This document shows, one piece after another, positions 1 to 64,000 of a stretch of 64,000 nucleotides of DNA. The stretch covers positions 1,736,001-1,800,000 of the forward strand of contig NC_067208.1 of the NCBI RefSeq assembly GCF_026262505.1. The letters run 5' to 3'. Source of the DNA: Trichomonas vaginalis G3 (taxonomy: Eukaryota > Parabasalia > Trichomonadida > Trichomonadidae). A model generated the notes under the pieces. It worked only from the letters and a program-made list of their open reading frames with translations. It was not told the origin of the DNA and searched no databases. The stretch's first letter is position 1. Every line of letters starts with the position of its first letter. The position numbers were made by a program, and so were the translations under genes.

Positions 1-558
1 CCTGTTTAAGGTTTCTTGTAAGTCTGTTATTTCAGATATAGAATGTGTATGTCCAACGGCACTTTTCCTGTTTAAGGTTTCTTGTAAGTCTGTTATTTCA
101 GATATAGAATGTGTATGAGTCTTTTTAGAATATTCGTTTTCAGCTCTTGTCACTTCACTTGACATTTTATTGTCAACATATGTTTTGTCTGCTAGTTCAG
201 GATGAGTATGTTCTTTTGTTGCATAAGCATTGTTAGCTCTTTCTTCTTCTTTTGCTATTGCATCGTCTACATATTCTTTGTCAGCTTTGTTGTCAACATC
301 TGTTTTCAAAAGAAGTTCATTTATAGGTTTCTCGTTTAAAGTTCCTTTTGTTGGATTTATACAGACAGTATGGTTCTTATTGTCTTGAAACAGAAACTCA
401 TCTGTCATTGGGTTTAATGTCAGTTTTAAGTTTCCTTCTTTCAATGACTCAGATATCTTAGAATAGTTTGAAAAGTTTGTTGTGTTCTTATTTAGAGCTT
501 GTATAATGAGTTGTCGGTTGTGTTGTATTTCTCTCATAGACGCTGTTTCATTTGACAT
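1..558 (-). CDS. Phage-like fibre protein, N-terminal part (runs off window)
   Basis: This frame is open from the ATG at 558 down to base 1 (186 codons), so the C-terminus is outside the window. After an N-terminal region of about 90 residues come KADKEYVDD-type and THSISEITDLQETLNRK-type units. The latter is repeated as an exact 66-bp in-frame direct repeat at the window edge. Such repeats are typical of trimeric phage tail-fibre stalks. It is related in style to the fibres at 11771 and 50736. It lies divergently, 18 bp from a capsid-vertex-like gene. The inferred role is host-cell attachment. Confidence 0.7.
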   Translation of the reverse strand, partial: MSNETASMREIQHNRQLIIQALNKNTTNFSNYSKISESLKEGNLKLTLNPMTDEFLFQDNKNHTVCINPTKGTLNEKPINELLLKTDVDNKADKEYVDDAIAKEEERANNAYATKEHTHPELADKTYVDNKMSSEVTRAENEYSKKTHTHSISEITDLQETLNRKSAVGHTHSISEITDLQETLNR

Positions 559-576
559 TTTTATTCTAGATAAAAT
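559..576. promoter_or_regulatory. 18-bp bidirectional promoter
   Basis: The ATGs of two divergent genes are only 18 bp apart. The spacer is near-palindromic (TTTATTCTAGATAAAAT). Similar 16-17 bp spacers occur at 7364-7379 and 11754-11770. Trichomonad genes have initiator promoters very close to the ATG, which would allow such compaction. Confidence 0.5.
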
Positions 577-1425
577 ATGCTTTCAATAGAAAAAGAAAAT
601 TCAAGAGTTGCTACAACTAAACCATTAGATGAACTTTTTACGAATATCGGTCAAAAGTTTGAGACAGAGACCGTAAAGCATGAAGGCTATCGTTTTGACT
701 ACCCGTTAAGATGGTTAAGAGACCCATCTGTCACAAAAGCTATTGGCTTTCGTAGAATGAAGTTCATTTCAGAAGCCATACATGGTTTCCCATTTACAGT
801 CGGTTTTGAAGTTCGATACTATAACAAAGAAAAACGTATGTATGAGAAATTTGAACAGGGAAAACTTTTACAAGTGAATTTGCTTGTAAACTTAGAAACA
901 ACTCTTCAAGCTTTTCAAGAAAAAATAAACGACATCTATATCGAATATGCAAACCAGTATAACATTGACGAGGGAGAGTACCATCTCGATATTATATATG
1001 ACAGGAAAAATGCAACTGTTAAAATCAATAGAATAGAAGACCTTGGAGAAAACGTTTATATTTCTACAAAATATAACAACTTGGCATGGTATAGATTTAT
1101 GAGGATGTTAAATCAGCCTGCAGCATATCCAGTACACCCGGACTTTTATGAAGTCGAAAACCCTAATGGAACATATGAAAATGTTTTCGACTCAGATGCT
1201 ATTATAGTTCATGCTTCATTTTCTGGTGCACAAAACTCTTTTTTATGCTTGGCAAATGAGTTTTACGAAAAACCTACAAAGCTATATGAACCACCAAGTG
1301 GAAGTATTTCAGACTTTCAAGTATGGTTTACAACAGATGGAAGAAAGAGAATAATTCCATTATACCATGCGTTTTACTTAGAACTTAGTTTCATATACAA
1401 CTACTATCGAACGGTAAAAATATAA
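577..1425 (+). CDS. Candidate minor capsid (vertex/penton-like) protein, 282 aa
   Basis: The product is a 282-aa soluble beta-rich protein. A motif near residues 41-46, Tyr-Pro-Leu-Arg-Trp, resembles YPRQW in the protein at 6482-7363 and FPTDW at 23217-24074. All three have a C-terminal pattern of a hydrophobic strand with Ser residues, then a Pro-Pro-(Lys/Ser) turn, then two strands. This loosely resembles Polinton penton proteins, but I recognise no definite family signature. Its position, divergent from the fibre gene with an 18-bp gap, matches the vertex/fibre pairs at 11753/11771 and 50711/50736. Vertex role is an inference; the ATG at 577 is well placed. Confidence 0.5.
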   Translation: MLSIEKENSRVATTKPLDELFTNIGQKFETETVKHEGYRFDYPLRWLRDPSVTKAIGFRRMKFISEAIHGFPFTVGFEVRYYNKEKRMYEKFEQGKLLQVNLLVNLETTLQAFQEKINDIYIEYANQYNIDEGEYHLDIIYDRKNATVKINRIEDLGENVYISTKYNNLAWYRFMRMLNQPAAYPVHPDFYEVENPNGTYENVFDSDAIIVHASFSGAQNSFLCLANEFYEKPTKLYEPPSGSISDFQVWFTTDGRKRIIPLYHAFYLELSFIYNYYRTVKI

Positions 1426-1429
1426 TTTT

Positions 1430-1672
1430 TTAATACGGTTGAGGTGTTGGATTTGGTTGCCAACTAGACTGTGGTGCAGGTTCAGGCTGTTGTATAACAG
1501 GAGCTTGTTCTTCTGGTTCAGGGTCTTTAGGTATAATACCAACGAACTGACCTACTCTTTTACCAATATTTTTGACTCCGTTCCAAATTCCTCTTCCGAC
1601 AGATTTTATTCCATTCCATATACCTCTTCCAACATTTCGAAAGAAGTTTCCTATTCTTCCAAAGAAACCCAT
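1430..1672 (-). CDS. Small amphipathic, Gly/Lys-rich protein with Pro tail (80 aa)
   Basis: The first 45 residues contain a repeated motif (GRGIWNGIKSVG, then GRGIWNGVKNIG) that would form a cationic amphipathic helix. The C-terminal third is rich in Pro, Gln and Glu. There is no signal peptide. Similar short membrane-seeking proteins sit at 44767 and 45028 in E2. Adenoviruses, Polintons and related viruses encode small membrane-active or core peptides (pVI/pX-like). That role is inferred from composition only. Confidence 0.5.
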   Translation of the reverse strand: MGFFGRIGNFFRNVGRGIWNGIKSVGRGIWNGVKNIGKRVGQFVGIIPKDPEPEEQAPVIQQPEPAPQSSWQPNPTPQPY

Positions 1673-1690
1673 TTTACTATATGTAAAAAT

Positions 1691-2053
1691 CTAATGTCCG
1701 CCTAGTCTCTTACGTTTCCTTCTGAGTTCCATAGCATTTTTTAACTGGAGCTCATACATTCTATTTCTCCTCTGGTAGAAAACATATTCTGGGTCAACTC
1801 CTGTGTTCGCGTCATCTGCATAAAGTTGTTTATATCCCACTTCAGGGTTTGTATAAAACTCTTTCCATCTCATATTTGCATACCATGGTGGCAAACCTAA
1901 CGCAGCGTCATTTGACATGGCAGTTTGCATTTGTACATCTGTTGGCACTTGACCATAGTTTGCCATTGCAGTTTGTATTCTAACTTCATTTGGAATATTC
2001 TCTGGGTTTGGTTGTCCAGGTTGCTGTGCATTCGCTAAGTTCTGTGCGTCCAT
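1691..2053 (-). CDS. Hypothetical virion-type protein (120 aa)
   Basis: I do not recognise the family. The first 50 residues are rich in Asn, Gln, Pro and Ala and hold a repeat (IQTAMANYGQVPTDVQ then MQTAMSN). The C-terminus is strongly basic (LRRKRKRLGGH). The gene lies 18 bp from the amphipathic protein gene, on the same strand, and its ATG follows an ATTAA spacer as in neighbouring genes. A nucleic-acid-binding virion component is possible but not shown. Confidence 0.45.
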   Translation of the reverse strand: MDAQNLANAQQPGQPNPENIPNEVRIQTAMANYGQVPTDVQMQTAMSNDAALGLPPWYANMRWKEFYTNPEVGYKQLYADDANTGVDPEYVFYQRRNRMYELQLKNAMELRRKRKRLGGH

Positions 2054-2076
2054 TTAATATTAGATAAAAATATCTC

Positions 2077-2208
2077 TTACGAGTACATATACTGAACATT
2101 TGCAGGCATTGGTTCATCTTCATATTCTCTGTACTTTTCTGCCACGTCAAATAAATAAATGACACAATGGAAAAAACCTAAAACAAGTAGTCCTATTTCA
2201 AACCACAT
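2077..2208 (-). CDS. Small single-pass membrane protein (43 aa)
   Basis: The ATG is at 2208 and the TAA at 2077. The N-terminal half is hydrophobic (MWFEIGLLVLGFFHCVIYLF), followed by a charged tail (AEKYREYEDEP), which fits one transmembrane helix. It overlaps the end of the methylase gene by 16 bp and is transcribed the same way, as in compact viral genomes. No family is recognised. Confidence 0.5.
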   Translation of the reverse strand: MWFEIGLLVLGFFHCVIYLFDVAEKYREYEDEPMPANVQYMYS

Positions 2209-3011
2209 TTACTTACTAGTAAAATTTCTTTGTTATGACACTTTCTCCAGTTTATAGGACCTCTCTCATATTCTATCTTGTCATATATAAACTCATAGTC
2301 ATGTATGTCCTCTAACCATCTCATAACGGTTTCCAAACCACTTTTATCGGATGTAAAGTAAAAGCATGGATGGTTATGTAAAACGTCTAAAGTTTCTAAA
2401 GAGTCTCTCAAAGTCCAGTCTACTTGGTATTGAAAATCCCATGTGTTATAGAACGGCGGGTCCACTATAAAGAAAACATTTTCCTTGTCTTTATATTTTT
2501 CATACAAATCTGTCCAATGACATCTCACAAACTCTATACCCTCAATATATTTTTCTATGTCCTCTTTGAAAACATTTGTATAGTTAAGATATAAAACTTT
2601 TGACATAAGTGTTTCAATGTCATGAACTCTTATAGAACCACTATATAATAGTCTAGCAGATATACTATCCCAGTCTATATATTCTGCTTTTTTCAAAACC
2701 TCTCTCACAATATTTTTGTTATCTAATGGTATACGTTCCATCTTACCTATAGGTATCTTTTCTTTTAACTCTTTCAATATATTGTTTGTATCTGGTATAT
2801 GTTTGAGACGGTCCATATAGTTGTCGAAGTCATTGCATATAATCTTTGAGTCTGGGAATATTGTATGGCACAAATGGGATATATAGAAACTTCCACCGAA
2901 CAAATCTACAAATGTTAGACCATTCGGTAGTTTCTTAAGTTCTCTCAATATAATATCTTTACATCTACTCTTATTTCCAAAGAAGGGTAACGGTGGTTTT
3001 GTAAAATTCAT
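2193..3011 (-). CDS. DNA N6-adenine methyltransferase, Dam/D12 class
   Basis: This 272-aa protein has the order of the D12 adenine methylase family. An N-terminal FFGNKS motif leads to the SAM-binding motif DLFGGSF (about residues 37-43). Near residue 188 is the catalytic IVDPPFYNTW, a DPPY variant with Phe in place of Tyr. The reaction is methyl transfer from S-adenosylmethionine to adenine N6 in DNA. N6-adenine methylation is reported in Trichomonas, and Maverick-borne methylases are known there. It may mark element DNA or affect silencing; the target site cannot be read from the sequence. Confidence 0.85.
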   Translation of the reverse strand: MNFTKPPLPFFGNKSRCKDIILRELKKLPNGLTFVDLFGGSFYISHLCHTIFPDSKIICNDFDNYMDRLKHIPDTNNILKELKEKIPIGKMERIPLDNKNIVREVLKKAEYIDWDSISARLLYSGSIRVHDIETLMSKVLYLNYTNVFKEDIEKYIEGIEFVRCHWTDLYEKYKDKENVFFIVDPPFYNTWDFQYQVDWTLRDSLETLDVLHNHPCFYFTSDKSGLETVMRWLEDIHDYEFIYDKIEYERGPINWRKCHNKEILLVSKCGLK

Positions 3012-3151
3012 TTATATATAATAATAAAAATGTTTTTACCCGAAAAGTGACAGAAAAGTGACAAAACATGAAAACATATATAATTTGTGAAAAGCTACTG
3101 GAAGACCCGTATATAAGAACTTCATTTATACTAAACATCTTCAGGGCTAGA

Positions 3152-3204
3152 AGGCACGAAGTGCCTGGAAGCCCCACTTCCTTTTTTTTTTTTTTTTTTT
3201 TTTT
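3152..3204. repeat. GC hairpin followed by T23 run at E0 border
   Basis: AGGCACGAAGTGCCT (3152-3166) is a perfect 6-bp stem with a GAA triloop, the same design as the dispersed micro-palindromes elsewhere in the window. Immediately beyond it, 3182-3204 is 23 consecutive T. DNA to the right changes to AT-rich non-coding sequence, so this is the likely border of E0. Confidence 0.6.
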
Positions 3205-4276
3205 CGAAAATAGATTTTTTCGGTTTTCTCTTCAAATAATTGAAAGAATGATACTATTATAGGTTTATTATATTATATAGCATATACTCATGCTATAGCC
3301 GAAAATTATAAGTTTTGAGAAGATTGAATATAACACAAATAAATTTGAATGTAAGTTAAATTGCTTGTTGTTTTTAATAGCTATTCAATGAGAAATCCAA
3401 TATTGCAAAATTCAAATTGAATGATTGAAAGAACAGAAAAAGTCATTCTTTTCAATTTCGAATATGTTTCATTGTATTTATAATTATATGGCAAATACGA
3501 TATTTACACTTGATTTTTGAAGGAAAATTCACAAAATTGAATAAATTCAAATAATTTTAATTCAAAAATAAACTAGTTATTTGAGTTTAATACTAATTAT
3601 CTATTCAAATTACAAAGTTTGTAATTTAAAATATTTTGTGAGATCAGATTGAATTAATTCAAGGTTCTTTTCACTTAATATTAATGACCATATTACGCAT
3701 TTTCGAACATTCTAAACCAAATATATAAAAATGGGAGACGAATGTTAAATTTGCTAGACATGGGGGAGTTGTCTGCAAAGTTTTAGCTCTTATCTCTAAC
3801 AAAAAAATAATTTTTAAAAAAATGACCGAATACGTTTCACAGCGAGAAAAAAATAAAAGGCAAGATAGAATCTTCTAGACATAAAGAAGTTGTTTACCGA
3901 GTTTTAGCTCTTATCTCTAACAAAAAATTACTTTTTAAAAAAAAGACCGAATACGTTTCACAGCGAGAAAAAAATAAAAGGCAAGATAGAATTTTCTAGA
4001 CATAAAGAAGTTGTCTGCAAAGTTTTAGCTCTTATCTCTAACAAAAAATTAATTTTTAAAAAAATGACCGAATACGTTTCACAGCGAGAAAAAAATAAAA
4101 CTGTACGCTGATTTTCATTTTCATTTCCAGTCACTTTACTTATTATTTTTTCTTTTTTTCATTTTAATTATAAATTATTTCATAATACGTTTATTTACGT
4201 TACCATTTTCTTTATTCTTTTGAATTCCATACTAGACACTTATAGAATATTTTGATTGTTAACGTACTTCATTAGA
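3205..4276. other. AT-rich non-coding DNA
   Basis: I see no credible gene here. Composition resembles the host intergenic DNA further right, not the Maverick genes. The only structure is the tandem repeat at 3771-4098. Confidence 0.6.
3771..4098. repeat. 121-bp tandem repeat, about 2.7 copies
   Basis: Units start at 3771, 3892 and 4013 and are nearly identical. Each contains a TTTTAGCTCTTATCTCTAAC block, an A-rich stretch, then ACCGAATACGTTTCACAGCG. The third copy stops at about 4098. A degenerate piece of the unit precedes the first copy (about 3752-3770). It lies upstream of the interrupted integrase-like gene; function unknown. Confidence 0.85.
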
Positions 4277-4894
4277 ATGAATCCTTACAAAGGGTATGTC
4301 GATCGAATTTATCTAATTGGTATTTCCAATCAGATTGAAGAAGGTAAAATGACATGGGAAGAAGCTTGCACCCATGTTCCCATCGCCCCAACCCTTCAAT
4401 CAAATGATTTCAAATATTTAGATGTTTCAAAATCTTTTTTACAAAATCAATTTAGCTTACAGAATATCCCATTGCCTAAAGGCAAGAAAGGTCGTAGGGT
4501 CAATCCCTACGACCAAATCAAAGCTCTTGCTGTGATACATGACCACTGGGCCTTTCCCTGTGGTCAAACAAAACAATGGAAACGTTTGAAATTACAACAA
4601 ATTGATGTATCTTATAGAGAAGTACGCAGATACTTCAAAGAAAATCATTTCACCAAGACGCGATTAGAGCATGCCGGGCCAGAAACAGCAGTAAGATATT
4701 GGGCTCTTTCACCCAATCTTATCTGGCACGCAGATGTTCATTATTTTAGGGGTGTTCGTGGCCAGTATATTTATGGCATAATCGACGATTTTAGCCGCAA
4801 AGTCCTAGCGTGTATACAAATACCATATATGCTGGCAGCGACGACAGCGAACGTTGCGGCTTCCGCCTTCATTGAATTTGGCGCCCCTTATTGT
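4277..4894 (+). pseudogene. DDE integrase/transposase-like gene, 5' part, interrupted by E1
   Basis: The ATG at 4277 opens 206 codons that end at the Maverick insertion. Residues 100-150 form a helix-turn-helix-like region; then comes the first catalytic Asp in WHADVHYF, followed by YGIIDDFSRK, typical of the retroviral integrase (rve) fold. The rest of the gene lies at 28069-28425 and carries the second Asp and the Glu. The frame is continuous if the element and one copy of ATTGT are removed, so the target gene was intact before insertion. The element family of this gene is not recognised, and no flanking inverted repeats are seen. Confidence 0.8.
4890..4894. repeat. Target site duplication ATTGT (left copy; right copy 28064-28068)
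   Basis: ATTGT directly precedes the left terminal AGTTAGT and directly follows the right terminal ACTAACT. Mavericks make 5-6 bp duplications and have AG/CT termini, so the borders are well defined. Reading the interrupted gene across a single copy keeps the frame. Confidence 0.92.
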
Positions 4895-5137
4895 AGTTAG
4901 TATCTCTATCTTGGGTACGGCGGCACTGCGTTCCACCTTACCCAAGATAACGGTTTGACACTTTACGAAACCGGTAACGTATATTTTACAACACAACTAT
5001 AACACCAACTTAACCTTAAATATTTACAAAACCATCTGACACATAAACGACTTCACTAACGAATTCACTACCGCCCTCACTAAATAAAAAATAACCTTAT
5101 TTTTATTTTTTTTAATTTTTTATTTCATTACAAAGAC

Positions 5138-5572
5138 ATGTCCGACTACATTTACTATGACTCTTTCCCAGAACGTTTCCGTGAACTATTCAAAACTCAA
5201 GTAAAACTGAGAAACATGCATTTTAACAAAGACAGACCCATTGACGATGAAAGAAACCCTGAATATATTACAATCCCATATGACGCAAAGTTCATTGCAT
5301 ACATTCCTTATGGTCGCAGAGGAACGAAAACTATTTCAACAAAGAACAAAAATTATTTCTGGAGCGATGAAGAAAATTGCCTTATCTACATAAATGCATA
5401 CTTAAATAAAGCTACATATTGTACAAAAGAAGGTTGGACTGGATTTGAGCTCTACATATACGACGACGATGGAAACAGACGTTGTGTATACCCATACGAT
5501 AATATGTACCATTGTTTTCATCAAGCATTAAACGAATACATAGTCAGTAAGGGTCTCATTCCTGTTGAGTAG
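5138..5572 (+). CDS. TIR-encoded protein, 144 aa (left copy)
   Basis: The product is identical to that of 27385-27819 in the right TIR, so each E1 carries two copies facing inward. It is a soluble protein rich in Tyr, Asp and Asn with no recognised domain. Motifs include a charged N-terminus (FPERFRELFKTQVKLRN), YIPYGRRGTK and several aromatic strands. The ATG follows a T-rich stretch. E2 also has a gene in its TIR, of unrelated sequence, so a gene in the TIR is a shared design. A role in end recognition or early expression is only a guess. Confidence 0.75.
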   Translation: MSDYIYYDSFPERFRELFKTQVKLRNMHFNKDRPIDDERNPEYITIPYDAKFIAYIPYGRRGTKTISTKNKNYFWSDEENCLIYINAYLNKATYCTKEGWTGFELYIYDDDGNRRCVYPYDNMYHCFHQALNEYIVSKGLIPVE

Positions 5573-5670
5573 ATATGCTTTATTTTTGTTCCCACATTTA
5601 TATAAAAATAAATGATATCACCACCCTCACACGTATGAAAACATAGCACAAAAATAAATTTAGGTGAAGT

Positions 5671-5684
5671 GGTGAGATCTAACC
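5671..5684. terminator. AGATCT-core palindrome between convergent genes
   Basis: GGTGAGATCTAACC lies between the 3' ends of the TIR gene and the 175-aa gene. It is followed by TTTCTAACC repeats. Better symmetric versions occur at other gene 3' ends (15939, 27259, 52794, 53826). Transcript end or insulator function is inferred from position only. Confidence 0.4.
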
Positions 5685-5728
5685 CGATTTCTAACCCGAT
5701 TTCTAACCTCATTTCTACCCTGTTGAAT

Positions 5729-6256
5729 TCATTGCTTTATAACTCTCTTCCTTGGTTTCTTTTTAGTTGCTTTCTTCACGTCTGTCTCCAACTTGACTGT
5801 CTTTCTTCTTCGTCCATAATTATACCAATTACTTCCACCAGTCAATGGGTCAAATGGTCGTTCATAAGGGTTTCCATACATTCCATAAGGTCCGTATGGA
5901 TAAACCGCTGGTGGAGAAGAAACATTTTCTTTAGTTCCATCGACTCTATTTAAATGCATTGTTTCACCTTTCATCTGGTCATTAAAGTCTTTTGCGTGTT
6001 TTGCAAACTCATCGTCCTTTCCTAAAGCATTTTCTGACTCAGTCGCAACCAAATTGGATGCTTTATTTATGAGCCCTATTTTATTTAATCTTAACTTCTT
6101 TGCAACCCAGCCTCCAATCTTTCCTTTATTTGCATCTAATGTCTTTGAAACCCTTCCTCCACTCATTTTATTTACTGCGTCATAAGCTTCAAGTGCTTTT
6201 GCTCCAAATGCTAATGCTTTTGTTCCCATTGCGCCTAAAGCTGCCCAAGCTACCAT
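5729..6256 (-). CDS. Basic, Gly/Ala-rich virion-type protein (175 aa)
   Basis: Residues 1-30 are an Ala/Gly-rich amphipathic stretch (WAALGAMGTKALAFGAKALEA). The middle is charged, residues 110-140 are rich in Tyr, Pro and Gly, and the C-terminus is very basic (RRRKTVKLETDVKKATKKKPRKR). This resembles small DNA-binding or membrane-active core proteins of adenovirus-like viruses, although I recognise no family. Its last codons lie inside the TIR. It starts directly after the stop of the 74-aa gene with no gap. Confidence 0.5.
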   Translation of the reverse strand: MVAWAALGAMGTKALAFGAKALEAYDAVNKMSGGRVSKTLDANKGKIGGWVAKKLRLNKIGLINKASNLVATESENALGKDDEFAKHAKDFNDQMKGETMHLNRVDGTKENVSSPPAVYPYGPYGMYGNPYERPFDPLTGGSNWYNYGRRRKTVKLETDVKKATKKKPRKRVIKQ

Positions 6257-6481
6257 TTACCCCATATTAAAATCATCTCTCTTCAATATTATCTCATAAA
6301 AGTTCTCGTTACTGGAGAAAGTCAATGAAACATAAACATTCTCACGGGCTTCACCCTCACCGCTTTGCGGTCTATCTAACTTCTTTCTTATCTCATCTAT
6401 TCGCTTCAAAATGTCTGAACAATTGCTAACATCTTCTACAACAGTTATTTCATCATGAACGACCTTTAAGAACAAGCTCAT
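6257..6481 (-). CDS. Hypothetical small protein (74 aa) with an in-frame micro-palindrome
   Basis: No family is recognised. The first 40 residues are charged and helical. Then comes a segment encoded by the GC hairpin CCGCTTTGCGG (6360-6370) and neighbouring CGGGCTTCACCC, giving RPQSGEGEAR. The micro-palindrome seems to have been inserted in frame. The gene abuts its neighbours on both sides (0-bp gaps), so the three genes 5729-7363 are probably expressed together. Confidence 0.5.
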   Translation of the reverse strand: MSLFLKVVHDEITVVEDVSNCSDILKRIDEIRKKLDRPQSGEGEARENVYVSLTFSSNENFYEIILKRDDFNMG

Positions 6482-7363
6482 TTAATATGCAATTAAAATC
6501 ATCTCAATAATGAGTCCATCCTTTCCATCTTTAGGTAGCACAACATCTTTCATTGAAGAAGGTTCGACAAGTCTTATGTTAAACTTACTGACAAAGTTTG
6601 TTATACTATAATGCTTCGGTGGCGAATACATGTAGTTTGAAAGACATAATATAGATTCTTCAGCAAATTCACTTATACTGGATTTTATAACAATGTTCTC
6701 ACGAGACCAAACGCCACCAATTGACAATCTTGTAAGCAATCCTGCTGAGCCTTCAACTGTAAACGTCGATGGTAACATTCCACGAAGGTCATCTATTGAC
6801 ATCTTTGAGTCACTGAATTTAAATATTTTCTTAAAGCAATCGTCATTATCTAACCATGCAATAGCTTTGAAGTTTTCATTCGAATAGACATCTGCTTCAT
6901 TAAATGTAAAACCTGACTTCTTTGCAGAGATGACTTTAAAATCTATTGAGTTTGTTTCAAAATTATATGCTATGGTAACTTCTGAAGGTAATGGATGTCC
7001 TTCCGCAGTCAGTTGTTCTCTCACTACCGTTTGAAGCTTTGTGTTAAAAACTTTCATGTCATCTCCTGTGTCTAGGTTCACATACACAGCAATAGGGAAA
7101 CTATCTTGCTTCTTTGTTTCATCATTATATCTCAAAACATTAAAGTTCTTCAATAATATTGTTCTTCCTGCTGGAATACTTCGAACCTGTCTGATTTCAA
7201 TAGCTTTCTCACCTCCTACATACTCTACCCACTGTCTTGGATATTCATAAGTATACTGACTTTCTTGAATTTTGGTTGGTTTCATCATAACGTGTTCATA
7301 GTATATCTTTATACTCTTGTCAGTTAGACTCGGTGCTATGTTCTGAATATTTCTGACTTGCAT
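6482..7363 (-). CDS. Candidate minor capsid/vertex protein (293 aa)
   Basis: I place the start at the ATG at 7363. A longer frame exists, but it would run across the divergent ATPase start. Residues 45-55 hold YPRQW, shared in form with 577-1425 and 23217-24074. The C-terminal 90 residues follow the pattern W..ENIVI.SSIS....ILCL...YSPPKHY, then two strands ending in DGLIIEMIL. This weakly resembles jelly-roll vertex proteins of Polintons. It lies divergently, 16 bp from the ATPase gene. Structural role is an inference. Confidence 0.5.
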   Translation of the reverse strand: MQVRNIQNIAPSLTDKSIKIYYEHVMMKPTKIQESQYTYEYPRQWVEYVGGEKAIEIRQVRSIPAGRTILLKNFNVLRYNDETKKQDSFPIAVYVNLDTGDDMKVFNTKLQTVVREQLTAEGHPLPSEVTIAYNFETNSIDFKVISAKKSGFTFNEADVYSNENFKAIAWLDNDDCFKKIFKFSDSKMSIDDLRGMLPSTFTVEGSAGLLTRLSIGGVWSRENIVIKSSISEFAEESILCLSNYMYSPPKHYSITNFVSKFNIRLVEPSSMKDVVLPKDGKDGLIIEMILIAY

Positions 7364-7379
7364 TTTTAATGGAGATAAA
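7364..7379. promoter_or_regulatory. 16-bp bidirectional promoter
   Basis: Only 16 bp (TTTTTAATGGAGATAA and neighbours) separate the ATG of the candidate vertex gene from the ATG of the ATPase gene. Any promoters for both must lie here or within the coding sequences. Confidence 0.45.
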
Positions 7380-8372
7380 ATGAAGCATTTAATACATGAT
7401 GTAGATGAAGACATGAATGAAACTACAGACAAACTTAACTCTTCTCTTATTCTTCCTTTCAGCAAAGATTATGAATTCTGTTCAAATGGCGTTTATTTCT
7501 ATTGTGGAAAGATGGGTTCAGGTAAGACATTTAACCTCATTCGTCATATACTCATAACAGAGCGTTTAGGAAACGACTCTTACTATGACCAAATCATTAT
7601 ATCAGCAACTTCAGACTCTATGGATTCAACAGCGAAAACATTTATGTCAAAAGTTCAAGCCTCTGTCGTTAAAGTTCCAGACAGTGAACTCATTGAATTT
7701 CTTAAACGTTACATTCGACGTAAGAGGAAATATTATGCCATCGTAGAGTTCATACAGTCAGGAATGCAAAAGACTTCTGAGAAGATGGAAAGAATTATTG
7801 ACAAACACCACTTACGTCAATACTCAGGAGTTTACGATATGAAACGACTGACAAACTACATTCTATCAAAACTTTCAAAATACCCCTTCAAAAAGTATCC
7901 TTCAAACACTCTGCTCGTTTGTGACGACTTCGCCGGAAAAGGTTTAGTGTCAAAACCAGACTCACCATTAGCTAACATCATAACTAAAGTCAGACATTAC
8001 CATTTAACTGTAGCAATACTTATGCAAACATGGCGTTTTCTTGCTTTAAACATAAAACGTCTCATAACTGACTTCGTTATCTTTCAAGGTTTCTCACGCT
8101 ATGATATTGAACTCATTTGGAAACAGTCAGGTATAACATTACCTTTTGAAGAAATTTGGGAAGCATATAAGTCTCTCATCTCTCCTCGTTCATACCTTGA
8201 GATTCATATCATGACTAATACCATTAAAGTCAAAAATATTCCAGGAACGACCACCATTGTTTTAAAGTTTAACCTTCAATTGACTGATGGTAAACAAATT
8301 CCATGCATCTCTGTCGCCATTTCTGTTAATATTTTTGCTGTCATTCATATCATCCACTTCCCCATCCGTTAG
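7380..8372 (+). CDS. A32/FtsK-HerA-like genome-packaging ATPase
   Basis: Residues 43-50 are GKMGSGKT (Walker A). Near residue 180, NTLLVCDDFAG gives the hydrophobic Walker B ending in DD. An arginine-rich segment (RYIRRKRKYY) lies between them. This is the packaging ATPase class of Polintons, poxviruses and other double jelly-roll viruses, which pumps DNA into capsids using ATP. Its E2 counterpart is at 46975-47802. Homology with E2 appears to end near base 8220. The last ~50 residues run antisense through the gene at 8262-8663, suggesting that the original stop was lost. Confidence 0.85.
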   Translation: MKHLIHDVDEDMNETTDKLNSSLILPFSKDYEFCSNGVYFYCGKMGSGKTFNLIRHILITERLGNDSYYDQIIISATSDSMDSTAKTFMSKVQASVVKVPDSELIEFLKRYIRRKRKYYAIVEFIQSGMQKTSEKMERIIDKHHLRQYSGVYDMKRLTNYILSKLSKYPFKKYPSNTLLVCDDFAGKGLVSKPDSPLANIITKVRHYHLTVAILMQTWRFLALNIKRLITDFVIFQGFSRYDIELIWKQSGITLPFEEIWEAYKSLISPRSYLEIHIMTNTIKVKNIPGTTTIVLKFNLQLTDGKQIPCISVAISVNIFAVIHIIHFPIR

Positions 8373-8663
8373 CTTTTGAGGATATGCGTTAGAATAGCTG
8401 TTCTTAAATGAAGGCTTTTCACCTTTGAGAGCATAAACTCTATAACTTTCTGCATACTTTATGTTTGAACCTCCTGAGCCATCATTGACATAAATTTTTA
8501 TAGGCTTCCACCCTTTGTTCATATTCCTGCTTCTTCCCTTTGCTCTTTTGTTCAGTAATTCTACATCTTTATACACAGCTCCTGTCTCAGTGAATTCAAC
8601 AATATTTTCATTCGTTAGCTTTACATTCAAACCCTTGTCGAGTATATTGTTCATTTCATACAT
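8262..8663 (-). CDS. Hypothetical protein (133 aa), overlaps ATPase 3' end
   Basis: No family is recognised. It is a charged, soluble protein with a Lys/Arg-rich middle (NKRAKGRSRNMNKGWKPIK) and a Gly/Ser turn. It overlaps the ATPase tail by 111 bp, tail to tail. One of the two 3' ends is probably an extension caused by a lost stop; I favour the ATPase tail being the extension. The ATG at 8663 is followed by in-frame Met codons, so the exact start is uncertain. Confidence 0.45.
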   Translation of the reverse strand: MYEMNNILDKGLNVKLTNENIVEFTETGAVYKDVELLNKRAKGRSRNMNKGWKPIKIYVNDGSGGSNIKYAESYRVYALKGEKPSFKNSYSNAYPQKLTDGEVDDMNDSKNINRNGDRDAWNLFTISQLKVKL

Positions 8664-10082
8664 ATAAAAGTAGGGCTGTACAAGATTTAAAAAAACATTG
8701 CCGGGTTACCGTAGAGGCCTAAAAAAATCGCGCCTCGGCGGCAAGCCGCCTCGGCATTAAGAATGCGCATCTAAATTTTTATATGTCCTTCTTTCTTTTA
8801 TTTTTCCCTTCCCTTTCTTTTCTTTTTCTTTTTTTTCCCTCCTCTTGCTCTCATTTACCTTTTTTTTCCTTTTCTCATCATTTTTCAAAATTTTAAATTT
8901 TTATCAAAAATCTTGCCTATAAAAGCAGACTATGGAACCTTTTAATGCCTCTTAATCAATATTATACAGCATAAAAGATAAAATGAAAGTAATTACGTAT
9001 AAATTTATTTTATTATTATTTATTAATTCTTTAGCATGTATTGTTTAATATTAACTTTTCTGTACATTAAATATGATATCTCCAAAGTATGAATGCCTTG
9101 TAACGAAACGAAAACTTAATTTTATGTTGAATATTTGTCACAAACATTAGATTATTAAAATATATGTTGGATATCCCTTAGTATGAGACTTCATGACTCT
9201 TGTAGTCTAACGTGAGCTTTGGATTGCAAGCTCTGTGGTTAACGAACATAAATTAATTGTAAAGTTTTCAAAATTTTTCATCGTTTCTATCAGCATCTAT
9301 TTTTCCTTTAAAATAATATATTTGTATGAATACAATATTTAGTAATTTTTTTATTTCCCATAATTTCATTCAAAATTTCAGAAAAAATTAATTTCTATTC
9401 AATATTATTTCAGCTTCAAAACACTTCATTCTTATAGATGTTGATTCACTAAAGTGTGATACTCAATGTCTTATTTCAATGAAAATTGTTCTGCAAATTT
9501 ATTTCACTTTTGACCTCACTTTTTCCGTAATTCAATTTTTTACTTTTAATATTTTAGATCTTCATAATATCATTTGAAAAATTAACCATATAAAAAAATC
9601 AAGTTAACAATTCACTTTTTCCGTAATTCAAAAATCAAAAATATAAATAATATATCTTTTTATCAAATATTATTATTATATTCTATGAAAAATGAGGTCC
9701 GGAAATTTTGCGGATTCCCGTAACTCAATTTTACGGAAAAAGTGCAGTAAACTATTCAAAATACGGAAAAATTGGTGTAAACTAATGATTTTACGGTAAA
9801 ATCACGGAAAGTCCCGGAAGAATATATGTGCCTATATGAAATTATACAAAAATGAATCAAACGCATTTTAAAAGATTGTTCTTGTATTATAAATGCTATT
9901 CGCAGATTTATTAGTTGAAGAAAATTACCAAATTTTTGCCGATTTACAAAAAATGATTTACAAAGCATATTTTTATAAGGCTTTAAAAATCTTTAAAATG
10001 TGACCGGTGACGGAAATCCATGGTAACCAACCGCGGTTCCCGTTTGGAATGCCATATATAAAAGGTTTTTATTCTATATGAA
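8664..10082. other. 1.4-kb non-coding island within E1
   Basis: No gene longer than about 60 codons is credible here. The left end has a GC-rich double hairpin, with GGCGGCAAGCCGCC at 8737-8750. The interior is very AT-rich, like host intergenic DNA. Between about 9515 and 9815 the motif CCGTAA/TTACGG recurs at least seven times on both strands, including two copies of CACTTTTTCCGTAATTCAA. The right end has GC-rich sequence (ACCGCGGTTCCCG) close to the next ATG. It may be an inserted element, a replication-related region or captured host DNA. Confidence 0.5.
8737..8750. repeat. GC micro-palindrome GGCGGC-AA-GCCGCC
   Basis: A perfect 6-bp stem with an AA loop lies inside a longer GC-rich stretch (about 8725-8756) flanked by very AT-rich DNA. 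It belongs to the dispersed micro-palindrome family described in the findings. Confidence 0.7.
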
Positions 10083-10724
10083 ATGAGAAGCAAATCCATC
10101 TTAGCTGGTGCCGTTAATGTTCCAATTGAACCAACATCAAATGTTGACTCACGAACGACAAACAATATTGTCATAAAGAACTATAGTTCGGAGTGTTTGA
10201 AAGAAAAAGAACCAGATCTTAAGTCGGGACCTTCGGTCTTGGCGCATGGCGCCGTGAATTTAAACACAGCTTCAAACGCTAACGCTACATCAGATGTTAA
10301 GTTAGAGTATCCACCACTGGACCAAGTTCTTTCAAGAGAAGCCAACGACAACCCTTACACAAATGTTCAAACAAATCCTTCAGATAACGTAGACCATTAC
10401 CTTCTTCAGTTATACCAAACAATTTTACTCAAAGACGATAAGAAGCTTTTGGTAAATCTTATAAGCAAGAACCAAATAATTCTAACAAAGGAGGACCTTG
10501 AAAATGTTATATCACGAATAACAGGAAAGCAATGTGTCATTGACTATCTCGACCCTGAAATCGAATGCTGTGGTCAAACTCCACTATTCATGAAAATAGG
10601 TAACATCCGCATCATTGAAACACCAGGAACTACAGGAGTTGAGTTTAAGTATAAATATTCGAATGAATATACAAAACTTTCAACAGAATATAAGCTTTGT
10701 TTGAAATATGTTTTAGTAAATTAA
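10083..10724 (+). CDS. Conserved Maverick protein (213 aa), E2 counterpart at 48776
   Basis: The C-terminal ~95 residues (from about 120) match the C-terminus of the E2 protein at 48776-49477. Shared points are a helical start, ILTKEDLENVI / ILPYESLIHII, a central Cys-Cys-Gly (ECCGQT / SCCGTV) and a Tyr-rich end. The N-terminal 100 residues are low-complexity and contain an in-frame double hairpin (10228-10253) encoding GPSVLAHGAV. Function is unknown. Conservation next to vertex and fibre genes in both elements suggests a virion or assembly role. Confidence 0.6.
   Translation: MRSKSILAGAVNVPIEPTSNVDSRTTNNIVIKNYSSECLKEKEPDLKSGPSVLAHGAVNLNTASNANATSDVKLEYPPLDQVLSREANDNPYTNVQTNPSDNVDHYLLQLYQTILLKDDKKLLVNLISKNQIILTKEDLENVISRITGKQCVIDYLDPEIECCGQTPLFMKIGNIRIIETPGTTGVEFKYKYSNEYTKLSTEYKLCLKYVLVN
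10228..10253. repeat. Double-hairpin micro-palindrome inside coding sequence
   Basis: GACC-TTC-GGTC (10228-10238) is followed by GGCGC-ATG-GCGCC (10241-10253). The same composite, with a TTT loop in the second hairpin, recurs 3' of the same gene at 10734-10759. The length keeps the reading frame open. Confidence 0.85.
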
Positions 10725-10733
10725 AGCAGTCAG

Positions 10734-10759
10734 GACCTTCGGTCTTGGCGCTTTGCGCC
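10734..10759. repeat. Double-hairpin micro-palindrome, intergenic copy
   Basis: GACC-TTC-GGTC then GGCGC-TTT-GCGCC sits between convergent gene ends. It matches the in-gene copy at 10228-10253 except in the second triloop, which changes ATG to TTT while the stems stay perfect. Confidence 0.85.
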
Positions 10760-10773
10760 GTCAGTCAAAAATT

Positions 10774-11016
10774 TCAAGTTAGCAATTTGTAATATCTATC
10801 CAAAACTTCTTCAACAGTATCGAACTCATCTTCATAATGCAAACCTAATCTTATTGACTTGGTGCAGTTTTCACTAACACAATATTTTTCTGTTCTCTTG
10901 ACTGACATAACTAACTCATTTGTTTCATCAAACAGCAACAACCAAAGTTCATGACCTAATACATAACATTCATACTTTATATTTTTAGCTCTGAGTTCTC
11001 TTGTAAGCTGTTGCAT
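10774..11016 (-). CDS. Hypothetical small protein (80 aa)
   Basis: No family is recognised. It has alternating strands and an acidic helical C-terminus (HYEDEFDTVEEVLDRYYK). It overlaps the end of the vertex-like gene by 40 bp in another frame on the same strand, so the two are probably co-transcribed. The ATG at 11016 follows an ATTAAATG context typical of this element. Confidence 0.5.
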   Translation of the reverse strand: MQQLTRELRAKNIKYECYVLGHELWLLLFDETNELVMSVKRTEKYCVSENCTKSIRLGLHYEDEFDTVEEVLDRYYKLLT

Positions 11017-11753
11017 TTAATATTTTCTAAAAAGTCAACTTCAACAGTCATTCGCACTGGTGCCTTCAGTTCTACAGGCTCTCCTTGAAAGTCAACAAGT
11101 CTGAATTGCATGTCTTTCAAATTATGAGGACTAATGCGAACCCATTTACCTAAATGAGTTGCTATGACAGGAACGTTTGGAATGAACATTGAATTGACTG
11201 CATAACAGAAGGATTTATATTCTACTGAACCTTTACTATTAACTCCTGAAATGCCTGTGACATTAGCTATTTTAGACTCAATGTACAAACAATTACCATA
11301 ACATACGTATGGAACAGATTTCATCTCAATCGTTTTGTCAACACTTTTCAAAGGAAATGTCATATGGTATGCACCCAAAAGAAGTTGTACTCTATGACTC
11401 ATTCGTGTTATCTTAAACTCCTTCGCATAACTGAACTTCAAAACTCCTGCAATAAGTTTAACATTCATTAAGTTTTCTTCGTTCTCCTTGTTTATTGTAG
11501 TATTTATGAGCGCATTTAACACTCCAGCTAATGTTTCCATCTTATATTCTACATTATTGTGAAATCTTATTTCGTGCTTCTTTCCATCTATTTCAAACTC
11601 CATGAAATCTGTTTCGTCAGTTATAACGAATGAAGCAATAGTATTAAAGTCAACCATTCTGAATGCAAGCGCCTCATTCTGAAGACCTAAGTTTGTTTGT
11701 AGCTTTACTGTCCCGTATTCGTTTGGGTCTGTACTTTGCAAATAGAACAACAT
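10977..11753 (-). CDS. Candidate penton (minor capsid) protein, 258 aa
   Basis: This is the best vertex-protein candidate in E1. The C-terminal pattern ISPHNLKDMQFRLVDFQGEP followed by a beta strand ending in VEVDFL matches the typical Polinton minor-capsid ending, where a short acidic Asp-x-x-Gly turn closes a jelly roll. The E2 protein at 49974 has the same ending style (KDLSNIKFRITDLFDC). In Polintons and adenovirus-like viruses the penton forms capsid corners and can carry fibres. Here the fibre gene is divergent, 17 bp away. Assignment is by pattern, not alignment. Confidence 0.6.
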   Translation of the reverse strand: MLFYLQSTDPNEYGTVKLQTNLGLQNEALAFRMVDFNTIASFVITDETDFMEFEIDGKKHEIRFHNNVEYKMETLAGVLNALINTTINKENEENLMNVKLIAGVLKFSYAKEFKITRMSHRVQLLLGAYHMTFPLKSVDKTIEMKSVPYVCYGNCLYIESKIANVTGISGVNSKGSVEYKSFCYAVNSMFIPNVPVIATHLGKWVRISPHNLKDMQFRLVDFQGEPVELKAPVRMTVEVDFLENIKCNSLQENSELKI

Positions 11754-11770
11754 TTTATTCTCATTAAAAT
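11754..11770. promoter_or_regulatory. 17-bp bidirectional promoter for penton and fibre genes
   Basis: The spacer TTTATTCTCATTAAAAT separates divergent ATGs. On the plus strand it holds TCATT, resembling the trichomonad initiator (TCA, then pyrimidine, then T/A), 6-10 bp before the fibre ATG. Shared control of spike genes is inferred. Confidence 0.5.
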
Positions 11771-14660
11771 ATGACTATTGCTGCATATGCGTATGAAACA
11801 AATGAAGCAAGAAGAGCACATGAACTAGTAAACGAAAACTCAACTTTAACCATTGAAGGCAATGATTTAGTCATTGACGATGGAAAAACTAAAAAAGTCA
11901 TTGATTTCGATACTTTTAACACTTATGACCCATTCATTACAACAAGCAAGGTTCCCATCATAAATGATGGAACGGTGCAATATATAAATTCTACAGTAGA
12001 TGCCTCATTAGTGAAAGTACTGAATGTTCTCATTGAATTGTTAAAGAGCTTTCGATTTGACGACAACATTAAATGCCTAAAGAATTTAGTCATGAATGAG
12101 AAACAAATTCTCGGCGTTGCTGGTAGCAGTAATGATGTACACCTTATGACATTAGAATATTATAACGAACATAAAGATGAACTGAAAGGAGAGAAGGGTG
12201 ACACCGGACCACAAGGAATACAAGGAATACAAGGAATACAAGGACCTCAAGGCGAAAACGGTTTGGATGGAAAGGATGGAAAGGATGGAAAGGATGGAAA
12301 AACTGCTAAATCATGGATATGGGACCTTATAAATACTGGTTTAACAGCTGCTTCATATGGAGTTCTTCAATACCAAATCGGAAAGATATGGGCAGTACTT
12401 GGTGAAGAAGCTTTAGATGACGTTAAAAATGCTTTGAACTTCATTTCAAATGGTTCGGATACTATTAAAACTTTATCTGGTTGGATGCAAGAAACAAGGA
12501 GTCAAATAGATACTGTAAGACGTATAGCAAACAATGCACGTACGGGATTGGATACTTTACGAGAAGCACAAAATACACTAAAGGAAGCAAATGATATTCT
12601 TGGCTCAGTATCAGACATGCATGAAGATTGGCTTAAAGGTATTGACAAATCTTTTAAAAAATCACAGTCAGTCTATTGCTGACTACAAGAAAAGTATAGA
12701 TTTTTTACATAGTGCTATGGACGTACATGATGGAAGCATAAGGAACTTACTTAATGCTAACAATAACTTACCAGGAACTATTAAAGCATTTATAAAGTCC
12801 TTTGTAAAACCTGGTGCTCTAACATTTAGGTCTTTGAGAGCAAGAGCATTGAAGTCAAGAGATGCAGAAACTCCAGAAGAACCACCAAAACCAACAGCTA
12901 ATGAAATATTGTTCGAATATTTTCCAAGGTACTCTGTTCTCATTGCATACATTCAAGAAATACTTAAGAAAGCAGACTTGACTTTAGGAGATGATGAAAG
13001 TTCTGTATATCTTTCGTTCCAGTTTCAAATAGCAGAACTTTTGAGACAGATATGCTTAATGTATGACAACATCTCTGATTTCACAAGATATGATGACGAC
13101 CATGACCCCGAACACGGTGAAGAAGAAGTTTTACAAACATCCATTAAGACAGGAAAGGTTTTAACACAAAGTCTCATTATTGACACCAAAGATGGCGAAG
13201 TGGACGTTCTTCAAGAGCTGAAGAAAAATACTTCTTCGGGAGGTGGTGGTAGGCATGAACTTGAAATAAATGAGATAGAAGAGAAATTAGCCGAAAAAGC
13301 AGATAAAGAACATAAACACAATATCTCCGATATAAATGAACTTCAAGCTACATTAAATAGTAAAGCAGATAAAAACCATGTTCATTATATAACTTCAGAT
13401 GAACAGATTATAACGGACTACCATGGATATTTAACACAGGATGAAAAAGTGAAGACGGAAGATGTTAATGAAAGAAGATATAAATACATTCGTGCTAAAG
13501 GTTATGACATAAGCTGTACTGTACATTATGACACAGGTAAAGCGCTAGAAGCATTTAGTTATAACGATGAAATTTATGCCTCTACTTTCAATGTTAACGG
13601 TGTATTAGTTGAACCAAGATTTACTTTGAGAGTTAAGGCAAAAATAACTTTTGAAGATGCTATTAAAAGTAGAGCCGACAAAGATGAACTTGACGCAACG
13701 AACAAAGTTTTGAAATCTCATAAACACAATATCTCCGATATAAATGAACTTCAAGCTACATTAAATAGTAAAGCCGACAAAAATCATACACATAAATCCT
13801 TCACTACTGTTAGAGCAGACGACATAATAATGAACTATGATTTGGGTTCAAGTGCACCTTTAGAGAATCCGAGTACAAGCGTAAAAGATACTCTTAACAA
13901 TTTAGATAAGAGTTGCAGGAATATCGAAGATCATGCCAGAAACTTTGAAGCATATGAACTACCATCAATGTTAGACAGTAAAGCCGACAAAAATCATACA
14001 CATAAATCCTTCACTACTGTTAGAGCAGACGACATAATATTGAACTATGATTTGGGTTCAAGTGCACCTTTAGAGAATCCGAGTACAAGCGTAAAAGATA
14101 CTCTTAACAATTTAGATAAGAGTTGCAGGAATATCGAAGATCATGCCAGAAACTTTGAAGCATATGAACTACCCGCAATGTTAGACAAGAAAGCAGACAA
14201 AACAGAGCTTCAAACATTAAAGACTCAGATTCTTGAAACATTATATCCTATAGGCTCTATTTATACGTCAATGAACTCAACAAATCCAGCAACAGTTCTG
14301 GGTTTTGGTACATGGCAGCAGATTGTAGACAAATTCTTATACTGTGCTAACTCTTCAAAGCAAACAGGTGGTTCAAAGAAAATTTTAGAAGCAAACCTTC
14401 CACCGCACACTCATTCAGGAACTACAAACTTTTCTGGCGACCATAGTCACTCATTAAGAGACCACCCATTATACAACTCAGACTATGAAGCTGGCCATGA
14501 CGTTTTATCTCCATCTTATAACAATTCAGCAAAAAAGACTTTTCGACCAACTGAACCAGGAGGAAATCATGTCCATACTTTCACAACAAATCCAACAGGC
14601 TCGGGTGCAGATTACATGCCACCATTTGTGACTGTATTTGCATGGTACCGCGTTCAATGA
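11771..14660 (+). pseudogene. Phage-like fibre gene with collagen-like stalk, frameshifted near 12,655
   Basis: The first frame (11771-12682) gives an anchor of about 140 residues, a collagen-like Gly-X-Y stretch near residues 139-175 (GEKGDTGPQG, then GKDGKDGKDG) and helical stalk. At the A6 run near 12,655 the frame shifts, and the rest continues in frame to 14660. That part holds KADK...HKHNISDINELQATLNS repeats, a duplicated 70-residue unit and a phage-tail-like tip (YPIGSIYTSMNSTNP, FGTWQQIVDKFLYCAN, GGNHVHTF). Such tips occur in bacteriophage fibres and baseplates and bind receptors. One indel at a homopolymer could be real or an assembly error. Confidence 0.8.
13767..14186 (+). repeat. 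210-bp tandem duplication in the fibre stalk
   Basis: Two almost identical 210-bp units (13767-13976 and 13977-14186) encode 70 residues each, starting SKADKNHTHKSFTTVRADDI. Near-identity indicates recent duplication, which would lengthen the fibre. A separate block of about 66 bp near 13311 and 13719 is also duplicated. Confidence 0.88.
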
Positions 14661-14720
14661 ACGCGCTTGAGCCTGCTTTGCGGGCTTACCGTCTTGAATA
14701 AAATCTTTAACTTTACATAA

Positions 14721-15806
14721 ATGAGCTTGAAAGAAGTATTCGAACAACATCCATGGAGGTCATTTAAGAAATTCAATGAAGCTGCAAAGAGTTGGGGATT
14801 TACTAACAGAGCTGAAGTGAAAAGGTTCTTTGACAAAAATGTTGTACATCAAACAAAAATAAACCCTTACGACTACTTTTTACCAATTTACTCCAACACT
14901 CCTGACGCATACCAATTTGACACTCTCATTCAAAGCAGAAAAGGAGGACATAAACCATTCCTCATCTTCATTAATGTTAACACTCGTAAAGCATATGCAT
15001 ATCCAATGAAAAATAAAGGAACTCGTGAAGTGTTAAGAGTTTTACAAAAGTTTGTAGCAGAACATAGCCCAAGTACTTTAACATCAGACCAAGACAGTGC
15101 ATATCTCAGCAATGAAATCACAGATTTTCTCATTAAGCATAACATAACTCACTACACTACTGAAGACCATAACCATAACATACTCGGCATCATAAACCGC
15201 TTCATAAGAACGCTCAGAGATTTAAATCAAGAGCGAGACTTTACCGAAGAAACAATGAAACATTTTCTCGAAGTATATAATTCCTCAACACATTCTACAA
15301 CAGGACATACACCAAATTCAATGACACAACAACAAGAAGAAAAGTATATACAAAAGAAACGAAGCCAAACACAAAATATCAGAAATTCAACACAATTTAC
15401 CCTCATTCCTGGTACAAAAGTTCGTGTAGTTCTTGACGACAAACCGTTGACAAAGAAACGTTTAAGGTTAAGTCGAAATTATTATATCGTAGACTCTACG
15501 CAAGGTAATGGATATCTTATAAAAGCTGCCGACGACTCTATTGCGTTTTATCCTCGTCATAAATTAGTTGAAAGTAGTAATGGCAAACTTGCTGAAACCA
15601 TTGACGAAGCAAAGCGAGGAGTGGTTATTGAAATACTTGACTACAACATAAACGATGACACTTATAAAGTAAGATATGAAGGAGGTGTTGAAGATGTTAT
15701 ACCATCTAAGAACTTGAGAGAGTCAAAGCCAACACATCTGGGACCATTAGAGCGGGAGTACTGGAAAGACAAAAATATGCCAGAAAGAATAAGAAAATTC
15801 TTCTAA
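14721..15806 (+). CDS. Maverick integrase (retrovirus-like, chromodomain-like tail), 361 aa
   Basis: The rve core has a first Asp in YQFDTLIQ (about residue 70) and a second Asp in LTSDQDSAYL. Exactly 35 residues later, where DD35E enzymes have Glu, the motif LGIINRFIRTLRD has Asn. An SH3-like barrel follows (RLSRNYYIVDSTQGNGYLIK), then a chromo/Tudor-like domain (EILDYNINDDTYKVRYEGG). The enzyme would join element ends to target DNA. The N-terminal HHCC zinc finger is not seen. The Asn may impair catalysis. Length is normal and the frame is intact. Confidence 0.85.
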   Translation: MSLKEVFEQHPWRSFKKFNEAAKSWGFTNRAEVKRFFDKNVVHQTKINPYDYFLPIYSNTPDAYQFDTLIQSRKGGHKPFLIFINVNTRKAYAYPMKNKGTREVLRVLQKFVAEHSPSTLTSDQDSAYLSNEITDFLIKHNITHYTTEDHNHNILGIINRFIRTLRDLNQERDFTEETMKHFLEVYNSSTHSTTGHTPNSMTQQQEEKYIQKKRSQTQNIRNSTQFTLIPGTKVRVVLDDKPLTKKRLRLSRNYYIVDSTQGNGYLIKAADDSIAFYPRHKLVESSNGKLAETIDEAKRGVVIEILDYNINDDTYKVRYEGGVEDVIPSKNLRESKPTHLGPLEREYWKDKNMPERIRKFF

Positions 15807-15886
15807 ACTTTTTCATTAGATGTAAATCAGACATGAATGAGAACAGTCATGTATTATTAATGGTACCATTTATTTTAACATAAAGA

Positions 15887-15910
15887 CGCAAAGCGGCGAG
15901 GACGAAGTCC
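15887..15910. repeat. GC micro-palindromes CGC-AAA-GCG and GGAC-GAA-GTCC
   Basis: Two triloop hairpins lie between genes (15887-15895 and 15900-15910) and are followed by ATG. The stretch GAGGACGAAGTCCATG recurs inside the polymerase gene at about 19512-19527. Confidence 0.75.
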
Positions 15911-15938
15911 ATGACCAAAAATAATGTTTAGGGTAGAT

Positions 15939-15952
15939 GGTTAGATCTAACC
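15939..15952. terminator. Perfect palindrome GGTTAGATCTAACC after the integrase gene
   Basis: It is a perfect 14-bp palindrome within GGGTAGATGGTTAGATCT, followed by CTCATTTCTACCC, so the outer arms also pair. It sits downstream of the integrase stop. It belongs to the AGATCT-core family at gene 3' ends. Terminator role is inferred. Confidence 0.45.
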
Positions 15953-16007
15953 TCATTTCTACCCTCATTTTTTGTATTTGACGGGATTAATTCTTGATTT
16001 CAGGGTT

Positions 16008-16043
16008 TTTTTGACGAAGTGCAAATCTTCACTTCGTCAAAAA
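16008..16043. repeat. 14-bp perfect stem-loop
   Basis: TTTTTGACGAAGTG pairs perfectly with CACTTCGTCAAAAA around the 8-nt loop CAAATCTT. The 74-bp tandem repeats at 18341 hold a closely related stem with the loop in the opposite orientation. It lies between the integrase and KilA-N genes and could be a terminator or a protein-binding site. Confidence 0.7.
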
Positions 16044-16056
16044 TAACAGTTATCTA

Positions 16057-16605
16057 ATGAAAAATGAAAGTTATTTCTTATTTATCTCATGAAAGTTGTT
16101 GGAAAATAAGTCCTGGGAAGAGTATTATAAGGCGTTTTGTGAAGAATATAGCAACCGTCGGAATACAGACGGTTGCTTTTTATACAAAATTCATGCAGGA
16201 ATTCCTGATGAAATCAAACAGGTTAGAGGAACGTATGTAGACCCAAGACTTATAAACTATATAGCAATGTGGGCTTCTCCAAAATATTGCATAGCAGTTG
16301 GAAAAATTATGGACTCCATAGACAAGAAAGTTCATGAGAAATTAGATGAAGAAGAACTCGAAGATACAGTAGAGAATGCTAAACCTTTGTTCGAACAAGA
16401 AGTTAGAAAAATGCATGAAAAACAATTAGAACATGAACGTGAGATATGTTATGATTATAGAGATTCTCCATACGAACTAGACCAATGGGAACAAGAAGAT
16501 TTAAAGAGAGAATTTAGAGAATATGAACTCGCTAAGATAGCATTAGAAACTGCAGAAAAGAAGTTAAAAGTTTGGGGTCGTTTTGTACAAAAATATTGTG
16601 AGTAA
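16057..16605 (+). pseudogene. Short KilA-N protein with in-frame TGA
   Basis: The open part encodes the KilA-N signature GTYVDPRLINYIAMWASPKY followed by a charged coiled coil. No ATG precedes it after the TGA at 16090-16092. An ATG in the same frame at 16057 would give 11 residues before the TGA, and KLLENKSWEEYY after it fits the start of a KilA-N domain. So the gene appears broken by one nonsense codon, or it starts at an unusual codon. KilA-N is a DNA-binding domain of large DNA viruses and phages. The full-length paralogue is at 17515. Confidence 0.6.
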
Positions 16606-17514
16606 ATGAACCATTTATTTTTGCTGAATTCGTGAGATTCTGAGTAAAATGGCATATGGCATGTGTCAAACCGTTGAGTTTTCACAAAATTCCAAAAATA
16701 ACGTTTACCATGTAAAATGGTTATAAATAATAAGGGTAGAATTCGTGGTAGAAATTAGGTTAGATATACCCATCTAACCTAAAAATTATTTTTGCTGAAT
16801 TCAGCACAAAATTCTGAGTAAAATGACATATGGCACGTGTCAAACCGTTGAGTTTTCACACATTTTAAAAATTGCTGCGGAAAGTTCGTCAAAAAAGTGA
16901 AGGTTCCCGACGGTTTCAAACCGCCATACTTTACATGAAGATAGTTTACAATGTCAACTAAATATCATGTACGATAGAAACGGTTATGTAAAGTTTACAT
17001 TTTGTAAAGTTTTGTCCTGATTCAAGACAAGTCTTGTATTTTTTCAGAACAAGTCTTGTATTTTTTCAAGACAAATCTTGTCCTGATTCAGAACAAGACT
17101 CGCACTTTTTCAGAACAAGTCTTGTATTTTTTCAAGACAAGTCTTGCACTTTTTCAGGAAATCCTATCGTCCAACTTTACAAATGTCACTTTTCAACATG
17201 ATTGCATTTTGGTCGGGGAACAACTTTCTCTCATTTTGTCACTTTTCTATCGTTGTGTTTTGTCACTTTTCCCTCGGGGTGTGTGTCAGAAAATATCCAA
17301 AATCTTTATAGCCTCGTATCTCCTTCAATTCTTGACGGTTTGACATGTATGACACACCATTCAATTCAGAATTATGTGCTGAATCTTATGACCTTCATTT
17401 GTTCGTGACTTCTTTTCACATATGTAACCATGAATTTTTAACATTTCTTTAACACAGAAAAATAAAGTTAGTTTTATTTTTATTTATTTTTTTATTTTGT
17501 ATGTAAAGACAGTA
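16606..17514. other. Repeat-rich non-coding region (possible control region)
   Basis: There is no credible gene. A ~70-bp block (TTGCTGAATTC... to ...AAACCGTTGAGTTTTCACA) occurs at about 16620-16684 and again at 16792-16862. The sequence GTGTCAAACCGTT inside it also occurs in the TIR. From about 17017 to 17155 short inverted repeats alternate (CAAGAC-AA-GTCTTG and variants separated by TTTTTTCAG). TGTCACTTTTC follows twice. A T-rich promoter precedes the KilA-N ATG. The clustering suggests a regulatory or replication site. Confidence 0.55.
17017..17155. repeat. Array of short inverted repeats (CAAGACAAGTCTTG type)
   Basis: At least six units of CAAGAC/GTCTTG arms, perfect or with one mismatch, are spaced by T-rich 10-14 bp linkers. 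The units at about 17026 and 17133 have perfect arms. This looks like iterons or multiple binding sites for a dimeric protein. Confidence 0.65.
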
Positions 17515-18342
17515 ATGTCAACATCAGAGAACACAACAACTGCTATCGTTCATGAAGCCATTAATGAAGAATACGAGTACATACAGTATAACAAACAGTT
17601 ACGTCTCATTCGTTCAGTCAAAGATGACATGTACCAAATGCAAAGTATAATGAATGCTCTTCGTTCTACAAAGCAAGCATATCATTGGTTTGAAAACCAA
17701 CAGACAAAAGAACTTTTAGAAGAATTTCCTCATATGATTGCTTCCCTCGGAAAACCGAGAGAAGAGATTCCGTACGAAAATCGCAAGAATTTGGCTCCTG
17801 GTTTGAAAGGTTATTATGTTCATAGACTTTTAGTAAATGCTGTAGCAATGTGGGCTTCACCTCGTTATGCTTGTTATATTTTCATGATGTTAGATGAACT
17901 ATATAAAGCAGAACGTGGAGAGATGGAAAAGAAACTTCAAGCAAAAGATGAAGTCATTGAATCCAAAGACAAAAGCATACAGAAAAGAATACCGCGTTCA
18001 GTACCAAAAGGAAAGGAAAAGAGTTATAAGTATATGATATATACTGAAGAGTTGGAGAAAGAAGAAGACAGAGATATGGTTATGTTGCATTTAGTCAGAA
18101 GAAACAACAAAAGCTTTTATGACCTTGCTAAGATTTACAAATCTGACAGAAACTGGTTCTATCGTGAAAACTTACCGATTTCAATGACACCGAATGAGCA
18201 AATAAAGGAAATTGTCAAAAATACTCTTCCTCAAACACACTATGACATCAAAGGTTGCACAATACTTACATTCAAAGAAGACTTACCATTACTGAAGGAA
18301 AAAATAACAGAATATTTCGATAACTTCAAAGAGGAAGAATGA
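17515..18342 (+). CDS. KilA-N domain protein with DUF3627-like C-terminus (275 aa)
   Basis: The KilA-N core lies at about residues 60-130 (KQAYHWFENQQTKELLEEF, then GYYVHRLLVNAVAMWASPRY). A Lys/Glu coiled coil follows, then a C-terminal domain (DLAKIYKSDRNWFYRENLPI, LPQTHYDIKGCTIL) like those in KilA-N proteins of baculo-, pox- and other large DNA viruses. The upstream TTG codon could extend the frame, but the first ATG is at 17515 after a long T-rich promoter. The E2 protein at 52862 is about 90% identical, unlike the other E1/E2 pairs. A DNA-binding regulatory role is inferred. Confidence 0.8.
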   Translation: MSTSENTTTAIVHEAINEEYEYIQYNKQLRLIRSVKDDMYQMQSIMNALRSTKQAYHWFENQQTKELLEEFPHMIASLGKPREEIPYENRKNLAPGLKGYYVHRLLVNAVAMWASPRYACYIFMMLDELYKAERGEMEKKLQAKDEVIESKDKSIQKRIPRSVPKGKEKSYKYMIYTEELEKEEDRDMVMLHLVRRNNKSFYDLAKIYKSDRNWFYRENLPISMTPNEQIKEIVKNTLPQTHYDIKGCTILTFKEDLPLLKEKITEYFDNFKEEE

Positions 18343-18640
18343 AAACTTACCGATTTCAATGAAAAACATTAACTTTTTGACGAAGTGAAGATTTGCACTT
18401 TGTCAAAATTTAATGAAAACTTACCGATTTCAATGAAAAACATTAACTTTTTGACGAAGTGAAGATTTGCACTTTGTCAAAATTTAATGAAAACTTACCG
18501 ATTTCAATGAAAAACATTAACTTTTTGACGAAGTGAAGATTTGCACTTTGTCAAAATTTAATGAAAAACATTAACTTTTTGACGAAGTGAAGATTTGCAC
18601 TTTGTCAAAATTTAATGAAAAACATTAACGTAAACATTAA
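18341..18640. repeat. 74-bp tandem repeats containing a hairpin and a copied gene fragment
   Basis: Full units start at 18341, 18415 and 18489, then a 54-bp short unit at 18563 and a partial at 18617. Each has TTTTGACGAAGTG...CACTTTGTCAAAA (13-bp stem, one mismatch). The first 22 bp of the full unit are identical to codons inside the preceding KilA-N gene (18166-18187). The first unit begins at the gene's stop codon. Confidence 0.88.
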
Positions 18641-18767
18641 CGATAAAATTTATTTCCTGGACTGTTGTCAAAATGTCATGTTGTCATCATTTTTAAAAGA
18701 AGTTAATTAACCTGGTAGCACATGGTGACGTGGTGACACTTTCAGTTATTCAAAAATATATTTTTGC

Positions 18768-19241
18768 TTAAATAACTTCAGGGTCTATTTCTTCAACCAT
18801 TTCACTTCCTTCGTCAATGTCAATAGAAGCTTCTTCAACCTTTGGTAAGAATTTCTGTATAACATCTTTGTTCGTTATTGTCTTCAGAGATGAAGGATAA
18901 TATTTCACATTTGTTTCACCTTTCTTATATTCTTTCTGCTGCGATAAATCTAAAACAATACTGAAGAAGTCAATATTAGAGTTCTTTATGACAGTATAAT
19001 GAGTATCTTTGACATTCACGAAGAAACTCTTTTGTTTCAAAACTACTGCTAACTCTTGTGAAGTATAACGTTTGCGGTCAATGACGATAGCTAATGGTCT
19101 GACATACTGACCAAACTTAGATTCTTTCACAAACTTCTTGTTAAAGATAACATTAACATTTGAAGCATTATTGAACTCATTCTTGATGGCAGTAGCGAGA
19201 GCATTGTATGAAAAGAACTTGCAATCTTGCATGTGTTTCAT
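18768..19241 (-). CDS. Hypothetical protein (157 aa) divergent from polymerase
   Basis: No family is recognised. It is soluble, rich in Lys and Phe, with a very acidic C-terminus (EASIDIDEGSEMVEEIDPEV). The start at 19241 lies 90 bp from the polymerase ATG, with a T/A-rich spacer that probably holds both promoters. Position next to the polymerase suggests a replication accessory protein, but nothing in the sequence proves it. Confidence 0.5.
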   Translation of the reverse strand: MKHMQDCKFFSYNALATAIKNEFNNASNVNVIFNKKFVKESKFGQYVRPLAIVIDRKRYTSQELAVVLKQKSFFVNVKDTHYTVIKNSNIDFFSIVLDLSQQKEYKKGETNVKYYPSSLKTITNKDVIQKFLPKVEEASIDIDEGSEMVEEIDPEVI

Positions 19242-19331
19242 TAAAATAAAAATATTAAATTATTTTGAAAAATAACTTAAAAAAATCTAATCTAATTTTT
19301 TCAAAAAATATTTTTTTATTTCCTACTAAAG

Positions 19332-22300
19332 ATGTATCGGAAGTTGTCTAAGTTAGAACACTCGGAAATAAAACAACTTCTTACAGAAGCTAATATAGAT
19401 GTTGCAAAGCATTACGCAACAAACAAAAAGGCACTCGCTGACATCCTCAATGACTACAATGGTGAAATAAGTTATGATAGAATTCATGAGTTCATAAAGC
19501 CACAACGCGGTGAGGACGAAGTCCATGCAAGAACTTTTCCTTTAAATGACGTTGCTATTGACTTATATCATAGACGTTCAATACCTCATGAAGTAAGGCG
19601 TGAGATGTTTGACATAACAAATGCGAACGTTGGTGAAACAAGAAGAAGAGACGACACACTGAAACAACAGAGAAGAGAGATGTTTAAAAATGCTATAGAA
19701 CAAGTTCGCAAAGCTAACGATGTCATTCGTTCCATTGACGACAAACCAAAAGAAGGTGAGAGATGGTTAAAGAAAGATGAAGAGAATAGGAAGAGAAATG
19801 TGAAGTCAGGCAATAGACTCATTGACTTTAACATCGAAGCTTTAGATGAACCAAACAGAGACTACTTACACAAACATTTCGGTAAGGTTTTCATGAGACT
19901 CTTAGAGAAAATTAAAATAAACTCACAACAGAGATGGATGGTATGTTATAAACTTGGTGGAAAGTATGAATGTTCTACGTTAAACCTCAATAATATTGGA
20001 ACATTACTACATCAGCTCTTGAAGGAGAACTTTATATCAGAGATAGAAGCAAATGCTGCAGGTATTGTTGAAATGCACTATGACTTCTTCTTGACAAACA
20101 TAAAGAATCTTACTGAAATAAAGATGTATGATTTAACTGAATATGAAGGCTTAACGATGTCAGATGTAAAGAAAGGCAAACCAAAAAAGAGACCATATAG
20201 AGATGAAAGCACACTGACAGAAAGACAGAAAAGATTATTGAACAGACTTAAACAAACAGGAGATAAACAAGATATAGATGACTTCTGGAATGAAATCCTT
20301 GGTGAAAAGAAGTTTTATAAGAAGAGAAGCGGTCAGTTCTGGAAGTATCTTTGCACATTACCTATAAATCTTGAGCGCTACCAAATCTTCAATGAACTGA
20401 ACAAAAGAACTGCAACACTTATGACAGAGGACAATTGTTTCGTTTATGCTTGCATTCAGGCTGGAGTAAATGAAGAAACTATTGACCACATGAGAGAAGT
20501 CATTCGTGTTAGAGACTTTCCTCAAAGTAAAGTACAAGAAATTTCTGACGCAACAGGTATAGCATTTAATGTTACCATTGGTTACTTCAATGACTCAAGA
20601 CATAATGAAATAAAGAGATACATACCAAAAGAATGTGAAACTGTTCGAACTATTGACTTACTTCTTGTTGAAGACCACTACATGCTAAATGAAAGATTAC
20701 CAATGACAACATATTTCATTCGCAACTATATAGAAATCTTGAAGGAGTGTGGTGGAATGAACATTGAGAAACAGATGAAGATTTATACAAAGAGAGAAGA
20801 TAAATATGTAGTTCGCATGGATAGAACAACACCGCTATGGGATGTTATGAAAACATTGTGGGAGTGCAAATATTTCGAACCTATTTCTTATGGAGAACTT
20901 TTCACATATACGACTGACTTATATAAACAGAACCTTGCACCATTTAAAGATTTGACATATGCTCCAAAGTATTGTGTACAACTGAAGAAGAAAGCCGAGT
21001 CAAAAGAAGTAAATAAAAATAAGTGCAAGTTCATTCCTGAGCACGTTTTCTTTGCTGACTTTGAGTGTAGCACAGACGGCTTTCATAAAGCTTTTAACAT
21101 ATGTTATGACAGTGAAGATGGTTCAGTGAGTGAAAGCATTTGGGGTCAAACTGTGCAACAGAATTTTTGGAACGACTTCCTGACAAGAGTTTAATATATT
21201 TCCATAACCTCAGTTATGATATAAACTTCATCTTAAGACACATGACAGAAGTGAAAGGAACTCCATCATTAAAGGTTCACGAACAATGCAAATAACTGGC
21301 TTATATAAAGGAAGGGCAATTATTATAAAAGACTCTTACAGTGTTATAAATAAGAAGCTTAAACTATTTCCTGCTATGTTTAACTTACAAACAGGACCGA
21401 AAGAAGTATTTCCATATAACTACTACAGCAGTGTTTTGTTAGCAAATGACAACAGAACTGGTGTCATTTCTGAAGCATGTAAGTTTATCCGGGATGCAGA
21501 TACATTCATGAAAAACATAGATTCCATCAAAGGTTGCAGAATAGATGAAAACCACTTCGACTTAGAAAAATATAGCACATTTTATTGCAAACAAGATGTA
21601 AGAATTTTAAGAGAAGGTTTTGTTAAGTTCCGCAATGACATATTGAAAGAATTTGATTTAAACGTTTATGACTACGTTAGTATTTGTTCAATTGCTAACA
21701 AATTGTTTGAGAACAGAGTATACTTCCCGAATGGAAATCTTTATGACCTCTCAAATAAACCAAGAGAATTTATTTCGAGATGCATTCAAGGTGGAAGATG
21801 TATGCTGTCAGATAACATGAAACAAAAGAGCGAAAAGAAACTCATTGCTGACTTCGACGCTGTTTCATTATATCCATCCGCTATAGCAAGACTTTATACT
21901 TTAGAAGGAATTCCAAAAGTATTGAAGGATGAGATGTTAAGCACAGAGTATCTCATGAGACATTTATTCAACGACGACCAAAAGGAACCCATTGGTGAAA
22001 AGTTTATGTCTGGCTTCTTTGTTCTCATTAAGATAACAGAGATTGGAATACATAGACACTTTCCTTTAATAGTTTGTGACCCTGAACTAAATCCAGAACT
22101 TAACGTTCCCAGAAGTTCAAACACTTGCTGTTTAATGTATGTTGACCATATAACATTACAAGACCTCATAAAATATCAAGGTGTCAAATGTGAAGTGTTG
22201 CAAGGATACTATTACGATGGAAACAGAGATATTAGAATAAGAGATGAAGTAAAGAAGTTGTTTGAGTTAAGGTTAAAGTATAAGAAAGAAGGAAATCCTT

Positions 22301-23112
22301 TGCAAGAAAATATAAAGCTCATTCTGAACAGTATTTATGGCAAAACTATTCTATCTCCTATTGAGTCAAAAATAACCATAGTAGATGACAAAGATGCTAT
22401 AAGATATGCCATCAGAAACTACAACCATATAGTGAAATTCGAAGGTTTGGATGGTTCAGATAAAACTATTTTCAAGCTAACGAAAAGCATTTGCAGACAC
22501 TTTAACTTCTGTCCACTTGGTGTTAATATTCTATCTATGTCGAAGAGAATAATGTGTGAAGTATTCTGTACTGCTGAAGACTTAGGAATGGACATCTTTT
22601 ATAGCGATACCGACAGTATGCATCTCTACAATGAAGATATCCCTCGTTTAGCTGAAGAGTTTGAGAAACGTTATGGAAGAGTTCTCATTGGTAAAAACCT
22701 TGGTCAATTTCATAGCGACTTTGCAGAAATAACACCTGGAAAACAAAGTTTAGCATACAAGTCAATATTTTGTGGAAAGAAGACTTACATAGACTTACTC
22801 ACTAACGATTTAAATGAAGTTGCATTCCATGCACGTTGCAAAGGTGTCAAACAAGACGTCCTTGCTTTAACAGCTAATGAAATGTTTCCTGAAGCTATAC
22901 AATGCTATTACAATGAAGATAAAGGTTTAATGGTTCCGCAAGGAAAATTTGACAAAGACTCTGAGTTCAGTGTTATGAAACTTTACAAAGCACTTCATGA
23001 TGGTCAAGAGATTGGATTTGACTTATGTAAGTCTTCTACTCCTTGCTTTGCTGAAAAGTTTAACTTTTCTATTCAGACTAAGACTTCATTCATAAGAAAG
23101 CTTAAGTTCTGA
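19332..23112 (+). pseudogene. polB: Protein-primed-type family B DNA polymerase, broken by two frameshifts
   Basis: Three open segments join in order: 19332-21194, a short one near 21195-21285 in another frame, and 21286-23112. The first ~350 residues match the separate E2 protein at 62342 and may include the terminal-protein/OTU-like part (DNCFVYACIQAG). Exonuclease motif I is in FFADFECSTD, and motif II (HNLSYDINFIL) lies in the middle segment. The polymerase motifs are intact: A DAVSLYPSA, B LILNSIYGK, C YSDTDSM. It would copy the element from primed ends. Breaks lie near 21,194 and 21,285. A micro-palindrome (19514-19524) is in frame near residue 62. Confidence 0.9.
19514..19524. repeat. 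In-frame micro-palindrome GGAC-GAA-GTCC in polymerase gene
   Basis: It encodes part of RGEDEVHA. With flanks it shares about 16 bp with the intergenic copy at 15898-15913. Confidence 0.75.
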
Positions 23113-23182
23113 GGTCATGAATGAGAAAAATAATAAGGTCATTTATTTTTGTCAGCAATGAGGTCATTCGTGATAAAAATAA

Positions 23183-23194
23183 GCCGCTAGCGGC
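23183..23194. repeat. Micro-palindrome GCCGCTAGCGGC between convergent genes
   Basis: It is a perfect 12-bp palindrome followed by AAGGCGAAGCCCATG. The whole 29-bp unit (23181-23209) is present exactly, inverted, in E2 at 56028-56056. GGTCATT is repeated several times around it (23113-23216). Confidence 0.85.
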
Positions 23195-23216
23195 AAGGCG
23201 AAGCCCATGTGGTCAT

Positions 23217-24074
23217 TTACAATACTGCGATGGTAGAGTTTAAGAGTTGTGCGTCAATGTAGAGACAGTCCTTATGGTCTGGAGGTAAGAACACTGGGCA
23301 GTTATGGTCATAAGTGGAGAACATGTCTATCCAAAACTCACGATTGAAGCCAGTTAATTTATAGTATTTAGGGTTAGGAAGTGGTGAAGTTCTTGTATGA
23401 CCAATGAACTCATTTTCAACTCCCTTACTTAAGTTTGAATATAATATAGCTTGCTTTCTATCCCAAATGCCTGGTGTTACAATCTTTGAAAATTCATTTT
23501 TCCTCGGAAGCATTGCATCATAATTGAAAACATTCTTGAAGTCTTCATTGGGTTCAGAGATTTGAAACCTTATACGTAATGGATTTTCTTTCTCTTTAGC
23601 TACTTCATTGAATGGTGAATATATAACAAACTGACAGTCATGAGTTCCATCTTCATTTTCATTAAATTCATAATGAAAGTCTATAAGTTGTGGCTGACTA
23701 CCTTCTTCTTTCAGTTGTGCAAGAAACTCACGTAAAGGCTGTAAAGTTTGTACTTCAATGTTGAACTTTTTCTCGAACATCTCATTAAATGAAATCATAC
23801 ATTGCAACAATATTGTATCGTCTTTAAAGTATTTGTATATGTGAATGTTTTGGGCGCTTAAAGACTGTTCGTCATTTTCTATCTCGACTTGAAGTATAAA
23901 GTCAACCTTTCTGAAAGCACGTGTTATATACATAGATGTTATGCCAATGTACTTCTCTTCATTTATGTTCACAATCCAGTCTGTTGGAAACTTAAACGTT
24001 ACTCTGTTCCCCTTTATTTTGACGTCAGGGTTTTCACTACTGAACGCAACAGTTAAAGGTATTTGTCTATACAT
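23217..24074 (-). CDS. Candidate minor capsid/vertex-like protein (285 aa)
   Basis: Residues 24-33 (VTFKFPTDWI) align in form with YPRQW at 6482-7363 and YPLRW at 577-1425. The C-terminal half has GIWDRKQAILYSNLS, again like the W..ENIVI.SSIS pattern. No transmembrane segment is seen. The gene is convergent with the polymerase and shares an operon-like arrangement with the Lys-rich 24099 gene. A third vertex-like or capsid-associated protein is inferred; it could equally be a tail or cement protein. Confidence 0.45.
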   Translation of the reverse strand: MYRQIPLTVAFSSENPDVKIKGNRVTFKFPTDWIVNINEEKYIGITSMYITRAFRKVDFILQVEIENDEQSLSAQNIHIYKYFKDDTILLQCMISFNEMFEKKFNIEVQTLQPLREFLAQLKEEGSQPQLIDFHYEFNENEDGTHDCQFVIYSPFNEVAKEKENPLRIRFQISEPNEDFKNVFNYDAMLPRKNEFSKIVTPGIWDRKQAILYSNLSKGVENEFIGHTRTSPLPNPKYYKLTGFNREFWIDMFSTYDHNCPVFLPPDHKDCLYIDAQLLNSTIAVL

Positions 24075-24098
24075 TTAATTCGGATAAAAATAAACCAT

Positions 24099-24371
24099 TT
24101 ACTCTTTCTTTGCTTCAGCTTCTTTAGCTTTTTGTTCTTCCTTTGCTTTTGCTTCTTCTCTAGCTTTCTTCGCCAGCAAACGTGGGTTCTTTTGTCTTCC
24201 AGCAGCTAATGCAGCAAGTTGTTTTTCACTAAGTTTTCTCTTTGGTCTCTCTGGCTTTTGTTCTTGTTTTTGTTCCTTCAGTTCGGATAAAATTTGCTCG
24301 CGAATTTCTTTCTTCAATGCTTCAACATCTATGACCCCTTGGGTCTTGTCCATATGACTTGTCTGAGTCAT
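24099..24371 (-). CDS. Lys/Glu/Ala-rich charged protein (about 90 aa)
   Basis: I start it at the ATG at 24371, which follows a TTTTTATCTGCAG spacer like other promoters in the element. The protein is almost entirely charged helix: EQILSELKEQKQEQKPERPKR, then AKKAREEAKAKEEQKAKEAEAKKE in shorter blocks. The middle has RKLSEKQLAALAAGRQKNPR, a short basic motif often seen in DNA-binding virion proteins. Condensing DNA inside the capsid is possible but unproven. Confidence 0.5.
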   Translation of the reverse strand: MTQTSHMDKTQGVIDVEALKKEIREQILSELKEQKQEQKPERPKRKLSEKQLAALAAGRQKNPRLLAKKAREEAKAKEEQKAKEAEAKKE

Positions 24372-24416
24372 TTGACTGCAGATAAAAAACAAAATTAAAA
24401 CTTTAACCGATGTAAA

Positions 24417-24851
24417 ATGAGCTTGTCAAAATCAGAGCGAGAGTCTATTATATTAAATGACGCAAGAGGAATACAACATCCTTTCTATTACGTAAGTCAG
24501 AGTAAAGATGGTAAAATATACGTAAGAAAAAGAAAGGTTCCATTAGCGAATGCAGAAAGCGACAACATTAAGGTGTATGGCAAGGATGAAGTCCACGAAG
24601 CCCATATAAAACCTTCTGTTCAAACTGAAAAGTCAATAGAACCAGAAGAAAAGAAGCCAGATGTTCTTTCAATAACGAACCAAGAGCTTATTGCAAAGTT
24701 CGTGAATTTCATTGAAAAGCAAACCGAGTCAAAGAACCCTGACCCGCCAGTGAAAGAAGTTGAGACAAAAGAGAATGTACAGTTCATTGAAAATGTCAAG
24801 AAACAACTTCCACCACGAATGCCAAGAAGAAGAGTGAGAATAATGAAGTAA
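24417..24851 (+). CDS. Hypothetical basic protein (144 aa) with FYY...KDGK motif
   Basis: The N-terminal motif HPFYYVSQSKDGKIYVRKRKVPL resembles GFYIHTMKDGRVQFRKIKQPL in the 78-aa protein at 26981, so the two share a small domain. The middle is acidic and the end strongly basic (PPRMPRRRVRIMK). Bases 24580-24605 hold a degenerate micro-palindrome in frame. It precedes the capsid gene by 27 bp on the same strand, suggesting a virion role. Confidence 0.5.
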   Translation: MSLSKSERESIILNDARGIQHPFYYVSQSKDGKIYVRKRKVPLANAESDNIKVYGKDEVHEAHIKPSVQTEKSIEPEEKKPDVLSITNQELIAKFVNFIEKQTESKNPDPPVKEVETKENVQFIENVKKQLPPRMPRRRVRIMK

Positions 24852-24878
24852 ATAGATATTTTTATCCGAAGTAAATAC

Positions 24879-26443
24879 ATGCAGAACGAACAGTTAAACG
24901 AATTTACTCCAGCAGAGCATATTCATCAGATTCGCTCATATTTCGATATCATAGACAATGCAGTTCAAATTGGTGACACTAATAGAAAATATTCTGACGC
25001 AAAGATTCCATCACAACCTGGAACTGCTAAAGATAACACATGGGTAACATTCAATCTCTCACCTCCTGGTGAAAATATGTTGGACCTTTACAATACATTC
25101 ATTACGTATAAAATGGAAGGTCAATTTATTGTAGATAAAGAAATTGGTTCAGGTTCCGATAAAACAAACCCACCAGGATTTTGGATTGGTTTCGATGACG
25201 CTTTCTATGCAGTTGCTGGATATCAAATCCTTGCAAATGGTCGTATCGTATATTCTCAAGACAACGCAAGAGAAGAAGCATATATAACTTCAAACTCACA
25301 AACTACCGAACAAATAAAGAAAGTAGATGTTTTCTCAAAGACTCGACATGAAGATGTATGGAGTCATTCGGGAACATGCAGAACAGGACAAATTGTTAGT
25401 GGTCCAATTACAGCAGGAAAATCATTTGATTTTAAGCTTTGTTTAAGAATTCCTGTTAGAAGATTCCTTCCATTAGAAGCTATTCGATTTATTCCAGCTT
25501 TTGCAGGAAACATTCAGCTTAAAGTAAAGTTCAGTAGCGACGCCTTACAATGCACATCTATATCTGTAAATGATATCATTGCTTTCAATCCAACTCTTAA
25601 AGTTGCATTTGCTTCAGATTCAAATCCACCGACAAATAAATTTGTTCCATGGAATGAACCATTCACTATGATAACGAAGGCAGTAGAAGCTAGTGGAACA
25701 TTACCAACAACCAGCAACTATTTCGAACAAAGATGGATTTTAATGAATGTTTCATTCATCCAAAGTCATTCTCTTTAGACCCTAACATTTATACAGAACT
25801 TGTAGAACATTATACAAACGAGGCTTTATGTTTTCCTGTTAAAGTTATGGATTGGATTCCTATGGACGGTTCATTCTCAAAGAATACAGATAGTTCAAGT
25901 GCAACATTTACAGCAGCTTATACGCCTATTAATGTTAAAAGTATTTGGGCACTATTTAGAAAGAAAGACAACTATTATGTTAATTTTGAGAACCCTAAGT
26001 TTAAATATCTTCAGCTTTCCATGGGAGCTTATGGAAATATGCCTGCAGAACCTGAAAAATCATATGGACCTGTATTTTATGAAATGGTTGCGAACGCTTG
26101 CAATACAAACAATGATATGATAGGATTTAATGAAGATGTTATGAGGTCATTGGTGGATGATGGTAGTGTGGAACATAAATGGGATAGCTATGACAACACA
26201 CATTTCTTATGTGGTTTTCCAACAGAAGTGGACTTTTGCTTCCAGCAAGGTCAAACATCTACTGCTCCAATAACATACAAATTGTCTGTTAAAGGACCTA
26301 TTGAACTAGCAACTGAAAACGTACCAAAGCCACTTATTGGATTTATGAGGGATTGTTGCTTTGCCATTCAGGTGCGTGCTAATGGCATCCCCATAATAAG
26401 ATTAGATGACTATAACTTAGCCACGGACGACAGTGAGGAATAA
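24879..26443 (+). pseudogene. Candidate major capsid protein (double jelly roll), one frameshift
   Basis: Two overlapping frames (24879-25778 and 25733-26443) are parts of one protein of about 515 residues, the size of Polinton capsid proteins. The first part opens with a charged N-terminus and LSPPGENMLDLYNTFITYKM. The second ends with FAIQVRANGIPIIRLDDYNLA. The shift lies near 25,760-25,778. The position next to small virion genes and the E2 counterpart at 45310 (546 aa, followed by the ATPase) support the call. Assignment as double jelly roll rests on length and context, not a visible motif. Confidence 0.7.
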
Positions 26444-26473
26444 AGGATGAACATTTATTTTTAAATCTTATAA

Positions 26474-26932
26474 ATGAGTTCTTCATCGAGCTCTCGTGAA
26501 CCTTCACCATCTATGAAACAAACTTTACCAAACGACTATGGAGCACCTATTGAATATTTCTTACGAGCTGCACAATGGCAAAGAGCAGTCTCACCAAGGT
26601 TAGGTGTTCCACCAGCTCCTGTCAAAAATAGCATTTGGTCAAGTCCTTATATAAGATATGGTCTCCCACTAGGTTTGCTAGCTACAGCAGGAGCAGTTAT
26701 GATGTTGAAAAGAAACAAAGCAAATGTTGTAAATAATACTGAAATAGCTGAAGTTAAACAAACTCCAACACCTTCGCCAAAACCAACGCCTTCACAAACA
26801 ACACCTTCAATGACTCCTGAACCTATGGAAGTACAAACTCCTGTTCAAAAGTCAACTCCTAAACCGACTCCAAAATTTAAACCAGAACCTACTCCTCAAA
26901 TAAATCGTAAAACTCCTGCGTTTCCTTACTGA
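26474..26932 (+). CDS. Membrane protein with Pro/Thr-rich tail (152 aa)
   Basis: A Ser-rich start is followed by one clear transmembrane helix (YGLPLGLLATAGAVMML, about residues 58-74) and a basic stop-transfer. The last 60 residues are Pro/Thr/Lys repeats (TPTPSPKPTPSQTTP and similar). No signal peptide is seen. It follows the capsid gene by 30 bp. A membrane-anchored or internal-membrane virion protein is a reasonable guess; the family is not recognised. Confidence 0.5.
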   Translation: MSSSSSSREPSPSMKQTLPNDYGAPIEYFLRAAQWQRAVSPRLGVPPAPVKNSIWSSPYIRYGLPLGLLATAGAVMMLKRNKANVVNNTEIAEVKQTPTPSPKPTPSQTTPSMTPEPMEVQTPVQKSTPKPTPKFKPEPTPQINRKTPAFPY

Positions 26933-26980
26933 AAAAATAACGTTATTTTTATTTAATATTAAAATTTTTATTTGATTGAA

Positions 26981-27217
26981 ATGACGACTAAAGTCACTGA
27001 AGCAATGAAACAAAAGTTTTTGGTAGAATACATTAAATCAGGAACTATTCCAGAAGGTTTTTACATTCATACTATGAAGGATGGTAGAGTTCAGTTTAGA
27101 AAGATAAAGCAACCATTAGATAAAGAAGGAATTTTGAGAAAGATTAAACTTCATGAGGACAACATTGCTGAACTTAAGAAGAAGTTAGAAGAGTTGGAGA
27201 AAGGAAGAGAGTTATAA
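26981..27217 (+). CDS. Small coiled-coil protein (78 aa)
   Basis: I use the ATG at 26981; an upstream TTG could add three residues. The N-terminal half has GFYIHTMKDGRVQFRKIK, shared in form with the protein at 24417. The C-terminal half is a coiled coil (IAELKKKLEELEKGREL). Its last codons are part of the right TIR, mirroring the 175-aa gene at the left TIR. Confidence 0.5.
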   Translation: MTTKVTEAMKQKFLVEYIKSGTIPEGFYIHTMKDGRVQFRKIKQPLDKEGILRKIKLHEDNIAELKKKLEELEKGREL

Positions 27218-27258
27218 AGCAATGAATTCAACAAGGTTAGAAATGAGGTTAGAAAACG

Positions 27259-27272
27259 TGTTAGATCTAACA
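27259..27272. terminator. Palindrome TGTTAGATCTAACA
   Basis: It is a perfect palindrome between the 3' ends of the 78-aa gene and the right TIR gene. The outer pair is T:A where other copies have G:C, a compensated change. Confidence 0.45.
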
Positions 27273-27384
27273 TTCTAACATAAACATTATTTTTGTGCTA
27301 TGTTTTTCATACGTGTGAGGGTGGTGATATCATTAATTTTTTATTTTATTTTTATATAAATGTGGGAACAAAAATAAAGCATAT

Positions 27385-27819
27385 CTACTCAACAGGAATG
27401 AGACCCTTACTGACTATGTATTCGTTTAATGCTTGATGAAAACAATGGTACATATTATCGTATGGGTATACACAACGTCTGTTTCCATCGTCGTCGTATA
27501 TGTAGAGCTCAAATCCAGTCCAACCTTCTTTTGTACAATATGTAGCTTTATTTAAGTATGCATTTATGTAGATAAGGCAATTTTCTTCATCGCTCCAGAA
27601 ATAATTTTTGTTCTTTGTTGAAATAGTTTTCGTTCCTCTGCGACCATAAGGAATGTATGCAATGAACTTTGCGTCATATGGGATTGTAATATATTCAGGG
27701 TTTCTTTCATCGTCAATGGGTCTGTCTTTGTTAAAATGCATGTTTCTCAGTTTTACTTGAGTTTTGAATAGTTCACGGAAACGTTCTGGGAAAGAGTCAT
27801 AGTAAATGTAGTCGGACAT
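27385..27819 (-). CDS. TIR-encoded protein, 144 aa (right copy)
   Basis: The encoded protein is identical to that of 5138-5572 and is transcribed inward. The upstream A/T run differs by one base. See the left copy for features; function unknown. Confidence 0.75.
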   Translation of the reverse strand: MSDYIYYDSFPERFRELFKTQVKLRNMHFNKDRPIDDERNPEYITIPYDAKFIAYIPYGRRGTKTISTKNKNYFWSDEENCLIYINAYLNKATYCTKEGWTGFELYIYDDDGNRRCVYPYDNMYHCFHQALNEYIVSKGLIPVE

Positions 27820-28068
27820 GTCTTTGTAATGAAATAAAAAATTAAAAAAAAATAAAAATAAGGTTATTTTTTATTTAGTGAGGGCGGTAGTGAATTCGTT
27901 AGTGAAGTCGTTTATGTGTCAGATGGTTTTGTAAATATTTAAGGTTAAGTTGGTGTTATAGTTGTGTTGTAAAATATACGTTACCGGTTTCGTAAAGTGT
28001 CAAACCGTTATCTTGGGTAAGGTGGAACGCAGTGCCGCCGTACCCAAGATAGAGATACTAACTATTGT

Positions 28069-28425
28069 TTCTGGACCGACAACGGTTCAGAAAATAGGGG
28101 CGCCTTTCAAGATCTACTTGATCTTTGGGGCGTCCAATGGCAGCATACAGACTCTCATTCTCCCTACCAAAATGGGAAGATTGAGAGATTCTGGCCGACA
28201 TTGGAGCGCTGCCAAAGCATTCAGGCTATTCCTGCCTTTATTTGGGAGTACAATAATAACACACCGCATGAAGATCTCCCAATTAATCCATTAACTGGAA
28301 CAAATTACACGCCAAATCAAATGTATCAGCTGAAACCGAAATACACAAATGCAGATACAGAAAGGTTGTGGCAAATATTGGATACAGATACAGGCATGAC
28401 TGCTGTTGACACATTCACAGCGTAA
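28069..28425 (+). pseudogene. DDE integrase/transposase-like gene, 3' part
   Basis: It opens with FWTDNGSEN, holding the second catalytic Asp, and 35 positions later has the Glu in GKIERF (DD34E spacing). A Trp-rich linker (FIWEYNNNTPHEDLPINP) typical of rve integrases follows, then a stop at 28425. It is separated from its 5' part (4277-4894) only by E1 and one copy of ATTGT. Confidence 0.8.
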
Positions 28426-29420
28426 TAATAAACATAATTTTTTAATTTCATTTTTAACAAGTTTTTTTAAATGTATGTAATGAATAATTCATTAGAATAT
28501 GATAATGCACATTGTAACAGAATAGAACAATCACCAAATTTTTTTTGAAATTAAAAAATAAAAGTAAAAAGTATAAAGTAATCTAACCAAAAAAGATATT
28601 TAAAAGAATTTTGGAAAAAACAGAATAAGGATAATGATATTATTTTAGATACACAATTGATGTACTGAAGAATAATCCGGTAAAATGATGATTCCACAAA
28701 GCAAGTCTCAGCTTAGCATGCAGCCTCTTATTGAACAATAGGCTGACATTATTGCTAAAATATTTTTGTTGTTTTTTGTTGATGTTTTTTAATAAAACTT
28801 ATACATGTATCTGTACTCGAAGATTGAATTTTAAATCTCGGTAGATCCACATTGCAAGTAGCAAAAAATATCATCTGTAGCTCTGAATTGCGATAAATTT
28901 TGCGAAATATAAGCAAATCGCCATTCTACTAATCATAAAACAACACAAGATCTAACAATCGCTATTATCGGATCGATAGGATTAAAATGACATTGAACCA
29001 TAATTTTACAATGTTTATTGAAAAAAGTGCTATTTAAATTAGCGAAATTTTAGATAAAAATATTATTAATTCCAGCTTTATAAAACGAATAAATTAGAAA
29101 CGGTTGAAAGATGGTCGTTAAAAATAATTTATGAAAATTTATCATAAAAGTAACTAATTTAATTCCTCGATAAAATATAATTCAGTATTGAACGTCATAC
29201 AATATTTTCAAATAAATTGAATAGGTAATTTTGCTATTTGTTGTAGTATGATTTACATCCCTTTTCTGCCAAAATTTCTATTGTATCGTTTTTACATTAT
29301 CGTTTGTTGAAATTAAACAAATCATATATTGTATTATTTCCAGCAACATTGTTTTTATAAAAATAATTTCAATGTTAATTCAAATTTAATTTTGAAAGAG
29401 AGTTTAATTCGAATACCTAT
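28426..29420. other. AT-rich intergenic DNA
   Basis: I see no gene, RNA or repeat of note over about 1 kb. Confidence 0.6.
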
Positions 29421-32400
29421 ATGAAATTACGAAATTTACTTCGTGATTTCTCCATATTTGGTTATGAATTACGCTATCGAGCAGTATTACCTTATTGGCT
29501 TAAATGGATACGCAAATTTTTTCGTTATTTCCAAATAATCTTTTTTGTTTTAGATCCTTGCACCTTAAATCAGTTATCATCTCGACCTCCAACTGTTTTG
29601 AGAATCCTAAACAACACTGGTTTGCTCAATTCATGGAATTATTTTACCAATTTTTCTATTCATTCCTCGTTAATTACATTAATTTATGAATTACTATTAT
29701 CATACTCATTCATTCGCGATGCATATTTAGTTAAGAGGGGTGAATTTGTGTCTAAATTCAAGCTTTACTTTTATGTAATTAATTTAGAATTTATTCAGCC
29801 AGTTACTCATCTTCATATGTTCTATAATTTCAACAATCAAGTACTCCACATGGTAAATAATCTTGATCTCAATTGTCTCATAAATTCGTTAAATTTTGCT
29901 CTAATTATTATCATCTTTGCATGCCACGATTATATTGCTTCAATTTATATACGTTCAAAGATATATCTAACCAGATCCATGCTCGATTGTATTTCAAGCA
30001 ACACAGATCAAAAAATATTTTGGATGAGGTTTATAATGGTAACAACTCAGGTACTATTAGTCAACAAATACAATTACATTCTCGAAACGATCATTTTCTT
30101 CACTGTCCCATTTTACTTTTTCATTGTATTAACTAAGAGAATTACAAAAGGTATACATACTTCAATGTTCGGTGCAGTTTTAATTGATTCTCCTTTATTT
30201 TCTTACTTCTTTGTGATGTTCGCGCATCTTCATCCCAAAAAAATTTTTAATCCTACAATTGTTCTCACAATTTCACTTTTTAGTTACAAATTTATTTACT
30301 ATTTGTATCAGATATTCCTTAGAAAATACGCTTACTTGATTTTGAATGAACAATATGAACCTCCTTTTTGGCTACCGATAAATAATTGTTTAGTTATGCG
30401 AATTGCAGCAGAAACAGACGCAGATATTACACAGTTTGAGAACTACATGAATCTAAGATTGAAGCAAGATCCAGATGAAATGATAGAAGTTGTTAGGTTC
30501 TTAGGAATTTTCAGGAATCAAAGAGAAAGATTATTATTAATGATGTCAAAATTTAAAGGGGATTCTGTTTATTACGAATTCCAATTTTATTGTTTCATGA
30601 AAGCATTTATGTCTATAGAAGATAGTTGTCCGCAAAAATATATATCGAGTCTTGACAAAATGCATACAACTTATTTAGTTTATTCTTCTTTGTTTTGGGA
30701 TGCAAAATCAAAAGGTGACAAAATTGGCAGTTTTATTTACGCGTTGAAAGCTTCGATTCCTAGAATGGAGATTATAGATTTTGCAAACCTTTTGCGCTTT
30801 GCTTATCAAAAAGATTATTATATACATCAAGCGATGGCTGAATTAAGTTTGATTGCATTGGGAGAACCTTCTAAATACGTGAAATTTTCAAAAATGTATC
30901 AAAAATTGAAAGAAAATCCATCAAAAGTGTCTGACCAAATATTCATAGCAATGAGGAGTAGTTATCCTATAACATTATCAAAATATTTCGAAGAATTAAA
31001 CGCAGAATCAAAAAGTGAAAAAAGTGACAGTGAAAATTCATCATCTTTGAGATTTCATGTTTCAGAAAAGACTATTTATAGAGAAGATAACTCTTTGAAT
31101 AGCCCTGTAGCCATGTTTGTTCAGAAGGTATCTTATTTTAAACCTTACGGTATAGTTTTCTCTCCAATTGTTGGAATGATTTGGTTGGGATTTTATTTCA
31201 AGAAATTAATGGATTATCCAATAATGATGACAGAAAAAATGACAAATGTTAAGATGGCGGCTTTGTCAACCTACAACTTAACATCACAAATTGCTTCTGG
31301 TGTCATGTTACAGCCATTCATCATCAAAGCAATTTTACATAATCAGAAAAATGAAAATATAACAAAAAGTGACAGAAATTCACCACCAAACAAAGAAAAT
31401 ACTATAAATGAAAACATCATAAAAAGTGACATAAAATTTTCAGAAAACATCAATAAAAATGGCAAAGATTCATTACAAAACATTGGAGTAAATAATGAAA
31501 ATACAAAAAGTGTCAAAGTCATTCATGACATCACAAAAAGTGACACAAATTCTCCATCAAACAAAGAAAACACAAAAATCTCAGAAAATATCAATAAAAT
31601 TTATTCACAAAATACTGATATTACTAAAAATAATAAAGTCATTCAGGACATCACAAAAAGTGACAAAAATAAAAATAAAAACAATGAAAATCTAAATTTG
31701 AACGATAAAATCATTCAAGACATCACAAAAAGTGACAACTCAAAACAAGTTTTCAATAAATATATTGGTAAAATCAATGACAAAAAAGAGAGAAGAAATG
31801 ATAAAATTGATTTAAAGATAAATGATGAAAACGACAAATGTTCTGAGTTTTACAATGATGTTTATGATTTTATTAATGAATATATGTTTTCTTATAAAGA
31901 AGATTATCAATTCAGAATCAGATGTCTTGCGTTTATATCTCATTATGTGGCAACAAATAAATGCGATGACATATTAGATCACACGAAATTAATGAGAATA
32001 AGTGCACAAAAAATGAGAGAAAACTATTTGACTTATTCATTTAATGTCAGAAAAATTTCAACAGACTTTTCTTTTTACGAACTCCAAAAAGTGAATATGG
32101 CTTGGTTATTTAGTGTTGCTTTAATATCAATGTTTTTAGTTTTCAACACTGTTTTCTGGAAAACAAATATGATGTTTAGAGATTTGCCAAAAACAGCAAT
32201 TAATTTCTTGGCAAGTAAAGAAAGACTAGGTTTGCTTTTGTTCAAAAAATCATTGGAAACTTATGATCTGTTAAAGCTTCTATTGACAAATAAAAATGCA
32301 AATCAAGATGATAAGAAAAATGATAAAACAATTGACCGAAGAATAAAAGTCGCGAAATATTCAAGTGAAATGACAATTTCTGAAAAAACTTCGCCGAAAA

Positions 32401-33956
32401 ATAATCATGTTAACTTAAGAGGTGCTAAATTAACTGTTTCTTTTATTGGTGCTGATCAATTGTTAAGGCCATCACAGTTTGCATTGAGGAGTCCAATTGT
32501 TTCTTCTTGTGCAAGTTTAGAAAGTGAAAATGATGAAGAAGAAAACTCTGTTTGGTCTGATAAAAGCGAATTAGATAAGAAACTTTTTGAACCCGAGAAA
32601 ATAGAGAGTTTAGATATTGTCAACAAAACAATAGAAAGTGTTTCAAATGAAAGCAAAAACTACAAAGTGATTTTGTTGTTGTTAATTGGTTTGCCATGGG
32701 TTTGTTCATTTTCTATTGTTTTGCATACAATTTTTGTTTTGAATTCTCAGCAGAATAGTTCATTAAAGTTAATTAGAGGAATACAAGAACACATAGAGAA
32801 CTTACACTCTCTTCCTCAAGAAATGTATTTGAATTACACTTCTATGAATTATCGATCGAATTTTTCATCAGAAAATTTGATCCAAAACATTTCAACTTAC
32901 GCAAGATCTTTGATACCAATTATTGATGAAATTGATGCAGTTAACTTTAATTCTGTCACAGGACTCTTTTCATGGCTTATTGCTGTTATTATTTATCTTT
33001 GTTTGATGACAGTTGGTGTTTATTATTTCGAGAAAAATGTTTGTGATGCTTTTAATTCGTATTTCCATTTCCCAATTGGATTTATTGATGATTTGAACAA
33101 GAAAATTGATAATGATGTTAACAACAGTCTATCTGATAATATATTGGAGTTAACAATAACTAATGACAGTCATTTGATATTTAATTTATCAAGTAATTGC
33201 GAGAAGATGTTGGGAGTTTCTCCAATAGAAATCATCGGTCAAAAATACGAAGAAATGTTCCCTATGAATGCCAAAAATCAAAGAACATTTTGGGCGAAAA
33301 AGAACAAAAAGTTTATCGAAAAACAAGTCTCTTTTAAGAAGATTACGAGAGTTATATTATATGATAAATACGATGACAAGAATGATATTGTTAATTTGCT
33401 TTCACAGCACATTCCTCATGAGATTGCGAAGATTTACTGCGAAGAAGGTAATATTTCGTGTTGTGAATCACAAGGGTATTTCATGGTTTGCAAGTACAAC
33501 AACACAGAATACAACAGCAGTATTGAACAAGTGTTCAAGAGCATCCACAACATCATGCAGTGCTATTCCACCGTTCATTTGATTGGCATTGAAGGATCAA
33601 TTCTTCGATTTGTTTTCCGTGGCTCGGATCGAAGTGTTCCTCTGTTTTTCATTCGAGATTTGCTTAACATTTCAGTTTGCAACCATCATCTTGACAATTT
33701 TGTTGTTTTTTGTGGCAGTATTTCTAGTGAAATTGTTATCCGTGATGAAGAACCATATGTATTTAGTTTTGTTTCATCTCAATCAAAATCAGAATCTGCA
33801 TCATTTTATGTTTGCAATCGAAGTATTTTGTTTGTTGATGACTGTTTGCATCTTTGTGAAGAATTTTCAGGCGAAATCATTGAAGGAAATCATTCATTAC
33901 GCGGTTTCCAAATCAAATTCGAAGATCTTGAAAATGTTGTTTGTAATATATATTAA
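29421..33956 (+). CDS. Multi-membrane receptor of the trichomonad cyclase/PAS family with degenerate cyclase domain (1511 aa)
   Basis: The N-terminal ~310 residues hold several hydrophobic segments. Further helices lie near residues 890-915, 1085-1110 and 1185-1205. A long Asn/Lys/Ser low-complexity linker with DITKSDKN-type repeats spans about 645-775. A PAS-like domain (NCEKMLGVSPIEIIGQKYEEMF) lies near residue 1260. The last ~180 residues sit where class III nucleotide cyclases have their catalytic domain (IPHEIAKIYCEEGNISCCESQG), but the metal-binding Asp motif is not seen. This family is expanded in trichomonads. Here it is probably a catalytically dead sensor or partner protein in a cell membrane. 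Confidence 0.65.
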   Translation: MKLRNLLRDFSIFGYELRYRAVLPYWLKWIRKFFRYFQIIFFVLDPCTLNQLSSRPPTVLRILNNTGLLNSWNYFTNFSIHSSLITLIYELLLSYSFIRDAYLVKRGEFVSKFKLYFYVINLEFIQPVTHLHMFYNFNNQVLHMVNNLDLNCLINSLNFALIIIIFACHDYIASIYIRSKIYLTRSMLDCISSNTDQKIFWMRFIMVTTQVLLVNKYNYILETIIFFTVPFYFFIVLTKRITKGIHTSMFGAVLIDSPLFSYFFVMFAHLHPKKIFNPTIVLTISLFSYKFIYYLYQIFLRKYAYLILNEQYEPPFWLPINNCLVMRIAAETDADITQFENYMNLRLKQDPDEMIEVVRFLGIFRNQRERLLLMMSKFKGDSVYYEFQFYCFMKAFMSIEDSCPQKYISSLDKMHTTYLVYSSLFWDAKSKGDKIGSFIYALKASIPRMEIIDFANLLRFAYQKDYYIHQAMAELSLIALGEPSKYVKFSKMYQKLKENPSKVSDQIFIAMRSSYPITLSKYFEELNAESKSEKSDSENSSSLRFHVSEKTIYREDNSLNSPVAMFVQKVSYFKPYGIVFSPIVGMIWLGFYFKKLMDYPIMMTEKMTNVKMAALSTYNLTSQIASGVMLQPFIIKAILHNQKNENITKSDRNSPPNKENTINENIIKSDIKFSENINKNGKDSLQNIGVNNENTKSVKVIHDITKSDTNSPSNKENTKISENINKIYSQNTDITKNNKVIQDITKSDKNKNKNNENLNLNDKIIQDITKSDNSKQVFNKYIGKINDKKERRNDKIDLKINDENDKCSEFYNDVYDFINEYMFSYKEDYQFRIRCLAFISHYVATNKCDDILDHTKLMRISAQKMRENYLTYSFNVRKISTDFSFYELQKVNMAWLFSVALISMFLVFNTVFWKTNMMFRDLPKTAINFLASKERLGLLLFKKSLETYDLLKLLLTNKNANQDDKKNDKTIDRRIKVAKYSSEMTISEKTSPKNNHVNLRGAKLTVSFIGADQLLRPSQFALRSPIVSSCASLESENDEEENSVWSDKSELDKKLFEPEKIESLDIVNKTIESVSNESKNYKVILLLLIGLPWVCSFSIVLHTIFVLNSQQNSSLKLIRGIQEHIENLHSLPQEMYLNYTSMNYRSNFSSENLIQNISTYARSLIPIIDEIDAVNFNSVTGLFSWLIAVIIYLCLMTVGVYYFEKNVCDAFNSYFHFPIGFIDDLNKKIDNDVNNSLSDNILELTITNDSHLIFNLSSNCEKMLGVSPIEIIGQKYEEMFPMNAKNQRTFWAKKNKKFIEKQVSFKKITRVILYDKYDDKNDIVNLLSQHIPHEIAKIYCEEGNISCCESQGYFMVCKYNNTEYNSSIEQVFKSIHNIMQCYSTVHLIGIEGSILRFVFRGSDRSVPLFFIRDLLNISVCNHHLDNFVVFCGSISSEIVIRDEEPYVFSFVSSQSKSESASFYVCNRSILFVDDCLHLCEEFSGEIIEGNHSLRGFQIKFEDLENVVCNIY

Positions 33957-34182
33957 TTTTTATTCTTATTTGTAAACAATTATGTATGTTATTATTAGTT
34001 AATAATTGTTAGTTTCTTTTTAATTGAGTCACAAAATATGTTAAGAGATTTTAGAGTGTATCGATGCTCAAAAAATGACAAAAATTTGAGCTTTGAAAAA
34101 GCATAATATTTCTTAGAACTAGTTATCAGAAATATTCATCAAAGTCAAATGAGGGCAGGTGTACTTTAACATGAAATTACTA

Positions 34183-35026
34183 TTAGTATTTTTGTTTAAT
34201 GAAATTGACTATTTGCATCATTGTTGGTGTTTTGGTATTAAAAAATGAAAGTTCCAAGTTAAATGATTTGATTCTAGATTCCATTTGGGGAATTAAAAAT
34301 GAGTCAATGAATTTAATTGTTTCTTGATCCCATTCATCTGGAATATAAACATATGCGAAGATAATGTGAATCGTTTTAAATATTCCATGTAGTGATATTG
34401 TTTTAAAATCTAAATATTGCATTAATTGAATATATGATTTTTCATGTTCGGATAGCCTGATAATTATCTCATTTGTTGAAATATTCTTTGATTTGAATAT
34501 CTTCAATAACCTCTCACATAAATCATAGCCTGATTCGGACATCAACTTGATCAATTTATCTATATTTAGATCAGAAAAATTATTACAGAGTTCCTTCAAG
34601 AAATCATCAGGAAATCCTTTCTTATTGTAATATATAAAGAAATCATCACAGTATTTAACTATGTCTTGAGTTGCTATAATTTTGTTAAAATACCAAGAAA
34701 TAAGATCATCAGAATCTATTCTTAAACCAATTCCAAACAAATCTTTTAATATACCTTCAGTGAGTAAATTCTGAAATTCTTGCCCATGAACTATTTTTTT
34801 CGAAAACTGTGTAAGTTTGACTATTTTTAATGGGTATGTTGAATTTAAAGTGGCATTTGGTTCTATTTAAAGTATTGGCGTTTCTAATTTTTCCACTAAG
34901 TCCAAATGCAAATGCTTTTGATGTTGTGAACTTTCTATCATTGATTGTAATAGTAATTTCATCACGCTTGCCATTTATCCTATTTGCAACATATTTAATG
35001 ACATATGTCATGTTATATTCACTCAT
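34183..35026 (-). pseudogene. BTB-like N-terminal protein of the trichomonad ankyrin family, frameshifted
   Basis: Two frames (35026-34757 and the segment ending at 34183) make one gene, broken at an A7 run near 34,795. The first part has a BTB-like start (ITITINDRKFTTSKAFAFGLSGKI). The second is all-helical (ICERLLKIF-like helices, SEHEKSYIQLMQYLDF). This layout matches the N-terminal regions of ankyrin-repeat proteins common in trichomonads; the ankyrin repeats themselves are absent. So it is a truncated and frameshifted copy, or a short family member with a sequence error. Confidence 0.5.
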
Positions 35027-36431
35027 TCTATTGGAATGAAGTTAATTGGCTAGAATAGCTGTTTTCTTCAAAAATTGTATGGACCTGAATTTTTATGTTC
35101 GTTTATGAATATTTTTATGTGATCTGACTGACTTATGCATGTTTATCAAGCCTCATAAAATGTGGTTTATTTATATATTTAAATTATTTGAATCCGATTT
35201 TTTCAAGGAAATTTCATTCCGGTTTTGTTAGTTGTTTAAAAGACAGAGTAATTCATTAAAAGAAACCTTGGTAAAAAATGTCAATGCACATTCAATTTTA
35301 GTTTTTTAATTTTAAGTTTCAGCTGCATCACTATTTATGGATTGCGTAATAAAACATGTTGGTATCTGAATGAATTTCAGGCTTTCTTTTGAAACTTGAT
35401 AGGAGGATCACTCCAAATTCTGACGAAAGAAAGGAAAGATCTGACGGGATAGTTAATACTATGTTATTTGTGATGCATATTTACCAGTGGACCAATGCTG
35501 TCTTTCCACATATCATTTGGAGCCCCAGCTTTGAAAACTAAAGTTTTAGAAACTGCGCATTGGCAAGTTTTAGTCTCAATTTCATCAGGCCTATCAAAAC
35601 ATACACACTAATGTCAAGCATATATCATAAGTCGAAACTTCTTCTTGAGAAATCTGGATTTTATTTGAGTGAGAAGTTCATTGATTTGATTTTAAAATTT
35701 TTAGGTCATTTATGAGAAATAGAACAAAATTTGCCTTTACATTGAAGGAAAATACTTGGAATATTAAGCAATGTTGTATTTTTAAATCTTATCCAAAAAT
35801 AATTTCATGGTAACAAAGAAATTCATTAATGAGCATAATTTTGATTTTAAATTGTGCAATACAAGTTATTGAAATCTTTCTATTTATCATTAAGTAACAT
35901 AATATAAGGCGATGTATTACTAATTCTCTCCTTGATGTAATTGATTACTAACACAATTCTGTTTTAATATCATTATTTAAACAAACAACCACTGGACAGC
36001 AAATGTTTATTGATAAAAGACAAAAATAAAAACAATTGTTTTGGAGAAAAACAAAAAATGGGAATTAATCAAAAAAAAATTTAGAAAGATCAATTGTAAA
36101 TCTAGATACATATACAAATTTAACATAAAATGTGCATGCCTTCAGGTAAAAATCGTCACTTTTATTTTAACCTAACCGTGGTTTTTAACATAACAAAATA
36201 AAATCATAATATGTAAAAAGAACATCAAAAAGAAAACTCTTATAAAACCGTAAAATGCTCACAATTCTCTTTTTAAATGAGTTATTATCGTTTAAAGCAT
36301 CCAGTATAGAAAATACATCATGATCTTTACTGAAAATTACAAAATGGATTACGGTTTGCCACGTTTTGCTGTCAAATGCCAGGTAATTTTCATCGTAATC
36401 AATTCAAAAAAATTTTTTCCTAAAATTTTTA
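35027..36431. other. Intergenic DNA without recognised features
   Basis: It is AT-rich. A less AT-rich patch at about 35,380-35,640 has short open stretches, such as one encoding GAPALKTKVLETAHWQVLVS, that may be relics of a gene. I see no ATG-started frame of useful length and no RNA gene I can name. Confidence 0.45.
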
Positions 36432-37118
36432 ATGCTGTTTCTCTTAGCTCTCTTTGCTGTTTCCCAGCAATTTAGCGATGTTGCTATGGAAGAAAACAGA
36501 TGGCACATCAAGAAGCACTTAAAGCATCTTGTTAAACCAATCTCTCATGTTGTTCATAAAGTAACACATTCTGTTACACACGCCCTCAAGAAGACAATTG
36601 TTCGCCCAATCCAGCGCTTTGTTTACCACGGCTCCGAGTCAATCTGGAAAGAGGCTGCCAAGATCACAAACTTCGATATCACAAATAATGAAAAGAATTG
36701 GCAAACCGATGATCTCAACAAGGTCACAGGAGATCTTGCCAACACATTCGGACTTGATTCCGGCAAGGTCCAAAACTTCTTCAACCGTGCCAAATTCCAG
36801 CAGAACTCCAAGCAGCTCTTCAACAAGATGGACTTCGGCAAGCTTGCTGACCGCGATCACAGATTCGCTAACCTCGGCGCTACAGTCGTTAAGGTTTCTA
36901 AGGTTGATGGTGGTTTCTCCGTAATCGCTCGCCAGATCGCTGCCAGAGCTACAATCGAGGCTAAGGTCATCACAAAGACATCAAGCCACCACTTCTTCAG
37001 CGGCCATACCCGCACAAGTGCTTCATGGCGTCCACTTGATGGCAATGAGCTCACAGACATCTACAACGAGTGCAACAACCAGATCTCTGGCCAACTTAAC
37101 CAATACAAGACCATCTAA
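36432..37118 (+). CDS. Secreted Lys/His-rich protein (228 aa), paralogue of 38764-39498
   Basis: A short signal peptide (MLFLLALFAVSQQ) is followed by MEEN and a cationic His/Lys amphipathic region (HIKKHLKHLVKPISHVVHKV, then THALKKTIVRPIQRF). The rest is a globular domain of about 140 residues ending in IYNECNNQISGQL. Codons are GC-richer than in the surroundings, which in trichomonads marks highly expressed genes. The family is not recognised. The export signal plus amphipathic segment allow a membrane-acting or carbohydrate-binding role, neither shown. Confidence 0.65.
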   Translation: MLFLLALFAVSQQFSDVAMEENRWHIKKHLKHLVKPISHVVHKVTHSVTHALKKTIVRPIQRFVYHGSESIWKEAAKITNFDITNNEKNWQTDDLNKVTGDLANTFGLDSGKVQNFFNRAKFQQNSKQLFNKMDFGKLADRDHRFANLGATVVKVSKVDGGFSVIARQIAARATIEAKVITKTSSHHFFSGHTRTSASWRPLDGNELTDIYNECNNQISGQLNQYKTI

Positions 37119-38763
37119 TTTCAATATTATAAATTTTTTTATAATATGATCTCATTTTTCAATTTAAAAATTTGACTTTTAAATCGTCTTTGGTCATTTC
37201 GATTGAGATTACTTGAAAAAATTTTTGGATATAAAAATCCGATTATTTTGATTTCGGAATTTTTCTTTGGTAATATCATCGAACTCTACTTTGTGGCCAT
37301 GTAATCTGTTCGGGAATATGAATTCTTGTCAAAATTTCAGGGAAATAATAAATTTCCAGAATGTGTTGTTCGAAATCTTAATTAGTATTGCAGCATAGAT
37401 ATCAAGTATCTGTAGCTTGTGATCCTAATAGTCATTCTTTCAAATACGTATTATTCTATAAAAATAATAATTTGTTCCTTTTGTTGATTACTTTATCATG
37501 CAAATATATTTTACGCATGAATGTGAGTTCATGTAAATAACAGTTCATGAATCTTCTGATTGAATAATCAAAATTCATTTTATTGGTCATTGAATCACTT
37601 GGCAAACAGTGAAAATATCATTTTATCTTAATGTGAATGCATATTCTTCAATTTATATTGATGATATATAATTTTGATTAATAAACAAGTTTTCTTCTGT
37701 GATTTATCGATTTTTAATGATTCAAACTTGAAAAGAATTGATCAGACTAGACGTATGAAGTACTGTAAAGCTATATTCAAATCGATGGGAAGATTGTTTG
37801 TGGCTTGAGCTATGCTCAAACAAAAGAAATTGAATGGGTGCTATTTTCAAGTTTTGCATGCTGAAAAGGATCTGTCCAACTAGATTTATAGTTTAGATTG
37901 GAAAAAGTTGTTTTAATGTTGTGTTGAATGAGCTTTCTTCTATTTGTTATCTTGCTTCAGTGGGATCGAACTATGTTGACTACAGGCAAAGATTAATTGC
38001 TCTTGAACTAATATAAAATAATGTCATTTGACGACAATTTTGAAAATATAATGTCATTTGACAACCAAGATTATCAAAAAGTGAATTATTGAATTGTATC
38101 TGTATGAAATCTCACTGTACACATGAATCAATATAATTTACAAATACTAAATCGGTTTGACGCTATCACAATTTTTTTATCAAAAGTTTGAGCATTGAAG
38201 CCAAGATTGCATGATGATATCATTCTACTGTCCACATATAATCAGTGTGATTTTATCAATCAATTATAATGAAACATGGAATTTTGTATCAAATTATCAA
38301 TTAATTATCAATTCTTCAATTGATTAAGTAGCCGAATCCAATATTCTGCTCAATTAGTACAATGTGCAACTTTTATGTTCAAAATTATATGGAATTTTAC
38401 TACAAATGAAACTCAACCTTTGAGTTAAGCTAGGATATTATCACTGAACAAAAATATTCTATCAATTGTTGAAGTTGGGCATAAAAATTGTTTTAAAATG
38501 GTCAACTTTGAAAAATAATATCTTTTATTTTAGACAAATATCATAATTTAAAGTTGAAAATGCTGTAACTTCTCTGTCTTGATATTGTATTCCATGTATT
38601 TCACAACATCGTTGAAATGAATCTTAATTTTTTAAAATTCAGTTTTTCATTATTTAAGCATAAAATTAAAAATATATTTCAACTAAATATATCACAGGTT
38701 TCATTCGAAACTTTATGATTTATTACTGAAGTCTTTTATAAGATATCTTTAAAAATATCTTTC
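37119..38763. other. Intergenic DNA between convergent paralogues
   Basis: 1.6 kb of AT-rich sequence; TAATGTCATTTGAC occurs twice near 38,020-38,060. No gene is seen. Confidence 0.55.
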
Positions 38764-39498
38764 TTAAATGTTCTTATAAGCGTTGAGGCGGCCTACAATT
38801 TGGTTGTTGCACTCGTTGTAGACCTGCTGGATCTCACTAGCTGTAAGTGCACGCCATTCTACATCGTGATGTCTGCGAGAATGGCCCAAAAGTCTCCTGT
38901 ATCTATGTTGTGTGCGTGTGGCTTGGATAAGAGCAGAAACGGCTGCCTGGCGGCAGTTGACTGTGTATTCGCCATTAGACTTTGTAATTTTGATGATTGT
39001 GCCACCAAGATAAGCAGATCTCTGATCTTTGTCCTGAACTTGGCCAAAATCAATTCTGTTGAACAATTTCTTTGAATAAAGTGACCATTTGTTAAGTCTG
39101 AAGAACATGGCAACTTTCTGTACGTCAAGATGGAACTCATTGGCAATTTGTTGGATAAGGGATTCAAGGTTCCTTGTCTTGTAATCTCTTTCAAGATTTG
39201 TAGGGTTGAACCTAATTACTCTGACGGGCTCAGTTGTTTCCTTCTGGTCTCTATCGTGAATCCACTTTCTAATTGGTCTCACAAGCTTACGAACTGGTTT
39301 CACAATTGGCTTTGTTATCTTTTGAATTGGTCTTGTAATTGGTTTGGTGATCTTATGAACAGCGTGCCCAACTTTGTGAACTGCATGTCCGGCTTTCATG
39401 AAAGCTTTTTTGAGTTTCTTTCTTAAGCCATTCTCCTCCATGAAGTAATCTTCTTCATAGCTATTAGCTAGGGAAAAGAGAGCGAGAATTAACAGCAT
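38764..39498 (-). CDS. Secreted Lys/His-rich protein (244 aa), paralogue of 36432-37118
   Basis: A signal peptide (MLLILALFSLANS) is followed by a long repetitive basic stretch: HAVHKVGHAVHKITKP, then TRPIQKITKPIVKPVRKLVR. The C-terminal domain matches its paralogue (KLFNRIDFG, LGGTIIKITKSNG, YNECNNQIVGRLN). The two genes converge over 1.6 kb, an inverted duplication that has diverged mostly in the basic region. The upstream TTTCATTGTT resembles the trichomonad initiator. Function is unknown. Confidence 0.65.
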   Translation of the reverse strand: MLLILALFSLANSYEEDYFMEENGLRKKLKKAFMKAGHAVHKVGHAVHKITKPITRPIQKITKPIVKPVRKLVRPIRKWIHDRDQKETTEPVRVIRFNPTNLERDYKTRNLESLIQQIANEFHLDVQKVAMFFRLNKWSLYSKKLFNRIDFGQVQDKDQRSAYLGGTIIKITKSNGEYTVNCRQAAVSALIQATRTQHRYRRLLGHSRRHHDVEWRALTASEIQQVYNECNNQIVGRLNAYKNI

Positions 39499-39943
39499 AA
39501 CAATGAAATATTTTGGAAGTTACAATATTTTTGAATAGTTTATAGAAAATTAATGTCATTTGCCAGCCCAGACATTCAAAATCATTATCGTTAAAAAAGG
39601 GAAGATTCAAAATTATATTGAAGTTTAATTTTTATCATGGTAATCTTCATTGCAGTACCTTCTGGGATTTAAAAAGACTATTGAGAAGTTTACAAAGGAT
39701 TCATTTCATTCAAAAATAATCTGATTTTAAAAGTTACATAAACTATATACCTTTGAATATTACACAACATGTTCCTATAATTCAGCCTAGAATTTCTCAA
39801 TCCAAATCTGAAAAAGTGCAAAATTATTACAGACCTGATGATATAACAATTTATCATAATATAATACTTTTGAAAAATTCAATAGGCATTGGTTATTTTT
39901 TATATTGGTCGTTCAAAAATTCAAAGCTTCAACATCAAATGTA
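39499..39943. other. Intergenic DNA
   Basis: No supported gene. A frame from about 39,753 lacks an ATG start and runs into the inverted-repeat element, so I do not call it. Confidence 0.5.
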
Positions 39944-50735: not shown

Positions 50736-52653
50736 ATGATTAAACAACAGCAACCACAGACCATTACATACGCCATATATGCATATAATTCAAAGACGGC
50801 AGAACAAACGCAAATGTTGAAATATGGAGATTTGGAGATAGTATTGAAAAATGACCATTTCGAATTCGTTTGCAAAGGTGGTGCAGTGATATCAAATATA
50901 AAAGAAATTTTATTTATGAATTCAAAAATTAAAGGAATAACGGATGATATAACATCAATTCCACCAGAAGAACAAAGATATTACGCATTAAATGCATTTC
51001 CTAAAGTTTTGAAGATTGGAAGATTTAATTTAAATGAGGAATTCATAGAAGGTTTCCTAAATGACATAATGAAGAAAGCAGATAAGGAATACGTTCATAC
51101 TGAGTTCGCATATGTGGCAAGTGTGTTAGTGAAGAAGGCATATAAGGAATATGTGGATGAAAAAGATAATGAAATTATAAAAAGGGTTGAATGGTACCAT
51201 GAACGGACATCGAAGATTTTAGAAGGTAAAGCCAATACAGGGTGGGTTTCAGGATGTTTAGACCTTAAAGCGGATAAAACTTATGTTAACGATGAGTTAA
51301 ATAAGAAGGCAGATAAAACATATGTTAACGATGAGTTAAATAAGAAGTCAGATAAGGAATATGTTAACGATGAGTTAAATAAGAAAGCAGATAAGGAATA
51401 TGTTAACGATGAGTTAGGGAAGAAGGCAGATAAAACATATGTTAACGATGAGTTAAATAAGAAGGTAGATAAGGAATATGTTAACGATGAGTTAGCAAAG
51501 AAAGCAGATAAGGAATACGTTAACGATGAGTTAAATAAGAAGTCAGATAAAACATATGTTAACGATGAGTTAGCAAAGAAAGCAGATAAGGAATATGTTA
51601 ACGATGAGTTAGCAAAGAAAGCAGATATATCATTTGTTAACGAAATATACCAAAGTTTAGTTGGAACAAAAAATATTGAAACTATTGTTGGTGACTTTTC
51701 TGTCAATGAAGAAAATAAATATTTTAGATGGCAGTTTGTACAGTCCTTAAGAAATGGTATACGGTATAAACTCATTCCGAAAAATAACAATGAAATGTAT
51801 GTAAGTTATAAAAAGAACGATGGTACACAAGTTAAAGTTCCATTAGACAACAACTGCTACTTAAACTTATATGGAGACGAACAAAAGAAATATTTAAGAG
51901 TTTATGAAATGGTAGATATGACATTGTCTAACGTAGCTCCAGCACCATACTATTATGACTATGGTGTTGACGCACGTGTAGACCCAAAAAAGCAAACATT
52001 ATATTTAGAATATTATAGATATAAAAGATATAATGCAATAGAAAAAACGAGAATGGTATACTATTATGAAGATGACAGAAATAAATATTATAGTCAAGAT
52101 TTTACCTACCCTGAAAACATAAGATTATATTATAAAAAATATTCTGACACAAACCAGAAGAAACCTGAAATAGTTACACTATATTTTAAGTTCAAAAGAG
52201 ACAATCCTATAATATCTCATATGTTTGATTTAATGAACCCAGTAGGTTCTATTTATACATCTATGGATGCAAGAGGTCCTCAAGTAATGTTTGGTGTTGG
52301 TGCATGGGAACAAATAGTTGACAGGTTTTTGTATTGTGCAAACTCTTCAAAGGAAACAGGGGGAAGTAAAACGATTACAGGTGAAAATTTACCTGCACAC
52401 AGTCACTACATATTTAAGCACATCTCAAGCGGGTTGGCATAAGCATAGATATTGGGATTGGTCAGGAATGACAAAAGGTAAAGGATATGATGTTAAAGAC
52501 AACGTTAAGTTTGCTATAGATTGTTACTGGAGTAACACTGAGGGAGGAGGAAACCATACACATTTCGTTTCAGGATATACGCAAACAACGGGACAAAGTA
52601 AAGAATACATGCCACCTTACATGACAGTTTACGCATGGTATAGAGTTCAATGA
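50736..52653 (+). pseudogene. Phage-like fibre gene with KADK repeats, frameshifted near 52,410
   Basis: The N-terminal anchor (YAIYAYNSKTAEQTQMLKYG) resembles the E1 fibre start. Then come nine copies of a 13-residue unit (KADKTYVNDELNK and variants), a beta-rich shaft, and a tip (MNPVGSIYTSMDARGPQ, VGAWEQIVDRFLYCAN, GGNHTHFVSGY) like the E1 tip. The frame breaks in the tip near 52,400-52,420 and continues in another frame to 52653. From about 51,640 the codon choice looks more like E1, suggesting a swapped tip. Confidence 0.8.
51267..51641 (+). repeat. 39-bp coding repeat, nine copies
   Basis: Each unit encodes (K)(A/S/V)DK(T/E)YVNDEL(N/A/G)K. TATGTTAACGATGAGTTA is almost invariant. The repeat would form a trimeric coiled stalk, and copy number could change by slippage. 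Confidence 0.9.
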
Positions 52654-52793
52654 ATGAACTAAATATATTTTATGTCTGTAATTAATTTTTTTTCAGTGTC
52701 ACTACGTCACCAGGTTAAATTAACTTCTTTTAAAAATGATGACAACATGACATTTACGAAAGGAGGAAGGCAAAAATATAATTTAGGGTAGAA

Positions 52794-52807
52794 GGTGAGA
52801 TCTCACC
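52794..52807. terminator. Perfect palindrome GGTGAGATCTCACC
   Basis: It lies between the fibre and KilA-N 3' ends. Relative to GGTTAGATCTAACC both arms have changed together (T to G and A to C), keeping the symmetry. Confidence 0.5.
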
Positions 52808-52861
52808 TCATTCTCTCTTCGTTAATGTTGTTGTGACTTCTTCATTAATGTTGTTGTGACT

Positions 52862-53704
52862 TCATTCTTCCTCTTTGAAGTTATCGAAATATTCTGTTAT
52901 TTTTTCCTTCAGTAATGGCAAATCTTCTTTGAATGTAAGTATTGTGCAACCTTTAATATCATAGTGTGTTTGAGGTAAAGTATCTTGAACTATTTGTTTA
53001 ACTTGTTCATTTGGGGTCATTGAAATCGGTAAGTTTTCACGATAGAACCAGTTTCTGTCAGATTTGTAAATCTTAGCTAAGTCGTAAAAGCTTTTGTTGT
53101 TTCTTCTGACTAAATGCAACATAACCATATCTCTATCTTCTTCTTTCTCCATCTCTTCAGCGTAAATCATATACTTATAGTTCTTTTCCTTTCCTTTTGG
53201 TACCGAACGTGGTATTCTTTTCTGTATGTTTTTGTCTTTTGCTTCAATGACTTCATCTTTTGCATGAAGTTTCTTTTCCATCTCTTCACGTTCTTGTCTA
53301 TGAATTTCATCTAACATCATGAAAATATAACAAGCATAGCGAGGTGAAGCCCACATTGCAACAGCATTTACAAGAAGTCTATGAACATAATATCCTTTCA
53401 AACCAGGAGCCAAATTCTTGCGATTTTCGTACGGAATCTCTACCCTCGGTTTTCCGAGGGAAGCAAACATATGAGGAAATTCTTCTAAAAGTTCTTTTGT
53501 CTGTTGGTTTTCAAACCAATGGTATGCTTGCTTTGTAGAACGAAGAGCATTCAAAATACTTTGCATTTGGTACATGTCATCTTTGACCGAACGAATGAGA
53601 CGGAGTTGTTTGTTAAACTGTATGTACTCGTATTCTTCATTTATAGCTTCATGAACGATAACTGTTGTTGTGTTCTCTGTTGTTGTGTTCTCTGTTGTTG
53701 ACAT
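52862..53704 (-). CDS. KilA-N domain protein with DUF3627-like C-terminus (280 aa)
   Basis: About 90% identical to the E1 protein at 17515, with a duplicated TTENT block at the N-terminus. The KilA-N core (GYYVHRLLVNAVAMWASPRY) and the C-terminal domain (RNNKSFYDLAKIYKSDRNWF) are intact. Flanking non-coding DNA also matches E1, which is not true for other gene pairs. I start it at the ATG at 53704; the upstream TTG is less likely. It is probably a DNA-binding regulator. Confidence 0.8.
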   Translation of the reverse strand: MSTTENTTTENTTTVIVHEAINEEYEYIQFNKQLRLIRSVKDDMYQMQSILNALRSTKQAYHWFENQQTKELLEEFPHMFASLGKPRVEIPYENRKNLAPGLKGYYVHRLLVNAVAMWASPRYACYIFMMLDEIHRQEREEMEKKLHAKDEVIEAKDKNIQKRIPRSVPKGKEKNYKYMIYAEEMEKEEDRDMVMLHLVRRNNKSFYDLAKIYKSDRNWFYRENLPISMTPNEQVKQIVQDTLPQTHYDIKGCTILTFKEDLPLLKEKITEYFDNFKEEE

Positions 53705-53790
53705 ATCTGTCTTTATATACAAAATAAAAAAAATAAATAAAATAAAACTAACTTTATTTTTTCTATCTTAAGGAAATTCATGATTTTTGT
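53705..53790. promoter_or_regulatory. Promoter block of the KilA-N gene, repeated at 55026-55107
   Basis: An A/T-rich stretch with AATAAAATAAAACTAA and TTCTATCTTAAGGAAATT occurs here and upstream of the broken gene at 54062-55025. It resembles the 17,450-17,514 leader in E1. Confidence 0.5.
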
Positions 53791-53811
53791 TGCTGAATTC
53801 AATAAAAATAA

Positions 53812-54045
53812 TGTTTAGGGTAGAAGGTTAGATCTAACCTCTTTTCTAACCTCTTTTCTAACCTCTTTTCTAACCTCATGAATTTTCATGAATTTTCATG
53901 AATTTTCATGAATTTTCATGAATTTTCATGATTTCTTCGTAAATGTTTTGTCAAAACTCTTCGTTAATGAGCGTAAATGACCCAAAAAATAATGTTGGGT
54001 AGAAAGGTTAGATCTAACCTCTTTTCTAACCTCTTTTCTACCCCA
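53812..54045. repeat. AGATCT palindromes and ATGAATTTTC repeats
   Basis: GGTTAGATCTAACC at 53826-53839 and 54006-54019, each followed by TCTTTTCTAACC units. Between them ATGAATTTTC is repeated five times (about 53878-53927). The block is an inverted relative of the tandem repeats at 55095-55520. Confidence 0.8.
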
Positions 54046-54061
54046 GTTTTTTATAAGCGTT

Positions 54062-55025
54062 TTACATGGTAAACGTTATGAATTCGTGAGACTTTAAACA
54101 GTTCGTAGCTTCTATTTCTTCGCTGAGGATATCAAATGTTTTAACGATACCGAAAGTTTCTTTATACTTCTCTCTGACATCAGATAGAAGGAAATCGTCA
54201 ACTGTTGGATAGTTTTTGTTCAGAAATTCTAACATGTTCATTTTATTTTCTGCTGGTTTCTCTACTTCTTTCTTTAAGTCAGCATAGTCGTTTCGCATAC
54301 GTTCTATCTCTTTGACGGAGTAGTTATATTTCCTAATTGCTGCTTTACATTTGAACATTGTGGGTTCATTTTTGCGTTATATTCTGAAACCTTACCTGCT
54401 AAAACAACTAAGGCGTCAATGGTTTTCTTTAACTCAAAAGCTGTTGGTTTTATTTGTTCGTTCCATATTTTACCCCCTTCTATCTTTATCTCTTATCTGC
54501 CATACACATTTTGCAGCTAATGAAACAATGTTGTCGTATGTCTTAAATTCTTCAGATTTTATATATGTCAGAGATGTTCTTATATACCATATCGCAATCT
54601 TTGTTCATAACTTTATGGTTGCAATGAAACCAAGGAATTCATAATTTACCTTTCGTATGAACTTCTTTATTTCTACTGAGTCAGTTGGTTTCACTTCAAT
54701 TTCGTCGAATTCAGGATAGTTAGTTAGTTTTGTTGTTGGATTTCAGGTAGTTTAGGCAAATGGTCAATAAATGTCCTGCATTTTCATAAGATATTCTTCA
54801 TTTTGTTTCATCTTTCGCACTACAGTCTAAATTACTTGTTAACAGTTCTTGCTTTATCTTCTGGATTTTTGTTTCAAAAGTATATGAAGAAGGAATGAAG
54901 TTTTTCATCTCTACTAACATTGACGTAGGATTCATAACTAACGAGTTTGGTGCTGTACAGTTGTGGACAAGTCCCACGTTCGTGGCTTGAATTGTTGTTG
55001 TCGATTGTTGTTGTTGCTGATTGTT
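54062..55025 (-). pseudogene. Decayed gene of unknown family next to KilA-N
   Basis: An ATG at 55025 follows the same promoter block as the KilA-N gene, but the frame breaks within 30 codons. Open fragments in other frames follow (for example SLVMNPTSMLVEMKNFIPSS). The last open part (54358-54062, 98 residues) holds coiled coil (IERMRNDYADLKKEVEKP) and LNKNYPTVDDFLLSDVREKY. Several frameshifts are needed, so this is a real pseudogene, not one indel. It may have been a paralogue of the KilA-N regulators, but no KilA-N motif remains. Confidence 0.55.
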
Positions 55026-55094
55026 GACATTTCTGTTCTTACATACAAAATATAAAAAAATATAATAAAATAAAACTAATTTTATTTATTCTAT

Positions 55095-55549
55095 CTTAAG
55101 GAAATTTACGAAGAAATCATGAAAATTCATGAAAATTCATGAAAATTCATGAAAATTCATGAGGTTAGAAAAGAGGTTAGAAAAGAGGTTAGATCTAACC
55201 TTCTACCCTAAACATTATTTTTGGGTCATTTACGCTCATTACGAGAAGTCTTAAGGAAATTTACGAAGAAATCATGAAAATTCATGAAAATTCATGAGGT
55301 TAGAAAAGAGGTTAGAAAAGAGGTTAGATCTAACCTTCTACCCTAAACATTATTTTTGGGTCATTTACGCTCATTACGAAGAAGTCTTAAGGAAATTTAC
55401 GAAGAAATCATGAAAATTCATGAAAATTCATGAGGTTAGAAAAGAGGTTAGAAAAGAGGTTAGATCTAACCTTCTACCCTAAACATTATTTTTGGGTCAT
55501 TTACGCTCATTACAAGAAGTCTTAAGGAAATTTACGAAGAAATCATGAA
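55095..55549. repeat. 135-155 bp tandem repeats with AGATCT palindrome
   Basis: Units start at CTTAAGG at 55095, 55250, 55386 and (partial) 55521. Each has ATGAAAATTC copies, GGTTAGAAAAGA copies, the palindrome GGTTAGATCTAACC (55187, 55322, 55458) and TTCTACCCTAAACATT, then GGGTCATTTACGCTCATTAC. The first unit has two extra 10-bp ATGAAAATTC copies. Confidence 0.9.
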
Positions 55550-55604
55550 AGTCCTGAGCTCCAAAAGAGCGAACGGCATAATTCAAATTTTTATTTTAGT
55601 ATAA

Positions 55605-55703
55605 ATGAAGATTCTACCATATGGTGTTATTGAAGAGATAAAGATGAAACCAATATTTGATCCAAAGTTAAAATTAATAGTTACTGACAAGACAACAACT
55701 TGA
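55605..55703 (+). CDS. Putative microprotein (32 aa)
   Basis: ATG after TTTTTATTTTAGTATAA, the same leader type as long E2 genes. The product is basic and soluble (IEEIKMKPIFDPKLKLIV). Evidence is the leader and open frame only. Confidence 0.3.
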   Translation: MKILPYGVIEEIKMKPIFDPKLKLIVTDKTTT

Positions 55704-55813
55704 AAAGTTGCTGAAACCAAACAGGATGAGAAAATGAGAAAGAAAAAAATTTAAATTATGCAATTATTTTTATCATAAATGACCAAATTAATTAAGCCAA
55801 CTATTTCTAATTA

Positions 55814-55960
55814 ATGATACCAATGAAATCATTTCATGGAGTACTTATCCCAGGTTCTTCACAATTAGCCGGGGCAGGTGTTGTGACTCAAGGTGGAACA
55901 TTAGCGAATCCATTCAAATTATTAACTAAAGATGAACTTAATAAAATGATGATAAAATAA
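55814..55960 (+). CDS. Putative microprotein (48 aa)
   Basis: MIPMKSFHGVLIPGSSQLAG, then a Gly/Thr-rich part, ending KDELNKMMIK. The T-rich leader TTTTTATCATAAATG lies just upstream but serves an 11-codon frame. No family is recognised; it may be a fragment. Confidence 0.3.
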   Translation: MIPMKSFHGVLIPGSSQLAGAGVVTQGGTLANPFKLLTKDELNKMMIK

Positions 55961-56027
55961 CTGATAACAAAATTTTATTTCAGTGCTACCATAAAAACAG
56001 GTGAAATCTCACCTCTTCACCTAAAAA

Positions 56028-56056
56028 CATGGGCTTCGCCTTGCCGCTAGCGGCTT
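56028..56056. repeat. Micro-palindrome unit, exact inverse of 23181-23209
   Basis: It contains GCCGCTAGCGGC (56043-56054) preceded by CATGGGCTTCGCCTT. The 29 bp are identical in inverse orientation to the E1 copy, showing recent movement or exchange between elements. Confidence 0.88.
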
Positions 56057-56290
56057 ATTTTTGTTCAAAGCTTCCCACGAGAGAAAAGATTCCTCATTCG
56101 CTAAGGATTCCAAAAATGAAAAAATCATTGATTTCGGCTGAGAAAAAAACATCAAAAACCCTTCTTCCACGGGAACAAAGAAAATAAAGAAGAATAAGTA
56201 AATTTTTTATTTATTCCCGTGGAAGATAGAGCACTTTTATGACACTTTTTATTCACGACAAACAAGACAAACAAAGAAAATGAGAAAATA

Positions 56291-56364
56291 CGGCGCCGTC
56301 GCGGTTCGAACCACAGACCTTGACCCCTCCATAACACCACCTTAGACCACTGTGCTACGTAGCC
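56291..56364 (-). ncRNA. tRNA-like sequence with A and B boxes (probably decayed)
   Basis: On the minus strand TAGCACAGTGG (56357-56347) fits the pol III A box, and GGTTCGAACC (56312-56303) fits the B box/T-loop. The total length fits a tRNA. However, the acceptor, D and T stems do not pair well and no anticodon can be assigned. It is a tRNA relic or a tRNA-derived pol III element, not a confident tRNA gene. Confidence 0.45.
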
Positions 56365-56456
56365 TGTCGACATAAGATTTTATAAATTGCATATTTGACG
56401 TAAATTTATTTCCCAGTTATTCAAAAATAATTAATTATTGAATAACCTAAAAACAT

Positions 56457-56484
56457 GAGACTTTGTCTCCGGACTCTTTGAGTC
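56457..56484. repeat. Double-hairpin micro-palindrome
   Basis: GAGAC-TTT-GTCTC (56457-56469) is followed by GACTC-TTT-GAGTC (56472-56484). Both stems are perfect with TTT loops. It is intergenic. GGACTC-AAA-GAGTCC inside the polymerase gene (61516) is a close relative. Confidence 0.88.
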
Positions 56485-56530
56485 ACTTAACGATAAAATA
56501 ACTGATAACAAATTTTTATTTTTATCATAA

Positions 56531-56695
56531 ATGAATACCCCACAAGCTCAAAATTTACCACGAATCATAACAAGGGAGGAAATGATAAAAATGATGCAAG
56601 AACATGTTAAAAATAACAAACCACTAAAATTGAGAAAATGTGGTTATGCAGTAATGATGGAAAGAGAGATGTTGTCGAAGAGGAATAAAAATTAA
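56531..56695 (+). CDS. Small basic protein (54 aa)
   Basis: ATG at 56531 after TTTTTATTTTTATCATAA. The product is charged, with ITREEMIKMMQEHVKNNKPL and a Lys/Arg-rich end. The stop overlaps the end of the convergent 90-aa gene by 4 bp, the spacing used by other E2 genes. A direct repeat (ATAAAATAACTGATAACAAA) precedes it and also lies at about 55,952. No family is recognised. Confidence 0.45.
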   Translation: MNTPQAQNLPRIITREEMIKMMQEHVKNNKPLKLRKCGYAVMMEREMLSKRNKN

Positions 56696-56964
56696 ATTTG
56701 GATTGAGTTTAAAAATTCATCTTTATTAAATTCATCTCTTCCAATCAATTTATTTATTCTATTAAATTCTTTTATTTTTGCTTCACCCAGTTTAAGGATT
56801 GAACGATAAGTTTCTAATTTTTCGATTATTTCTTTCCTCTCTTTATCGTTTTCAGCCCCACTGCATTGCGGCTTCTTTTTGTAATAGCATATTTTTGATT
56901 TAATTCTGTTTAGTTTCTTTTTATATTCATCGTCTGGACTCTTGGCTGCTTCGTTGTCACTCAT
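56692..56964 (-). CDS. Small coiled-coil protein (90 aa)
   Basis: Lys/Glu-rich helices (KKKLNRIKSKICYYKKK, then ERKEIIEKLETYRSILKLGE) are split by a segment encoded by a degenerate micro-palindrome (KPQCSGAEN). It lies downstream of the integrase on the same strand, 20 bp away. No family is recognised. Confidence 0.5.
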   Translation of the reverse strand: MSDNEAAKSPDDEYKKKLNRIKSKICYYKKKPQCSGAENDKERKEIIEKLETYRSILKLGEAKIKEFNRINKLIGRDEFNKDEFLNSIQI

Positions 56965-56984
56965 TTCTTACGAAATAAAAAAAA

Positions 56985-58562
56985 TTAAATATTATTTAAA
57001 TATAATGGAGTAATAAAATAAATCGGAATTTCTATTAATTTATCACCAACTTCAACTAATGCATTACCGTTAATATATCTAACAAATTCGGCTATTGTGT
57101 CAAATCTTCGTCTTCTTTTTGTCATTAATTTATCAGTTTTTCCATAATCGAGATGAATCAAAACTTTATCCCCTTGTTTAAAATTCATGAGCCCCGAATT
57201 AATTTGTTCATGTTTAACATCATTCAACCTTTCCATTTGCTTTCTAATATATTCCCATTCTTTTGAAATATCATTTTTCATTTCCACTGGTTTCATGTTT
57301 ATTGTTCTATGCCATGTATTATTGTAATAATATACTAACTGTTGTATGATGGAGTCATGATTTCCATCCCAGTATATCTGACCGTTAACCCCCAACGCAT
57401 CTCTAAGAGTTCTCATTACCGCATCAACTATTTTATTATGAAACGTATATGGAGAAGATGAGAAGTAAAAATTAATTTGTGGGAAATAATGAGCCATAGC
57501 TGCCTGAAATCCTTTATCACCATCACCCCTGATATTATCTACTCTTTCATGATCTAGTAAGTATTGAATAGCTCTTCTTGTTTCCTGTTCTGTTTTCCCT
57601 TTCACTGGAATGCAATATAAATATCTAGTGTTAATGTTAATGGCAAATAAATAAGTAATGTTTCCTTTTGAATATTCCAGATGATCGATTTCGTATGAAT
57701 ATGGATATGGTGCAAATGAAGGGCGACTAAATTTTTCCTTTAACGGTTGAATTTTTGGGTCAATTGGTTTATTTAATATCTTGAAATCCTTTTTAAAATC
57801 TTTTTGCTTCTTTAATGTTTGAAATGGATATAATAAAGTGAATGATGAAGGATTAACTGAAGGGGGAGGAGGTACTGTCGTTGGAGGTTTTGGTGTTGTA
57901 AGTGGTTTAATTTTATCCGCTTTGATTTTGGATGATGAAGTTTTGGATTTGACACCCACTTTCATTAATTCTGGATGTATTCTATTCATTTGTTTTAAAT
58001 ATGCTGTATATAAAGGTTTGATATACTTTCCCGCTTCGAGTTTATGTTGAAGGATGAATTCCAAAAGTTGATCTTCATTTAAAAGTCGGGCTGAATATGG
58101 TTTAACTAATGAATCATAAATTAAAGCTTGTGCATCATTTATGGTCTGAAGGACCTGGGCGTTTTGCACCTTTAGCTGTTGAACATTTGCTACTTTCTCT
58201 TTTGGTGTTGTTTTCGGCTTTTTCTTCTTTGGCTTTTGCGGCTCAGGATTATATAATTTATATAATTCATCAATATCTTCTTCTGTTAATACTTTATTTT
58301 TGAAATCTTTCAACTGTTTAAGTTGTGGTTTAGATTTTCCCTTTGTATATTTATTATTTTTAATTTTGTCTTTAATTTTAGAAATTATTTTATCATGATA
58401 TTTCAAAATTTCATTTTTATAATATGGATAATAATAATCCATATCATCACCCGTTATATTGTTATTATGTTTTTGGAGATATGCTTTTAAATCGTAATAA
58501 TCAAGAAAATTTTGATTAAATACTAAATCATCAATTAAAATTTCTAAATCTACATTATCCAT
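56985..58562 (-). CDS. Maverick integrase (retrovirus-like), 525 aa
   Basis: The N-terminal ~270 residues are Lys/Pro-rich helices and linkers. The rve core follows: first Asp in YSYEIDHLEY, second in NIRGDGDKGF, and the third acidic position as Asp in HNKIVDAVMRTLRD (32 residues between). An SH3-like C-terminal domain (FKQGDKVLIHLDYGK) follows; no chromodomain is seen. It would insert the element. The frame is intact. It is highly diverged from the E1 integrase, sharing mainly the RTLRD helix. Confidence 0.82.
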   Translation of the reverse strand: MDNVDLEILIDDLVFNQNFLDYYDLKAYLQKHNNNITGDDMDYYYPYYKNEILKYHDKIISKIKDKIKNNKYTKGKSKPQLKQLKDFKNKVLTEEDIDELYKLYNPEPQKPKKKKPKTTPKEKVANVQQLKVQNAQVLQTINDAQALIYDSLVKPYSARLLNEDQLLEFILQHKLEAGKYIKPLYTAYLKQMNRIHPELMKVGVKSKTSSSKIKADKIKPLTTPKPPTTVPPPPSVNPSSFTLLYPFQTLKKQKDFKKDFKILNKPIDPKIQPLKEKFSRPSFAPYPYSYEIDHLEYSKGNITYLFAININTRYLYCIPVKGKTEQETRRAIQYLLDHERVDNIRGDGDKGFQAAMAHYFPQINFYFSSSPYTFHNKIVDAVMRTLRDALGVNGQIYWDGNHDSIIQQLVYYYNNTWHRTINMKPVEMKNDISKEWEYIRKQMERLNDVKHEQINSGLMNFKQGDKVLIHLDYGKTDKLMTKRRRRFDTIAEFVRYINGNALVEVGDKLIEIPIYFITPLYLNNI

Positions 58563-58586
58563 TTATATAAAAATAAAATAAATGTT

Positions 58587-58679
58587 TTAAGGGTGCCCAC
58601 CTCTTTGAATCATAGTATCAAAACCATTATTTACATATTGAATCACATCATTAACGGTTCCTTTTGTCTCTTCTGTGGT
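58587..58679 (-). pseudogene. Tiny gene remnant lacking its ATG
   Basis: A 30-codon frame (TTEETKGTVNDVIQYVNNGF and on) follows a leader TTTTTAATAAAAT. The next base would have to be G to give the usual ATAAAATG start. One lost base would explain it. Evidence is weak. Confidence 0.25.
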
Positions 58680-61311
58680 ATTTTATTAAAAATAAAATTT
58701 TAAATTCATGACTCAACCCCTACATTTTTAAATTGTATTAAATAAATGGCATACAACATCCATTTTCACAACATACAGCCTTAGTGTGTGCTCCTGTTAA
58801 TGCAGTCTTACCGATTGTTAAGCGAGTCATTGACCCGTTTTTAAGTTGTAAATTAATATTCTGACCATCAAATATCACTTTATCATTTATTATATCCAAA
58901 TAATTTTTAGGTGTTAATTGTTTATTTTGTCGTAAACTAACACCTTTCATTTTTTGTGCAATCTTTTTAAAATCACTTCCATCAATTGAACCGTTGAATG
59001 ATGTATAACACTTGGGCATAAAGCAACCATGTTATCACCTTGTTTCTCAATTGCTAAACCCAATAACTTCTTCTCATGTGCTTTTTCTTCAGCTTTATTC
59101 TTTAATTTAGGTTTAAATTTCTCATCAAAACAGAAGAAATCAAATGGTGCGAATTTGAAAATGTTTTTATCATAAAATTGTTTATCGGTAACAATTGCTT
59201 GAAATGCTTGAGTGTTAGGAAGATTTGGGTCGCCAGCGATTGCCCAATAAGATGAATCAGTATCACCTTCAATGAAATGAAAACGATTAACATCCAAGCA
59301 TTTATACATAAAATCATAAATGAAAACCAAATACCAGTATTTTGCGTTATCTAAAGTAAAAAATGCCTCTTGTAAACATGTATCACATCTATAAAATCTA
59401 TCTTTGAGCATCACTTGATACGTATCCTCTCCTATTTCTCTTATGTTTTTAAACTTATTTGACATACATGCAACGCGTGCCTTCTGTGCATTCATTATTT
59501 TAGTCTTTGCGTAATTTTGTGTATTCATTGCATCGTAACCATATGATCCATTAAGTGAAATTTTGCAAAATAAACTTTTTCCTTTATTTCCTTCTAATTC
59601 AGCCTTTTGTCTTTCGTTCATAAATTCGTTCGCAAATTCATTAAAACAAGTGTTTTTAGTAAATGTTAAAATTGATTGAATGTCATCAATGATAAAATGA
59701 AATCTGTCTATTAGATACCATAGATAATAAGAAGAAAATGGTTGATATTGGTTGTGTGTTGATGCTAACTGAGTTAATTTTCTCTGTTTCTGGTCAACTG
59801 GTAAATTGTTTGATTTCATGTAATTATACATAAAACTACCAATTGTTTTTTCATCTGTGATAATATCTAAGTTTCTTATTATCGGTAAAAAGTTTATGTA
59901 ATCATTAATGTATTTTTCATCAATGTGACCCTTTACTTCAGCCACGAATAAAGTATTTTTCTTTCTAATTATTCCCAGTGCTTTTGCTTTCTTTGTTGCT
60001 GTATCACAAATGATAACTCCATTCAATCTTCCCGGCATATACATTTTATGGTCAGTATATTGAATAAAATCATGGGGATTAGATGAAAATGATGAAGGAT
60101 ATAATGAATTAAAATCAACACCAACGAAATGAGTCATGATGTTGGAAGTGTCCTCATTTGATACAGTTTTAGTTTCTGGACTATATGAAAGTTTATTAAT
60201 GTGCGTGATTCCTTTAAGATTTACTCTATGTTGAACATTTGATAACCCACCAGTAATTCCATTACGGAGAATGTGATAAGCTTCAACTGAATCTAAAGTC
60301 ATTGGTAAATTATTTTTTAATGCGTAATTTCTTAAATTGATTCTTAAACGTTGAACATCTTCATCTTTGTTTGATTTTACGACATTACAATAACAACACA
60401 TTAACTGACAATTTTCTTTGGTATGTGGTTTTTCATTATCGATTCTATCCAATGTTGGTTTATTTGCATATGTAAACGCTTTACCACACATTTTGCATTT
60501 AGATGAAAGGATTAAATCGTGATAGTATTGAAAATCATCCATTGAAACATTATTTTTAGTATTCCTTTCTGCTTTTTCATCTTGTTTCTTATATGATTCA
60601 ATTTTATATTTCCAATACTTTTTCGTTAATTCAAAACTTGATTCTATCTCTTCCTCAGGATATTTTTCATTAGGATTAAAGTCTTTATATGCTAAAGCGT
60701 AACGAATCATTGAAGCATTCGATGATAAAGAAAGATTATGAAGCATATCAATTTTATAAACAAATGTTTCTTCAATAATTTTATCAATTGGGTCAATCAT
60801 AATTTCAACATCTTTATTGCAATAATGAATAAAATATTCTAATCTATTCTTAAAATTTTTAGCATCATTGAGATATATTTGATAATCTGAATCGGATATT
60901 GTTTCTTGAGTTAATGCTGAATAAAATGAATCTTGAGTGAATGGTTCCACTTTATATAATTCATCTTCGTAATTCTCCCATGTGATGAATTGATAAGGGA
61001 AAAAGGATTTAACACGTGATTTATTGTTTCCGAAATCTTGAGTGAATTGGTCTAATGTTCCACCCGCTATATAATTTCTGATGTCAATAAATCTTAATTC
61101 ATATGGACAGTTTGTTTTCTTTACAATGATTTGCTTAAATTGAGAAGAAGAACCCAGCATTGATTTTATTTTCCATTTTGCAGTGTTTAAATCACGAAGA
61201 ATTAAATTTAAATCAAACTTTCCCGAATTAAAACCTATGATATTCACTTTATTGAATTCCTCATCTAGAAGTTCTTTAAATGCTTCCTTCTGTTTTTCAT
61301 TTAATGTATGA

Positions 61312-61343
61312 GACAAAGTCCCCACCGTTTGGTCCGTTTGCGG
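61312..61343. repeat. In-frame micro-palindrome cluster, polymerase copy 1
   Basis: GAC-AAA-GTC, ACC-GTTT-GGT and CCG-TTTG-CGG lie in a row and encode the segment around KPQTDQTVGTLSH. Confidence 0.75.
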
Positions 61344-61477
61344 CTTCATTAATTCTTCATATTGTTCAATATTTGATTTAGCAACTAATGAACAGGTTGA
61401 AAATAAAAATTCAATCCAATCAGAGATGAACGAATCACTTGATGTTAAGCAAAAATTCCTCGTAAATGTTTTATCAC

Positions 61478-61540
61478 GGTCTACGACCTCGCCGCTTCGG
61501 TCTGAAAGACCTTCAGGACTCAAAGAGTCCGTTTGCGGCT
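61478..61540. repeat. In-frame micro-palindrome cluster, polymerase copy 2
   Basis: GGTC-TAC-GACC (61478-61488), GGTCT-GAA-AGACC (61499-61511) and GGACTC-AAA-GAGTCC (61516-61530) are three perfect hairpins; GTTTGCGGC follows. Together they encode about 22 residues (KPQTDSLSPEGL, then SDRSGEVVDRD) between the exonuclease motifs, with the frame kept. Confidence 0.9.
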
Positions 61541-62276
61541 TTATTTTGACAGTTGATGATACCATAAATGGTTTTAAGTAAGCGTTCAAAGTTGCACATT
61601 CAGAAAGTTGAAGTTCTTCTTTAGTCTCTAATGTTTCGAAGTCAAAAGTAATATAATATCTTGTTGGTTTATAATATTCCTGCAAATTGTGAGCTAATAG
61701 CCATTGATATATCTTCTGTTTCGTGATATGTGGTGCATATGGTTGTTGTGTGTTTTGCAATTGAACGTCTTGAATTAATCTTCCATTATTTTCTTTACAT
61801 TTCTCACAATGTTTTAAAAATCTTCTTTGGTTTTTCCTTTCTGGGTCATCACGGATAGAATATACTTCTTCTTTGCAAAAGGGGCAAACTTTATAGCCGG
61901 TGAGTGCTTCAACGTCTGTTATTCTGTCAGCGTGAAGTTTTCCACATGGACTCTGTGTTAATAAAATATTTACTGTTTCAAATTCTGGATCTATCATTAT
62001 TGATTCCACTAATGGAAAGTCTACCTTATTTATGTCTACGTCTTCTGGTTGAGGGTCACAATAATAAAAATCAATATTAACGTTTAACATTCTTGCTAAC
62101 CTCTCACTTTCTGATGAAATGTCAAATCCTTCATATGCATCTATGGCTTCATTTAAATAACTTCTACGAGTTTTAGGATTAACACCATCAGGAATGTTAT
62201 AGAAGCGTTTAAATAACCTTCTACCTTCGGCTCTTATTTGATTATCATTCATTTTAGCTGTTCCGTTTTTGTTCAT

Positions 62277-62341
62277 TTATGTAAGAATAAAAAATTAAAA
62301 AATAAATAAAAATAAAGTTTATTTTTTTTTAAAGTCCAGGG
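62277..62341. promoter_or_regulatory. Spacer between polymerase N-terminal gene and polymerase
   Basis: A 65-bp A/T-rich spacer ends in TTTTTTATTCTTACATAAATG, a normal E2 leader. So the polymerase ORF seems to have its own promoter, although E1 has both parts in one frame. Confidence 0.45.
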
Positions 62342-63454
62342 CTAAAGTCCATAAAATGAATTAAGAACACATAAATTTTTATCATCTGCGACGTGACGAA
62401 TACATTTTAATTTACTCAAGAATGCGTACCCTGATACATTAAATCTAATTCCTGTCTTATTTAATTTCACAACTTTGAAAAGGAATGTATGAATAGCTAT
62501 AAAATGATGAGAAGATGTTTTATGGGTTGCTTCCATTTTTTCTGAAATAAATGAATAAATATAATGCTTATACGTTTTCATATCTTTTATATTCTTAATA
62601 ACGAATGGTATAGACCTTTCCACTTCGTCTTCCTTCGGTGCTGTTCTTTCATATGAAACATTATTGGTATCTTCAATAATGAAACCACAATCACATAAAA
62701 TTTTATAGGTTCCAATTGTTTCTTTTGATATTTTATCTAATAAATCAAAAACTTTATCAACACCTGTACATTTATTTAAATAATAATTTGTGTAAATATC
62801 ATGGTCTTCTTTCTTAATCGTATTTGTTGCATATGTTACATTTTTCAGTGCTTTTTTGAATTTTTCAGAATCAAGAGGAGGTGAAAGTAATATACAGGGG
62901 TATTCTTCATCGTCAATAAACTGAAGTTTATGTTTATGAATAAATTTTGTGCCTTCTTCTGAAAGTGTTTCATCTATTTCACCATCTAATAAATTTTTAG
63001 TAGATTCCAAAAAGTAATTTTTATATCTTTCTTCATGAGATTTTTGAACTTCTGATTCTGAAGCTGGGATATTCATTAAACCCTCTACTTCATTCTCATT
63101 ATATTTTTCAACTTCTCTTAATTCCTTAATTTTTTCATCTATTTCATCTCTTATTTTTTCCAGTCTTTCAATTTCATCATATTCATCATCTTTAATCCGT
63201 TCTTCATAATATTCAGGGAAAACATCAGGTTCTTTAGGTTTTTCTTCTTCAGATGTGGGATATAAGAAATTTATAACATCATCTTTATTCATTTTTCCAT
63301 CATAATCTAAATCATTTAATAACTCCGCGAATTTTTGACAATTTCTTAAATAATATTTATTAACTTCATAACTCGCCTCCTCTAATATATCCTTTATTTC
63401 CTCGTTTGTGAATCCCAATTTTTTAACGTCGTTAGTCTTGACACTCATTTTCAT
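62342..63454 (-). CDS. Separate N-terminal (terminal-protein/OTU-like) part of the polymerase (370 aa)
   Basis: The start (FTNEEIKDILEEASYEVNKY, then KFAELLNDLDYDGK) matches the E1 polymerase N-terminus (HSEIKQLLTEANIDVAKHYA, ADILNDYNGE). The C-terminus VADDKNLCVLNSFYGL aligns with E1 MTEDNCFVYACIQAG, a pattern like the start of an OTU cysteine protease domain. The stop comes right after it, at a GGACTTTAG micro-repeat. I use the ATG at 63454; an upstream TTG is possible. It may be the primer protein for replication. The split could be natural or a decay event. Confidence 0.65.
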   Translation of the reverse strand: MKMSVKTNDVKKLGFTNEEIKDILEEASYEVNKYYLRNCQKFAELLNDLDYDGKMNKDDVINFLYPTSEEEKPKEPDVFPEYYEERIKDDEYDEIERLEKIRDEIDEKIKELREVEKYNENEVEGLMNIPASESEVQKSHEERYKNYFLESTKNLLDGEIDETLSEEGTKFIHKHKLQFIDDEEYPCILLSPPLDSEKFKKALKNVTYATNTIKKEDHDIYTNYYLNKCTGVDKVFDLLDKISKETIGTYKILCDCGFIIEDTNNVSYERTAPKEDEVERSIPFVIKNIKDMKTYKHYIYSFISEKMEATHKTSSHHFIAIHTFLFKVVKLNKTGIRFNVSGYAFLSKLKCIRHVADDKNLCVLNSFYGL

Positions 63455-63502
63455 ACGAATTAAAAATAAATTATTCAAAAATGTAAGACATGAATTTTTA
63501 AA

Positions 63503-64000
63503 GTTTATTTTTCATTCATGAATGATAATTATATCTGATTTCTTTTACTCTCTCATACATACTAGATTTGAAGAATTCGGAACTTTTACCATAATCTCCT
63601 AAATGTTTTCTAATCCCTAACGTGTGCCAGTTATTATATGAAACTGTATAAACTTTATCTTTATCTTTACACCTTTCATCACTTCCAATATATTTATATC
63701 TCAGTTTTGATTTAGCATTTTCATATTCATTAACGTTTAATAATTCACAGTCTTCCTTTTTAAATTGATGTTTAAGATATTCAGGATTTAATACTCTACG
63801 TTTATATGCTCCTAACTTAGTTCTAAAGGTTTTTCTACAAAATTTAGGAATTCCATCCTCTTTAATGTCATCAATGATTTCCATTTCATTATTTTCAATT
63901 TCTTCTTCTCGTTTATGAGGTCTTTGATTATGACTCCATTGATTCCATGAAATTAAATATTCTTTATCATTATATTTATACCTCATTAGCTTATTTTGGC
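63503..64000. repeat. E2 right terminal inverted repeat (outer part outside window)
   Basis: Reverse complement of 43788-44285 at almost every base. The outer end is beyond 64000. Confidence 0.92.
63516..64000 (-). CDS. TIR-encoded duplicated-domain protein, second copy (5' end outside)
   Basis: Same protein as 43685-44272 except Val for Ala in LLN(V/A)NEYEN. The start lies outside the window. An internal Met at 63986 is not the true start. Confidence 0.75.
   Translation of the reverse strand, partial: QNKLMRYKYNDKEYLISWNQWSHNQRPHKREEEIENNEMEIIDDIKEDGIPKFCRKTFRTKLGAYKRRVLNPEYLKHQFKKEDCELLNVNEYENAKSKLRYKYIGSDERCKDKDKVYTVSYNNWHTLGIRKHLGDYGKSSEFFKSSMYERVKEIRYNYHS

Follow-up and report, generated by a model that had tools for sequence, protein, structure and literature searches.

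What are the short, GC-rich hairpins that recur along Maverick DNA of Trichomonas vaginalis G3, and how did they come to lie where they do? The window, meaning the whole stretch of 64,000 nt analysed here, spans positions 1736001-1800000 of one contig in the 180.9 Mb genome and carries Maverick genes for DNA polymerase B, an integrase core, an A32-like ATPase and KilA-N, together with tail-fibre-like ORFs. According to the available part of PMC7845603, ~73 Mb of the T. vaginalis genome consists of Mavericks. An earlier note on this DNA took the hairpins to be mobile and, at several sites, to be inserted within genes. We conclude that they are very probably separately inserted, non-autonomous mobile micro-elements of T. 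vaginalis Mavericks, with replication-linked copying as the likeliest mechanism.

A recurrent 26-nt double hairpin

The canonical element is a GC-rich double hairpin of 26 nt, in which a 4-bp stem and a 5-bp stem, each with a 3-nt loop, are separated by 2 nt (4-3-4/2/5-3-5). Its GC content is 0.62-0.73 (n = 10 elements) against 0.316 for the window. The elements and their variants are:

6346-6371, + strand: canonical 26-nt double hairpin with a single mismatch in a stem; C/C flanks; intergenic according to the listed ORFs
10228-10253, + strand: canonical 26-nt element inside ORF 10083-10724
10734-10759, + strand: canonical 26-nt element, intergenic, directly after the stop of ORF 10083-10724
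15885-15910, - strand: canonical 26-nt element lying 3' of the integrase ORF, with a single mismatch in a stem; T/T flanks
19499-19524, - strand: 26-nt element inside ORF 19332-21194, encoding about PQRGEDEVH
23183-23206, - strand: 24-nt variant 3' of the DNA polymerase ORF 21286-23112, within an AT-rich repeat array
24333-24358, - strand: element with a mutated first stem, perfect in locus L007; flanks A/A
24572-24603, - strand: altered 32-nt copy; locus L005 has a perfect 26-nt form at the same site
44468-44493, - strand: canonical 26-nt element inside ORF 44304-44699 (-)
50129-50154, - strand: canonical 26-nt element inside ORF 49974-50711
56031-56054, + strand: 24-nt variant identical to that at 23183, intergenic; flanks T/T
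56457-56484, + strand: 28-nt variant (5-3-5/2/5-3-5), intergenic; flanks T/A
58947-62276, - strand: host ORF of the 61310 and 61478 elements (1109 aa, pPolB-like, DNA polymerase type B organellar and viral family)
61310-61344, + strand: double hairpin plus a 9-nt remnant of a nested element, inside the pPolB-like ORF
61478-61539, + strand: canonical 26-nt element whose second loop carries a nested double hairpin, inside the pPolB-like ORF
61496-61531, + strand: nested 36-nt insert of the 61478 element

The earlier note had listed 14 positions as one kind of element. Twelve are canonical or derived elements, and those at 3152 and 8737 are off-architecture (hairpin-rich stretches of 32 nt at 3143 and 25 nt at 8731). 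Starts were corrected (6360 to 6346, 15887 to 15885, 19514 to 19499, 56043 to 56031 and 61312 to 61310), and the elements at 24333 and 24572 are additional. The rule that stems stay perfect while loops vary holds in part, with stem mismatches in the window copies at 6346, 15885, 19499 and 24333. In-frame insertion within genes was confirmed for ORFs 10083, 49974 and 44304 and for the pPolB-like ORF 58947. The latter is the only polymerase ORF in the window that contains copies (61310 and 61478); at the other polymerase ORF, the copy at 23183 sits 3' of the gene. A penton-like gene, named earlier as a further host, was not identified by a Pfam scan of 27 of the 52 listed ORFs of the window. Stop triplets are absent from 16 of 20 element strands, which is no more than composition predicts (0.70-0.72).

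Such hairpins are enriched over shuffled sequence. Adjacent pairs (stems of at least 4 bp, loops of 3-4, stem GC at least 0.6) occur 6 times in the window, whereas 20 first-order Markov shuffles average 0.05. The 4-3-4/2/5-3-5 design in its two orientations was found at 6 and 5 places versus 0.15 and 0.30 in 100 shuffles. These orientations rank first and joint second (with two other architectures) among 448 nine-base-pair double-hairpin designs, scanned at GC of at least 0.5 with at most one mismatch, a scan in which register shifts share some places; without the GC filter, AT-rich chance pairs swamp the signal.

Fold and length are conserved across sequence families

Ten sites set in one orientation align without gaps across 26 columns; the rows for 19499, 24333, 24572 and 61478 are paralogous copies with intact stems, which favours structure. 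In this alignment 88 of 90 stem cells are paired, and pairing falls to 34-46% when partners are slid out of register. Two-sided changes are present in six of nine stem pairs (reached by 2 of 500 shuffles) and in 19 cells (reached by 0 of 500), and the covariation score is 0.593 versus 0.148. The number of further pair types is not unusual, being matched by 68 of 500 shuffles. A C-G pair closes the loops in 9 of 10 and 10 of 10 rows. The design is common to at least three sequence families distinguished by eye, with second stems GCCGC, GGCGC and GACCC, and the ten-site alignment reveals no end sequence common to them. The covariation shows that fold and length are kept while stem sequence changes. 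When eight stretches are folded as single-strand DNA, the two-hairpin structure is predicted at 10228, 10734 and 50129 and the nested one at 61478; the preferred fold is a different one at 44468 and 15885.

Empty and filled alleles coexist in one genome

Window-type and empty alleles differ by a clean junction and a net 27 nt at four sites, three in genes (10228, 50129 and 44468) and one intergenic (10734). At 10228, 7 of 20 fetched copies are empty, 12 are filled (+27 or +36) and 1 is of another form. Alleles at 10734 are empty (L080, and L069 with one base different), +27 or +36, or miss a longer stretch around the site (7 of 20 copies), a loss that looks like a deletion between repeats. Among 9 fetched copies of 50129, 4 are empty (one with three extra A) and 5 are filled in +24, +27 and +30 forms; among 7 of 44468, 3 lack exactly 27 nt and 4 are filled. 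The third allele at 10228 and 10734 is a 36-nt form in which the first hairpin is swapped for another, with loop AAA versus TTT between the sites. Eight copies are filled at both sites (four 27/27, three 36/36 and one 27/36), a weak linkage that may stem from common descent.

These empty alleles were obtained via protein searches, since two flank DNA searches (best 40 of 971 and best 40 of 957) led to 30 fetched loci each, all of them filled; a gap scan among near-identical loci gave few GC-rich gaps. Hand counts of protein-search rows against the own genome show the same length classes at larger scale. For the 10083 gene, 49 of 150 rows are 639 nt, 37 are 648, 57 are 612 and 7 are other (150 scored of 2347 candidates). 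The 49974 gene has 68 of 150 rows at 732-738 nt and 82 at 705-711 nt (150 scored of 1417). In the 44304 gene, 67 of 150 rows are exactly 27 nt shorter over the full query, and the others are full length, trimmed or slightly changed (150 scored of 1250). Short-class copies retain 96-100% protein identity to the window gene. The ORF at 19332 had the filled length in 150 of 150 scored copies (of 2109 candidates), so the 19499 site gives no information on presence or absence. One gene without an element served as control:

47843-48742, + strand: element-free control gene; scored copies do not vary in internal length

All 131 scored copies of this gene (131 of 1535 candidates) lack internal indels. 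Empty and filled copies thus exist in aligned relatives for 10228, 10734, 50129 and 44468, and for a further insert at locus L122 described below. This comparison and that with shuffled sequence both came out in favour of the earlier reading of the hairpins as mobile, and the evidence that they are mobile insertions is good. Since a single genome holds empty and filled copies whose proteins are about 96-100% identical, movement of such elements would become testable from alleles, and junctions, nesting order and loop inversions could be scored in hundreds of copies.

Protein relatives polarize the change; trichomonads other than T. vaginalis were compared as protein sequences only. In the 10083 gene, the insert columns are empty in 12 of 20 aligned relatives (20 aligned of 106 found), 7 distant relatives of the 20 place 1-6 residues there, in a poorly alignable region, and P0008 has a 12-residue form at the insert. 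The polymerase insert is absent from P0115-P0122, P0124 and P0125; another insert occupies this position in P0114 (74% identity), and the region is not covered by P0123 and P0126. Because these relatives lack the insert, filled sites represent the derived condition in the 10083 gene and in the polymerase. The nine residues of the 49974 gene are absent from P0001 and P0005, and P0003 and P0004 are shorter there. Hairpin insertion also shows one way in which Maverick proteins acquire short inserts, and it is a warning that a segment of 9 or 12 residues in such a protein can be parasitic DNA and not a domain. Other short inserts occur elsewhere in the 10083 gene of P0018, P0058 and P0092, and metagenome relatives of ORF 10083-10724, probably from other trichomonads, have inserts of ~11-12 residues rich in G, R, S and P elsewhere in the gene.

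Junctions and insert lengths

At 8 of 10 sites the bases immediately before and after the 26-mer are identical (P = 0.0011 at a chance of 0.284 per site), and at 10 of 13 once three derived elements are added. The shared base is G, T, A or C depending on the site. The gain at 10228, 10734 and 44468 is readable as 26 nt plus one duplicated base; no clean one-base duplication is seen at 50129 (A/T flanks), 61478 (C/T) or 56457 (T/A), and the +30 form of 50129 (L088, L089) ends in a TTGA repeat. These elements do not qualify as MITEs, taken as having terminal inverted repeats and a target duplication of at least 2 bases: they have no common ends, and one ambiguous base at three of the four 27-nt sites.

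As 27 nt equals nine codons, insertion within a gene lengthens the protein without breaking it. Inserts in the three non-polymerase genes measure 24, 27, 30 and 36 nt. Intergenic gains are 27 nt at 10734 but 37 nt at L122, so the frame-keeping length partly reflects survival, and selection for frame also acts.

Nesting and remodelling in the polymerase gene

Further changes are visible within filled sites. Among 13 fetched copies of 61478, 7 lack the nested 36 nt, one of them (L101) with an inverted loop; 2 (L091, L092) miss 27 nt and keep a 9-nt remnant; 3 are whole; and 1 (L098) has a swapped hairpin. At 61310 the nested element is complete in L098, L100 and L102; the window and several copies keep just the 9-nt remnant, and others have partial forms. 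Full-query rows of the polymerase-gene protein search span 531-621 nt. A loop inverted between TTT and AAA is found in L101, and the +36 forms of 10228 and 10734 differ from each other in the same way. The alleles display nesting, hairpin exchange, loop inversion and, it seems, deletion at microhomology, and for some of these changes we infer the direction; some alleles, namely forms of 61310 and the longer loss at 10734, are probably deletions.

Distribution across the genome

Allowing up to 3 mismatches, one 26-mer of the family matches 528 + 564 places in the genome versus 0 for a reversed control; these counts mostly reflect Maverick copy number, because the 100 listed places are nearly all of two variants (19499-type and 15885-type). 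In 20 fixed-step samples of 1.5 kb, 15 had no match to the window or to L001-L110, L119 had one 163-nt match, and L116, L121, L122 and L127 are Maverick samples. The sole strict pair in these 30 kb belongs to L122, as an insert of 37 nt in intergenic Maverick DNA, and it is missing from the homologous window stretch. A DNA search around it was uninformative on empty sites, as the best 40 of 887 candidates cover nearly the whole query. The 16 non-Maverick samples of 1.5 kb contained no strict pairs, a sample too small to claim absence from host genes.

The 24-nt variant occupies different places, in both orientations, within the AT-rich repeat array (L001, L006 and the window). The AT-rich unit array 3' of the polymerase ORF (23112-23230) itself varies in unit number and orientation among the window, L001, L002 and L006. 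Viral contigs, a set from which records near the own genome were possibly excluded, yielded neither an exact copy of the 26-mer (second loop GTT or TTT) nor any relative of the 10083-gene family alignment or of two proteins from the window.

Routes of movement

The most likely route is copying of single-strand hairpins during Maverick replication, which we infer to be about as probable as all other routes together. Protein-primed strand displacement by Mavericks would expose single strands on which hairpins could fold; a paused 3' end could jump to the hairpin of another copy, often nearby; and the hairpin copy would be fixed at a nick with a one-base overlap. Maverick amplification would then spread filled sites through the genome. 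Once inserted, as seen among the alleles, elements accept others into a loop, swap a hairpin, flip their loops and lose sequence between short repeats. Neither an enzyme nor an intermediate nor a new insertion event was seen.

Transposases seldom leave one-base duplications. Nevertheless, the identical flank bases could be the mark of an endonuclease or transposase that moves the hairpins as DNA and leaves a one-base duplication, for example an HNH-like motif in the Maverick polymerase or a host enzyme, and we consider this unlikely rather than far-fetched. Both orientations relative to genes are found, and the Maverick polymerase (window copy and P0114-P0125) contains Cys, Asp-Arg, His and Asn residues in an HNH-like order, invariant across 11 aligned relatives, with PF01844 scoring E 0.0072, below its cut-off, in the window polymerase. 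Pfam reported no HNH in P0114, P0115 and P0117, however, and the element families have no end sequence in common.

Copying through RNA, by reverse transcription of a folded transcript or its ligation into DNA, would account for the conserved fold and is discussed for Allomyces elements and yeast GC42 in the available parts of PMC2800124 and PMC4478555. It seems improbable here: very few Maverick genes are expressed, according to the available part of PMC7845603, and Pfam reported no reverse transcriptase among 27 of the 52 listed window ORFs. Very improbable is an immobile ancestral cassette lost from many copies by slippage between short repeats. Apparent microhomology deletions do exist (L091 and L092, and the longer loss at 10734), but the empty sites are single clean junctions at all four sites, and the same or near-same sequence recurs at unrelated sites. 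The segment is moreover absent from relatives of the 10083 gene and the polymerase, on which ground pure deletion was rejected as the source of empty alleles. Introns of T. vaginalis are said to be very short, but mini-introns or chance hairpins in AT-rich DNA are a negligible prospect, as no equivalent placement of the four 27-nt inserts runs GT...AG on either strand, intergenic copies exist and enrichment over shuffles rules out chance.

Should single-strand hairpin copying be the route, the loop inversions and nesting may be its traces. Tentatively, and at somewhat less than an even chance, these elements may constitute a class of mobile DNA whose identity lies in fold and length and not in sequence, in which a 26-nt double hairpin spreads in 27-nt steps in virus-like transposons, can therefore enter genes and keeps remodelling viral proteins by nine-residue inserts.

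Relation to known palindromic elements

Mobile double hairpins were known from organelles and in-frame palindromic elements from bacteria; what is new for this element behaviour is the nuclear, virus-like setting and the size rule. Within the Trichomonas, Maverick and Polinton literature, searched by title and abstract opening in a collection that lacks most subscription papers, no description of such hairpin elements was found. The available parts of PMC10120064 and PMC7845603 hold no relevant mention of hairpins or palindromes, and in that of PMC12695648 'palindromic' occurs within a reference title.

The parallels drawn previously to Rickettsia palindromic and double-hairpin elements stand as analogy and not as membership. 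The Maverick elements behave like mitochondrial double-hairpin elements, GC clusters and Rickettsia palindromic elements, and by the tests made they are members of none; nor did those tests give evidence of descent from any of them. Double-hairpin elements of fungal and sponge mitochondria likewise consist of two adjacent hairpins and are scattered in presence, also in genes (PMC2800124, available part). They differ in location, the Maverick elements being nuclear (a 20.3 Mb contig with Maverick genes), 26 nt long and inserted as net 27 nt. Those of Allomyces are said to have no flanking duplications (same source); the Maverick elements show one-base flank identity at 8 of 10 sites. Yeast GC42 resembles them as a GC-rich palindromic cluster in AT-rich DNA with presence/absence variation, and yeast GC clusters undergo loop-biased changes, merger and shuffling. 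GC42 differs, however, in being 42 nt long, mostly intergenic and mitochondrial, with AG or ACT flanking repeats (all PMC4478555, available part); such end repeats are absent from Maverick elements, whose flanks match in one base. In-frame insertion in unrelated genes, seen here, also characterizes Rickettsia palindromic elements, but these are bacterial, ~150 bp long and carry a conserved-peptide ORF (review PMC10969869, available part), whereas the 26-nt Maverick elements add peptides that differ between genes, with none conserved. Short palindromes of Volvox organelles also insert into one another and in both orientations; they differ in being short, chiefly in noncoding organelle DNA, and in having a TAAA or TTTA loop (PMC2670323, available part).

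Other repeats and domains in the window

An integrase-like ORF contains two longer hairpins at 4472-4513 that do not follow the 26-nt design. Maverick ORFs 12591-14660, 50736-52442 and 11771-12682 encode collagen repeats and tail-fibre domains like those of phages (Gp10_C, phage tail repeat). The KilA-N ORF region is duplicated as an inverted repeat (17519-18366 and 52838-53685), 92% alike over 848 nt. At 62310-62350 the GC-rich repeat TCCAGGGC, beside a T run, differs by ~8-16 nt among some copies.
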